Shown piece after piece: positions 1 to 64,000 of a DNA stretch of 64,000 bases. Source of the stretch: Zea mays (Eukaryota > Streptophyta > Magnoliopsida > Poales > Poaceae); the NCBI RefSeq assembly GCF_902167145.1, contig NC_050098.1, positions 10,188,501 to 10,252,500 of the forward strand, in the 5' to 3' direction. The position numbers were made by a program, and so were the translations under genes. Under the pieces are notes generated by a model. The model made no database searches, was not told where the DNA came from, and saw only the letters and a list, made by a program, of their open reading frames with translations. Numbering within the stretch: the first letter of the stretch is position 1; every line of letters starts with the position of its first letter.

Positions 1-1072
1 GGGAGTGGTGGTGGTGGTTCCTCGACCGTCCCCGGGTGGTACCGCCAGTTGAGGCTGTTGCCGACTCAGTCCTGGTGGGCTGGCTTTGAGTCGGGAAGCC
101 GTGATCTCGGTCATACTCCTCCCGACGGCGAATTTCGTTTTCATGCCGCCGTTCGCGCGAAGCATTGATAGAGCTTCGCGCGTCTCGACGACTGTTGATG
201 GCGTGTCGCAAATCGTTCGGTGGGTGAGCGAGCGGTAGAAGATGGTTGGCCGCCTGAGCGAACAGGCGTCGGTATCCCTCGGCGTCGGGAGTCTGAGGAA
301 GTCCGTCAGCTATCCGAGCTAGAACGCCTCCGACTTCGCTCGGCGTGTTCATAGCTCGGGCGAAGTCGGGGTTCAGGTTGCGCCCGAAGAGCGGATTCTC
401 CCGGCGTTGCCTTGCATCTTGCTCGGCTTGCTCCTGAGTCCGTCGGCGATCGCGTCGTCGGGAGTTCCTTCGTTCCCTGAAGACGCGTTCTTCCGGAGTT
501 TCTCCTATCTCCGAGACCTCGTCTCGCGAGACAGGCTGCTCCGGATCCCGTTCTCCGGCCGCGTGATGTCGTCGAACGTTCCTGCGTCGGTTCCTCCGTC
601 GGCGGGATTCTCGTTGAGGTGGTTCTTCTCCAGGCGCGGTCGGTTCGTCGTCAGAGACGGCGGGCGACTCCACTCTCCCGATGAAGAGGACGTCGGGGTA
701 GAATGGTGCTGCTGTCGTGGTGACTTTCTTTCCGTTCTCCTTTGAGGCCAGAGGAACGGAAAGAACGACTTGCCTTTCCCTGGTCTCCTTCTTCCTCGCG
801 ATCCGTGTCCATTCTTTCGTCGGGGAAGTAGACAGCGGAGTCTTCCGGGTCAGCGAGCTTCCAGCTCCAGCCTTCCCGGAGATAATCTTTTTCCGAAGAG
901 CCGGAGGTAGCGTCTTTCCAGCATTTTCGGAGTTTGTTGGAGGAGACTTCTTTTCCGGCAGATCTGCGAGGCGGTGTAGAATTCCCTCTTCATCCGCTAC
1001 AGATGAGATTGTCCCGAAGCAGAATACAGATCCGGGACGCACGGTGATCTTGCTGTAGAAGGTGACGGCCAT
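1..1072 (-). CDS. Gag of element X, C-terminus beyond the window
   Basis: One minus-strand frame is open from an ATG at 1072-1070 to the window edge, 357 codons with no stop. It starts MAVTFYSKITV, about 45 bases inside the 5' LTR, where gag of Gypsy elements normally starts. The middle is very basic (arginine-rich stretches around residues 170-180 and 215-230). Next comes a segment with RRENPLFGRNLNPDF and a probably helical stretch (YRRLFAQAANHLLPLA, about residue 275), then a polar region rich in Arg, Ser and Thr. The capsid core and zinc knuckle would follow outside the window. Gag would form the particle that packages element RNA. This frame is easily overlooked because it has no stop inside the window. 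Confidence 0.75.
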   Translation of the reverse strand, partial: MAVTFYSKITVRPGSVFCFGTISSVADEEGILHRLADLPEKKSPPTNSENAGKTLPPALRKKIISGKAGAGSSLTRKTPLSTSPTKEWTRIARKKETRERQVVLSVPLASKENGKKVTTTAAPFYPDVLFIGRVESPAVSDDEPTAPGEEPPQRESRRRRNRRRNVRRHHAAGERDPEQPVSRDEVSEIGETPEERVFRERRNSRRRDRRRTQEQAEQDARQRRENPLFGRNLNPDFARAMNTPSEVGGVLARIADGLPQTPDAEGYRRLFAQAANHLLPLAHPPNDLRHAINSRRDARSSINASRERRHENEIRRREEYDRDHGFPTQSQPTRTESATASTGGTTRGRSRNHHHHS

Positions 1073-1097
1073 TGAGCTAGCTTGGATCGTCGACACA

Positions 1098-1118
1098 CCC
1101 CCTACCTGGCGCGCCAGC
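1098..1118 (-). other. Primer-binding site of element X
   Basis: Just inside the 5' LTR the minus strand reads TGGCGCGCCAGGTAGGGG, starting with the TGG that pairs with a tRNA CCA end. The same string follows the 5' LTR of element A. I could not assign the tRNA. Confidence 0.6.
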
Positions 1119-1747
1119 TGTCGGTGTTTTGGGTCCGACCGCACACCCGGGGTTGCCCCTCAAGGTGTTTTTAAGAGTAGGACGGTGTCAACGACTGTAG
1201 CAAAATGGTTCGTGCCGATCGCACGAGGGACAATGAACAAGATTTGCAGGTTCGGGCCGCTTAGAGATGCGTAACACCCTACGTCCTGATGAGTATTTGA
1301 GTGCGGTTACAAGAGGGCTCTCTGGAACTGAGGCACAGAGAGTTTACGTGAGTGGCTAAGTAAAGTAGGGTCGATCGTTCTGAAGGGGTGCCCCCTAGGC
1401 CTTATATACTCGACCGTGGGGCAGTACACGTGGATATGATAGCTACAAGTAGCTGAAAGATAGTAAACCTCTTGAGTTTATCCCTACGTAACCCTTGCCG
1501 ACTTATCCTCGCATGGCTCTGTTGCATGGGGGCTTCAGCGCGGGAAAGTCGGGTCTCTGTTGCGATTTACTCGTTCGACGTTGTGGGCCGTCCGGGTTTG
1601 CTCCAATCCAGTCTTACGTCTTCTCCGCTTCGTTGATTGTCTTTCCCCAGGCCCACGAAAGAACGACCTTACGATTTATTGGGCCTTTGGGCCTTTCGTG
1701 AGGTCTTTTATCTCTTTAGTGGACCCAGGGGATATCTATCCCCCACA
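1119..1747 (-). repeat. 5' LTR of element X (629 bp)
   Basis: It has TG...CA termini on the minus strand (TGTGGGGGATAG ... CACCGACA). One side is bounded by the primer-binding site and the other by resumed Y coding sequence. A TATA-like TATATAAGG (minus strand, 1408-1400) lies roughly mid-LTR, as expected for the U3 promoter. Confidence 0.8.
1400..1408 (-). promoter_or_regulatory. TATA-like box in the LTR of element X
   Basis: The minus strand reads TATATAAGG in a GC-rich setting about 340 bases into the LTR, a plausible start site for element RNA. It is supported only by position and sequence. Confidence 0.45.
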
Positions 1748-4552
1748 CTCGCGACTTCTTTCATCACACCCTTCGGCATGTACTGCTATGTCACTATGCC
1801 GTTCGGTTTGAGGAATGCGGGTGCGACGTACCAGCGGTGCATGAACCATGTGTTCGGCGAACACATTGGCCGCACGGTCGAGGCCTACGTCGATGACATC
1901 GTAGTCAAGACGGGGAAGGCCTCCGACCTCCTTTCCGACCTTGAAGTGACATTCCGATGTCTCAAGGCGAAAGGCGTCAAGCTCAATCCCGAGAAGTGTG
2001 TCTTCGGAGTGCCCCGGGGCATGCTCTTGGGGTTCATCGTCTCCGAGCGGGGCATCGAAGCCAACCCGGAGAAGATCGCAGCCATCACCAGCATGGGGCC
2101 CATCAAGGACTTAAAAGGCGTACAGAGGGTCATGGGATGTCTCGCGGCCCTGAGCCGCTTCATCTCACGCCTCGGCGAAAGAGGTCTGCCTCTGTACCGC
2201 CTCTTAAGGAAGGCCGAGTGCTTCGCTTGGACCCCTGAGGCCGAGGAAGCTCTCGGGAACCTGAAGGCGCTCCTCACAAAGGCGCCTATCTTGGTGCCTC
2301 CAGCTGACGGAGAAGCCCTCTTGGTCTACGTCGCCGCGACCACCCAGGTGGTTAGCGCCGCGATTGTGGTCGAGAGGCAAGAAGAGGGGCATGCATTGCC
2401 CGTTCAGAGGCCAGTCTACTTCGTCAGCGAGGTACTGTCCGAAACCAAGATCCGCTACCCACAAGTTCAGAAGCTGCTGTATGCTGTGATCCTGACGAGG
2501 CGGAAGTTGCGACACTACTTCGAGTCTCATCCGGTAACTGTGGTGTCATCCTTCCCCCTGGGGGAGATCATCCAGTGCCGAGAGGCCTCAGGCAGGATCG
2601 CAAAGTGGGCAGTGGAAATCATGGGCGAGACAATCTCGTTCGCCCCTCGGAGGGCCATCAAGTCCCAGGTCTTGGCGGACTCCGTAGCCGAATGGGTCGA
2701 CACCCAGCTACCGACGGCTCCGATCCAACCGGAGCTCTGGACCATGTTTTTCGACGGGTCGCTGATGAAGACGGGAGCCGGCGCGGGCCTCCTCTTCATC
2801 TCGCCCCTCGGGAAGCACCTACGATACGTGCTACGCCTCCATTTCCCGGCGTCCAACAATGTGGCTGAGTACGAGGCTCTGGTCAACGGGTTGCGGATCG
2901 CCATCGAGCTAGGGGTCCGACGCCTCGACGCTCGCGGTGACTCGCAGCTCGTCATCGACCAAGTCATGAAGAACTCCCACTGCCGTGACCCGAAGATGGA
3001 GGCCTACTGCGATGAGGTTCGGCGCCTGGAAGACAAGTTCTACGGGCTCGAGCTCAACCACATCGCTCGGCGTTACAACGAGACTGCGGACGAGCTGGCA
3101 AAAATAGCCTCGGGGCGAACAACGGTTCCCCCGGACGTCTTCTCCCGGGATCTGCATCAGCCCTCCGTCAAGATCGACGACTCGCCCGAGCCCGAGGCGC
3201 CCTCGGCTCGGCTTGAGGCGCCCTCGGTTCAGCCCGAGGTACCCTCGGCCTCCGAGGGCGAGGCACTGCGCATCGAGGAGGAGCGGAGCGGGGCCACGCC
3301 TGATCGAAATTGGCAGACCCCGTACCTGCAATATCTCCGTCAAGGAGAGCTACCCCTCGACCGAGCCGAGGCTCGGCGGGTAGCACGACGCGCCAAGTCA
3401 TTCGTCTTGCTGGGCGATGAGAAGGAGCTCTACCACCGCAGTCCCTCAGGCATCCTCCAGCGATGCATCTCCGTCGCCGAAGGTCAGGAACTCCTCCAAG
3501 AGATACACTCGGGGGCTTGCGGCCATCACGCAGCGCCTCGAGCCCTTGTCGGGAATGCTTTCCGGCAAGGCTTCTACTGGCCAACGGCGGTGGCGGACGC
3601 CACTAGAATTGTCCGCACCTGCGAAGGGTGTCAATTCTATGCGAAGCAGACCCACCTGCCTGCTCAGGCTCTGCAGACGATACCCATCACCTGGCCCTTT
3701 GCTGTGTGGGGTCTGGACCTCGTCGGCCCCTTGCAGAAGGCGCCCGGGGGCTATACGCACCTGCTGGTCGCCATCGACAAATTCTCCAAGTGGGTCGAGG
3801 TCCGACCTCTGAACAGCATCAGGTCCGAGCAGGCGGTGGCGTTCTTCACCAACATCATCCATCGCTTCGGGGTCCCGAACTCCATCATCACCGACAACGA
3901 TACCCAGTTCACCGGCAGAAAATTCTTGGATTTCTGCGAGAATCACCACATCCGGGTGGACTGGGCTGCCGTGGCTCATCCCATGTCGAATGGGCAAGTA
4001 GAGCGTGCCAACGGCATGATTCTACAAGGGCTCAAGCCTCGGATCTACAACGATCTCAACAAGTTCGGCAAGCGGTGGATGAAGGAACTCCCCTCGGTGG
4101 TCTAGAGCCTGAGGACAACGCCGAGCCGAGCCACGGGTTTCACGCCGTTCTTCCTGGTCTACGGGGCCGAGGCCGTCTTGCCCACTGACCTGGAATACGG
4201 CTCCCCGAGGACGAGGGCCTACGACGATCAAAGCAACCAAGCTAGCCGAGAAGACTCGCTGGACCAGCTGGAAGAGGCTCGGGACAAGGCCTTACTACAC
4301 TCGGCGCGGTACCAGCAGTCCCTGCGACGCTACCACGCCCGAGGGGTCCGGCCCCGAGACCTCCAGGTGGGCGACCTGATGCTTCGACTGCGGTAAGACG
4401 CCCGAGGGAGGCACAAGCTCACGCCCCCCTGGGAGGGGCCATTCGTCATCGCCAAAGTTCTGAAGCCCGGAACGTACAAGCTGGCCAACAGCCAAGGCGA
4501 GGTCTACGACAACGCTTGGAACATCCAACAGCTACGTCGCTTCTACCCTTAA
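1748..4552 (+). pseudogene. Pol of element Y (RT, dual RNase H, integrase) with two stops
   Basis: One frame runs from the X insertion point to TAA at 4550-4552. In order: the rest of the RT palm with the YVDD box near 1887; a first RNase H near 2300-2560; an archaeal-type RNase H near 2745-3110 (FFDGS, AEYEAL, RGDSQLV, ETADEL); a variable Pro/Glu/Ser linker; an integrase zinc-binding region (GHH ... CEGC, 3520-3640); and an integrase core with GLDLVGPL, TDNDTQFTG and NGQVERAN. TAG at 4103-4105 replaces the Trp codon seen in the A copy and TAA at 4394-4396 replaces its Gln codon, so integrase is truncated. The N-terminal part is beyond element X. Confidence 0.9.
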
Positions 4553-5344
4553 GATGTTTTCAAGTTATTCATATACCTCGCACCCACGCAAAGTTTAGTC
4601 ATCAAGGAAGGGTCGGCCTCGCCTCGGCAAAGCCCGACCCTCCCTCGGGGGCTAAAAGGGGGGGAACCCCCTCTGCGTTGAAATTTTCCTCGAAAAAAAG
4701 ATCTCTTCTGCCAGAATATCTTTTGTGCTTTTTGACTACTTCGAAAAGTGGATCCTGAAAACGACGGAGTACACGTAAGCAGCCAAGGCTGACCGAGCCG
4801 AGGGACTCCTACGCCTCCGGGATACGGATACCTCACTCATCACCTTCTGCGAGAAGTAACTCACGTTCGGATAAAGTGACTCCGCGGACCGAACAAGTCT
4901 TTACGTTCGGAAGCTCTTCTGCCGAAGCGATCCTTCGAGCCTTATCGACTGAGTCGGTGATAGGGCCTCATGGACGGGTAAAGGTGCGCGTAAGCGGCAA
5001 GGCCGACCGAGCCGAGGGACTCCTACGCCTCCGGGATACGGATACCTCACTCGTCACCTTCCGCGAGAAGCAACTCTCGCCCGCACAAACATCCCTGTTA
5101 CCGACAAAAAAGTCCAGATACTCGAAACAAGAGGAAAGGAGACGCAGCTTTACAACACAGCGAGGGTGTGTATTCTGGCCTCGGCGGCCGCAGAAGGCAC
5201 ACGCTACAAGACACTCTGATCCTGCAGGCTCGGGTCTTGGCGCTGGAAGGGGGCAGCAGCACCCTCGGCATCGACGACACCTTCGGCGAGATCCGACCTA
5301 GCCTCGGACGGCGACGCGGTCTGAGGATCTCCGCTCTGGAGGAC
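4553..5344 (+). other. Start of the 3' noncoding region of Y, with interspersed repeats
   Basis: This stretch follows pol and matches, in reverse orientation, the stretch of element A just beyond its pol (44850-45315) and the tail of A's antisense gene. A unit of about 60-90 bases containing GACTCCTACGCCTCCGGGAT occurs three times, at about 4776-4870, 4990-5080 and 5655-5720; element A has one copy near 45020-45090. No credible gene. Confidence 0.6.
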
Positions 5345-7480
5345 GACGTCATCATCACGCCCGGGCAATCGCTGCCAGGGACTTCTCCGGGAATCCGGCC
5401 CGAGCAGGCGGCTCGGCCGGTTACCCCTGGGGCCTCGGCCAACCATCTTCCAAGGGCGCCAGCCCGACCCGAGGCCTCGGCTGATCGACTCCGGCGTCGG
5501 TCCCGCTGACGGACAACCCAGCTAGGCTCCGGCCAACCAGGTTTCATTTTCGAGCCAACTCCGCCTCTGTTCATGCTGATACCGCTACCCCTGGCCTCGG
5601 CTCGTCGAAGAGCGGCCAAGGGGTCCCTTTAACTAAGCTAGAGGAGCCTCAGACAACAAGGCCGACCGAGCCGAGGGACTCCTACGCCTCCGGGATACGG
5701 ATACCTCACTCGTCACCTTGACACGGGGCGACTCATGCTTGGTGAAGCGGTTCAGATAATCAACAGGCGAGTCTTAGTGCTCGAAAATGAGGAAAAAACA
5801 CGGCTCCGTGCCAAAATTACATACATGTTCAGGCCCCGAAAGCCGTAATGAACAAAACACTGGCATTCGAAGTGCCATTACAAACGGAACTCTGGTTCCC
5901 CCCTCCGCAGGTACGAACAACCCCACTCGATTGGGGTGGGCCTGCGGAGCAACAGAAGACTGACGAGCGGCACGCCGCCGCCCGCCCTGACTACGACGAC
6001 AACGACCCCCGCTCCGGATGGCCGAGCTGCAGCAGCGCAGGCCTCAGGGTGGGTGCTGCTGCGATCTTGCCCTCGCCCACGTCGACGCTCGAGGGGTGAG
6101 GACAAGTACGAAGGACCGGAGGCCCGAAGCGCGGATGGTGGCGGTGATCCCGTCGGCGATGGGGACTTCTCGAGCCGCCTCCGCCTCGGCACCGACGGCA
6201 GGGGCCATCGGCTCTCCGGCAGATCCCCACTCAAATCCTCCCGGACGAGTGGGGTACCGGCCTCCGCGTGAAGGCGCCATCCCGGTGCAAAGGCAGGACC
6301 ACCCCAGAACACGAACGCCGCCCTAGCAGCGCGCGGCATCTGGGGCGGTCCTCCCGTGCGCACGGCGCGGCAGCCGCCCCCCCGGCAGAAGGGGCCGCTG
6401 GGAGCCAAGTCGACGCACCCGACACGCTGGAGGTGGCGACGTCCGCCGTCGCCCAGCCCCGCGTTGTCGAAGTCCGTGCCGCCCGCAGGGCCAGTGAGCG
6501 CCCTCTCCTTCGAACACCGCGGGAGAGGTCCCACGAACCCGCGCGGGAGGTAGAGCGCCGGCTCAGCCCGGCCCCCACCCCAGCGAGGATGATGAACATC
6601 CTTGAAGCTGAGGGTGGGACCAAGATCACAGCCCGACTTACTTCTCCCCACCCAGGAGCTGGTGTTCACCGTCTCGGGTGACCGCCGGCGGGGGGGTACA
6701 GCCGGGCTGGCTGATGAAAATCCTTGAAACCGAACGATGGCTGAAAGGTACCAACTCCCACGGAGTTGCGTTCCTCCAACGATAAGGCCAAAAGACGGCG
6801 GGCATCCCCCATCCGGGGGCTTGGAAGGTGGAAAGACGCGATGCATAAGGAAGGGAGAAGACATGGTCGCCTTCCGAAAGGGATCGCCCTCCTTTTAAAG
6901 GCCACTCTCCCTGCTTGCGCCTCCAACCGTCACAGGCTGAGTCTTCTCCAACACGCTCCAAGGTCCTCCCCTGCGGCGCGGGGGCTGGGTCCCACATGTC
7001 ATGCAAACCGGCTCGGAGCAGAAGACGCCAAACCGCCGCGCGTGGTGCACACAACTGCCCAGCGGTTACAAGTGACCCTCCACTTTTGCCCAAACCAACG
7101 GGCGAAACAGGCGGGCAGCCATGCAGGCGGCATGCAACCGCGCCAAGTGGACCCGCTTCTCCGACCCTCGACACGCCAGCGTGGAGGCCCAGGCCCACGC
7201 GTCACGCAACCCGCGCGCCGGATGCTGCATGCAAGCAACTGCACCGCCACTTGCGCCACCACCGCGCCTCCTCGATTGCGGAACCAGTACCGCGACTCGA
7301 GGCGACCCAGCGCACGACCCAGCGGCGCCAGCCTGACGCGGCGGTCAAACGCGGCCAAAAGTGGGCCGGCAGTAATGGCGGTGGCAGGCGGGCGGGAGCA
7401 GCGGTCACGTCGTCAGCCAGGCTCACATCCCATTCGGGGGCAGCAAGAGAACCCCCTCTCACGGCGTGAAGACGGCGCGC
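5345..7480 (+). other. Y-specific segment replacing the antisense-gene body found in A
   Basis: Sequence on both sides matches element A: before about 5345 it matches the end of A's antisense gene, and from about 7480 it matches the area around that gene's start. Between these points I see no similarity to the A gene. The segment is GC-rich and open in several frames (for example 987 bases on the minus strand at 5878-6864), but none has recognisable motifs and I do not call them genes. A short motif around CCTTGAA recurs near 6600 and 6722. Confidence 0.5.
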
Positions 7481-7764
7481 CCGTGATCCGTTCCTCGAGC
7501 GGCTCGCGCACGCGCAACGGCCGCCCCGCCAACCACTCGCCCCGTCGCATTAACTCCGCGGCAGGACAGGCGGCGCTTCTGGCAGGAGAAGCGGGCAACG
7601 CTTCGCCTTCGCCGAAATAACCGCGCCAAAAAAGGTACGCCGCGTCGTTTCGATTCCGTATCCTTTTCGTTTTTTCCTCTTTCTCTATCTCTTGCAACAG
7701 GGACCGCGAAAGGGGGATACCCCGAAAAGGATCCTTCCCCGTGAAGGAACCAGGCTCCGAGCCT

Positions 7765-7975
7765 CCTTACTGATCAGAGGTTCGAAGGCTGGCCCCCCGA
7801 AGGGTTCAACAGCCGCCTCAGATCGCGTGGGCCCTACACCCACTACTGGTCAGAGGTTCGAAGGTCGGCCCCCCGAAGGGTTCCACGGCCGCCTCAGGCT
7901 ACCCGGGCTCCGCGCCCATTACTGATCAGGGGTTCGAAGGCTGGCCCCCGAAGGGTTCACAGTCGCCTCAGACAC
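7765..7975 (+). repeat. Tandem repeat of about 70 bp in the 3' region of Y
   Basis: About three imperfect units carry GGTTCGAAGGCTGGCCCCC followed by GAAGGGTTC and GCCGCCTCAG. The same array, inverted, is in element A at about 41085-41290, so it belongs to the family. Confidence 0.65.
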
Positions 7976-8689
7976 CGAGCGAGGGATGACCAGGGGTACG
8001 TTCGATACATAACCGAGGCTCGGGCTGCGCTCCCGAGGTACCCTAGGACATTTCCGAGACCAGCGGGAGCGATCTTGTAACGGAATCCCATCGGAGGGAG
8101 GCATCGAGCCCTCGGACCCCGTCGCCAGGGGACCGGGTCCGGCAGATCACCCGCAGGTACTTTTGGACGTGCCTCTGGGCCCCTAGCCGACCCCTAACGA
8201 ACGGGGCACGAACGTCCACTCGGATTACCCGCTTGCAGCTCACCGGAGACACCATGTTCGGTGCCCATCGAGGGTAACATGGCGCTTTCCCCCCCTCCTC
8301 CTTGCGGAAAGGCGACGTAGGGGCGTATGTAAAAAAGCCGAGTCTGTCCCTGATCGCCCTCTCGCCCTGTGCAGAGGCTCGGGGGCTGCTCTCGCATACC
8401 CGGCTCCGGCCAAATCGTTGACAGCGTCAACATACCAGCCCGAGAACTTGGGCCCCGACCGTACACCCGGGCTACGGCCAGTTCGCATGAGGGAACAACC
8501 AGACCAGCCGAAGCGTTACGCAAGGCATTAAGACCTCGAAGGAGTGAAACCACTCCTCCGAGGCCTCGGGGGCTACACCCGGCGGGTGCGCTCGCGCGCA
8601 CCCACCGGAACAAAATGCAACCGAGAAAGGCTGGTCCCCTTGCAAAAAAGTGCGACGAAAGCCTCCAAGCGAGTGTTAACACTCCCTTC

Positions 8690-8705
8690 GAGGCTCGGGG
8701 GCTAC
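8690..8705 (+). other. Polypurine tract of element Y
   Basis: GAGGCTCGGGGGCTAC directly precedes the TGTCGGGGACC start of the 3' LTR, the position of the plus-strand primer. The A element has the same tract. Confidence 0.6.
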
Positions 8706-9572
8706 TGTCGGGGACCATAATTAGGGGTACCCTCAAGACTCCTAATTCTCAGCTGGTAACCCCCATCAGCATAAAGCTGCAAAGGCCTGATGGGTGCGAT
8801 TAAGTCAGGGATCAGTCCGTTCGAGCGACTCGATCACGCCTCGCCCGAGCCTAGCCTCGGACAAGGGCAGCCGACCCCAGAGGGTTTCCGTCTCGCCCGA
8901 GGCCCCCCTCCAACGGCAGACACATCTCCGGCTCGCCCGAGGCCCTGCCTTCGCTAAGAAGCAACCCTGACTAAATCGCCGCACCGACCGACCGAATCGC
9001 AGGAGCATTTAATGCAAAGGTGGCCTGACATCTTTATCCTGACGCGCGCCCTCCGGCAGAGCCGAAGTGACCGCCGTCACTTCGCCGCTCCACTGACCGG
9101 TCTGACAGAAGGACAGCGCCGCCTGCGCCACTCCGACTACAGTGCCACTCGACAGAGTGAGACTGACAGGCAGTCAGGCCCTGCCAAAGGCACCATAGGA
9201 AGCTCCGCTCCGCCCGACCCAGGGCTCGGACTCGTGCTAAGTCCCGGAAGACGACGAACTCTGCTCCGCCCGACCCAGGGCTCGGACTCGGGCTCAGCCC
9301 CAGAAGACGGCGAACTCCGCTCCGCCCGACCTAGGGCTCGGACTCGGGCTAAGACCCGGAAGACGGCGAACTCTGCTCCGCCCAACCCAGGGCTCGGACT
9401 CGGGCTCAGCCCCAGAAGACGACGAACTTCGCTCCGCCCGACCCCAGGGCTCGGACTCCGCCCTGGCCTCTGCCGACGACCTCCGCCTCGCCCGACCCAG
9501 GGGCTCGGACTCGGCCTCGGCCATGGAAGACAGACTCGACCTCGGCTTCGGAGGAGCCTCCACATCGCCCAG
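8706..9572 (+). repeat. 3' LTR of element Y, first part
   Basis: It starts TGTCGGGGACCATAATTAGG and is homologous to the inverted LTRs of element A. It is interrupted at 9572 by element D; the last five bases, CCCAG, are one copy of D's target duplication. Confidence 0.85.
9203..9540 (+). repeat. Tandem repeats of about 60 bp inside the Y LTR
   Basis: About six imperfect units based on CTCCGCCCGACCCAGGGCTCGGACTCG. Related arrays of about 50-bp units lie in both LTRs of element A. The array yields open frames on both strands that are artefacts of the repeat. Confidence 0.75.
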
Positions 9573-12144
9573 TGTCACACCCGGTTTTAGAAGGCAAACC
9601 GAATGCGAACCATGTACGTGCCAGGTTCAGTTATTCACGTACACAGCAGTTACATAATATGGACATCATCACACAGTGCTCAAAATAGTATTAATAAGGG
9701 AAATAGTCGATTACATCATACGTCTGAGACGTCCATATAGTTCTTACAATAAATCAAAGTGCGGAAAAGAAACGTAGATAACGCGGCCTTCACAGGCAGC
9801 CGACTGGGGGTTGCCGCTAACCCACACCTAGAACTCGTCGTAATCTTGGAACTCCTGGAAGTCTCCTTCCACAGCTTCATCTTCGCCTGAGCAGTGGTTG
9901 CAATGCTGACAACCTGGGGGGGGGTTTGGTGTGTAGAGCAAGGGTGAGTACACATCAACATACTCAGCAAGTATCCTGTTTGGCTGTAGTGGACTAGCTT
10001 TATGTGGGGATAAGTCAAGCAGTTGCTTTTAGTTGGTCAGATCATTACTTACTAGTAGAAAGCCAAGTTTTAGCATTAACCCAAGTTATTAACCCGATGT
10101 ACCCTTTCCAAACGGAAAGAATACCGCTTACCAGAACCATAGTCATAACCAGAACCATCGATCTCATAACCACCTGTAAACCAAAAGGTCTCTTATCAAG
10201 TACCACTAATCACTGGAGCTCCCTTGGCCGCTCATAACCGTGAGCACGGCTGATATATCAGTTTCATAACACTCTGCAGAGGTTGTGCACTTTACCCACA
10301 AGCCGTGATTCCCTCTTGCCTCGGGCCGATCAAACCCTTAAACACTACCAAGGTGAATAGGCAGGGTTTCACTACGTAGCCTTTACAAAGATTCCTCGGG
10401 GCTGTAGCCACCCGTTAGGTTTCCTAAATGCACTGCACTCCTCCCCAAGGGGCGAACCCAAACTTGGCAGAGCGAGCCGCATACACCGAGCCCCATTGAC
10501 GGCACGACGGCTAAGTGAACTACACCCCGGATCCTCTAATTATTCAGCTAAGGGCACCCCATTCCACCCTCATGGTTGCACTGTTTTCCCGGGCGGTCAT
10601 CCATAGAACAGGTCCTTACGGAGAGGCACTCGAGAAACCGCTCGAGCCCCCTTGAATACCACAAGTACAACATCATAATAAGAGAAGGGAAAACAGCGTA
10701 TCATAGATAATCTCATCATGTTCATTGATTAGAGTTGAGCAATAGCATAAAGCTAAACAGTAATAATCCAACCCAAATAGGTAAACAAGGACATGGATAA
10801 CAAAAGCTAGTCAATCCTTAGGTATAAAGGTGTAATGCGGGAGGTGAATTAAATAATGAATAGGACAGAGATAGGTCAAATGACACTTGCCTCCACCAAC
10901 CGACTGCTGCTCAGGGGCTTCTCCTGCGAATTCCTCGGGCTCTTCGACCGGATCATTCTCTATGCGAGCGCAAACATACATACATCCATCCACATATTTA
11001 ATACAAAAGAACAGTACACCATACAAGGGAACAAATAAAGTGAGTATGCATCAAGTATGACATTCGATATCGCATTTGTTATGGTTAGAAAGAAACGGGA
11101 AAAGGTCTCGCAGGGGGTTAAATCTTATGCACTAACGATCAATTACAATTGGTTCTTAACAAAAGAATTCTGTTACATATACACTAATGGAAACCTAATC
11201 ATTTTAAGTTGATCAACATTGCACGAGGTAAACAATTAACTACATGAATCAACTAGCATAACGGAATTTTAAATTAAACTTCCTATTTCAATGGCATGAA
11301 CAATGATTAGCTTACCTAAAATAAAATAGCTATGATCACAGAAAGTAAATAAAATAAAATAAAAAAATAAAAAAAAAACAGAGGGGGGGCGGTTGAACCG
11401 GCCGGCTGGGCGGCCGAGCACGCAGGGGCGAGGGCGCGGCCGGGCGGGCGGCCAGGCGGGCGGCCGGGCGGGGCCAGGGGCGCGCCGGCTGGGGGGCACG
11501 ACCGGGCGGCCGGGCGAGGAGAGAGGAGGGGGAGGGGAGAGGGAGGGAGGAGGGAGAGAGGGAGGAGGGCTCACCGGCGTTGGGGAGCGACGGCGAGGGG
11601 CGGCCGGCAGGGGGCGGCGGCGGCTTAGGGCAGGGGCGGCGCTAGGGCAGGGGGCGGGTAGGGGCGGCGGCTAGGGAGAGAATGAGAGAGGGGAAAAAAA
11701 TGAGAGGGAGAGGGAGAGGGTTTGGGGAAAAAGGGGAGGTGGGGGGGCGGCATGGGCCTATTGGGCCCAAGGGGGGGGCGCCAGGGGCGGCTGGGCCGGC
11801 CGGGGTCGGCCCACGGCGCGGGAGAGAGAGAAAAAGAGGAGAGAAAAAGAGAGAGAAAAAAAAGAAAGAAAAGATCTTCTCCTCATTTTCGAAATCCGAT
11901 CTTTCTACATGAATGCAATTGCGCTTTCAAAGCAATCAAAAGAAATGAAAGGTTCGGCATGGTGCATCAAACAACATAAAGTATTTAGGGTTTTTCTTAC
12001 ACGGGAAATCCAAACCGAATCCCGCTAGAACTTTGGAAAAGGTCAAGGTTTAGCGAAGGGAAAAAGAAAAAGAAAAGGTAACGCCCGAATTTTGGCGAGT
12101 AAAGAAAAGAAAAAAAATTCAACTGCAAAATTCGGGGCGTTACA
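9573..12144 (-). repeat. 3' LTR of element D
   Basis: 2572 bp, matching 18412-21003 almost base for base. It contains an AT-rich half and an extremely GC-rich stretch at 11385-11820. The long Gly/Arg or Pro frames there are compositional. Confidence 0.92.
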
Positions 12145-12159
12145 AACCTATCCCCCTTA
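12145..12159 (-). other. Polypurine tract of element D
   Basis: The minus strand reads TAAGGGGGATAGGTT immediately before the 3' LTR start TGTAACG. Confidence 0.7.
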
Positions 12160-12180
12160 AAAGAATCTCGCCCTCGAGAT

Positions 12181-15100
12181 TCAGGGCTGGCTAGCAAAGA
12201 GCTCTGGGTACTTGGCCACTAGATCATCTTCACGCTCCCAGGTTGCTTCTTCCTCAGAGTGGTGATTCCATCTGACTTTGCACATTCTGATGGTCTTCCT
12301 CCGGGTGACTCTATCTGCAATCTCAAGGATCTGAGCTGGCTTCTCAACGTAGGTCAAGTCCTCCTGGACTTCCAGACCTTCCACTGGCAACTGCTCTTCT
12401 CGCACACGCAAGCACTTCTTCAACTGAGACACATGAAAGACATTATGCACAGCAGACAAATTCTCGGGCAAACTGAGCTGATAGGCCACTTCTCCTCGTC
12501 TTGCAAGAATCTGATACGGACCAATGTAGCGAGGTGCTAGTTTGCCTTTCACTCCGAATCTTCTGACTCCTCTGATCGGTGACACTTTCAGATAGACAAA
12601 GTCTCCGGCTTCAAAACTCAGCTCTCTTCTTCTTGTGTCTGCATAGCTTCGCTGCCTCGATTGCGCTATCTTCAGATTCTCTCGGACCATCTTGATGTTC
12701 TCTTCGGCTTCAAGCAAAATGTCTGGCCCAAACACTTGCTTTTCTCCAGGCTGATCCCATTGCAACGGAGTTCTACAACTCCTTCCATAAAGCGCTTGAA
12801 ACGGTGACATCTTCAAACTGGCCTGATAACTGTTGTTATAGGAAAACTCTGCATAAGGCAATCGCTTATCCCATCCGGACCGATCTTGCAACACACAGGC
12901 TCTCAACATATCTTCGAGAATTTGATTGGTCCTTTCAGTCTGACCATCTGTCTGCGGGTGATAAGCTGAACTGAAATTCAGATGTGTGCCCAAGGCTTCA
13001 TGCAACTGCTGCCAGAAATGAGAGGTGAACTGCGTTCCTCTGTCTGACACTATCTTCTTTGGCACACCATGAAGACAAACGATCCGAGACATGTACAACT
13101 CTGCCAATACTGCACTGTTGTAGCTGGTCTTGACAGGTATGAAGTGGGCTGACTTGGTCAAACGGTCCACCACTACCCAAATAGAATCGTAGCCGGCTCG
13201 AGTGCGAGGCAATCCGACTATGAAATCCATACCAATTTCATCCCATTTCCACTGAGGGATCTGCAACGGTTGCAACAATCCAGCAGGTCTCTGGTGCTCT
13301 GCCTTAATTCTTCGGCAACTATCACACATAGCCACATGCTCTGCGATTTCCCTTTTCATTCCGCACCACCAGAATTTCTTCTTCAGATCCTGATACATCT
13401 TCTCACTACCAGGGTGAATCGAATAGGCTGTCTCATGAGCTTCCTTAAGAATCAACTCACGAATGGACTGGACATTGGGAACACACAAGCGGTCTTTGAA
13501 CCATATCACGCCTTCTGCATCCTCTCGAAAATCTTTGCTTTTGCCTTCTAGAATCAGTCGCCGAATCTCACTGATCTTTTCATCATTCTTCTGCGCTTCT
13601 TTGATTTCGCGCTCCAAGGTAGGTTCCAACTCAACTGTGACTCCTCGCGAATTGTTCAGAAATCCGAGACTCAACCTGTCAAACTCTTTGGCCAACTCAT
13701 AAGGCATCGGACGAGCGACCATCAGATTGACTTGACTTTTTCTGCTCAAAGCATCTGCCACTACGTTTGCTTTGCCTGGATGGTAATGAATCTCCAACTC
13801 ATAGTCTTTGATCAACTCTAACCATCTTCGTTGCCTCATGTTCAACTCTGACTGAGTGAATATGTACTTCAGACTCTTGTGGTCTGTGTAAACATCACAT
13901 TTCTGTCCATACAGATAGTGCCTCCATGTCTTCAGTGCGTGAACCACTGCTGCCAACTCTAGATCATGGATTGGGTAATTTTTCTCATGAACCTTCAGCT
14001 GTCGGGACGAGTAAGCCACAACTCTTCCCTCTTGCATCAACACACATCCCAAACCTGTGTAACAAGCATCACAATACACCAAAAAGGGCTTGTGCACATC
14101 AGGCAAGACTAGGACAGGCGCTGTAGTCAATTTTTCTTTCAGCGCTTCAAAGGCCTCTTGGCATTTCTGGGTCCACTTGAACTCAACCTTGTTGCCTAGC
14201 AACACTGTCATAGGTTTCGCAATCTTCGAAAACCCTTCAATGAATCGCCGATAATATCCGGCCATTCCAATGAAGCTCTTGATTCCTCTAGCATCTGTTG
14301 GCGCTTTCCAGTTCAAAATGTTCGCCACTTTCTTCGGATCCACAGCCAATCCTTCCCTGTTGATTATGTGACCCAAGAACAGGACTTCACTGATCCAGAA
14401 CTCACACTTGCTCAACTTTGCGTACAACTGGTGCTCTCGCAATCTCTGCAACACCATCCTCAAATGATCTGCATGCTCTTCTTCGCTATGAGAGTAAACT
14501 AGAATATCATCAATGAATACCACCACAAACTTATCAAGGTAATCCATGAATACACTGTTCATCAAGTTCATGAAGAATGCTGGCGCATTGGTTAAACCAA
14601 AAGGCATCACTGTGAACTCATACAACCCATACTTGGAAATGAATGCCGTCTTCGGAATGTCCGAAGGTCGGATCCTGAGCTGATGATAACCTGACCTCAG
14701 ATCAATCTTAGAGAACACACTGGCTCCTCTCAACTGGTCGAACAGATCTTCTATTCTGGGCAAGGGATACTTGTTCTTGATCGTGACCTCATTCAAAGCT
14801 CGGTAATCGATACACATCCTTTTGGTGCCATCTTTCTTCTCCACAAATAGGACAGGGGCGGCCCAAGGCGAGGTGCTTGGCCGAATGTAACCTTTCTCTG
14901 ACAGCTCATCAATTTGCTTCTTAAGCTCAACCAATTCTGGTCCAGATATTCTGTAAGCTCTCTTAAAGATGGGGGCGGTTCCAGGAAGAAGCTCTATAGC
15001 AAACTCAACTTTCCGCTCTGGTGGCATACCCGGTAAATCCTTTGGAAACACATCTGGGAACTCGGACACAACCTTGATACTCTCAATTGGGTCTGCTTCA

Positions 15101-15228
15101 CTGCTATCAACGGTCATCTGATAACAACTTCCTTTCTTTGGCTCAGGCGGGACTAGCTCGGTCACCACTTCCTCTCCTAGTGGAGACACCAACTTGATGG
15201 TCCTTTTATCACAACTGATAACTGCCTA
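12181..15228 (-). CDS. Pol of element D: RT, RNase H, integrase, chromodomain
   Basis: Open frame of about 1000 codons after a TAG at 15228-15226, in the same frame as gag-protease. RT carries [12 protein letters not shown] and FIDD; RNase H carries [11 protein letters not shown] and ADALSRK; integrase has a CDSCRRIK zinc-binding end and the core pieces [17 protein letters not shown] and GQTERTN. The C-terminal 60 residues contain a chromodomain-like [15 protein letters not shown], which in chromoviruses directs integration to marked chromatin. The first visible ATG (15192) lies just after the stop; translation would normally read through from gag. Apart from the stop, all catalytic motifs are present. 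Confidence 0.92.
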
Positions 15229-16731
15229 ATACTTATCTAGCCAATTCATCCCTAGGATGACATCTATTCCCTGAGTACCCATTACTATAAGGTTGGCGGG
15301 AAACGCTATCCCCCTTATTTTCACACTTATATTCAAACAAATGCTATCGGCTCGAATTCTATCACCGGCTGAGTCAATTTGAATGGGGGTTGACATGGTA
15401 GTAATTGGAAGATTATGTGCTTCTACCCATGATGCAGTAATGAAAGAATGCGTTGCTCCAGTATCAAATAACACTTCTGCAATATGGGAGTCGACTGGGA
15501 ACATACCTACTATCATGCCGGGGGTCTCCTGAACTGCTTCATCCTCCAAGTGGTTCAGCCTTCCATGATTATAGCGCGGCTGAGAGCGATTGCCTGCTCC
15601 AGGCTGAGGCACATTCTGCTTCGCTGGGGCATTGGGGCCTGACTGCTGCTGGGCTGCCTTCTTCGGACATTGCATCACCCAGTGGCCTTGCTCTCCACAG
15701 TGGAAACATGCCTTGTTTCCAACCTGAGCTGGTGCTGCCTGACTGTTCTGCTGATTTGCTCGGGCAGGAAGACGAGGTGCTTGCTGATTCTGCTTCTGAA
15801 ACTGACCTCCTGACTGATTGCTCTGACGGTTCTGGTACTGATGCTGAGGATACTGCCTTTGAAACTGCTGATGCTGCTGAGGTGGACGCTGGTTCTGCCT
15901 GAACTGCTGAGGTTGATTGCCTGAGAAACGAGGACGACTGCTGCTTCCAGGCTGGGGTCCACTGATCTTGCGCTTACGATCTTCCATCTCCTTGCGCTTT
16001 CTCTCCGTCATGATTGCTCTATCAATCAGGTGCTGGAATGTCGGGAAGGTGTGATTCATCAGTTGGTACTGCAGAGGGTCGACCAAGCCTCTCAGAAAAC
16101 GGTATTGTCGCTTGGCGTCGGTGTTGACATCTTCAGGAGCATAGCGAGACAATTGCAGAAACTTGTCCCGGTACTCACTGACAGACAATGGCCCTTGCTT
16201 GAGGGCCAGGAACTCCTCCTTCTTCACTGTCATCAGACCTGCAGGAACATGGTACTGACGAAAGCTACCTCTGAATTCTTCCCAGGTGATGGTGTCGGGA
16301 TGGGCATGGGTGGCGAGGTAAGACTCCCACCATGACTGGGCTGCTCCTCTCAACAGACGGGGACCATACAAAACTTTCTCCCTGTCATCGCACTGAGCGG
16401 TATGCAACTCCCGCTCCACAGTGCGCAGCCAATCTTCAGCATTCATAGGGTCAGAAGAATGAGCGAACGTTGGTGGATGACCTCTCATGAATTCAGCACG
16501 CTTGTCTCTGGGCATCTGAGGCATCTGAGGCTGAGGTGGTGCTTGCTGCTGCTGCTGAATGGCGGCCAAAGTCTGACCGATGGCTTGAACTGCCTGAGTC
16601 TGCATCAGAAACATCTGCTCGATGGACATCGGGGGCGGGGGTGGCAGCTGCTGCTGCTGGGGCGCCTCCTCCTGTTGAGCGGCTCGCTCCTGCTGAGCAC
16701 GCCTTCCTCCTCTGCGCCTATTCTCTGACAT
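15229..16731 (-). CDS. Gag and protease of element D
   Basis: I start at ATG 16731 (MSENRRRGGRR), because the 34 codons upstream in frame are leader-like and the Gln/Pro-rich start is usual for this clade. Order: a Gln-rich N-terminus; a retrotransposon gag core (DWLRTVEREL to YRFLRGLVDPLQ, roughly residues 100-230); a Gln/Asn-rich stretch; a zinc knuckle CFHCGEQGHWVMQC near residue 345; and a retropepsin-like aspartic protease with VLFDTGATHSFI near residue 420, ending at GMNWLDKY. The next codon is TAG (15228-15226) and the frame then continues straight into pol. Related elements usually have a sense codon here, so I read it as a mutation, probably from CAG. Confidence 0.9.
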
Positions 16732-17137
16732 CTGCAGAATGCAACCACACATCAGAACTGATCTGACAAATCTTGCAGCATAAGGAAAGAGAATAGAATT
16801 CTTCAACAGCACTGAACAGATGAGCATCTTCACTGATCTCCAACACAGACCACACAGCTTCTCAGATAGAAAGGAAAGTGGAATAAAAGGGATTTCCCAA
16901 CTATATAACTAACTCCATTAACATAATATGTAAACCAAAATGCAGGGGATACCCACACTCTGGTGACAATCATTACAAAGATCCAAACCAAACATAGTTC
17001 ATCATGACAAACATAAATGCACAGGATATAGCAAACTACCCTGTCTAACTAAGACTAACTAAAGCGAGGCTAACGCTAAGACTGAAGCTTCTATGTATAT
17101 ATATTTCGTATTAATTACAAGATCCAACTCTAACGAT

Positions 17138-18151
17138 CTATGGTTCTAGAGTTATCTTGGTCTTGCAGGCGGGATTGCCATAAGACTGGTGTCCACGCTG
17201 AGGTGAGCGGTACGGGTGCTGAATCCCGACGGGAGCGGGGGAACCACCATCCAAGTGACGACGTTCCGCGCGCTCAGCCCGCAACTGGGCGATCTCAGCA
17301 CGAGCCCTACTCAGCTCGTCTAATGCATGGTCCAGCTCCGTGTTTAGCACGGCGGCTAGGTTGACTGTGCTGCTCAACCTAGGATTGCCCTCACCGACAG
17401 GTGAGACAATCACGCCTCCTGTGCTGCCAGATGGACGGCGGGGGTAATACTTCAGGTCAAGACCGTCAGCTGCCCCACCGAAAACCGAGCAGTAGTGCGA
17501 AAGCGCACGCCGTGCAGCATCTTGCATGGCTGCCTCAGCTGAGTCCCGCTCAGAGATAGAATAGTGCTCTGAGCAGGCCTCCGCACCCTAGAGACTGTCC
17601 TCCGGGCAGCGCACCAAGCAAGTCGCCTCCCAGCGGTCCGGGTAGACCCCGCGACTATGCTGGTAGACCACACAGCGGTACTCGACGGACCAAGTATGCC
17701 GGTCAAATGCCCGACGTAGCAGGGTGTCGAGCGCATCGTGGAAGTGACACCCGCGAGCAGCGTCGCGAGTGATGGGTCGAGCAACCCATCCTTCCGGCTC
17801 AAGGTTAGCAGAGAAGTCGGTGTCGTGGCTCGAGCTGTCGTCGCCATCTCCGTCGTCTGGGTCTCCTCCAGCAGCTACTCCAGAAGCTAGGGCGCCCAGT
17901 GGTGATGCAGGGGGCGGCTCCAGAGGAAGCACAGGGGAGCAGCTCCTCACAGACTCTATCTCCTGGTGGAGCGAGAAGGAAGAGCTCTGCTGCTCCTGTC
18001 GTCGACGCTCCTGCTCCTCACGCAGGCGGTGGTGTAGTCTCTCCAAGTGGCTGGACTGTCCGGCCACGGGACGGCGAAGCGGACGCTCAGCAAGGCGGGA
18101 GGGTAAGAAGGGGATGACTGACTTTCGTGCAGTGTGTCTAAGTCGAGCCAT
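17138..18151 (-). pseudogene. Extra frame upstream of gag in element D, one internal stop
   Basis: Between the 5' LTR and gag one minus-strand frame starts MARLRHTARKSV at 18151 and ends at TAG 17140-17138. It is 338 codons with a single TAG at 17590-17588; the context suggests CAG originally. The N-terminal third is basic with a long Arg/Glu/Gln helix, followed by an acidic linker (DPDDGDGDDSSS). Then comes a compact segment with CHFHDALDTLLRRAF and VEYRCVVYQH, and near the end a coiled-coil-like ELDHALDELSRARAEIAQLR. I do not recognise a family. It is in the sense orientation and could be translated from the element RNA. A chance frame is unlikely given its length, structured composition and codon use. 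Confidence 0.6.
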
Positions 18152-18394
18152 CTACAAAAGACATCGCAAGCAAAAGGGTAAGAACAGAATTAATATGACC
18201 AGCAAGTAATGAATCATAAATAGATGAAGGATTAGAATAAAACATGATTTTCAGCAAGGTATAATATATAGTAGAACATAGGTTTGGTCGGTATGACCAA
18301 CTTTTGAAGGGATATCAAAGTCAAGGCAGAGACAGAGGTCTATAGTCCTTAGAACGGCCATTCTACTCTAGGTTAGCGGTCCTACAGTCAGCAC

Positions 18395-18407
18395 GGCTTT
18401 GATACCA
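18395..18407 (-). other. Primer-binding site of element D (initiator Met tRNA type)
   Basis: The minus strand reads TGGTATCAAAGCC four bases inside the 5' LTR. It is close to the TGGTATCAGAGC complement of the 3' end of initiator Met tRNA. Confidence 0.75.
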
Positions 18408-18411
18408 CTTA

Positions 18412-21003
18412 TGTCACACCCAGTTTTAGAAGGCAAACCGAATGCGAACCATGTACGTGCCAGGATCAGTTATTCACGTACACAGCAGTTACATAATATG
18501 GACATCATCACACAGTGCTCAAAATAGTATTAATAAGGGAAATAGTCGATTACATCATACGTCTGAGACGTCCATATAGTTCTTACAATAAATCAAAGTG
18601 CGGAAAAGAAACGTAGATAACGCGGCCTTCACAGGCAGCCGACTGGGGGTTGCCGCTAACCCACACCTAGAACTCGTCGTAATCTTGGAACTCCTGGAAG
18701 TCTCCTTCCACAGCTTCATCTTCGCCTGAGCAGTGGTTGCAATGCTGACAACCTGGGGGGGGTTTGGTGTGTAGAGCAAGGGTGAGTACACATCAACATA
18801 CTCAGCAAGTATCCTGTTTGGCTGTAGTGGACTAGCTTTATGTGGGGATAAGTCAAGCAGTTGCTTTTAGTTGGTCAGATCATTACTTACTAGTAGAAAG
18901 CCAAGTTTTAGCATTAACCCAAGTTATTAACCCGATGTACCCTTTCCAAACGGAAAGAATACCGCTTACCAGAACCATAGTCATAACCAGAACCATCGAT
19001 CTCATAACCACCTGTAAACCAAAAGGTCTCTTATCAAGTACCACTAATCACTGGAGCTCCCTTGGCCGCTCATAACCGTGAGCACGGCTGATATATCAGT
19101 TTCATAACACTCTGCAGAGATTGTGCACTTTACCCACAAGCCGTGATTCCCTCTTGCCTCGGGCCGATCAAACCCTTAAACACTACCAAGGTGAATAGGC
19201 AGGGTTTCACTACGTAGCCTTTACAAAGATTCCCCGGGGCTGTAGCCACCCGTTAGGTTTCCTAAATGCACCGCACTCCTCCCCAAGGGGCGAACCCAAA
19301 CTTGGCAGAGCGAGCCGCATACACCGAGCCCCATTGACGGCACGACGGCTAAGTGAACTACACCCCGGATCCTCTAATTATTCAGCTAAGGGCACCCCAT
19401 TCCACCCTCATGGTTGCACTGTTTTCCCGGGCGGTCATCCATAGAACAGGTCCTTACGGAGAGGCACTCGAGAAACCGCTCGAGCCCCCTTGAATACCAC
19501 AAGTACAACATCATAATAAGAGAAGGGAAAACAGCGTATCATAGATAATCTCATCATGTTCATTGATTAGAGTTGAGCAATAGCATAAAGCTAAACAGTA
19601 ATAATCCAACCCAAATAGGTAAACAAGGACATGGATAACAAAAGCTAGTCAATCCTTAGGTATAAAGGTGTAATGCGGGAGGTGAATTAAATAATGAATA
19701 GGACAGAGATAGGTCAAAGGACACTTGCCTCCACCAACCGACTGCTGCTCAGGGGCTTCTCCTGCGAATTCCTCGGGCTCTTCGACCGGATCGTTCTCTA
19801 TGCGAGCGCAAACATACATCCATCCATCCACATATTTAATACAAAAGAACAGTACACCATACAAGGGAACAAATAAAGTGAGTATGCATCAAGTATGACA
19901 TTCGATATCGCATTTGTTATGGTTAGAAAGAAACGGGAAAAGGTCTCGCAGGGGGTTAAATCTTATGCACTAACGATCAATTACAATTGGTTCTTAACAA
20001 AAGAATTCTGTTACATATACACTAATGGAAACCTAATCATTTTAAGTTGATCAACATTGCACGAGGTAAACAATTAACTACATGAATCAACTAGCATAAC
20101 GGAATTTTAAATTAAACTTCCTATTTCAATGGCATGAACAATGATTAGCTTACCTAAAATAAAATAGCTATGATCACAGAAAGTAAATAAAATAAAATAA
20201 AAAAAATAAAAAAAACAGAGGGGGGGGGGCGGTTGAACCGGCCCTAGGGGCGGTTGAACCGGCCGGCTGGGCGGCCGAGCACGCAGGGGCGGGGGCGCGG
20301 CCGGGCGGGCGGCCAGGCGGGCGGCCGGGCGGGGCCAGGGGCGCGCCGGCTGGGGGGCACGACCGGGCGGCCGGGCGAGGAGAGAGGAGGGGGAGGGGAG
20401 AGGGAGGGAGGAGGGAGAGAGGGAGGAGGGCTCACCGGCGTTGGGGAGCGACGGCGAGGGGCGGCCGGCAGGGGGCGGCGGCGGCTTAGGGCAGGGGCGG
20501 CGCTAGGGCAGGGGGCGGGTAGGGGCGGCGGCTAGGGAGAGAATGAGAGAGGGGAAAAAATGAGAGGGAGAGGGAGAGGGTTTGGGGAAAAAGGGGAGGT
20601 GGGGGGGGCGGCATGGGCCTATTGGGCCCAAGGGGGGGGCGCCAGGGGCGGCTGGGCCGGCCGGGGTCGGCCCACGGCGCGGGAGAGAGAGAAAAAGAGG
20701 AGAGAAAAAGAGAGAGAGAAAAAAGAAAGAAAAGATCTTCTCCTCATTTTCGAAATCCGATCTTTCTACATGAATGCAATTGCGCTTTCAAAGCAATCAA
20801 AAGAAATGCAAGGTTCGGCATGGTGCATCAAACAACATAAAGTATTTAGGGTTTCTTACACGGGAAATCCAAACCGAATCCCGCTAGAACTTTGGAAAAG
20901 GTCAAGGTTTAGCGAAGGGAAAAAGAAAAAGAAAAGGTAACGCCCGAATTTTGGCGAGTAAAGAAAAGAAAAAAAATTCAACTGCAAAATTCGGGGCGTT
21001 ACA
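18412..21003 (-). repeat. 5' LTR of element D
   Basis: 2592 bp. About 20 bp longer than its partner because GGCGGTTGAACCGGCC is duplicated near 20228-20262. Confidence 0.92.
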
Positions 21004-21701
21004 CCTAGCCTAGGGCGCAGGCCAGCCACGTCAACGGGAAGCGCCATCATCACCCTACCCCAAGCTGACTCGGGCCGCAGGGAACAAGACCGGTGTCCCA
21101 TCTGGCCAGCTCCGCCAGATAGGCAATGATGGCGCCCCGCACGCTCTGTGACGACGGCGGCTCCCAGCTCTCTTACGGAAGCAGGTGGACGTCAGCAAGG
21201 ACTCGACCGCTCCAACAGCTGTCCCTCCGCCAGGCACCGTCGCTCCTCCGACGGCCGCGACATCACACCAGCAGGGTGCCAAGATCTCTCCGGCTGCCAC
21301 ATTGGCATGTACTTAGGGCGTCAGCTCTCCCCCGCTAGACACGTAGCACTCTGCTACACCCCCATTGTACACCTGGATCCTCTCCTTACGCCTATAAAAG
21401 GAAGGACCAGGGCCCTCCTAGAGAGGGTTGGCCGCGCGGGGACGAGGACGGGACAGGCGCTCTCTTGGGGCCGCTCGCTTCCCTCTCCCGCGTGGACGCT
21501 TGTAACCCCCTACTGCAAGCGCACCCGACCTGGGCGCGGGACGAACACGAAGGCCGCGGGATTCCCACCTCTCTCACGCCGGACTCCGGCCGCCTCGCTC
21601 TCTCCCCCCTTTGTGCTCGCCCACGCGCTCGACCCATCTGGGCTGGGGCACGCGGCACTCACTCGTCGGCCTGAGGGACCCCCGGTCTCGAAACGCCGAC
21701 A
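21004..21701 (+). repeat. 3' LTR of element Y, second part
   Basis: It continues the Y LTR after D and ends AAACGCCGACA. It contains the LTR promoter region. The 5 bases after it, GGATT, are the presumed target duplication. Confidence 0.82.
21393..21400 (+). promoter_or_regulatory. TATA box of the Y-family LTR
   Basis: TATAAAAG in the context CGCCTATAAAAGGAAGG. The same context is conserved in both A LTRs (plus-strand positions 39224-39236 and 60827-60838, inverted), which supports a functional U3 promoter. Confidence 0.6.
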
Positions 21702-21728
21702 GGATTAATTTTCAGCCCCTCCATTTTA

Positions 21729-21995
21729 GGGTTCGTTTGGTTCCTATCCTATTTGGTTATAGAGACTAAAAGTATTCAGAACCCATTAAATTAATCATAA
21801 GAGGATTAAAATATCATTTAACATTTTTCCGTCATTAGGGGCAAAAAGTGGAATTTATATGGTTTAGTCACTTTTAGTCACACCTTGAGGGAATAAGAGA
21901 CTAAAACAGTTTAGTCCCACCCGTTTGGCAATTTAGAGACTAAATGGTATTAAAATGGAGGGACTAATCTTTAGTGCCTCAAACCAAATGGGGCC
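21729..21995. mobile_element. Tourist-like MITE, 267 bp
   Basis: Imperfect terminal inverted repeats GGGTTCGTTTGGTT and GGCCCCATTTGGTT, flanked by TTA on both sides (21726-21728 and 21996-21998), as for PIF/Harbinger-derived Tourist elements. It lies in the intron upstream of the aminotransferase exons. Confidence 0.65.
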
Positions 21996-22170
21996 TTAGT
22001 TTCTAAACTGCCAAATACGGAAATTAAAATAGAGTTTTAGTTTTCCGTATTCGATAATTTAGGGATTAAAATGGAATATAATTGATGGACTAAAAATTTA
22101 GTTATGGTCTTCAGTATTTGAGCTTTGTAAGGCTTGATGCTTAGGTCGGTTTTCCTGTGTCTTTTTGCAG

Positions 22171-22876
22171 ATACTTTATGTATGATGGAATGAAGCACTA
22201 TTGCTTAGAAGGCACTCATATTGTCAACCTCTTCTCATTCTCAAAGGCTTATGGAATGATGGGGTGGCGTGTAGGATACGTGAGTGCATCACACTCTTCT
22301 TTTATGATTTCCTTATGCTTTACCACCCTGGTGCGGTGGTGCCTACCGACTTTTTTTTTCTTGCTGCTGCTGCTGCTAATTGCCACTGTACTAGTTTAGT
22401 CATACATGAACCGTCTGCTGCAGATCGCTTTTCCAAACGAAGTCGATGGCTTCCACGACCAGCTCCTCAAAGTGCAGGACAACATACCCATCTGCGCCTC
22501 CATCATCGGGCAGCGCCTGGCGCTCTACTCGCTGGAGGCCGGCCCCGAGTGGATCAAAGAAAGGGTGAGAGACCTGGTGAAAAACCGCGCGCTGCTCGTG
22601 GACGCGCTGTCCCCGCTCGGTGACGACAACGTCAGGGGCGGGCAGGGCGCCATCTACCTGTGGGCGAAGCTCCCGGACACCTGCTCCGACGATTTCGAGG
22701 TCGTCAGGTGGCTCGCGAACAGGCACGGCGTCGCCGTGATCCCTGGCAGCGCCAGCGGAGGCCCCGGGCACATCCGCATCTCCTTCGGAGGGCTCAAGGA
22801 GGAAGACACCAGGCTGGCCGCTGAGAGGCTACGGCGCGGCTTGCAGGAACTGGTGGCTGATGGAACGGTACAGTAA
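22171..22876 (+). CDS. ISS1/VAS1-like PLP aminotransferase, last two exons only
   Basis: Two exons with canonical splice sites: 22171-22279 (preceded by TTTTTGCAG, followed by GTGAGT) and 22424-22876 (preceded by CTGCTGCAG, ending TAA). Joined in phase they encode the C-terminal half of a class I/II aminotransferase. FSFSKAYGMMGWRVGY contains the lysine that forms the Schiff base with pyridoxal phosphate; GHIRISFGG contains the arginine expected to bind the substrate carboxylate. From memory it is closest to plant ISS1/VAS1, which uses methionine and aromatic amino acids and links auxin and ethylene metabolism. The first exon starts inside a codon, so upstream exons must exist; none is in the window. 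It is either a gene with an intron enlarged by elements Y, X and D, or a 5'-truncated fragment. Confidence 0.85.
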
Positions 22877-23025
22877 CGGCTCCATTGGTGTAGGTAAAAA
22901 GCACAGCATTGTAGTTTTACACAACGACTCCGATTTTCCAATGGCATAACTCCGCCGGGATTGATTCGAGAGAAGAACTGGACCTTGTTATGAAGACTGC
23001 ATTGTTCGGACGAGAGCTGGGACAG

Positions 23026-23031
23026 AATAAA
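23026..23031 (+). terminator. Possible polyadenylation signal of the aminotransferase gene
   Basis: AATAAA 150 bases after the stop codon. A second candidate lies near 23306. Supported by position only. Confidence 0.35.
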
Positions 23032-23343
23032 AGGCATCCGGTCTGCAGTCATCTTTGTTATAAAATATGAGTACTACATATTATAATCAGCAGTAAGTAT
23101 TTGTTTCTGTTTGGTTTTCAGTTATCTATATTACTGATGGCACCCATTTGTACAGAATCAAAAGCATAAGCAAGAAAGTCCTGACGTACGGAGCTGCCTG
23201 TTAGGCCGTTTCCAACAGTGGACCTAAAGTTTACCTCAAAGCACTTTTTACATTGTTCTGCATTGTACTGTTTATAGAGTGGAATTTGAATATAAGTACA
23301 AGGATAAATAAACTGCTCGACCTCTTGGTCTCTTCTTTATTAA

Positions 23344-23491
23344 GGGTTGTTTGGTTTTTTGACTAATTTTTAGTCCATTCATTTTATTTTAATTCCTAAA
23401 TTACTAAATTAGTTTCCGTATTCAATAATTTATACACTAAAATAGAATAAAACGTAAGAACTAAAAGTTAGTTCCTAGAAACCAAACACTC
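23344..23491. mobile_element. Small Tourist-like MITE
   Basis: About 150 bp, nearly palindromic: GGGTTGTTTGGTT at the left and its inverse AACCAAACACTC at the right, with GACTAATTTTTAGTCC next to the left end. TAA flanks the left end; the right duplication is unclear. Confidence 0.55.
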
Positions 23492-23779
23492 AAAAAAAAG
23501 TAAAACTTCTGCCAGTATGTTAAAAAAAGGAGAAGACATAAAAGCGACCGCGGAGAGAAGTTTGGAGAGAAGTTTTGAGACGGACGTGTGCACATAGGGT
23601 GGGCAAAATAAAATCAAAACTGAAAAACTGAACCAAACAGAATAAACCAAAAAATTCAGGTTTTCTTTGAATTTTGGTTTTCGGTTCTGTTTTTATTTTT
23701 CTATAATTCGGTTATCGGTTTCGGTTTTCAATCTATGGAAACCGAAGAAACCGAGCAGTCTTTCAGCCTTTGGCCCTAA

Positions 23780-24310
23780 GAGCATCTCCAATAGTTATAT
23801 AAATTTAGCACTCTATATTATAGATTTAGGAAGTTGCTAAATCACTTTAAAGAGTACAAAAATGTGTGTTTCAACAGTTCTCTATTTATTAGTTGCTAAT
23901 TTTTAAAATTGTCCATGTCAACAAAAAAGTGAGTATGCTTTCTATTTTTAATGGAGCTAGCACATCAACAACCTTCCATAATGTCTTGGAAGGTCGAAGT
24001 TGTCGATGGAAGACCAAAAGGTCGCGACGACGATATGAAGACAACATATGGCACTGGAGATAGATTTGTGGTCAATGTGACGGTGGAATGACACAAAACG
24101 GTGGCTGAAATATGGTTTTCGCGATGGATTTAAAACCAACATTGATTTAGGGAGTCCCAACGAGGTTCGTATATGTAGGGATAAAATTGGGTTTTGTTGG
24201 GAGTTTGTAAATTTAAGGAACCACTTTACATAACTGTTGGAGAAGAGTTTTCCACGAAAACTTCTTAAATTCATATTTAGTGAGTTGTTTACATAACTAT
24301 TGGAGATGCT
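23780..24310. mobile_element. Non-autonomous DNA transposon with 24-bp inverted ends
   Basis: The left end GAGCATCTCCAATAGTTAT is repeated inverted at the right end (ATAACTATTGGAGATGCT); an additional internal copy (AACTGTTGGAGAAG) lies near 24232. The interior has no convincing coding sequence. The target duplication is not clear. Confidence 0.6.
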
Positions 24311-24347
24311 TTTATGCTTTGCCGCTTTAGGCCTTCACACTTTAGCC

Positions 24348-24552
24348 GGAAAAAAATATTTGCATCCTGGATGCAAAAAATCTTTTTACATCCCCTCACA
24401 TCCACTACCTGGTGGTCCATAAAAATAGAAGAAAAAACAAATTATTAAAAGGTTTAGTTGCAAAATCAATCTATTTTTTTTTACCTACAAGTGATAGATA
24501 TGAGGGATTGTAAAAGAGGATGCTTGCATCCGGAATTTATAGAATTTTTTCC
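24348..24552. mobile_element. 205-bp MITE with 8-bp target duplication
   Basis: It is flanked by CTTTAGCC on both sides (24340-24347 and 24553-24560). The ends are inverted repeats: GGAAAAAAATATTTGCATCC against GGAAAAAATTCTATAAATTCC, followed by matching GGATGCAA and a TCTTTTTACATCCC-like segment. The 8-bp duplication points to an hAT-type mobiliser. Confidence 0.65.
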
Positions 24553-24708
24553 CTTTAGCCAATGTCTAGCCTCAACTATGCACTAACTCACTGGCCCAGG
24601 TAAGGCTCAGCAACCAGCAATCCAGCATCCAGCTGCAAGCCCAATGCAGTGGCCCAACACGACCACATCAGACACGACCACGCAGGAGGCAGCCCCACAG
24701 CCGAAGAC

Positions 24709-25380
24709 AGATGGCAACGAGAAACTCGGTTTTATCGTACCAAATCCGTACCGTAAAAAATATACATCTATTAAAAAATCCATACATATGATGGGTTTGA
24801 AATTTTGCTCAAACTCGTATCTATCAGGTAAGCGGGTACCCACGGATTACCCGCGGGTTTCATCTCCAATATACTTGTTCTTCTCATAATCAATAAGTAT
24901 CGTAATGATTAATGAGATCATGGTCCAAAACTTATGTGATGAACAACGAGTTTATGATTTAATATAAAAATTATTAGTAGAGATAATGAAATACAAATAA
25001 TAAGTTGTATAATTAAGTGACCTTGCATTAAGTTATCTATCCACCACGTATATAACGCTAATAAAAACTATAATGGCAAGCAAGCAACACTCTCACCAAC
25101 TACTTATATATTCACAATTTGATAAAAATTAGGAAGTAAACATGGAGGTAACAAGTTTATTGTTTGTTTATAAAATAAAATAAAAATATGCGCCAGGTTT
25201 GATCGGGTTTAAAAAACCCACTAGTTCACGGGTTTGGTTACTATATGAACAAACCTGTACTCATAAACCTGTCGAGTATAAATTTATGACCATTAGCAAA
25301 TCTATAAGTATAAAAATTGACCCAAACCCGTATTCTAATGAGGTAAAAAACCATCAGGTTTCAGGAATCCATTGTCATCT
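24709..25380. repeat. Possible old DNA element with degenerate ends
   Basis: AGATGGCAAC at the left faces an inverted AGATGACAAT at the right. The AT-rich interior has several ACCCG/CGGGT-type motifs (CGGGTACCCACGGATTACCCGCGGG near 24833), a composition common in grass non-autonomous elements. No target duplication found. Confidence 0.3.
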
Positions 25381-25389
25381 CTTGCCGAC

Positions 25390-28300
25390 CAGGGGCGGAT
25401 GCACGCCCAGGGACACCAGGGCATCGGCCCGGGGCCTGGCCCAACTAGCTACATTAGGCCCATATAGGAAATGAATAGTTTTTTCCTGTGAACTCCATCT
25501 CTCCGTGGTTCAGTCCGCCAGCCGTCAAACCTCAAGCCGTCAAGCGCCAAGTGAAACCCTCGTACCTCAGCTCGGCGGCCGTGCAGCACGCCGCCTTCTT
25601 GCTCAGCTCAGCGCTCCGAGCTCCGGCGACCGGCGTCGGCGCGTCGCCCACGGGCCACGGGCCACAGGTCCACAGCTCAGCTGCCGCAGTGCCAGGCTGC
25701 CAGCCACGGCTCAGCTGGGAGCTGCCGCAGCCCGCACTCCCGCAGTGCCTGCTCGCTGCTGCTCGGCAGTCGGCACGGTCGCACGGCGGCGGGCGGCGGC
25801 CAGTGCTCGCCGCCATCTCCGGTGACTCGCCCCCCTCTGGCCATCCCCCACCGCGGCGAGCCAGCGACCGACGCTCTCAGGCTCTTAGCCTCCTCAAGTC
25901 TGTCGCCGCCCAGCAGAACAGAGAGCCAGAGAAGGTAGTATATGGTGTTAAATTATTAATTGTGTTCAATAAAATTATGATGAAGTTGTGAAGATATTTA
26001 TTTATGTTATTGTGTGCAGAATATTGTGTTGTTTAGATTAGAGGATGAAGAGGAATAGAACATTGAGGTCATTTTTTTCTCCGGCAATAACACCTGTTAC
26101 GGTTACGCCACCACCATCACAAGAAAATGCCAACATCAATATTGAACAATCGATAGAAACCAATGGTAGTAATGTGCACAATGATGTCCCTAATGAAATG
26201 AGTATAGATCCTCCAGTTGAAGAAACCACACCTACTCTCAATGAAAGTGGAGTGTTATTGTTTGATGCTGCAGAAATTGTTTCTGATCCAGGGCTTAGAA
26301 AACCAATTGAGGAATATCACATAAACATTAGAGATGCCATTAGAAGAGAATATTTGTTAAGAGGTCCATGTCAACCAATTGGTCATGTATATCCAAAAAA
26401 GACACAGAGTGGCCGAGAAAGAAACTTTCGTGATGCATGGTTTCAAAAATATCCTTGGTTGGAATATAGTGTTAGCAAAGATGCAACTTTCTGTTTTTAT
26501 TGCTATCTTTTCAAACAACCAAGGCCTGATAATTTTGGTGTGGAAGGTTTCACAAACAAAGGGGTTAGTAATTGGAAAAATGCGACCCAAATATTTGCCG
26601 AGCATGTTGGTAAAGTGGATAGCTTGCATAATAAAGCTAGAAAACATTGTGAGGATTTTAGAAATCAAAGGCAAAGTGTGCGACATGTGATATCGACTGG
26701 ATCAACAAAGCAAGAAGAGGCATATTTGGGTCGTCTCACTGTTGTGCTGGCTGTTGTGAGATTTCTTTTATTGCAAGCTCTTGCTTTTCGTGGTCATGAT
26801 GAGTCTTACACATCTTCCAATAAAGGAAATTATCTTGAATTGATGGATTGGTTGAAAAAGAGGGACAAAGATGCCAAAAACTTACTTGACAATGCTCCCG
26901 GAAATAATTTACTGACTTCACCAACAATACAAAAGGAGTTGTGTGAGGCTTGTGCAAAACAGACTACTAAAGCCATCTTGGATGATATTGGGGATAAAAA
27001 GTTCTCTATTCTTGTTGATGAGTCTAGAGATGCATCTATCAAAGAGCAAATGGCAGTTGTTGTGAGGTTAGTTGCTATCTTGCTACTTTATTTGTTGACA
27101 TCTGTTTTATATTAATTAATGTGGCACCACTTACTATTGTTGTCCTTATGTTGACACAGATACGTTGATAGCAAAGGGCTTGTGATTGAGAGATTTCTTG
27201 GCATTGAGCATGTTCTTGACACAACATCAATGGCACTAAAGAGAGCTTTGGATGCTATGCTTAATGATCATGGTTTATCTATCCATAATATAAGAGGGCA
27301 AGGGTATGATGGCGCATCTAATATGAGAGGTGAATTCCATGGGCTACAAAGACTGGTATTAGATGAAAATTCCTATGCCTTTTATATTCACTGCTTTGCC
27401 CACCAGTTGCAGTTAGTGGTTGTTTCAGTTGCGAAGTGTTGTTCTTCTATCATGGATTTTTTTAACTACACAACTTTGATTATTAACACTGTTAATGCAT
27501 CCTGTAAGAGGCATGACCAATTGGCCCAAGAACATCATGATAATCTAGTGAAAGGATTAGAGAACGAAGAAATTTTTTCTGGAAGAGGGAAAAATCAAGA
27601 AACAAATCTTACAAGACCTGGAGATACTCGTTGGGGATCACATCATAAAACTTTGTGTCGTTTACAACTCATGTGGCAAGCCGTGTTGGAAGTGTTAGAG
27701 AATATATGTGATGATGGCCCTACGTCATCAACCAAAACATGTGCTGCAGGATTGATAAAACAAATGGAGAGTTTTGAATTTGTGCTCATTATGCATATTA
27801 TGATTCAATTGTTGGGTAAGACTAATGATTTGTCACAATGCTTGCAAAAGAAGGACCAAAATATAGTTCGTGCTGTATCATTGATTGAAGTTACATTGCA
27901 GAAAGTTATTAACTTTAGAGAACATGGTTGGGAGGATCTATTTGAAGAGACAAAAGCATTTTGTCTCAAGCATAATATTATAGTGCCAAATATGTTGGAT
28001 ACAATTGCAGCTAGGGGTCGCTCGAGGGGTCGTGGAGGCCAGCTAGTGACTTACCAACATCATTTTCATCATGAGATATATAATGTGGTACTTGACCAAC
28101 TTATTGTGGAATTAAACAATCGCTTTGGTGAAAGATCTACAGAACTATTGAAATGCTTTGCCTGTCTTGATCCTAGAAATTCTTTCGCCAACTTTGATAT
28201 AGATAAGTTGGTTCAGCTTGCCAAACTATATGTTGCTGACTTCTTCCCATATGATTTGATTTGCTTGAGGGAGCAACTTGAGACATTCATTGTTGAAGTG

Positions 28301-28917
28301 AGAGGTGATCCAGAATGGTCAAGTTGTACTGATATTGGTATGATTGCACAATTGATGGTTAAAAGTGGAAAGCATGGTGACTTACAGTTGGTGTATCGTC
28401 TCATTGAGTTGGTGTTAGTATTGCCGGTGGCAACAACATCTGTAGAAAGGGCATTTTCTGCTATGAGTATTATCAAAACTGAGTTGCGGAATAAGATGGC
28501 TGATGATTGGCTAAATCACCGCATGGTGTGTTATATTGAGAGGGATATATTTACAACTATTGAAGATGAAAAGATATTAAAACATTTTCAAGATATGAGG
28601 ACCCACAGAATTAATCTACCTCGTTCTAGTGGTATTTACAAAATCGTTGTTCTAAATTTGCTTTACATTACTATACTATAGTTGCTGATTTCTTTTTCAT
28701 GCCTCTAATTTGTGCTTTTATATTTTTTCAGTGGCTTCCAACTCTGTACTTGAAACAATTGTTGAATAATGAAGATATTTGCTTCATGATGGCGCCAATT
28801 ATATGTTATCTATCTGTAAGTTAAATTTTATTGTACCTTTGCACTATGTTATATTTTGTTATCCTTTTCTTAATTAAGTTTGGCCCGGGGCTTGGGTAAA
28901 TCCTAGATCCGCCACTG
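25390..28917 (+). mobile_element. hAT-superfamily DNA transposon, 3.5 kb, seemingly complete
   Basis: The ends CAGGGGCGGATG and (inverted) CAGTGGCGGATC are short hAT-type inverted repeats. A perfect 8-bp duplication, TTGCCGAC, flanks the element (25382-25389 and 28918-28925). Inside is a plus-strand transposase with one intron. The 5' part (25480-25934) is GC-rich; a possible leader intron runs from 25935 to 26019 (GTAGTA ... GTGTGCAG). The preserved duplication and intact frame suggest a rather recent insertion. Confidence 0.92.
26045..28681 (+). CDS. hAT transposase, TTF zinc finger and dimerisation domain
   Basis: Exon 26045-27066 and exon 27160-28681 join across a 93-bp intron (AG/GTTAGT ... 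GACACAG) without loss of frame, giving about 850 residues. The N-terminus is polar; a TTF-type zinc finger follows around residues 120-200 (YPWLEYSVSKDATFCFYCYLF, then HNKARKHCEDF). Next comes a DUF4371-like region and the RNase H-like core, with ILVDESRD and IRGQGYDGASNM each giving a candidate catalytic Asp. The C-terminal hAT dimerisation region holds LPVATTSVERAFSAMS. This layout matches plant transposases annotated as zinc finger MYM-type protein 1-like. No frameshift or internal stop is seen, so it could be active. The last residues are uncertain because another splice site may lie near 28635. Confidence 0.88.
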
Positions 28918-28925
28918 TTGCCGAC

Positions 28926-29780
28926 CACACTCCACAAAGACGCACGCGCAGTTTAATAATGTTTCTGTAATTAACCGAATTGGTTCGGTTCCTATTTTTT
29001 CTACATTTATTTCGGCTATTGTTTTTCAGAAACCGAAATTTTTAAAAACCTTATAAACCAAACTGAATTAACCTAATAAACTGAATGCGCACCGCCTACA
29101 CTGTACAGTGTAAAAAGCGGCGCATCAATGCTGAGTAGGCGTACGTCCAAACGTGGCAGCGTGCGCGCGATAACGACGACCCCTGCATCCGCGCGCGGAA
29201 AAGAGACGCCGCACGAGAAGAAAAGGCGGAGAGGAAAAAAGAAAACCCCACAGGAAATGCTCAACGGCAACATGATACGAGTAGGCAAAGCAGACCAACA
29301 GATCGTACGGCGTTCCTTTTTTTTTTGGAGGCAGGGATGCTCCGTTCCGTTCTTTTTCGTGTGGTCAGTGGGCCGGCCGGTCCGTTCCGTTGATGCCGAG
29401 TGAGGAGTAAATGGCTGCAGGAGAAAGCTGGTGAAGCAACAACGCTGCATTCAATTCAGCATCGATTACTAGTAGTAGTAATATTGCAATCAAGATGGGG
29501 CTTTCTTGGTCGGGCGTCACGTCATGGCGTTTGTTTGCTCCAATTTCAGGGCAAAATATGAGTGGCCAGATGTCCATCCGGCCGTCCTGCACGGCACCGA
29601 TATATGGCAGCCACGGTTTGACGGGGCTGGGATGAAAAAGGAAACTCATAATTTAATACAACACACATAATATTAATGGTTAGATGATGATTAACTAGTA
29701 GGACAATAATATAAGATAAATAGATACATAGAGACAACACTACATTGTTATTTGTTTGCTAGTGGTGTATATAGAGACTA
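28926..29780. other. Intergenic stretch without a recognised gene
   Basis: Mostly low-copy-looking sequence. A 14-bp perfect palindrome, ACACTGTACAGTGT, lies at 29098-29111. AT-rich runs with AACCGAA/TTCGGTT motifs near 28970-29070 resemble those near 23640-23760. No frame has recognisable protein motifs. Confidence 0.4.
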
Positions 29781-30111
29781 CTCCCTCCGGTGCAGTAAAA
29801 GAAGTCATCCTGCGCGTGACCGAGTGTGCACAAAAAGAAGTCATAGCGCGCGTAGGTCTGGGATTTGGACGTTGTTGCCCCTAGTAATTGCACAAAAAAA
29901 GATGTATTTAAGAGGAATCGAACTTGAGACCTCCAGTCTAGAATGCTTTAGAGCTACTGCAGCAACCAATCAAGCCTGATTGTTTTAGTGACGTTAATGC
30001 ACCCATATCCCTATTTAATAGGGGCAAACAGGGAAAACTCTATGATAATTAATCACTCCTTGGTATGCACAATCATGTCCTAAACGACTACCTTTACTGC
30101 ACTGGAGGGAG
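29781..30111. mobile_element. Stowaway-like MITE, 331 bp
   Basis: The ends CTCCCTCCGGTGCAGTAAA and (inverted) CTCCCTCCAGTGCAGTAAA match at 18 of 19 positions and are flanked by TA on both sides, the mark of Tc1/mariner-derived Stowaway elements. Confidence 0.85.
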
Positions 30112-30113
30112 TA

Positions 30114-33100
30114 TATTGTTTAAGTCTTTAGACCAATTGTCATTGAGGAGAGCCAGTGGATAGAATGACTTCTTGTGCTATAATTTGTCATCTAATAATA
30201 TGAGGCTTTAGCTAATGCACTAATGCATTTTGGGGTTGAGGATGATCCTGGATTTCTCAAATACGTGTTCAACCTGGACAAAAACGGAATCCCGCAAAAT
30301 CGGTGAGGATAGACTCTCTCTCTCGTTTCCGTCCTATTTGCAGAATTTTCCTCAAATTATAAAACAGACAAGTCAAATGTCAAAAACGGCATAGATTGTG
30401 TTTACCCGTCCGTTTCCAACCCTAGATCTAGGGGGCATGTGTCGTGCCTCAAAAAACCACACGCTTCATTGGCGGCTTGGATAGATATTATATATATACT
30501 TTTTTCGAACGGCCCCTAAAAAGCACGATAAATTAACATGCAGTGTTAGCCTATAGTAGATGATATTATGAAACATCATAATCATTCATAAAACCAAAGT
30601 TCCACAAATTTATTCACTTCACATCCACTATGTCTACAAAATCATATCCACAAGTTGATATTATCATATTCTCGCATTCACAGCCACCAGGGGTGGATTA
30701 AGGATCTGATCACACAACGAGCCAGCTATTAAATCTATTGTTCTTCCAATACATTTTAGTCTAAAGACAACAAATATAAGTAGGAACATATGGATTAATC
30801 CCTAGGCCACGGGCTCAGTGGATCGAGGCTTGTATCCGCCCAGCCACTTATCATAAATTTACACTCACAGGTCACAAAATCACAGAATCAACAAAGAACT
30901 TAAGCAACAAAACCAATAGAGAAGACATACAACAGAAAATTTAATAATTGAGTTGTCTTATGTAATGCTCTTATTTAAAATCTTTATAGGTAAAACTCAG
31001 ACTTATGATAAATCTTATAAAGAAAAAAGAGTGCAACCACCTTATAAATTAAGACTTATAAACCATTGTTTAACACATAAACAAGTCTCACAACTTCACA
31101 ATCACAAACTCTCGATCTTAGTCACTCATGGATCATTCACTAACTCAGACTTCACACACAGTCCTTCAGTCCCACTAAGCACAACTGACAACAGCTTCAT
31201 CTTCACCAAGATACAAGTTTTTGAATGAGTCTTCAAGCTCTTTGTTCACAACCATATTTGTTATCTTGTTTCTCCTAACCTTTAGTCCTTGTTGTAGATC
31301 AATATCTCCACAAATTTGGCTAACAATCATCATCGTCGCACTTTAACTACCCTGACAATCAAGCTAAAACAAGATTCTAAAGAGATGGTAGGCACAAGAA
31401 CTAATCGTCAATTCATGCTTATAGAGATAAGCCCTTCTTTCTGATGTTTAAGCAAATGGCCAATGCCACCAAAAGATCTAGCAATCAATTCATGCTTATA
31501 GAATTTGCAGACAACGAATCAACGATAGTCCAAACATGTTTACCATTCACAACCTCAAACACCTTATCAAAGTTGGCTCATATACCAGATCGAGGATGCT
31601 TACCAATGAATGAAGTACCATATGTCATGTTGGAGCTGACAAGTGTCCCTGTCTCCATTGTTGCTCCTTCAACATTGTTGTCTAGATTGATTTGATCCAA
31701 ACAAAATCGTTGCCAATGTCGATACCAAACAAGGCAATGACATCTCATGGACGTCGCCATCATTTTTGGTGACAACCTTGTCACTTTGTGGTCTTCGTTA
31801 CGGATTAGTGGTTAGACGACATTGTCATCCTCCATGGCGTCCACGATCGTGGAGGGCTCATCTCTAAAAGCATTCTTCAACAGTGTGAGTGGCCATTGTG
31901 CCTATTCTACGCTAGAGCATGAGGATGAGGCATCGACTACTAGCCAACAAAGACGAGAGAGAGATATTAGAGAGAGAAAGAGAGAGATCTAGGGTTAGGG
32001 TTTGAGTACCTACATAAGAGAAGCTAGATGTCTGAGAAGACAAGGGCCACCTAGAGAAATGAGAACAATGAACATATTATAAAATACAACAAGCAATGAA
32101 GGAGGGATGGATGGGGACACGAAGTCACAAACTCACATAGTTCACCGAGAGGGGAGAGCAAAAAAGGAGATGGTAAGAGGGGACACAGTGAGATATGGGG
32201 GAGTAGGGCCATTCAAATTGAACAAGTTGAGATCATTCAACTATTGGTTGCTCACCTTTTTAAGATTCCTCCATGCAATTTTTAGAATTTTTGCAACTAA
32301 CTTCACTTCTGCACCTAAACTCTTTGCTTGGGTTAAAGACAGTTAGGTTTTGTCTTCTCTCGGTATGCAACATCTTAAGCATGCTAAGTTGCGGATGAAG
32401 AAATACACTATAAGAATCCTTCCAAGCAGCATTTCTAGGTCGGGGATATGTTTTTTTCCAGAAGCGACAAACATATGTGCGACCTTCGCTTGCTCATTAT
32501 GCAAATCAAAAGCTCACTTTTAGTATTTCAAGTCTTATCAGATTAGGGATAATTAAAGTGGGACAAGCTATTTATAAGTTGGAGATTCCTTCTTCCTTGT
32601 CCATTTACTAGATATCCTGCTTCCTTGTCCATTCACCGGATCCCCCATGTTTCTCAGTCAGGTGTCCTAGAAACAGGTGGCTGGTTATGTCCGCGATGGC
32701 ATTGATCTCTTGCACATTACTAAAAGTGTCTTACTGTAAAAACCTTTGGTACATCATGGCTTGTCTCCATATCACCAAGTATTGTCAAGTGCAACATCTG
32801 GAGGTTGTGCAGCAACAATTCTCATTTGCACCTATTGCTAGATTCATACACTTAAAGACTCGCGCAACACCATTCATCACCTAGGAACAAGCAATTTACT
32901 AGTGTCTGTATACGAGCATGCGGCAACGCATTCATCACCTAGGGTGATAAACTAGAGGTACACTTGAATCGTCCCTCTGCTTGATTATGATCAACCCCCT
33001 GGCTTAGCCACGCCCCCGTTAACCTCGCTCACTAGTCCTCCGACCCGTGTCAGTGCCTTCCCGCTCTCCCGATGTCAACTCCCCCAGTGCACCGACCTGC

Positions 33101-33430
33101 CCTAGTAGCCGTCTCCCGTCCTTGTCTCATCACCTTGAATCGATGATCTAGAATGTCTAAAGTAAACCTTGAATGGCCGAATATTTTTTTTTTGTTGCAT
33201 GTAGAAATAAACTTTGAATGGGTGAAGAACCTCAAATGACTAAGTGTACGTTGAAGTAAATCTTGAACGATTGAATATTTGATCAGCTCCATTAATCGCG
33301 CGTGGTTGCTCCAGTTGGTTCTGGTTAATTATATTAGTTTCCTGCTGGACTGGTTTAGTGGAGTATGAGTTCCAGTCCATCACCCATTCACTCTGGTGAC
33401 GATTAGAATCTCCAGGAGTCCTGGTCTTAG
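30114..33430. other. 3.3 kb without a recognised gene
   Basis: AT-rich, with no frame above about 90 codons and no recognisable domains. Contents noted: a small element at 30688-30840, a local direct repeat of ATTCATGCTTATAGA (near 31411 and 31490), and GA-rich runs near 31960. It is probably decayed transposon and intergenic DNA. Confidence 0.4.
30688..30840. mobile_element. Possible 153-bp non-autonomous hAT-like element
   Basis: CAGCCAC flanks it on both sides (30681-30687 and 30841-30847). The ends GGGGTGGATTAAGG and (inverted) GGCGGATACAAGCC are loosely similar and resemble the GGCGGAT ends of the large hAT element. Confidence 0.4.
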
Positions 33431-33434
33431 TTAG

Positions 33435-33948
33435 GCCCTGTTCCAATCCTATGAGATAAACTTTAGCAGCTTTTTTAGCTACTTTTAGCTATTTGGTGAT
33501 CTAAACAGTAGAGCTAATAGTGATGTGATAAAGTTTAGCTCCTATTATCTCATAAGCTGCTTAAAGGGTGCTAAAATGAGCTAAATGTGGGCTAGAGAGA
33601 CCATTTTCCACCCCTTACCCTCCAACCCCTTCTCTCTCTGCATTTTGTTTCTGTCCACAGCGGCCACCATTTTTTCAACACCGCGGCCACCTATTGCAGC
33701 TGCCTACCTCCACCGCTTTTGCCTTTGATGAGACACACAATTGAGTAGGACCAAATCTCTCCACCGTATCCCTCTCTCTCCGCATCCACATGCATCCTCC
33801 ACCGTCGTTCCTCATCTGCTGCCATTCCGCATCCGCAGGCATCTTTCACATCTGCAGCTGTTCCTCATCTCCCCATGGACGACTTTTAGATTTGAGCTAC
33901 CATTCTAGCCGCCAACGTTCCAGCGCATCAGCCTTCAGATCTGAGTGA
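33435..33948. repeat. Probable terminal part of a MITE or other DNA element
   Basis: It starts GGCCCTGTTCCAATCC after TTA, a Tourist-like start, and is followed by repeated AGCT-type motifs with CATAAGCTGC near 33551. The other end was not found, and element B begins at 33949. Confidence 0.35.
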
Positions 33949-35294
33949 TGAGAGCACCTAGAGGGGGGGGTGAATAGGTGATCCTGTAAAAACTTAAAAC
34001 TTATAGCCACAAAACTTGGTTAAGTGTTAGAGAGATAATACCAAGTGACTATAAGGCAAGCTCTTGCGAATCACAACAATCACACAAAAAGCAATCACAA
34101 GAGACACGCGAGTTATCCCGTGGTTCGACAAGTACAACGCTTGTCTACCTCCACGTTGTGGCGTCCCAATGGATGAGGGTTGCACTCAACCCCTTTCAAG
34201 TGATCCAATGATCAACTTGAATACCATAGTGTTTTTCTCTCATTCACTATATCCCGTTTGTGAGGAATCTCCACAACCTGGAGCCTCTCGCCCTTACAAT
34301 TGATGATAACAAAGAAGCACGGATGTAAGGAAGGGAAAAGCATCACACACAAGACTCAAAGCAAGAGACAAACACGCACACTAGTCACAACTTGAGCTCT
34401 AAGTTCACACACGGAGTTCTCAACTCAAGATGAGCTCAAATTGCTATCACAACGAATCAAATGCGCTAGAATGAAGTCTTGGTGCTTAGAGATGATCAAA
34501 GAATGCTTGGTGTACTCCTCCATGCGCCTAGGGTCCCTTTTATAGCCCCAAGGCAGCTAGGAGCCGTTGGAAGCAATCTAGGAAGGCAATTCTTGCCTAA
34601 TGTCGGGTGGCGCACCGGACAGTCCGGTGCACCACCGGACATCCACTGTTCACTGTCCGGTGTAGATTGCTTTCCTAAATTGGCGCAGCCGACCATTGAA
34701 GATTTGGAGCCGTTGGCGCACCGGACACTGTCCGGTGCACCCTGCCGACCGTTGGCGCGCCCACGCGTCACGCGTGGATTGCGCGGCCGACCGTTGGCTC
34801 GACCGACCGTTGGCTCACCAGACAGTCTGGTGCACCACCGGACAGTCCGGTGATTTTTAGTCGTACGCTGTTGACTGTTTCCCGAGAGCGGCGACTTTGC
34901 CGCAGACAACTCACCGGACAGTCCGGTGCACCACCGGACAGTCCGATGATTTATAGCCGTATGCCGCCGTCGAGACCCGAGAGAAGACTGTTCATCGGGA
35001 CTGGTACTAGCACATCAGACACTGTCCGGTGCACCACCGGACAGTCCGATGCACCCAGACCGAGCAGCCTTTTGGCTGTACATAGCGAACTTTTCTTCAA
35101 AACGATTTCTCCTGTTTCTAGCACTCAGACATAATACATTAGTCTTCAAAACAATGTACTAAGTCTAGAAACATACCTTTAATCTTGATTTGCACTTTTT
35201 GAGTCTTTGGCACAAATATCACTCAAAGCATTTATGTGTAGCACTTAATCACCAAAATCTTATAGAAATGGCCCAAGGGCACATTTCCCTTTCA
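33949..35294 (-). repeat. 3' LTR of element B (1346 bp)
   Basis: On the minus strand it starts TGAAAGGGAAATGTGCCC right after a purine tract and ends GGTGCTCTCA. It has a TATA-like CTATAAAAGG (34545-34536) and many CACCGGACAGTCCGGTG-type palindromes between 34610 and 35060. The left flank AGTGA is the presumed target duplication. Confidence 0.82.
34610..35060. repeat. Palindromic CACCGGAC repeats in the B LTR
   Basis: Repeated CACCGGAC and GTCCGGTG half-sites, often paired as CACCGGACAGTCCGGTG. The same motif fills both LTRs of element C. In Sireviruses such palindromes in U3 are conserved and are thought to be regulatory. Confidence 0.75.
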
Positions 35295-35955
35295 ATCTCC
35301 CCCTTTTTGGTGATTTATGCCAACACAACAACAAGCAACTAAAAGAAGTGCAACATCAATGCAAATGAGAACAAAAATTTTGTTTTTGATTCAAATTTGG
35401 CATATTTGGATCATTCTTTGCCACCACTTGGTTTGTTTTTGCAAATCAAACTCAATTTCCTATCTCTAAGTCAAATTCACTTGTTGAGGCATAGAGAGAG
35501 GTATTCCAAGAGAAATTGATCAAAGATTCAAAAACTCCCCCTTTTTCCCATAATCAAACATTCTCCCCACAAGAGACCAACTTTTGACAATAAGAGACAA
35601 TAAGAGTATTTTGATAAAACAAAAGCTCTAACTCTACTATTTTCAAAATTCTCAAGTGGTAGCTGATCCATTTGCTTTGGCCTTAATTTCTCCCCCTTTA
35701 GCATTAAGCACCAAAACGGGATCATTATTGGCCCCTAAACCCCATTGCCTCACCAAAATCTTCAATTAAGAGTAAAAAGGCAATAAGAGCACAGAGATGA
35801 ACTTGGAGTAAATTACCCTCTCATCGGAGTGCAGTGGAAGTCTTGCATGGTCCAAGTTCACCTTTTCCCTTTCAATCACCTTTGAGACTAAATTAAGAAA
35901 ACTCAAGCACACGGTTAGTCTTAAAGGGTCAAGTTGCAGCATTTCTCCCCCTAAA
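35295..35955 (-). other. Multiplied polypurine tracts at the 3' end of element B
   Basis: Minus-strand AAAGGGGGAGA-like tracts occur next to the LTR (35295-35310) and again near 35535, 35566, 35687 and 35941. Repeated tracts upstream of the 3' LTR are a known Sirevirus trait. The rest of the stretch up to 36082 is noncoding. Confidence 0.65.
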
Positions 35956-36082
35956 TATGTGCACCATTCACACATGGACTTGTGAGGTCCGGGGATCCCT
36001 TGCACAACTTGAGCACCATAAATAAGCAATAAAATGCATGAAGGAACATGATCAAAGGCATAAAACACATGTATGCTCTAGA

Positions 36083-38950
36083 TCAATCCAAGTTATGCGA
36101 ATCTAAGACATTTAGCTCACTACGCAGCCTGCAAAAGGTCTTCTCATCTAGAGGCTTGGTAAAGATATCGGTTAGCTGGTTCTCGGTGCTAACATAAAAC
36201 ACTTCGATATCTCCCTTTTGCTGGTGGTCTCTCAAAAAGTGATGCCGGATGTCTATGTGCTTTGTGCGGCCTTGTTCAACAGGATTGTCCGCCATGCGGA
36301 TTGCACTCTCATTGTCACATAGGAGTGGGACTTTGCTCAGATTGTAGCCAAAGTCCCGGAGGGTTTGCCTCATCCAGAGTAGTTGCGTGCAACACTATCC
36401 TGCGGCAACGTACTCGGCATCAGCGGTGGATAGGGCAACGTAGGTTTGTTTCTTAGAACTCCAAGACACCAGGGACCTTCCTAGGAATTGGCACGTCCCT
36501 AATGTACTCTTCCTATCGACCTTACATCCAGCATAATCGGAGTCTGAATATCCAATTAAGTCAAAGGTAGATCGCTTTGGATATCAGATCTCGAAGCAAG
36601 GTGTAGCAATTAAATATCTAAGGATTCGCTTAACGGCCACAAGGTGACACTCCCTTGGGTCGGATTGAAATCTAGCACACATGCATACGCTAAGCATAAT
36701 ATCCGATCTACTAGCACATAAATAAAGTAAAGACCCTATCATAGACCGGTATGCCTTTTGATCAACAGACTTACCTCCTTTGTTGAGGTCGACATGTCCA
36801 TCGGTTCCCATTGGAGTCTTTGCGGGCTTGGCGTCCTTCATCCCAAACCGCTTGAGCAAGTCTTCCGTGTACTTCATTTGAGAGATGAAGGTGCCGTCCT
36901 TGAGTTGCTTCACTTGGAACCCAAGGAAGTAGTTCAAATCGCCCATCATCGACATCTCGAATTTCTGAGTCATCACCCTGCTAAACTCTTCACAAAACTT
37001 TTGGTTAGTAGAACCAAATATTATGTCATCGACATAAATTTGGCACACAAATAGATCGCCATCACAAGTCTTAGTAAAAAGAGTTGGATCGGCTTTCCCA
37101 ACCTTGAAAGCATTAGCAATTAAAAAGTCTCTAAGGCATTCATACCATGCTCTTGGGGCTTGCTTAAGTCCATAGAGCGCCTTAGAGAGCTTACACACAT
37201 GGTCAGGGTACCGTTCATCCTCAAAGCCAGGGGGTTGCTCCACGTACACCTCCTCCTTGATTGGCCCATTGGGGAAAACGCTCTTCACGTCCATTTGGAA
37301 CAACCTGAAAGAATGGTGAGCAGCATAGGCTAACAAAATACGAATTGACTCGAGCCTAGCCACAGGAGCAAAAGTCTCCTCAAAGTCCAAACCTGCGACT
37401 TGGGCATAACCTTTTGCCACAAGTCGAGCCTTGTTCCTTATCACCACCCCGTGCTCGTCCTGTTTGTTGCGAAACACCCACTTGGTTCCCACAACGTTTT
37501 GCTTGGGACATGGCACCAGTGTCCAAACTTCATTTCGCTTGAAGTTGTTGAGCTCTTCCTGTATGGCCAACACCCAGTCCGGATCTAGCAAGGCCTCTTC
37601 TACCCTGAAAGGCTCAATAGAAGAGACAAAAGAGTAATGCTCACAAAAATTAGCTAATCTAGAGCGAGTGGTTACTCCCTTTCTTATGTCACCCAAAATC
37701 TGGTCGACGGGATGATTCCTTTGAATCGTCGCTCGAACTTGAGTTGGAGGGGCCCGTGGTACTTCTTCCTCCTCAACTTGGTCTCCTTGTGCTCCCCCTT
37801 GATCACACGCCTCCTCTTGAGGAACCTGTTCACCATCTTGAGTTGGGGGGTGCACCATTGTTGAAGAAGAAGGTTGATCTTGCTCCTTGTGTTCCTGTGG
37901 TCGCACATCTCCAATTGCCATGGTGTGAATTGTGTCCGTTGGAACAGCATCCTCATCTACATCATCAAGATCAACTTGCTCTCTTGGAGAGCCATTAGTT
38001 TCATCAAATACAACGTCGCTAGAGACTTCAACCAAACCCGATGATTTGTTGAAGACTCTATACGCCTTTGTATTTGAGTCATAACCTAACAAAAACCCTT
38101 CTACAGCTTTGGGAGCAAATTTTAAATTCCTACCTTTCTTCACTAGAATGTAGCATTTACTCCCAAAAACTCGAAAATATGAAACGTTGGGTTTGTTACC
38201 GTTTAATAGTTCGTATGACGTCTTCTTGAGGAGGCGATGAAGGTAGACCCGGTTTATGGCGTGGCAAGCTGTGTTCACAGCTTCCGACCAAAACCGCTCG
38301 GGCATCTTGAATTCTCCAAGCATCGTCCTCGCCATGTCTATAAGTGTCCTGTTCTTCCTCTCTACCACACCGTTTGGCTGTGGTGTGTAGGGAGCGGAGA
38401 ACTCGTGCTTGATTCCTTCCTCCTCAAGAAACTCCTCCACTTGAAGGTTCTTGAATTCGGACCCGTTGTCGCTTCTATTCTTTTTCACTTTGAGCTCAAA
38501 TTCGTTTTGAGCTCGCCTTAGAAAGCGCTTGAGGGTCCCTTGGGTTTCTGATTTATCCTGCAAAAAGAATACCCAAGTGAAGCGGGAAAAATCATCAACA
38601 ACAACAAGACCATACTTACTTTCCCCGATGTTAAGGTAGGCGACGGGTCCGAAGAGGTCCATATGCAGTAGCTCCAGAGGTCTTGATGTAGTCATCGCAT
38701 TCTTGTTGTGATGAGCGCTTCCCACCTGTTTACCTGCTTGACAAGCTGCACAAGGTCTATCTTTTTCGAAAAACACATTTGTTAGACCTAACACATGTTC
38801 TCCCTTCAGAAGTTTGTGAAGGTTCTTCATCCTAACATGTTCTAGACGGCGATGCCATAGGCAGCCCATGCTAGTCTTAGCAATTAAGCATGCATCTAGG
38901 CCGACCTCCTCCTTCGAAAAATCAACTAAATAGAGTTTGTCGTCTAGTAC
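36083..38950 (-). pseudogene. Pol of element B: integrase, RT, RNase H, with two stops
   Basis: One minus-strand frame from the A insertion point to the natural end at 36083. It includes the pre-integrase zinc region ([12 protein letters not shown] ... CAACQAGK); integrase pieces [17 protein letters not shown] and PNGVVERKN; a long Gln/Glu/Pro-rich linker; RT with [22 protein letters not shown] and YVDDIIFGS; then RNase H with CDNESAIRMA. TGA at 36586-36584 (in place of Trp) and TAG at 36397-36395 (in place of Gln) both fall in RNase H. The apparent start in the first 243 bases beyond 38950 belongs to the LTR of element A. Confidence 0.9.
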
Positions 38951-40339
38951 TGTCGGCGTTTCGACCCCGGGGGGTCCCTGGACCAACGAGTAAATTGTTG
39001 CTGCATGTCCCAGCCTAGATGGGTCGGCGCGAGACGGAGACACAAGGGGGGGGGGGGAACAGTGAGGGGAAACCCGCGGCCTCGTGTTGTCCTGCGCCCA
39101 GGGCAGATGCGCTTGCAGTAGGGGGTTACAAGCGCTCGTGAGGGAGAGAGAGAGACAGGGGGCATTAGGCTGCCCGTTCTCCCGCGCGGCCACCTCCTTC
39201 GTATGAGAGCCCTGGACCTTCCTTTTATAGATGTAAGGAGAGGGTCCAGGTGTACAACGGGGGGTGTAGCAGTGTGCTAACGTGTCTAGCAGAGAGGAGC
39301 TAGAGCCCTATGTACGTGCCAACGTGGCTGTCAGAGAGGTGTTGGAGCCCTGTTCATGTGGCGTCGTGGCCGTCGGAGGAGTGCTTGAGCCCTGTAGAAG
39401 CACAGCTGTCGGGGCTGTCGGATCCTTGCTGACGTATCCTTGCTTACGTAGGGGGCTTAGAACCATCGTTGTCATGGAGCACGCGGGGTGCCATCATTAC
39501 TTGTTTTACCGGGGCGAGCCAGATGGGACGCCGGTCTTGTTCCCCGTAGCCTGGGCTAGCTAGGGGTAGGGTAATGATGGCCTCCCCTTGTGGCATGGTC
39601 GGCCCGAGCGAGGTGGTGACTCCTTCGAGGTCGAGGTCGAGTCCGAGCCCTGGGGTCGGGCGAGGCGGAGACCTTCTTCCGAAGTCGAGGTCGAGTCCGA
39701 GCCCTGGGGTCGGGCAAGGCGGAGACCGTCTTCCGGAGTCGAGGTCGAGTCCGAGCCTGGGGGTCGGGCGAGGCGGAGATCGTCGTCCGAGTTGAGGTCG
39801 AGTCCGAGCCCGGGGGTCGGGCGAGGCGGAGATTCCTATGGCGCCCGAGGCTGGGCTTGGTTGCTGTCAGCCTCACCCTGGCGGGTGGCACAGCAGTCGG
39901 AGCAGCACAGGCGGCGCTGTTTTCCTGTCAGGTTAGTCAGTGGAGGGGCGAAGTGACTGCGGTCACTTCGGCGTTGTCGACTGGAAAGCACGCGTCAGGA
40001 TAAGATGTCAGACGATCCTTGCATTGAATGCTCCTGCGATCTGGTCGGCGATCGAGGCGATCTGGCCAAGGTTGTTTCTCTGTGAAGCCTACTCGAGCTG
40101 GGCCTCAGGCGAGTCGAAGGTGCGCCCGTTGCTTGAGGAGACCCTCGGGCGAGGCGTGAATCTGCCTTGGTCTTCCGTTCCTGCCCGAGGCTGGGCTCGA
40201 GCGAGGCGAGACCGAGTCCCTTGAGTGGGCAGAGCCTTAACCAGAATTGCGCCCATCAGGCCTTTGTAGCTTTGTGCTGATGGGGGTTACCAGCTGAGAT
40301 TAGGAGCCTTGGGGGTACCCCTAATTACGGTCCCCGACA
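38951..40339 (-). repeat. 3' LTR of element A (1389 bp)
   Basis: Minus-strand ends TGTCGGGGACC ... AACGCCGACA. A tandem array of about 50-bp units (GAGGTCGAGTCCGAGCCC) lies at 39611-39835 and is one unit shorter than in the partner LTR. A TATA box is near 39224-39236. Confidence 0.9.
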
Positions 40340-40355
40340 GTAGCCCCCGAGCCTC
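40340..40355 (-). other. Polypurine tract of element A
   Basis: The minus strand reads GAGGCTCGGGGGCTAC directly before the 3' LTR, identical to the tract of element Y. Confidence 0.6.
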
Positions 40356-41428
40356 AAAGGGAGTGTGGGTACTCGCTTGGAGGCTTTGTCGCACTTTTTT
40401 GCAAGGGGACCGGCCTTTCTTGGTTGCATTTTGTTCCGGTGGGTGCGCGCGAGCGCACCCGCCGGGTGTAGCCCTCGAGGCCTCGGAGCAGTGGTTTGAC
40501 TCCTTCGAGGTCTTAATGCCTTTCGTGATGGCTCGGCCGGTCTGGTCGTTCCCTCATGCAAACTGGTCGTTGCCCGGGTGCATAGTCAGGTTCCGAGTTC
40601 TCGGGCTGGTATGTTGACGCTGTCAATGGTTTGGCCGGAGCCGGGTTTGCGAGAGCAGCCCCCGAGCCTCTTCACAGGGCGAGAGGACGGTCAAGGGCAG
40701 ACTCGGCTTTTTTTCATACGCCCCTGTGTCGCCTTTCCGCAAGGAGGAGGGGGGAAAGCGCCATGTTGCCCTCGGCGGGCGCCGAACATGGTGTCTCCAG
40801 TGAGCTGCTAACGGGTGATCCGAGTGGACGCACGTGCCCCGTTCGATAAGGGTCGGCTAGTGGCCCAGAGGCGCGCTCCAAAAGTACCTGCAGGTGATTT
40901 GCCGGACCCGGTCCCGTTCGATAGGGTCCAAGGGCTCGAGGTCTTCCTCTGATGGGATTCCGTTACAGAATCGTTCCTGCTGGTCTCGGAAATGTCCTAG
41001 GGTACCTCGAGAGCGTAGCCCGAGCCTTGGTTATGTATCGAACGTACCCAGAGTCATCCCTCACTCTGCGTGCTCTGGGGCGACTGTCGAACCCGTCGGG
41101 ATGCCAGCCTACGAACCCCTGATCAGTAGTGGGCGCGGAGCCCGAGTGGCCTGAGGCGGCTATCGAACCCTTCTGAGGGGCCAGCCTTCGAACCTCTGAC
41201 CAGCAGTGGGCGCGGAGCCCGAGTGCTTTGAGGCGGCTGTCGAACCCTTCCGAGGGGCCAGCCTTCGAACCTCTGATCAGTAGGGGGCTCAGGGCCCGCT
41301 TCCTTCGCGGAGAAGGATCCCTTTCGGAGTATCCCCTTTCCTGGTCCCTGTAGCAAGAGAGAGAAAGGGGAAGAGGAAAAGGATACGAAATTGAACGACG
41401 TGGCGCACCTTTTTTGACGCGGTCATTA
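40356..41428. other. Noncoding 3' region of element A next to the LTR
   Basis: Inverted counterpart of Y positions 7630-8690. It includes the tandem repeat of about 70 bp (41085-41290). For the plus-strand gene that starts beyond it, this stretch would be promoter and leader. Confidence 0.5.
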
Positions 41429-44400
41429 TGGCGGAGGTGAAGCGTCGCCCGCTTCGCCTGTCAAAGGTGTCGCCTGTCCTGCTGCAGAGTTAATGCGACG
41501 GGACGAGTGATTCGCGGGGCAGCCATTGCGTATGCGCGAGCCGTTCGAGGAACGGGTGTTTCGCCTTCGAATTTTGGATTTCGCGGCGGGTTCGGTGTGC
41601 CAGCAAGCCGTTTTATGTGGGCGCTCCTGCATCACTATGGGGTGGAGCTGCACAACCTTAGCCCCAACTCCATCGTGCAAGCGGCCATCTTCATGGCGGT
41701 TTGCGAAGGATATTTCATATTTGGGGATTGCCCCCCACTGGGATCTGTGGACTCATCTCTTCTCCGCGGAGCCCTTTGCCTCGGCGACGGGGGAGAAGGG
41801 AGTCTGCATGGCGGTGCGGGCCGGTGGCTGCATCCTTCAGTTGAGGCAGGCGCGTGCGCAGCGCTACATCCCTGCCATCCTTGTGTCTTCGAACAAGGGG
41901 TGGCAGCGCAGGTGGTTTTACCTCCGGAATGACGACGAGGGGCTCTCGTTGTTTTCTCAACGAGTGTGACTGCCGCCGGTAGCCATTGGCGCTATGGGGC
42001 CCCGCGCGAGAGGCAGAAGAATCTCCAGCCCCTTCTGGAGGCCTTGGAGAAGCTGCGAGAGGGAGGGCTCACTGCCGCGGGGGTGGTTGCCGCCATCCAT
42101 CGCCGGAGGGTGCTCCCCTTAATGGAGCAACGACTGCTACTTTCGGAGATGACGCCCGGGGTCGGCTTGGAGGGTTCACAGATGTCCTCGGTCCCCCTCC
42201 CCGCCGATGACCTCCACAAGCGGGTGGCCGGTACGGTAGGGAAGCTAGACACCAGCGCCCTCACCCAGCTCCCGATGCGTCCTGAGTGCGGGTGCATGCT
42301 CCGGGTGAGTGTCCGCTCCTTCTTCTTTCTTGTGTCGGATTGCCCCTGGTTCTCACAGTCGAGACCTTTCGTTCGCCTCCAGGAGCTGGGGCCTCACAAG
42401 CCTTCCCTGCCACTTGTCCCGGAGGACGCGGTGGACCAAGCCGCGCGGAGGGTTGCTACGGAGAGGAAGAAGGAGAAGAAAGACGCGAAGAAGGCTCAGG
42501 CCCGCGAGCGGATGCGGGCTCGGGACGCCTTGGAGAAGCGTTGTCGGCGGCAGGAGAGGGATGGGCTCCTAAGGGAGCCGTCGCTAGAGACGCCTGATGA
42601 TGACGACGACGACGATGATGATGAAGACGACGACATGGCCGCCCGCCTTGGCCTCGGCCCGAATCTGAGGCTGGGCCAGGGGTCGTCGAGCCAGCCCCCG
42701 AGTGGGCCGACACTGTCGGTATCCGGGGCGGGGGCGTCAGGGTCCCGACCCGAAGAACAGGGGCAGGCCGAGGGGGTACTTGACCCCTTGGCCCAGGTAG
42801 CTGAGGTGACCCCGGGGAGTCAGGTCGTCCCACCTGCGCCCCTAGAGCCGTTGTCCGTGCCGACAGCAGAGGAGGCCGATCCTCTGGTTGCCGTGTCCGC
42901 GCCTAGGCGGACCGTCCCTTCGACGCCCTGGGCGCCCGAGGCAGGATGGTGCCGAAGCCGGCAGCGGGGCAAACCTTGGTGGCGCCCGCGGAGGCCGAGG
43001 CTCGAGGGGCCTCCCCGCAGGCACGATTGGTCGTGGCCCGGAGTGGGTAAGTATCTGGGGGCACTTCTGTCCCGACGCCTTCTTCATGTGCCCTGATCTT
43101 GCTTTTCCCTTTCTTCCTAGCAAACGGAGGCACGGTTTGACCGTTTTGGCTCCCCGAAAAGCCCTCAAGACGGTGTCAGCTTCTGTAGCTGGTGTCGCAC
43201 CGGGCCTCGGCGGCCGGCTGGCCTCTGCACAAGGTGCCCCCGAGCAGGGGGTTCAGGCGGCACAAGTTGCCGTGGGGCGAGCTCCCGAGGCTGACCCCTC
43301 CGTCGAGGCAGCCATCGAGACGAGGGAGACTGCCAGCGCGGCCGCGACTTTGAGCCCACCAGTCGTGTTGCCGGTGCTGGCACCGGCTTCTACCGAGGCT
43401 GTAGCTGCTCCAGCTGTGATGCCACCCACCACCGCCGATGCTGAGATGGCCGAGGCGCCGCTACTCGAGGCCAGCGATCGGAAACCTGTCCCCTTAGCCA
43501 AGGAGGTTCCCTACGCGCCGACTACAGGGGGTGCCGATGCCTTGGAGAAGGGGGCGCAGAACCGCGGCCCGTCCTAGGGAGGGGCGACCTCGTCCTTGCG
43601 CAGCGAGGTCCCAGCGAGCGGCGTCGGCCGCTCCAGTTCTAGGCCCGTGGTGCTTCGAAACCCCTCTTCGTTCTTGACGATGAGAGAGAGGAGCAGTCTT
43701 GGGGCGAGCTTCGCGAGCGTGCCGAGGCAACGGTGGGGTCGCTTCGGTCGACCTTGGAGGTCCTTTCTAGGGACGTTCCCAGGATCCTCCAGGTAAGGAT
43801 TTCAGGCATACCTTTCACGTGACCAAGGCATTCTTTATGACATCCCACTTCCCTTCCTCAGGATCTGACGAATCTGAGCGCCGCCAAGTCATCGTTCATT
43901 CACCGCGAGGCCGACATCTAGGGTTCGCTGCGGTTTCTGAGGGCCGCGCTTGCCAAGGCTACCGAGCGCCTCTCCCAACGAAGCGCCAAGGCGGCGGACC
44001 TCCGTTTGCTCCGTGACGAGATGGGGGAAGAGGCAGCGGCGGGACGCGCAGAGGCGCGGCGGTGACAGTCGGAGCTTGGCCAGGCCATCGGTGAGCGGGA
44101 TCAGTCTCGGGGTCGGGCCGCCGAGGCTAAAAGCCGGGCTGAGGCCCTTGGGGGCCAGTTAGTCAAGGCGTCTGCTCGGGCCGGAGCCCTTGCGGCGGAC
44201 CTGGCCATGGCCATCGGGTCTGCTCAGTCCGCCCAAGCCACAGCCTCGGAGCAGCGGATCCGTGCGAAAGGTATGTCTTGGCTGTTTTGAGGTTTTGATT
44301 TAGCTTCACTCTTTAGCTTGTGTTTGAAGACATCTGCTTTGGCTGTTTGCAGAGCTTGAGTTTGCCCTCAGTGAGTCCGCCAAGGCACTTGCCCAGGCGA

Positions 44401-44849
44401 TTGAGCTGAAGGAGGCCGACCGCGCGGCCATGTCCGAGGCTATCTCGGCCTTTTGCCAGATCTTTGGCCTTGACGACGTCCCCTCAGGAAGCTCCCCTCA
44501 GAGTCGCCTGCAGGCCTTGGGCAACCACGCGCGTGGCCGACTCCGTGAGGTGCTGCATCACGGTGTTAGGCGGGCCTTCGCCGTGCTCGCTTCCCACTAT
44601 GATGTGGATCTGGAGCGGGTCAGCAAGGGGTATTGCCTTCCCGATGAAGACGAAGCTGCCCTGGCTGAAGTTTAGAGGCTTGACGCGGCCGCCGCGGGCC
44701 TGAGCGCGGTGCTGGCGTCCACTTTCGAGGTGGAGATCCTTCCGCCTGTGCCGCCGTCCGAGGCTGGGGCGGGTCTTGCCGAGGGTGGAGACGGCGCAGA
44801 GGTCGGAGATGAAGCCGAGGGTGCCGCTCCTCCCCCGGGCGATGCTTGA
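41429..44849 (+). pseudogene. Antisense multi-exon gene inside element A (putative gypsy-type transposon domain)
   Basis: Runs opposite to element A between its pol and 3' LTR. Likely exons: about 41507-42304, 42383-43046, 43121-43792, 43862-44270 and 44353-44849, separated by four short introns with GT...AG ends (GTGAGT, GTAAGT, GTAAGG, GTATGT); across the second intron the frame continues only after splicing. The N-terminal part (FGVPASRFMWALLHHYGVEL, then SNKGWQRRWFYL) fits the Pfam family called putative gypsy type transposon (PF04195). A Lys/Arg/Glu helix, an Asp run, an Ala/Pro-rich linker and a coiled-coil C-terminus follow. Damage: a 7-bp insertion near 41720, a lost base near 41966, a frame change near 42900-42946, and stops near 43575 and later. 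Start codon uncertain. Confidence 0.7.
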
Positions 44850-45315
44850 TTTTGCCGGGGCAGTTTGCTTTGAACATGTGTGTGTCTTTTGCGGCCGCCG
44901 AGGCCTGAACACTTTGTCTACGTGATATAAAGCTGTGTCTTTTTCCTCCTGTTTCGCGTACCCAGACTTGTTCGTCAATAGCAGGATCGTTTACCCAAGT
45001 AAGAGTTATTTTTCGCGGTAGGTGACGAGTGAGGTATCCGTATCCCGAAGGCGTAGGAGTCCCACAGCTCGGTCGGCCTTGCCGCTTACATTCACTCTTA
45101 TTCATTTCTTAGGGTTCTGTCACTGACATGGCCGGGAGACACGAAAGTCGTTTTGGCGGAAGACTTTTTCCGAAGAAAATTTTGACGCAGAGGGGGTTCC
45201 CCCCTTCTAGCCCCCGAGGGAGGGTCGGGCTTTGCCGAGGCAAGGCTGACCTTTCCTTGAAGATTAGACTTTGCTTGTGTATGTAAACGAGGTACATGAA
45301 CGACTTGAAAATATC

Positions 45316-48207
45316 TTAAGGGTAGAAGCGACGTAGCTGTCGGATGTTCCAAGCGTTGCTGTAGACCTCGCCTTGACTGTTGGCCAGCTTGTATGTTCTG
45401 GGCTTCAGAATCTTGGCGATGATGAACGGCCCTTCCCAGGGAGGTGTGAGCTTGTGGCGCCCTTGGGCGTCTTGTCGTAGCCGAAGCACCAAGTCGCCCA
45501 CCTAGAGGTCTCGGGACCGAACCCCTCGGGCGTGGTAGCGTCGCAGGGACTGCTAATACCGCGCTGAGTGTAGTAAGGCCATGTCCCGAGCCTCTTCCAG
45601 CTGGTCCAGTGAGTCTTCTCGGTTGGTTCGATTGCTTCGATCATCGTACGCCCTCGTCCTCGGGGAACCATATTCTAAGTCTGTGGGCAGGATAGCCTCG
45701 GCCCCATAGACTAGAAAGAACGGTGTGAAGCCCGTGGCTCGGCTTGCCGTTGTCCTCAGACTCCAGACCACCGAGGGGAGTTCCTTCATCCATCGCCTGC
45801 CGAACTTGTTGAGGTCGTTGTAGATCCTCGGCTTGAGCCCCTGTAGAATCATGCCGTTGGCTCGCTCTACCTGCCCATTTGTAATGGGGTGAGCTACGGC
45901 GGCCCAGTCCACCCGGATGTGGTGGTCCTCACAGAAGTCCAGGAACTTTCTTCCAGTGAACTGGGTGCCGTTGTCGGTGATGATGGAGTTCAGGACCCCG
46001 AAGCGATGGATGATGTTGGTGAAGAACGCCACCGCCTGTTCGGACCTGATGCTGTTTAGGGGTTGGACCTCAATCCACTTGGAGAATTTGTCGATGGCGA
46101 CCAGCAGGTGCGTGAAGCCCCCGGGTGCCTTCTGCAAGGGACCGACGAGGTCCAGACCCCACACAGCAAACGACCAGGTGATGGGTATTGTTTGCAGAGC
46201 CTGAGCGGGCAGGTGGGTCTGCTTTGCGTAGAATTGACACCCTTGGCAGGTGCGTACAATCCTAGTGGCGTCGGCCACCGCGGTCGGCCAGTAGAAACCC
46301 TATCGGAAGGCGTTTCCCACGAGGGCCCGAGGTGCTGCGTGGTGACCGCAAGCCCCCGAGTGTATTTCTTGCAGTAACTCTTGACCTTCGGCGATGGATA
46401 TGCATCGTTGGAGGATGCCTGAGGGGTTGCGGTGGTAGAGCTCTTTTTTGTCACCCAGCAAGACGAACGACTTGGCGCGCCGCGCCAGTTGCTGAGCTTC
46501 GGCTCTGTCGAGGGGTAGCTCTCCTTGGTGGAGATATTGCAGGTATGGGGTCTGCCAGTCTCGATTAGGCGTGACCCTGTTCCGCTCTTCCTCGACGCGC
46601 AGTGCCTCACCCTCGGGGGCCAAGGGTGCCTCGGGCGGGACCGAGGCTGCCTCGGGCTGGGCCGAGGGTGCCTCGGGCAGAGCTGAGGTCTTCTTGGGCT
46701 CGGGCGTGTCGTCGGTCTTGATGGAGGGTTGATGTAGGTCTCGGGAGAAGACGTCCGGAGGAACCGTTGTCCGCCCCGAGGCTATCTTAGCTAGCTCGTC
46801 CGCAGTCTCGTTGTATCGTCGAGCGACGTGGTTGAGCTCGAGCCCGTAGAACTTGTCCTCCAGGCGCCGAACCTCGTCGCAGTAGGCTTCCATCTCCGGG
46901 TCGCGGCAGTGGGAGTTCTTCATGACTTGGTCGATGACAAGCTGCGAGTCACCCCGAGCGTCAAGGCGTCGGACCCCTAGCTCGATGGCGATGCACAACC
47001 CGTTAACCAGAGCCTCGTACTCGGCCATGTTGTTGGACGCCGGGAAATGGAGGCGCAGCACGTAGCGGAGGTGCTTCCCGAGGGGTGAGATGAAGAGCAG
47101 GCCCGCGCCCGCTCCTGTTTTCATCAGCGACCCGTCGAAAAACATGGTACAGAGTTTCGTTTGGATCGGAGCTGCTGGAAGCTGGGTGTCGACCCATTCA
47201 GCCACAAAGTCCGCCAAGACTTGGGACTTGATGGCCTTCCGAGGGGCGAACATGATTGTCTCACCCATGATCTCCACCGCCCACTTTGCAACCCTACCCG
47301 AGGCCTCTCGGCATTGGATGATCTCCCCCAGGGGGAAGGATGACACCACAGTCACCGGATGAGACTCGAAGTAGTGTCGCAACTTTCGCCGTGTCAGAAT
47401 CACCGCGTACAGCAGCTTCTGAATTTGCGGGTAGCGGATCTTGGTCTCGGACAGTACCTCACTGATGAAGTAAACCGGCCTCTGGACGGGCAGTGCGTGC
47501 CCTTCTTCTCGTCTCTCGACCACGATCGCGGCGCTGACCACCTGAGTGGTGGCGGCGACGTAGATCAAGAGGGTTTCTCCGGTAGTGGGGGGCACCAGGA
47601 TGGGCGCGCTTGTAAGGAGCGCCTTCAAGTTTCTGAGGGCTTCCTCGGCCTCGGGGGTCCAAGTAAAGCGCTCGGTCTTCCTTAAGAGGCGATACAGAGG
47701 CAGGCCTCTTTCGCCGAGGCGTGAGATGAAGCGGCTCAAAGCCGCAAGGCATCCCATGACCCTCTGTACTCCTTTCAAGTCCTTGATAGGCCCCATGTTG
47801 GTGACGGCCGTGATTTTCTCCGGGTTGGCCTTGATGCCCCGCTCGGAGACGATGAAACCCAAGAGCATGCCTCGGGGGACTCCGAAGACACACTTCTCGG
47901 GATTGAGTCTTACGCCTTTCACTTTGAGACACTTGAATGTCGTTTCAAGGTTAGAGAGGAGGTCGGAGGCTTTCCTCGTCTTGACTACGATGTCATCGAC
48001 GTAGGCCTCGACCGTTCGACCAATGTGTTCTCCGAACACGTGGTTCATGCACCTTTGGTATGTCGCACCCGCATTCCTCAAACCGAATGGCGTGGTAACG
48101 TAGCAGTACATGCCAAAGGGTGTGATGAAAGAAGTCGCGAGCTGGTCGGACTCTTTCATCCTGATTTGGTGATACCCTGAGTAGGCATCGAGGAAAGACA
48201 GGGTTTC
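45316..48207 (-). pseudogene. Pol of element A after the C insertion: RT to integrase, three stops
   Basis: One minus-strand frame, the counterpart of Y 1748-4552. It has RT with YVDD (near 47990), a first RNase H, an archaeal-type RNase H with FFDGS and AEYEAL (near 47015-47150), and integrase with TDNGTQFTG and NGQVERAN (near 45860-45990), ending at TAA 45318-45316. TAG codons at 46302-46300, 45555-45553 and 45504-45502 break it; the Y copy has Gln at all three positions. The 5' part lies beyond element C. Confidence 0.9.
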
Positions 48208-49848
48208 TGAAAGGGAATTAGGCTTACACATAGTTTCTAAATAATTTTGGTGGTTGAATTGCCCAACACAAATAATTGGACTAACTAGTTTGCTCTAGTG
48301 TACAAGTTATACAGGTGCCAAAGGTTCACACTTAGCCAATAAAAAGACCAAGTATTGGGTTCAACAAAAGAGCAAAGGGGCAACCGAAGGCACCTCTGGT
48401 CTGGCGCACCGGACTATCCGGTGTGCCACCGGACAGTGTCCGGTGTACACCGGACATGTCCGGTGCACCAGAGGACTCCAACTCAAACTCATCACCTTCG
48501 GGAAAATCCAGAGGCAACTCCACTATAATTCACCGGACTGTCCGGTGTACATCGGACAGTGTCTGGTGCTCCAAGAAAGAGCGGCCTCACGAACTCGCCT
48601 GCTTCGGGAAACTGGAACGGCTGCTCCGCTATAATTCACCGGACATGTCCGGTGTACACCGGACTGTTCGGTGTAACTGTGGGGCAACGACTACTTCGCG
48701 CCAACGGTCACCTGCAACAGCAATTAATGCGCGCCAGAGCGCGCAGAAGTCAGGCACGCGCGTAGCGGCGCACCGGACACTCTACAGTACATGTCCGGTG
48801 CGCCACCGGACATCTAGGCGGGCCCAGCAGTCAGAGCTCCAACGGTCAGAACCCTAACGGTCGGGTGACGTGGCTGGCGCACCGGACATGTCCGGTGTGC
48901 ACCGGACTGTCCGGTGCACCATGCGACAGACAGCTTTCACCAACGGCTAGATTTTGGTTGGTGGCTATATATACCACCCCAACCGGCCACTTCAAGGTGT
49001 GGGAGCCCAAGCAACATTCCAAGTCATCTAGTTGACATACTCAAGCCCTCCCAACCACATATATTCATTGATCCATCCTATACACAAGATTTAGACCACT
49101 ACAACCAACACAAGTGCCACAAAAGAGAGAGCAAGCAAAAGAGAGCTACTCATTTGAGTTTAGCACTAGTGCCTTGTGAGATTCATCGAGAGATAGTGTG
49201 TGCTTCATCTTTGTGCTCAATTGCGCGTGGAGTTTTGACTCCCATTGAACTTCCTCCAAAGTTTTGGAGGCTTGTAAAAGCTAGCAAGAGACACCAAAGT
49301 GTGTGGTGGTCCTTGCGGGATCGAGAGTGATCCTTGAGAAGAAGAAGAGCTCGCCGATCCTTGTGTGATCGGGGGAGAGAGGGAAAGGGTTGAAAAAGAC
49401 CCGTCCTTAAGTGGACTCCTCAACGGGGACTAGGCCTTCGAGGGCCGAACCTCGGTAAAACAAATCACCTGTGTCCATTGTGTTTATTGTTTGTGATTTG
49501 TTTGTTTTCTCGTATTCTAAGTTTTTCTTGCTTCATTCTTTGCCAATATCATTTGGTGTTGCTTCAAGTTAAATTCTCATTTAGTGAAGCAACACGTTGC
49601 AAGAAAGAACTTAACCTAGTGCTCTTCTCATCTAAGGCTTCTTGCTTTGTTATTCTATAACTTATTAATTGTATTGATTTATCACTCCCGCATTATTTAG
49701 CAATACTCTTTTCAAGCAAGAACTTAGTTTGTATACTCCTAATTTTTGTATATCTTGTTCTAACCACTAATCAAGGGATCTAGTTGGGGGATAAAGTTTT
49801 AATTTTCAGGTTTCGCCTATCCACCCCCCCCCCTCTAGGCGACTTTCA
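48208..49848 (+). repeat. 5' LTR of element C (1641 bp)
   Basis: Contains dense CACCGGAC/GTCCGGTG palindromes between about 48409 and 48920. The TATA-like TATATATA at 48966-48973 follows them, so the palindromes sit in the promoter region. Confidence 0.9.
48966..48973 (+). promoter_or_regulatory. TATA box in the 5' LTR of element C
   Basis: TATATATA after GTGGC, about 45 bases downstream of the last CACCGGAC palindrome. It is identical in the 3' LTR. Confidence 0.55.
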
Positions 49849-49850
49849 AT

Positions 49851-49862
49851 TGGTATCAGAGC
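49851..49862 (+). other. Primer-binding site of element C
   Basis: TGGTATCAGAGC two bases after the LTR, the complement of the 3' end of initiator Met tRNA. Confidence 0.85.
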
Positions 49863-49897
49863 TAGGCACTTCATCTTGAGTCTAACAACTCGAAGTG

Positions 49898-51763
49898 ATG
49901 GCTCGTAAAAGATCCCAAAAGAACAAGAAGACCCAGGAGACCAAGGAGGTAACTCTTGAGATATTACTTTCCGATTGTTCTAATTATGATTCATGGTCTA
50001 CTAGAGTAATAAATGCTTTTAGAGCGGTAGATCCTCAATTAGAACAAATTTTAGTCAAGAGTATTATTCCTCCTAACTATGCTAGGGAAAATGCCTCCGA
50101 AGAAGATTTAAGATGTATACGGTTAAATTATCTAGCTTATGACATCTTAAGTAAATCCCTTAGCAAAGAAGATTATCATGCCTTCATAATAAAATATGAC
50201 AAACCCATTTGTGATGTGCATGATATTTGGACTAGAATTAAAAGCAAATTTAATAAGTCCAAACATGGTAGTTCTTTTTGTGCTTCTACTTCCTTTGGTC
50301 TTTGTGATACTAACCCTTGCAAGGAAGAACAAGAAAATGATCGATGGAGACCAAACGATGAATCCACCTCTCCAAAAGGTTTGTCTTCCCATTTCAATTC
50401 CCACATGTGTTGTGTGGCTAATACAAATGATAGCGGAAGCACAAATGAGGATGAGGAGGAAGAAAGAAGCTTTGTGCAACTCTACGCTCGCCTAAGCCAA
50501 GAAGATAAGGCGGTCATGCTCAAACTTGTAGAAAGAGCGAGAGAGCAAGGCGAAGCTCGTCAAAGGCTAGAAAGTATTCTCTCCATGAAGATGCAACACT
50601 TTGACGAGTTGACTAAAGAACATGAGGAGCTAAAGTGCTCTCATGTTGATTTGGTCCAAAGGTATGAAACTATTTCAATTGAGCAAGATAACGCTTTACA
50701 TTGTATCACTCAATTAGTAAATAGGAATATCTTGCTTAAGGACCAAGTAGAAAAGCTAAAAATTGAAAATCTAGCTTTTCAAGATAAATATGATATGCTC
50801 CTATGCTCTCATGAAAATCTTAGAGATGATCATATCATATTAAACATTGCTCATGAGGTTGTGATAGAAAACTTAAAATCCCAACAACCTCACTCATGCA
50901 CATGTATTCAAATTGATATTATATTATCATGTGCTAATGCTTGTTGTCCGTCAACAAGCAAATCTTCCTTTGAGCTAGAAGTTGCAGGAACAAATGATGA
51001 TTCATATCAAAAGCTCAAAGAAGAAAATGAGAGGCTAAAAATGAGCTTGACACAACTAAAAGGGAAGTGCATTGCTCAACCTTCTCAAGATAACCGTGAT
51101 CACATGGTGAAGAAGCTTGAGACGGGAACAACCGTGGCATGCACTACATCCCTTGAAGAAAATGTCAAGGAATTGAGGATTGCCAAGAGGAAGAAACAAA
51201 AGATGAATTTCAACACCTCCTACAAAAGCCTCAACCACGCCTCCACAAAAGGTAACATCCAAGGTAATGATCAAGCCACACTTCACATTAAGAGGTGTAG
51301 TGAATGCTTTGAAGAGGGGCACTTGATTAGGTCATGTCCCTACATTAAAAATGGCTTGATTATTAACAAGGATGATAGACTTTGTTTTAAATGCTCCAAG
51401 AAGGGACACTTACTTAGATCTTGTCCCCATTTAAAACAGAAAGGCATAGGGTTAGAAAAGGAAGTTTTTACTAACCATGTAGCAAGAAACAAACAAGGAA
51501 AGAAGAAATCTTCAAGACTTCAAAAACGTCTATGCTACACATGCCGGAAAAAGGGACATCAATGCAAGGATTGTCCCATTGGTAACAATCCCACTTCTAG
51601 CTTGTCAATTAATTCTCATGTAACTAGGCAACCCAAAATTGCAACTTGTGCTAGAAAGGTAATGAGGTTACCAAGCGCTAACACAAAGGACTTTTGGGTT
51701 CCTAGATCTTTGTTTACTAACCGTGATGGACCCATCAAGCGATGGGTACCAAAATATGCTTGA
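49898..51763 (+). CDS. Gag of element C with three zinc knuckles
   Basis: 621 codons from ATG 49898 (MARKRSQKNKKTQ) to TGA 51761-51763, undamaged. An N-terminal Copia gag region (YDSWSTRVINAFRAVDPQLE) leads into a long coiled-coil middle (about residues 200-410). Three CCHC knuckles follow: CSECFEEGHLIRSC near 466, CFKCSKKGHLLRSC near 495 and CYTCRKKGHQCKDC near 546. It ends FWVPRSLFTN...RWVPKYA, like the end of the B gag. Gag would form the particle and bind element RNA; the intact frame suggests it is still selected or very recent. One knuckle is usual for Copia gag, so three are unusual. Confidence 0.9.
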   Translation: MARKRSQKNKKTQETKEVTLEILLSDCSNYDSWSTRVINAFRAVDPQLEQILVKSIIPPNYARENASEEDLRCIRLNYLAYDILSKSLSKEDYHAFIIKYDKPICDVHDIWTRIKSKFNKSKHGSSFCASTSFGLCDTNPCKEEQENDRWRPNDESTSPKGLSSHFNSHMCCVANTNDSGSTNEDEEEERSFVQLYARLSQEDKAVMLKLVERAREQGEARQRLESILSMKMQHFDELTKEHEELKCSHVDLVQRYETISIEQDNALHCITQLVNRNILLKDQVEKLKIENLAFQDKYDMLLCSHENLRDDHIILNIAHEVVIENLKSQQPHSCTCIQIDIILSCANACCPSTSKSSFELEVAGTNDDSYQKLKEENERLKMSLTQLKGKCIAQPSQDNRDHMVKKLETGTTVACTTSLEENVKELRIAKRKKQKMNFNTSYKSLNHASTKGNIQGNDQATLHIKRCSECFEEGHLIRSCPYIKNGLIINKDDRLCFKCSKKGHLLRSCPHLKQKGIGLEKEVFTNHVARNKQGKKKSSRLQKRLCYTCRKKGHQCKDCPIGNNPTSSLSINSHVTRQPKIATCARKVMRLPSANTKDFWVPRSLFTNRDGPIKRWVPKYA

Positions 51764-54700
51764 CAAGCTTTGCAGGAAAAAGAGATGATATGAAGCCTTG
51801 GGGTGCTTGAGAGAGTCCATTCGATTCTTATCAACTCAAGCTATCAATCTTCAATGATCTATATACATGATTGACCCAAGGAAGTGAAGAGATATCATGT
51901 GCGAAAAGTCAAGACCTACAACATAGAGGAAAGTCAAAGGATGGTAACTTCTATGCTTTTAAATATCTTCAAATTTATATTACCATTCTTTGAAGAAATT
52001 TCCTCTCATATGGTAGATTGCAAATTCATCATTTCCATTCTATAGCAATCTACATGCTTTAAAATATTGCAAGTATCTCATGGCATGTTTTTCACTAAGT
52101 GTTTTATTATTGCCATGATTCTAGATATAGGGAGATATTTCATATTCTTAAAAGGATGAGGTGTCATGTAAGGAATTCTAATCCTTAGGACACTTATAAA
52201 AGGAAAACTCTCTCTATAACTAGAATAGTGAGACTATTGAGTTTATTTAAGTAACCCAAGTAGTCTCACTTGTAGAGAATATGTTTCTCTTTGGAGATGC
52301 GTAATTTAACTTAAATAGAAAAGTCAATCCAATGATTTATGTTGTTTTGCTTCTTGCTTATATTGGATATGATTCTTCTACGTTTATCGCTCTCCATGTC
52401 TTGAATTAGATTTATTCCCATAATCTTAAAAGAACTTACTATGCTTGTTCCATATGTTAAAGCATTCTTCAAGGAATAATCTAGTTCATGTTATAAAGTT
52501 TCCATGCCTTAGTAATCCACTATTCATTCCTTATCAAAATGACTACAAAAAGGGAAACTAGTGCTTGTGTTGCTATTAACATTTCTCTTAAGCTTACTTA
52601 TGAATATCTACAAAAGAGAAAGTACACAAGCCTCATGGGTTGTTCTTCACCCAAAAGAAGAAAGGTGGAAGCAAAGGTATGGGAACTCATCTTCTTAATC
52701 AAATTTAATTCCCATCTCAATGGCCATTTAATCTAAATTATCATATTCTGCCCTTGTGAGGAATAGATTCTCTATTGAACTCAAATCAACTAGATGTGCA
52801 TTCAAATCTCATTTTTTTAATGCTCATGTCCATTAGAATCTATTTAATGCCTTTGCGATATTATCATATTGATTTGCTTCCAAGTAATGATTAACTAACT
52901 TCAATATGATAAAGTAAAATCTCCAATGATTATTAAAATGCTTCAAAGGTGCTCACTCATATTTCTCAAATGAAATGCACTAATGTTAAGGATTTTACTT
53001 CATGTCTGTGTGACTTATGAATGATGAACTGTCTATATTTTCTATCTAAAGAGATCATCTTTCATCATATACTCCCTTGTGCTATTAACATCTTTCTTGA
53101 GTATTTTCAATAAGTTTGAAAGGAAAAAGAAACAACTACAAAGGGAGGATTCTCAAATGAAAGAGGAGGACATCAAGAACAACACCACCTACTTGGATAG
53201 TAAGATCTACAAAACAATCAATGGTGTGGTTGTGAGTATTCTGAACCCTTTCATAATGAGAATGCTAGGCTTAAGTTGTATATTGCAAAATTTTATAAGC
53301 CTTGATCAAGATGTATAATGCTTCTCCCTACACATCTCTAAATTAAATGCATCTATTCATCTCATTCAAATTGTTGATGCATATCTCTAGGGGGAGTCTC
53401 TTTCTATATCTTGATTATGTTGAGACTATTACTTAGTAATTTCATATAGTCTCATGCATGAGAATGAGTTTCTCATGAAGTATTCTACTTTTTCAAATCA
53501 TTATCTTTCACTCTAAAGTAGCATATTTGCTGGATTCTCCTACTCTAAGCTTAATTGACAATTTATTGTGTATATTGTTCTTTTGATCACATATGTTATT
53601 TGTTTGATCATTGAATGACTTCAATCAACAATCATGCTTCTTAGTGTCGTATATACTATCAATCAATATCTCTCTTGATATGCACTAAGTTAAAAGGAGA
53701 ATTCATGATACATTTATGCAACTTGTGATCCATTTGATATATGCTAACAATAACTTGAAAAGATCACTAGTTGTAGAACTCTCTCTTGTGCAAAATATTT
53801 CCATATATTGTCATTAAGAATAGGTCTTAAGCATCTAAGACTAAGGACAAAGCACAATGAAGAGAGCGTCCCTATGTAAAGGTACAAAAAGGTAAAACTA
53901 TCTCCTTTCATTTAAACTTGTACCTAAATCTTCCTTTTCTATACTCTCTTTACATATCTTGTTTAAAAGGAAGAGAAAGCATGTCCATGCATATCCCTGC
54001 TTCATACCTAGTTTAATTTCCCAAAATTCATTCCTACTTCAATGCATCTTTGTTGAAACTAGATGAAGTGATTTAATTGTCAAAGAGCTTAAAGCTTAAC
54101 CTTGTAACGAGGATAAGCTGTCTTTGTTCCAAAGGTGGATGGTCCTTAAGCCTCTTTGAAATCCTTAAGGGAAAATGCTTGAAATGTTTACAACATGCTT
54201 TCATAAGTGCATAAACTGTCATGAGCATCACACTTATACTATGACACAATGCACTTCACATTCCGTATAATATAGATATGTTCTCATTAACCTAATTATG
54301 TGCAATTGGCATTTAAGGCCAAAATATATGTTTCTCTCCATGCACATATTTAGGGGGAGCAATCTATGTTATATAGAATTATGATCATGCTTAATTTGAC
54401 ATATCCTTTTGATCATATCTCTTTTATGTCTATGACTAATGTGTTTTCAAGTATATTCTCATGCTTAGTCATAGGATTGAAAGGAAAATGGAGTATTCGA
54501 CAAAGACGACGCTTCCACTCAACTCCATCGGTATTATCCACTCTTTGCCGGTATTCCGCATAGTTCTTCACTTTGGTATAATCTTCACTCATATCTCTAT
54601 TTCAATTGAATATTTCAATTGTTTGCCAAAGGGGGAGAGAAAGAAAAGGGCCTATATTTCATTCTAAGTATCCGTTTTTGGCGTTTCATGCCAAAGGGGG

Positions 54701-55217
54701 AGAAAGTATTGGCCCAAAGCAAAAGGACCGCACCAAAGCAAAAGGACCGCACCACCACCCCAATTTTAAAATTAATGATTTTCAATTGGTAAATTTCAAA
54801 TTGGTATCTCTTTATGTTCTAAAGGGGGAGAAAGTAGTTCTTTCAAAATTGATATCTTAAAACCCTCTTGAACACTAAGAGGAGAATTTATTTGAGGGGG
54901 AGTTTTGTTTTAGTCAAAGGAAAAGCATTTGAAACAGGGGGAGAAAATTTCAAATCTTGAAAATGCTTCACAAAATCTTATTCATTTACCTTTGACTATT
55001 TGCAAAAGAACTTTGAAAAGGATTTACAAAAGAATTTGCAAAAACAAAACATGTGGTGCAAGCGTGGTCCAAAATGTTAAAAATGAAGAAACAATCCATG
55101 CCTATCTTGTAAGTATTTATATTGGCTCAACTCCAAGCAACCTTTGCACTTACATTATGCAAACTAGTTCAATTATGCACTTCTATATTTGCTTTGATTT
55201 GTGTTGGCATCAATCAC
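51764..55217 (+). other. 3.4-kb noncoding interior of element C
   Basis: AT-rich, with no frame above about 105 codons and no trace of protease, integrase or RT that I can recognise. Where pol should be, only unrelated sequence is found. Confidence 0.65.
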
Positions 55218-55232
55218 CAAAAAGGGGGAGAT
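53388..55232 (+). other. Multiplied polypurine tracts of element C
   Basis: AGGGGGAG-containing tracts at about 53388, 54351, 54628, 54693, 54821, 54894, 54936 and finally 55218-55232 next to the 3' LTR. Only the last is in priming position; the repetition is a Sirevirus trait. Confidence 0.7.
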
Positions 55233-56870
55233 TGAAAGGGAATTAGGCTTACACATAGTTTCTAAATATTTTTGGTGGTTGAATTGCCCAACACAAATAA
55301 TTGGACTAACTAGTTTCCTCTAGTGTACAAGTTATACAGGTGCCAAAGGTTCACACTTAGCCAATAAAAAGACCAAGTATTGGGTTCAACAAAAGAGCAA
55401 AGGGGCAACCGAAGGCACCTCTGGTCTGGCGCACCGGACTATCCGGTGTGCCACCGGACAGTGTCCGGTGTACACCGGACATGTCCGGTGCACCAGAGGA
55501 CTCCAACTCAAACTCATCACCTTCGGGAAAATCCAGAGGCAACTCCACTATAATTCACCGGACTGTCCGGTGTACACCGGACAGTGTCCGGTGCTCCAAG
55601 GAAGAGCGGCCTCACGAACTCGCCTGCTTCGGGAAACTGGAACGGCTGCTCCGCTATAATTCACCGGACATGTCCGGTGTACACCGGACTGTCCGGTGTA
55701 ACTGTGGGGCAACGGCTACTTCGCGCCAACGGTCACCTGCAACAGCAATTAATGTGCGCCAGAGCGCGCAGAAGTCAGGCACGCGCGTAGCGGCGCACCG
55801 GACACTCTACAGTACATGTCCGGTGCGCCACCGGACATCTAGGCGGGCCCAGCAGTCAGAGCTCCAACGGTCAGAACCCTAACGGTCGGGTGACGTGGCT
55901 GGCGCACCGAACATGTCCGGTGTGCACCGGACTGTCCGGTGCACCATGCGACAGACAGCTTTCACCAACGGCTAGATTTTGGTTGGTGGCTATATATACC
56001 ACCCCAACCGGCCACTTCAAGGTGTGGGAGCCCAAGCAACATTCCAAGTCATCTAGTTGACATACTCAAGCCCTCCCAACCACATATATTCATTGATCCA
56101 TCCTATACACAAGATTTAGACCACTACAACCAACACAAGTGCCACAAAAGAGAGAGCAAGCAAAAGAGAGCTACTCATTTGAGTTTAGCACTAGTGCCTT
56201 GTGAGATTCATCGAGAGATAGTGTGTGCTTCATCTTTGTGCTCAATTGCGCGTGGAGTTTTGACTCCCATTGAACTTCCTCCAAAGTTTTGGAGGCTTGT
56301 AAAAGCTAGCAAGAGACACCAAAGTGTGTGGTGGTCCTTGCGGGATCGAGAGTGATCCTTGAGAAGAAGAAGAGCTCGCCGATCCTTGTGTGATCGGGGG
56401 AGAGAGGGAAAGGGTTGAAAAAGACCCGTCCTTAAGTGGACTCCTCAACGGGGACTAGGCCTTCGAGGGCCGAACCTCGGTAAAACAAATCACCTGTGTC
56501 CATTGTGTTTATTGCTTGTGATTTGTTTGTTTTCTCGTATTCTAAGTTTTTCTTGCTTCATTCTTTGCCAATATCATTTGGTGTTGCTTCAAGTTAAATT
56601 CTCATTTAGTGAAGCAACACGTTGCAAGAAAGAACTTGACCTAGTGCTCTTCTCATCTAAGGCTTCTTGCTTTGTTATTCTATAACTTATTAATTGTATT
56701 GATTTATCACTCCCGCATTATTTAGCAATACTCTTTTCAAGCAAGAACTTAGTTTGTATACTCCTAATTTTTGTATATCTTGTTCTAACCACTAATCAAG
56801 GGATCTAGTTGGGGGATAAAGTTTTAATTTTCAGGTTTCGCCTATCCACCCCCCCTCTAGGCGACTTTCA
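55233..56870 (+). repeat. 3' LTR of element C (1638 bp)
   Basis: Nearly identical to 48208-49848. The visible differences include several restored or lost CACCGGAC half-sites and a shorter C run near the end. Confidence 0.9.
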
Positions 56871-58139
56871 TTTTCGCACCCAGCAGTGGAATCCACGATT
56901 TGATCGATGCGAGGCAGAGGGTAGGGAACTTTCGGACATGCTTTGTTTAGACCGGTGTAGTCTACACACATCCGCCATTTTCCTCATTTCTTTTTCACAA
57001 GCACAGGGTTGGCTAACCATTCGGGATGGAATAACTCTTTGATGAACCCTGCAGCCATTAGCTTGTGGATCTCCTCGCCTATGTCTCTGCGCTTTTCTTC
57101 GTCGAATCGGCGCAGAGGCTGCTTCACGGGTCGGGCTCCAGCTCGGATATCCAGTGAGTGCTCAGCGACTTCCCTCGGTATGCCCGACATGTCCGAGGGA
57201 CTCCACGCAAAAACCTCGACGTTTGCGCGGAGAAAGACGACGAGCACTGCTTCCTATTTGGGGTCGATCTCGGAGCCGATCCGGATCTGCTTGGAGGCGT
57301 CGTTGCTGGGGTCGAGAGGGATAGACTTAACCGCCTCTGCTGGTTCGAAGTTGTCGGCGTGGCGCTTCGCATGGCACCTCCTTGGAGAGGGTTTCCATGT
57401 CGGCGATGAGGGCCTCGGATTTGGCGAGGGTCTCGGCGTACTCCACGCACTCCACGTCGCATTCGTACGCGTGTCGGTACGTGGGGCCGACGGTGATGAC
57501 CCCGTTGGGGCCTGACATCTTGAGCTTGAGGTAGGTGTAGTTGGGGACGGCCATGAACTTGGCGTAACATGGTCTCCCCAGCACTGCGTGGTAGGTTCCT
57601 CGGAACCTGACCACCTCGAACGTGAGGGTTTCCTTTCGGAAGTTGGACGGAGTCCCGAAGCAGACGGGCAGATCGAGTTGTCCAAGGGGCTGGACGCGCT
57701 TCCCAGGAATGATCCCATGAAAGGGCGCCGCGCCGGCCTGGATCGAGGACAGATCGATCTGCAGGAGCCCGAGGGTGTCGGCGTAGATGATGTTGAGGCT
57801 GCTGCCTCCATCCATGAGGACCTTGGTAAGCCTGACGTTGCCAATGACGTGATCAACAACGAGCGGGTACTTCCCCGGGCTCGGCATGCGGTCGGGGTGG
57901 TCGTCTTGGTCGAAGGTGATGGGCTTGTCGGACCAGTCTAGATAGACTGGTGCCGCCACCTTTATCGAGCAGACCTCTCGGCACTCTTGCTTGCGGTGCC
58001 GAGCCGAGGCGTTTGCCACCCACCCACCGTAGATCATGAAGCAGTCATGCACATCGGGGAACTCCTCTGCCTTGTGAGCTTCCCTCTTGTCATCATCGGG
58101 GGCCCTGCCACCTTCCGCCGGTGGCCCGGCCTTGTGGAA
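56871..58139 (-). pseudogene. Protease and start of RT of element A, decayed
   Basis: Upstream of the C insertion the minus strand encodes an aspartic-protease-like part (LMDGGSSLNIIYADTL near 57800) and then, in another frame, the region before RT (VFAWSPSDMSGIPR, EWLANPVLVKKK) and the first RT residues (KWRMCVDYTGLNKACPK). Defects: a frame change near 57375, TAG at 57256-57254 and TGA at 56986-56984. The RT continues beyond element C at 48207. Confidence 0.8.
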
Positions 58140-60500
58140 CTAGCGCCGAAGCATGACGCACTCCTCAAGGGTGTGCTTGACGGGACCCTGGTGATAGGGG
58201 CACGACTCCTTGAGCATCTTGTCGAACAAGTTGGCGCCTCCGGGAGGTTTCCGAGGGTTCTTGTGCTCAGCGGCGGCGACAAGGTCTGCGTCGGAGGCGT
58301 CGCATTTCGCTTGCGACTTCTTCTTGCCCTTCTTCCTCGTGCCGCACTGAGCGGACGCTTCGGGGGCGTCATCTAGCTGGCGCCCCTGAGGCTGCTTGTC
58401 CTTCCGGAAGATGGCCTCGACCGCCTCCTGGCCAGAGGCGAACTTGGTGGCGATGTCCATCAGCTCGCTCGCCCTGGTGGGAGTCTTGTGACCCAACTTG
58501 CTCACCAGGTCGCGGCAAGTGGTGCCTGCGAGGAACGCACCGATGACATCGAAGTCGGTGACGTTGGGCAGCTCGGTGCGCTGCTTCGAAAATCGCCAGA
58601 TGTAGTCCCGCAGGGATTCTCCCGGCTGCTGGCGGCAGCTTCAGAGATCCCAGGAGTTCCCAGGGCGCACGTATGTGCACTGGAAGTTGCCGGCGAAGGC
58701 TTTGACCAGGTCGTCCCAGTTGGAGATCTGCACAGGAGGCAGATGCTCCAGCCAGGCTCGGGCGGCGTCGGAGAGGAACATGGGGAGGTTGCGGATGATG
58801 AGGTTGTCATTGTCCGTTCCACCCAGCTGGCAGGCCAGCCGGTAGTCTGCGAGCCACAGTTCAAGCCTCGTTTCCCCTGAGTACTTGGTGATGGTAGTCG
58901 GGCCCGGAACTAGGTCGGGAACGGTGCCCGTCGTATGGCCCGGCTGAAAGCTTGCGGACCGGGTGGTTCGGGCGAAGGGCTCCGATCCTCCCCGCTGTCG
59001 TAGCGTCCCCCACGCCTGGGGTGGTAGCCTCGGCGCACCCTCTCGTCGAGGTGGGCTTGACGGTCGTGGCGATGGTGCTCGTTGCCGAGGCGGCCTGGGG
59101 CCGCAGGCGCTGTGTCCCACGTGCGCCCGGTGTGGACCGAGGCCTCCCGCATGAATCGGGAAGTTGCGGCACGATGCTCTGTGGGTATCCCTGCCTTCGG
59201 GAGGCAGAGCTTTCGGCCCGTCGGACCGCGGCATCCTCCAGGAGATTCATGAGTTCTCCCTGGATACGCCGCCCCTCAGTGGTGGATGGTTCTGGCATCG
59301 CTCGGAGCAGTATTGCTGCTGCTGCCAGGTTCTGGCCGACCCCACTGGAAGTCGGGGCAGCCTTGCCCTGGCATCGTCGGCGATACGACGCTGGACATCC
59401 TGGGCCAGATGACACACTTCTCCGGCCGGTGCTCAGCCTGCCCGCTCCTGCCCGATGTTCTGCCGGAGCTGCACAAGTTGTCCTGCTTCCTCGTCGAGCC
59501 TAGCCTGCATCTCACGGATTTGCTCGAGCTGTGTGTCCTGACCCCTCGCAGGGACTGGGACCATAGCTAGCTCCCGAAGGATGTCAACGCGAGGCGCAGG
59601 CCTAGAGGGATCACCGTCCTCCGGCATACCAAGGTGGTTGCCTTCGTCGAGACCCTCTAGATCGACGTGGAAACATTCGTGACTTGGGCCACAGTCCTCG
59701 TCGCCGAGGCTGTGGCTATCATCGGAGCAATCGGAGAGTCAGTAGTCACATGCGGTCATGAAGTCCCGCATGGCTCTAGAGTTACCGTGCCCGGAGAAAT
59801 CCTAACCAGAGTCGGGCTCGTCGTCTTCCTTGGAACCCGGGGGCCCGTAGGTCGAGACGGACGTCAATCTGTCCCAGGTTGACCACATATGGTACCCCGG
59901 GAGGTTTGGATATGCCTTTATGAAAGTGTCCACCGAAGCGGGGTCGCTTGGTGGGTCGAAGCTGAATCTAAAAGGCACTGGATGGGAAACGGACGGTACC
60001 TCTTGATTAACGGACGGTGACGGAGTCATGTCGGGGACAGACTGCACCGTTATCTCAGGTACAAGGCTGACGCCCAGCAAGTCCTGCGCGAGCGTGCTGG
60101 CGTCGCCCGTCGTATGCTTGGGGTTGGCGTGTTGTGGGGAAACGACGCTCGTCTTCGTCTCAGGCGCGAGGTCAACGCCCAACGTATCCCCTGTTGGGGT
60201 GCCGATGTCGTCGACTCGCTCGACAGTCGACGAGGTGCCGCCTCCTGCTTGGCCATGCCTGCCCTGTCTCTTCCTCTGTCGGCGGGGAAGGTGACAGGAC
60301 AGACCCGGATGTCGCTCTTCCGCCATGTGGGGAAGACGTCGCCGATTCCGCCGCCGGCGGGCGGGCTGACGGCCGCCATTGTCGTTGTCGCGCGGCGAAG
60401 GAAAGAGTATCATGTCATAGCTGCCGTCGAGGGACATGAACTCGAGACTCCCGAAACGGAGCTTCGTCCCGAGTTGAAGAGGTTGCTGGAGACTCCCCAT
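58140..60500 (-). pseudogene. Gag of element A, decayed
   Basis: It starts at ATG 60500 (MGSLQQPLQLG), about 60 bases inside the 5' LTR. An acidic, Pro/Ser-rich N-terminal half is followed by a Gln/Glu helix (QLEQIREMQARLDEEAGQL). The capsid-like core is readable from about 58970 to 58200: YSGETRLELWLADYRLACQL, AARAWLEHLPP and SELMDIATKFASGQEA, then CPYHQGPVKHTLEEC. Frame changes between about 59500 and 59230, a stop after 59802, TGA at 58643-58641 and TAG at 58142-58140 disable it. Assignment rests on position and the core motifs. Confidence 0.75.
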
Positions 60501-60540
60501 CTGGAGCTTGATGCGAAGCTGTTCGTCAACACGCAGCAGG

Positions 60541-60560
60541 CCCCTACCTGGCGCGCCAAC
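60541..60560 (-). other. Primer-binding site of element A
   Basis: Minus-strand TTGGCGCGCCAGGTAGGGG directly follows the 5' LTR. It is shared with element X apart from the first base. The tRNA is not assigned. Confidence 0.6.
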
Positions 60561-61998
60561 TGTCGGCGTTTCGACCCCGGGGAGTCCCTAGACCGACGAG
60601 TAAATTGTCGCTGCGTGTCCCAGCCCAGATGGGTCGGCGCGAGACGGAGACACAAGGGGGGGAAAACAGTGAGGGGAAACCCGCGGTCTCGTGTTGTCCT
60701 GCGCCCAGGGCGGATGCGCTTGCAGTAGGGGGTTACAAGCGCTCGCAAGGGGGAGAGAGAGACAGGGGCGTTAGGCTGCCCGTTCTCCCACGCGGCCACC
60801 TCCTTCGTATGAGAGCCCTGGACCTTCCTTTTATAGACGTAAGGAGAGGGTCCAGGTGTACAACGGGGGGTGTAGCAGTGTGCTAACGTGTCTAGCAGAG
60901 AGGAGCTAGAGCCCTATGTACGTGCCGACGTGGCTGTCGGAGAGGTGTTGGAGCCCTGTTCATGTGGCGTCGTGGCCGTCGGAGGAGTGCTTGAGCCCTG
61001 TAGAAGCACAGCTGTCGGGGCTGTCGGATCCTTGATGACGTATCCTTGCTTCCGTAGGGGGCTGAGAACCACTGTTGTCATGGAGCACGCGGGGTGCCAT
61101 CATTACTTGTTTTACCGGGGCGAGCCAGATGGGACACCGGTCTTGTTTCCCGTAGCCTGGGCTAGCTAGGGGTAGGGTAATGATGGCCTCCCCTTGTGGC
61201 GTGGTCGGCCCGAGCGAGGTGGTGACTCCTCCGAGGTCGAGGTCGAGTCCGAGCCCTGGGGTCGGGCGAGGCGGAGACCTTCTTCCGAAGTCGAGGTCGA
61301 GTCCGAGCCCTGGGGTCGGGCGAGGTGGAGACCGTCTTCCAAAGTCGAGGTCGAGTCTGAGCCCTGGGGTCGGGCGAGGCGGAGATCGTCGTCTGAGGCG
61401 AGGTCGAGTCCGAGCCCAAGGGTCGAGCGAGGCGGAGATCATCGTCCGAGTTGAGGTCGAGTCCGAGCCCGGGGGTCGGGCGAGGCGGAGATTCCTATGG
61501 CGCCCAAGGCTGGGCTTGGTTGCTGTCAGCCTCACCCTGGCGGGTGGCACAGCAGTCGGAGCAGCGCAGGCGGCGCTGTTTTCCTGTCAGGTCAGTCAGT
61601 GGAGGGGCGAAGTGACTGCGGTCACTTCAGCCTTGTCGACTGGAAAGCGCGCGTCAGGATAAGATGTCAAGCGATCCTTGCATTGAATGCTCCTGCGATC
61701 CGGTCGGCGGGCGAGGCGATGTGGCCAAGGTTTCTTCTCTGTGAAGCCTACTCGAGCTGGGCCTCAGGCGAGTCGAAGGTGCGCCCGTTGCTTGAGGAGA
61801 CCCTCGGGCGAGGTGTGAATCTTCCTTGGTCTTCTGTTCCTGCCCGAGGCTGGGCTCGGGCGAGGCGAGATCGAGTCCCTTGAGTGGGCGGAGCCTTAAC
61901 CGGAATTGCGCCCATCAGGCCTTTGCAGCTTTGTGCTGATGGGGGTTACCAGCTAAGATTAGGAGCCTTGGGGGTACCCCTAATTACGGTCCCCGACA
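60561..61998 (-). repeat. 5' LTR of element A (1438 bp)
   Basis: Minus-strand ends TGTCGGGGACC ... AACGCCGACA. The tandem array at about 61225-61492 has one more unit of about 50 bp than the partner LTR. TATA-like CTATAAAAGG at 60837-60828. Confidence 0.9.
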
Positions 61999-62003
61999 AG
62001 TAC

Positions 62004-62339
62004 ACCCTTAGAAGCCAATGAACCATCACTCCTTCTAAAGACAAACACATCTACATTGGTAAATAAGCAATTGTAACCCATATTACATAATTGACTAACG
62101 GACAACAAGTTATACCCGAGCGATTCAACTAAAAACACATTAGATATGGAATGCTCGGATGAAATAGCTATCTTTCCTAGTCCTTTAACCTTGCCCTGAT
62201 TCCCATCACCGAATATGATTGAGTCTTGGGAATCTTTGTTCTTGACGTAGGAGGTGAACATCTTCTTCTCCCCCGTCATGTGGTTTGTGCATCCGTTGTC
62301 GATAATCCAGCTTGAGCCCCCGGATGCATAAACCTGCAA
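62004..62339 (-). pseudogene. Protease segment of the B pol, upstream of the A insertion
   Basis: Minus-strand frame with SSWIIDNGCTNHMTG, the active-site neighbourhood of a Copia aspartic protease (here DNG rather than the more usual DSG), and NVFLVESLGYNLLSVSQLC. It continues in frame across the A element into 38950. A TAA at 62348-62346 separates it from gag in the same frame. Confidence 0.85.
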
Positions 62340-62345
62340 GGCAAA

Positions 62346-64000
62346 TTAGGATTGGGTTTTAGGTACCCAACTCTTGTTGGGTCCTACAAGGTTAGTAACA
62401 ATAGCCTTAGGGACCCAAATGCAAGTTTTATCTCCCTTGCATTTTGCCCCCAATTTCCTAGCAACCACTTTCTTATTTTTACATGAAAGTACAAAATCAG
62501 TGTTGCAGGCATGAAAAACAGTAGCAGATTTATTTTGCATTTTCTTAGGTACATGATGAACAACATTGTTCCTAGGCATATTTCTACCATGCACAAAGGA
62601 AGAACTTGAACCAAACATGGCATGTGAATCATAAGCATTAAAACTCCTATTAGGATGAGCATTCCTAGAAAATTTTCTATCATAAGTAAATGCATGATTC
62701 TTTTGACTACTACTAGCCATAGGAGGCTTCCCTTTTTCCTTGTTGAAAATGGGAGCCCTTTGGCTTGTTAAGCTCTTGGCTTCCCTCTTAAAGCCAAGCC
62801 CATCCTTAATTGAGGGGTGTCTACCAACAGTGTAGGCATCCCTAGCAAATTTTAGTTTATCAAAGTCATTTTTGCTAGTCTTAAGTTGGGCATTAATACT
62901 AGCCACTTCATCATTTAATCTAGTAATGGAAATTAAATGTTCACTACAAGCATCAACATTAAAATCCTTACACCTATTGCAAATCACAACATGCTCTACA
63001 CAAGAATTAGATTTATTTGCTACTTCTAGCTTAGCATTTAAATCATCATTAATACTCCTTAAGCTAGCCACAGTCTCATGACAAGTAGATAATTCACAAG
63101 AAAGCATTTCATTCCTTTTAACTTCTAAAGCAAGAGACTTTTGCACATTTACAAATTTATCATGATCTTCATATAAAAGATCCTCTTGCTTTTCTAAAAG
63201 TCTGTTCTTTTCATTGAGAGCATCAATCAATTTATTGATCTTTTCTACTTTTGCTCTATCTAATCCTTTGAACAGGCTAGTGTAATCAATTTCATCATCA
63301 CTAGAGTCATCATCACTAGAAGTAGAGTACTTAGGAGTTTCTCTAGTGTTTACCTTCTTTTTTTTGCCATTAGACAAGTATGGCGCTCGTTGGGGAAGAG
63401 CGACGACTTGTTGAAGGCTGAGGCAGCGGGTCCTTTATCGTCGGAGTCAGACGAAGAGCAATCCGAATCCCACTCCTTGCCGAGGTGAGCCTCGCCCTTT
63501 GCCTTCTTGTAAGACTTCTTTTTCTCCCTCTTCTCGCCTTTTTCTTATCCCTGGTCACTATCATTATCGGGACAGTTAGCAATAAAGTGACCAGTCTTAC
63601 CACATTTGAAGCAGGAGCGCTTTCCCTTCGTCTTGCTCTTGTTGGGATGCTCCTTGCGACCCTTTAGCGCCGTCTTGAAGCGCTTAATGATGAGGGCTAT
63701 TTCTTCCTCGTTAAGCCCAGCCGCCTCAACTTGCGCCACCTTGCTAGGTAGCGCCTCCCTGCTACTTGTTGCTTTGAGAGCAACGATTTGAGGCTCGTGG
63801 ATCGGCATTGGGTCATTCAATGCCTCATCAACATATCTTGCCTCCTTAATCATCATTCGTCCGCTTACAAACTTTCCGAGTATTTCCTCGGGCGTCATCT
63901 TGGTGTACCTAGGATTTTCACGAATAGAGTTTACAAGATGAGGATCAAGGATAGTGAAGGACCTTAGCATAAGCCGGACAACGTCGTGGTCCGTCCATCT
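62346..64000 (-). pseudogene. Gag of element B, N-terminus beyond the window
   Basis: Minus-strand gag of a Ji/Opie-like Sirevirus. It includes a UBN2-like end with EEILGKFVSGRMMIKEARYV, one CCHC knuckle CFKCGKTGHFIANC near 63580, an acidic stretch, a long coiled-coil region (63250-62880) and the end WVPKTQS at TAA 62348-62346. Damage: TAA at 63547-63545, and a frameshift in the run of eight A near 63361-63368, after which the frame changes. The closing WVPK motif matches the gag of element C. Confidence 0.85.

Follow-up and report, generated by a model that had tools for sequence, protein, structure and literature searches.

What looks like a conserved, intron-bearing antisense gene in a Retand/Tat-like retrotransposon family of maize

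Retroelements replicate through an RNA genome and so normally shed their introns, whereas a gene on the opposite strand escapes this loss. Multi-exon gene models with the Pfam domain PF04195 probably exist in grass annotations. Antisense frames with this domain, termed TRP28, are already published for Retand elements; according to passages of Vicient 2025 (PMC11963269), 97% of Retand clusters, those of maize among them, have such ORFs in antisense. The same passages give a length of 2.9–6.6 kb for the Retand region between pol and the 3′ LTR, and propose DNA binding for TRP28. For the antisense gene of Grande, transcription from its own promoter and nuclear localization are reported in passages of Vicient and Casacuberta 2020 (PMC7264820), which also call for a search for antisense and spliced transcripts of such elements. 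Splicing in retroelements has been described in other settings: introns are reported for sense GAG RNAs of triticale in part of PMC7765848, and the HBZ RNA of HTLV-1 is antisense, spliced and polyadenylated according to the abstract of PMC1459196. No report on the intron structure of Retand antisense genes was recognized among the papers listed by literature searches, judged by titles and the openings of abstracts, and passages of PMC10606437, PMC3091746, PMC12786077 and PMC7765848 contained no mention of introns in such antisense genes.

The window, the whole stretch of 64,000 nucleotides of Zea mays DNA analyzed here, contains a retrotransposon on its minus strand (element A) with a coding region on the opposite strand. 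The family to which element A belongs looks like one that carries a conserved intron-bearing antisense gene, the splicing and function of which we infer.

Element A and its copy of the antisense region

Element A contains LTRs and the gypsy domain order of reverse transcriptase, RNase H and integrase (Table 1). The antisense region lies on the plus strand between the integrase and the 3′ LTR, where ∼5.2 kb separate the integrase frame (45553) from the LTR (40339). Such a long region between pol and the 3′ LTR, with an antisense ORF containing PF04195 inside it, is shared with Retand/Tat elements, and element A is best described as an old, Retand/Tat-like copy of a Ty3/gypsy retrotransposon. 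Element A is also host to a nested repeat-flanked element at about 48208–55532.

Table 1. Positions within the window of element A and of its antisense region
Feature	Coordinates	Strand	Basis or remark
3′ LTR of element A	38949..40339	-	LTR pair comparison
77-bp tandem repeat between antisense gene and 3′ LTR	41070..41288	.	2.9 copies
Deletion scar, ∼387 bp missing relative to another copy	41583..41595	.	copy comparison
Exon 1 remnant, PF04195 split over two frames here	41590..42304	+	copy comparison, Pfam
Intron 1, GTGAGT..CAG, 78 nt	42305..42382	+	GT..AG in 32/32 copies
Exon 2	42383..43046	+	dN/dS 0.40 between groups
Intron 2, GTAAGT..TAG, 74 nt	43047..43120	+	GT..AG in 31/32 copies
Exon 3, frameshift and stop in window copy	43121..43792	+	little constraint seen
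Intron 3, GTAAGG..CAG, 69 nt	43793..43861	+	GT..AG in 32/32 copies
Exon 4, heptad pattern in second half	43862..44270	+	dN/dS 0.47
Intron 4, GTATGT..CAG, 82 nt	44271..44352	+	GT..AG in 32/32 copies
Exon 5, including stop codon	44353..44849	+	dN/dS 0.28
pol of element A: RT, RNase H, integrase core	45553..48294	-	Pfam RVT_1, RT_RNaseH_2, RT_RNaseH, RVT_3, rve
gag remnant of element A, two frames	58140..59243	-	weak Retrotrans_gag matches, E 4.9e-5 and 0.0042, both under the Pfam cut-off
5′ LTR of element A	60559..61998	-	92.1% identical to 38949–40339 over 1444 aligned bases

The earlier note on this DNA had placed the start of the gene at 41429. That start is incorrect: similarity to the gene of other copies sets in only at about 41583–41590, and the sequence up to 41595 matches upstream-of-gene sequence in three other copies (89–96%). 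A deletion of ∼387 bp has brought upstream element sequence next to codon ∼71, and the TATA box, the leader, the ATG and ∼70 codons were lost with it. Frameshifts or stops in later exons keep the window copy closed even after intron removal. The PF04195 domain mentioned in the earlier note is present in the profile search, at E 3.3e-12 in one frame (41441–41932) and weakly (E 0.061) in a second. As judged from its sequence, the window copy is a dead derivative that has lost promoter and start.

What the window copy lacks is found in other copies. TATATA lies 139–141 nt upstream of the ATG in 8 of the 9 copies that hold this stretch, the ninth having a changed base; it is present in two further copies with upstream pieces, and at −147 in the second-group copy that was read (see below). 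The ATG itself is present in 31 of 32 copies. The conserved TATATA fits a predicted RNA polymerase II promoter of the antisense gene, so that the antisense promoter of its own that had been suggested for this gene is likely.

Introns and reading frame

Region 41583–44849 was scanned for introns with a strong donor, a pyrimidine-rich acceptor and a length of 60–110 nt. The plus strand gave five candidates, namely the four introns reported earlier and 44371–44459; the same donor and acceptor scan of this region gave none on the minus strand. Dinucleotide shuffles of the scanned region contained a mean of 0.95 candidates, and four or more were obtained in 12 of 500. A genome search with exon 5 scored 40 copies among 4696 first-look candidates. 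Besides the window copy, 39 copies were taken; 32 of them span the whole region and the 7 partial ones were excluded from the counts. GT..AG is kept in 127 of the 128 intron cases in the full-length copies and the GT donor in all 128, and introns 2 and 4 each show a single donor hexamer throughout the 32 copies. Chance pairing of GT with AG was rejected on the shuffle counts and the conservation over 32 copies. Both lines of evidence confirm the presence of four GT..AG introns on the plus strand, opposite gag-pol.

Dinucleotides alone are modest evidence, because many exonic sites are as well kept as the splice sites. Exonic GT and AG sites that occur in most copies are retained on average in 87% and 93% of copies, respectively, and 60 of 149 GT and 127 of 208 AG are kept in at least 31 of the 32. 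None of the 32 full copies was seen to have lost an intron, and the 7 partial ones retain the introns in the parts that they cover; copying of the element from the other strand would lead one to expect this. This supports the earlier proposal that the introns survive retrotransposition.

The reading frame was analyzed in the 32 copies with private indels masked. Exons 1–4 each have one clearly open frame: frame 0 for exon 1 (918 columns), frame 0 for exon 2 (665), frame 1 for exon 3 (676) and frame 0 for exon 4 (409). Exon 5 is open in frame 2 (497 columns with the stop) and also fairly open in frame 0. Exon 1 measures 918 nt in 20 of the 32 copies of this first group. The exon phases (0, 2, 0, 1) are compatible only once the introns have been removed, and the exons then sum to ∼1,055 codons. 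Introns 2, 3, and 4 are closed in the read-through frame in 32/32 copies; in the window copy, introns 2 and 4 shift the frame (74 and 82 nt) and intron 3 (69 nt) is interrupted by a stop in frame. An open intron 1 occurs in 29 of the 32 copies; over all 32 its length is 77 nt in 17, 78 nt in 11, 75 nt in 3 and 76 nt in 1, which is not a multiple of three in 18. In the window copy its 78 nt are open, in frame and readable through. Intron 2 had been singled out as the one needed to keep the frame; it is needed, but so are introns 3 and 4, and intron 1 in 18/32 copies.

Relatives in the protein databases were examined at the same junctions. Among 120 listed relatives of exon 1, 18 stop short of intron 1 and 102 enter it; of those entering, 25 exit in the exon-2 frame, 25 exit out of frame and the remaining 52 stop or end within the intron. 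Exon 5 has 1680 relatives at E ≤ 0.001, the best 120 of which were listed. Many listed relatives belonging to other groups can be read through intron 4 without loss of frame. The same holds for intron 1 in the window copy and in some relatives, so that splicing is not forced everywhere. With these two exceptions (intron 1 in some copies and intron 4 in many listed relatives), conservation of the frame without intron removal, the finding named beforehand as speaking against the gene, was not observed overall. No spliced junctions were recognized by text patterns in the 120 listed exon-1 relatives, or by eye in 94 further listed relatives of exons 4–5. The database entries behave as predictions from DNA, and this absence of spliced relatives consequently weighs little.

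Constraint on the predicted frames and the encoded protein

Within the first family, every one of the five exons shows its greatest divergence at codon position 3. This position remains the highest after masking of CpG and CHG sites, barely so in exon 2 (0.053, 0.055, 0.061). Divergence of the introns between the two subgroups of this family is 0.105–0.120, not above that of the exons (0.145 at position 1 of exon 3). Among distinct exon indels, 19 of 61 are multiples of three, and near-fixed differences lack a third-position excess in exons 2 and 3. Such a pattern is what post-insertion decay of dead copies would give. The signal within the family is weaker, and it is the comparison between groups that carries the argument for selection.

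A second group of maize copies was found by a search with a relative protein, in which 150 of 7958 candidates were scored. Its DNA is 75–78% identical to the first group over the gene and has the same junctions. Intron 4 is 82 nt long in 22 of the 30 copies, with GT in 29/30 and AG in 30/30; intron 3 has 68 nt instead of 69, with GT and AG in all 8 of the 30 copies that align there. Copy L078 is the sole source for introns 1 and 2 of this group (83 and 71 nt); none of the exon queries matched L079 or L080. The four introns thus measure 83, 71, 68, and 82 nt in the second group vs mostly 77–78, 74, 69, and 82 nt in the first. Exon 1 of L078 has 918 nt, and exons 1 and 2 of this copy are each interrupted by a single stop.

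Between the groups, dN/dS in the predicted frames is 0.29 for exon 1 and 0.40 for exon 2 (6 copies vs 1), and 0.47 for exon 4 and 0.28 for exon 5 (5 copies vs 8). The other frames of these exons give 0.78–1.30; in exon 5 only frame 2 is constrained, despite the second fairly open frame. Divergence at codon positions 1, 2, and 3 is 0.149, 0.159, and 0.278 in exon 1, 0.175, 0.173, and 0.278 in exon 2, 0.210, 0.184, and 0.246 in exon 4, and 0.111, 0.134, and 0.254 in exon 5. The introns (0.26–0.33) and the 3′ flank (0.29) diverge more than the first two codon positions in exons 1 and 5 (0.11–0.16). Exon 3 stands outside the dN/dS set; its positions diverge by 0.271, 0.268, and 0.352 with 27% gaps, and by 0.281, 0.226, and 0.288 in a second comparison, which suggests little constraint between the groups. 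From these DNA comparisons, the predicted frames of exons 1, 2, 4, and 5 are evidently under purifying selection.

In another copy, PF04195 covers residues 63–128 of exon 1 at E 2.2e-22. No other Pfam family reached the cut-off in nine pieces of the window gene, outside of which fall the last part of exon 5 and the first part of exon 4. A coiled coil had been proposed at the very C-terminus, and this is not supported: a heptad pattern is distinct from shuffled sequence in the second half of exon 4 alone (2 of 300 shuffles), as against 40/300 for the first half of that exon and 205/300 for exon 5. An AlphaFold model of exon 5 (106 aa) is mostly helical at modest confidence (pLDDT 71, pTM 0.33); exon 1 with 40 sequences gave no usable model (mean pLDDT 32), and a sequence search of the PDB with exon 1 returned two matches only, at E 0.89.

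Alternative readings and comparison with known systems

The exon–intron structure, its presence in two maize groups and the conserved TATA box can be read from the DNA itself. They probably reflect an antisense gene of ∼1,055 codons that is read by RNA polymerase II, has its own TATA-type promoter and is divided by four short introns into five exons. Transcription of the antisense strand by RNA polymerase II would start from this promoter, and only the resulting antisense RNA would have its four introns removed. The genomic RNA, made from the opposite strand, would hold the introns as an unspliceable complement, to be inherited by every new copy. The protein might tentatively be assigned a nuclear role, regulating the transcription or integration of the element or taking part in it as a partner. 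A broader proposal is put forward with real doubt: Retand antisense ORFs, in at least two maize groups and perhaps widely, might be exons of one selected, TATA-driven four-intron gene of this size, whose introns mark the strand, so that antisense RNA alone is spliced as mRNA and the genomic strand serves as unspliced template.

The gene could be spliced and coding and still exert its main effect through pairing of antisense RNA with genomic RNA, by silencing or by interference with reverse transcription, the protein being secondary. Antisense RNA is proposed as a possible regulator in its own right in part of PMC7264820, and antisense Ty1 RNA is described as an inhibitor in passages of PMC12786077. 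Between-group dN/dS values well below 1 in the predicted frames point instead to a translated product, making a primary role for the RNA improbable. Even less credence is given to several separate, unspliced antisense ORFs in place of one spliced gene. That would agree with the published style of listing, in which ORFs of 600 bp or more are recorded and passages of Vicient 2025 (PMC11963269) count 104 separate antisense ORFs, and with the fact that some copies can be read through intron 1 and many relatives through intron 4. It is at odds with phases that fit only after intron removal, with canonical donors kept in every one of the 128 cases, and with introns 1 and 3, which differ between the groups by non-multiples of three (83 vs 78, 68 vs 69), as intron 1 also does within the family. 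Recent capture of a host gene fragment by element A alone would account for introns, which are expected in a captured host gene and would be preserved by antisense capture, but is very improbable given that each of the 39 other copies has the introns within the part it covers, that the second group has them too, that there are more than a thousand relatives, and that passages of Vicient 2025 (PMC11963269) describe TRP28 as without similarity outside transposable elements. An ancient capture of a host gene, before the two groups split, may have taken place.

The spliced, protein-coding antisense gene preferred here is closest to the TRP28/PF04195 ORFs of Retand, with which, according to passages of PMC11963269, it shares the position between pol and the 3′ LTR, antisense orientation, PF04195, frequent tandem repeats and maize members. 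They differ in that the TRP28 ORFs are listed there as separate ORFs, and the text of that paper does not contain the word intron. If the junctions are used, surveys that list antisense frames singly describe pieces of one larger protein, and the call in part of PMC7264820 for a search for antisense and spliced transcripts could be answered directly from maize RNA reads, for which both the junctions and a TATA box are now specified. Gene23 of maize Grande, as described in passages of PMC7264820, likewise lies in antisense between pol and the 3′ LTR and has a promoter of its own; the comparison covers these features. The HBZ RNA of HTLV-1 starts in the 3′ LTR (abstract of PMC1459196), whereas the maize gene has a TATA box inside the element and four introns, and no relation between the two proteins is known. 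What the maize gene, with its predicted splicing, has in common with HBZ as described in that abstract is that both are antisense genes of retroelements, in which introns can survive reverse transcription of the sense genome.

Elements and repeats around the antisense gene

Element B in the window shares 84–91% identity with element A, the Retand/Tat-like copy that carries the antisense gene, over pol and the LTR side. At the place of the antisense gene (5333–7487 in element B), the end of exon 5 is all that matches this gene; the 338-aa frame contained in that stretch had no Pfam match. Two further stretches of the window match other copies: 1117–1221 is 99% identical to the start of copy L020, and 1119–1747 is matched by copy L004 at 75%. 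These alignments mark a further repeat adjoining the elements.

Features of element B and of the element nested in element A (window coordinates)
Feature	Position	Strand	Remarks
Element B, relative of element A	1637–9034	+	pol and LTR side in common with element A
338-aa frame in element B	5878–6894	−	inside 5333–7487
Element inserted in element A pol	48208–55532		direct repeats, 7025 bases apart
Gag-like frame with zinc knuckle, in the nested element	49886–51763	+	motif judged by eye

Divergent maize copies of the antisense gene

Most of the second-group copies (22 of the 30, L048–L077) do not align through intron 3 upstream of exon 4; either their 5′ part is another one or the sequence has been rearranged. 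In L057 and L069, which overlap, exon 5 was matched twice within one locus, about 1 kb apart; the doubled match is a local duplication.

Protein database relatives and intron 4

Relatives of the antisense-gene exons run to thousands (P0001–P0334 among those listed) and are entered as hypothetical proteins, JGI sets being the source of nearly all. These entries resemble exons of plant retrotransposon antisense genes left unspliced, in plant DNA that appears to have been read by a gene caller that does not allow for introns. Intron 4, which separates exons 4 and 5, is open and in frame with both exons in many of the exon 4–5 relatives (P0121–P0214), so that its retention would yield a longer protein.
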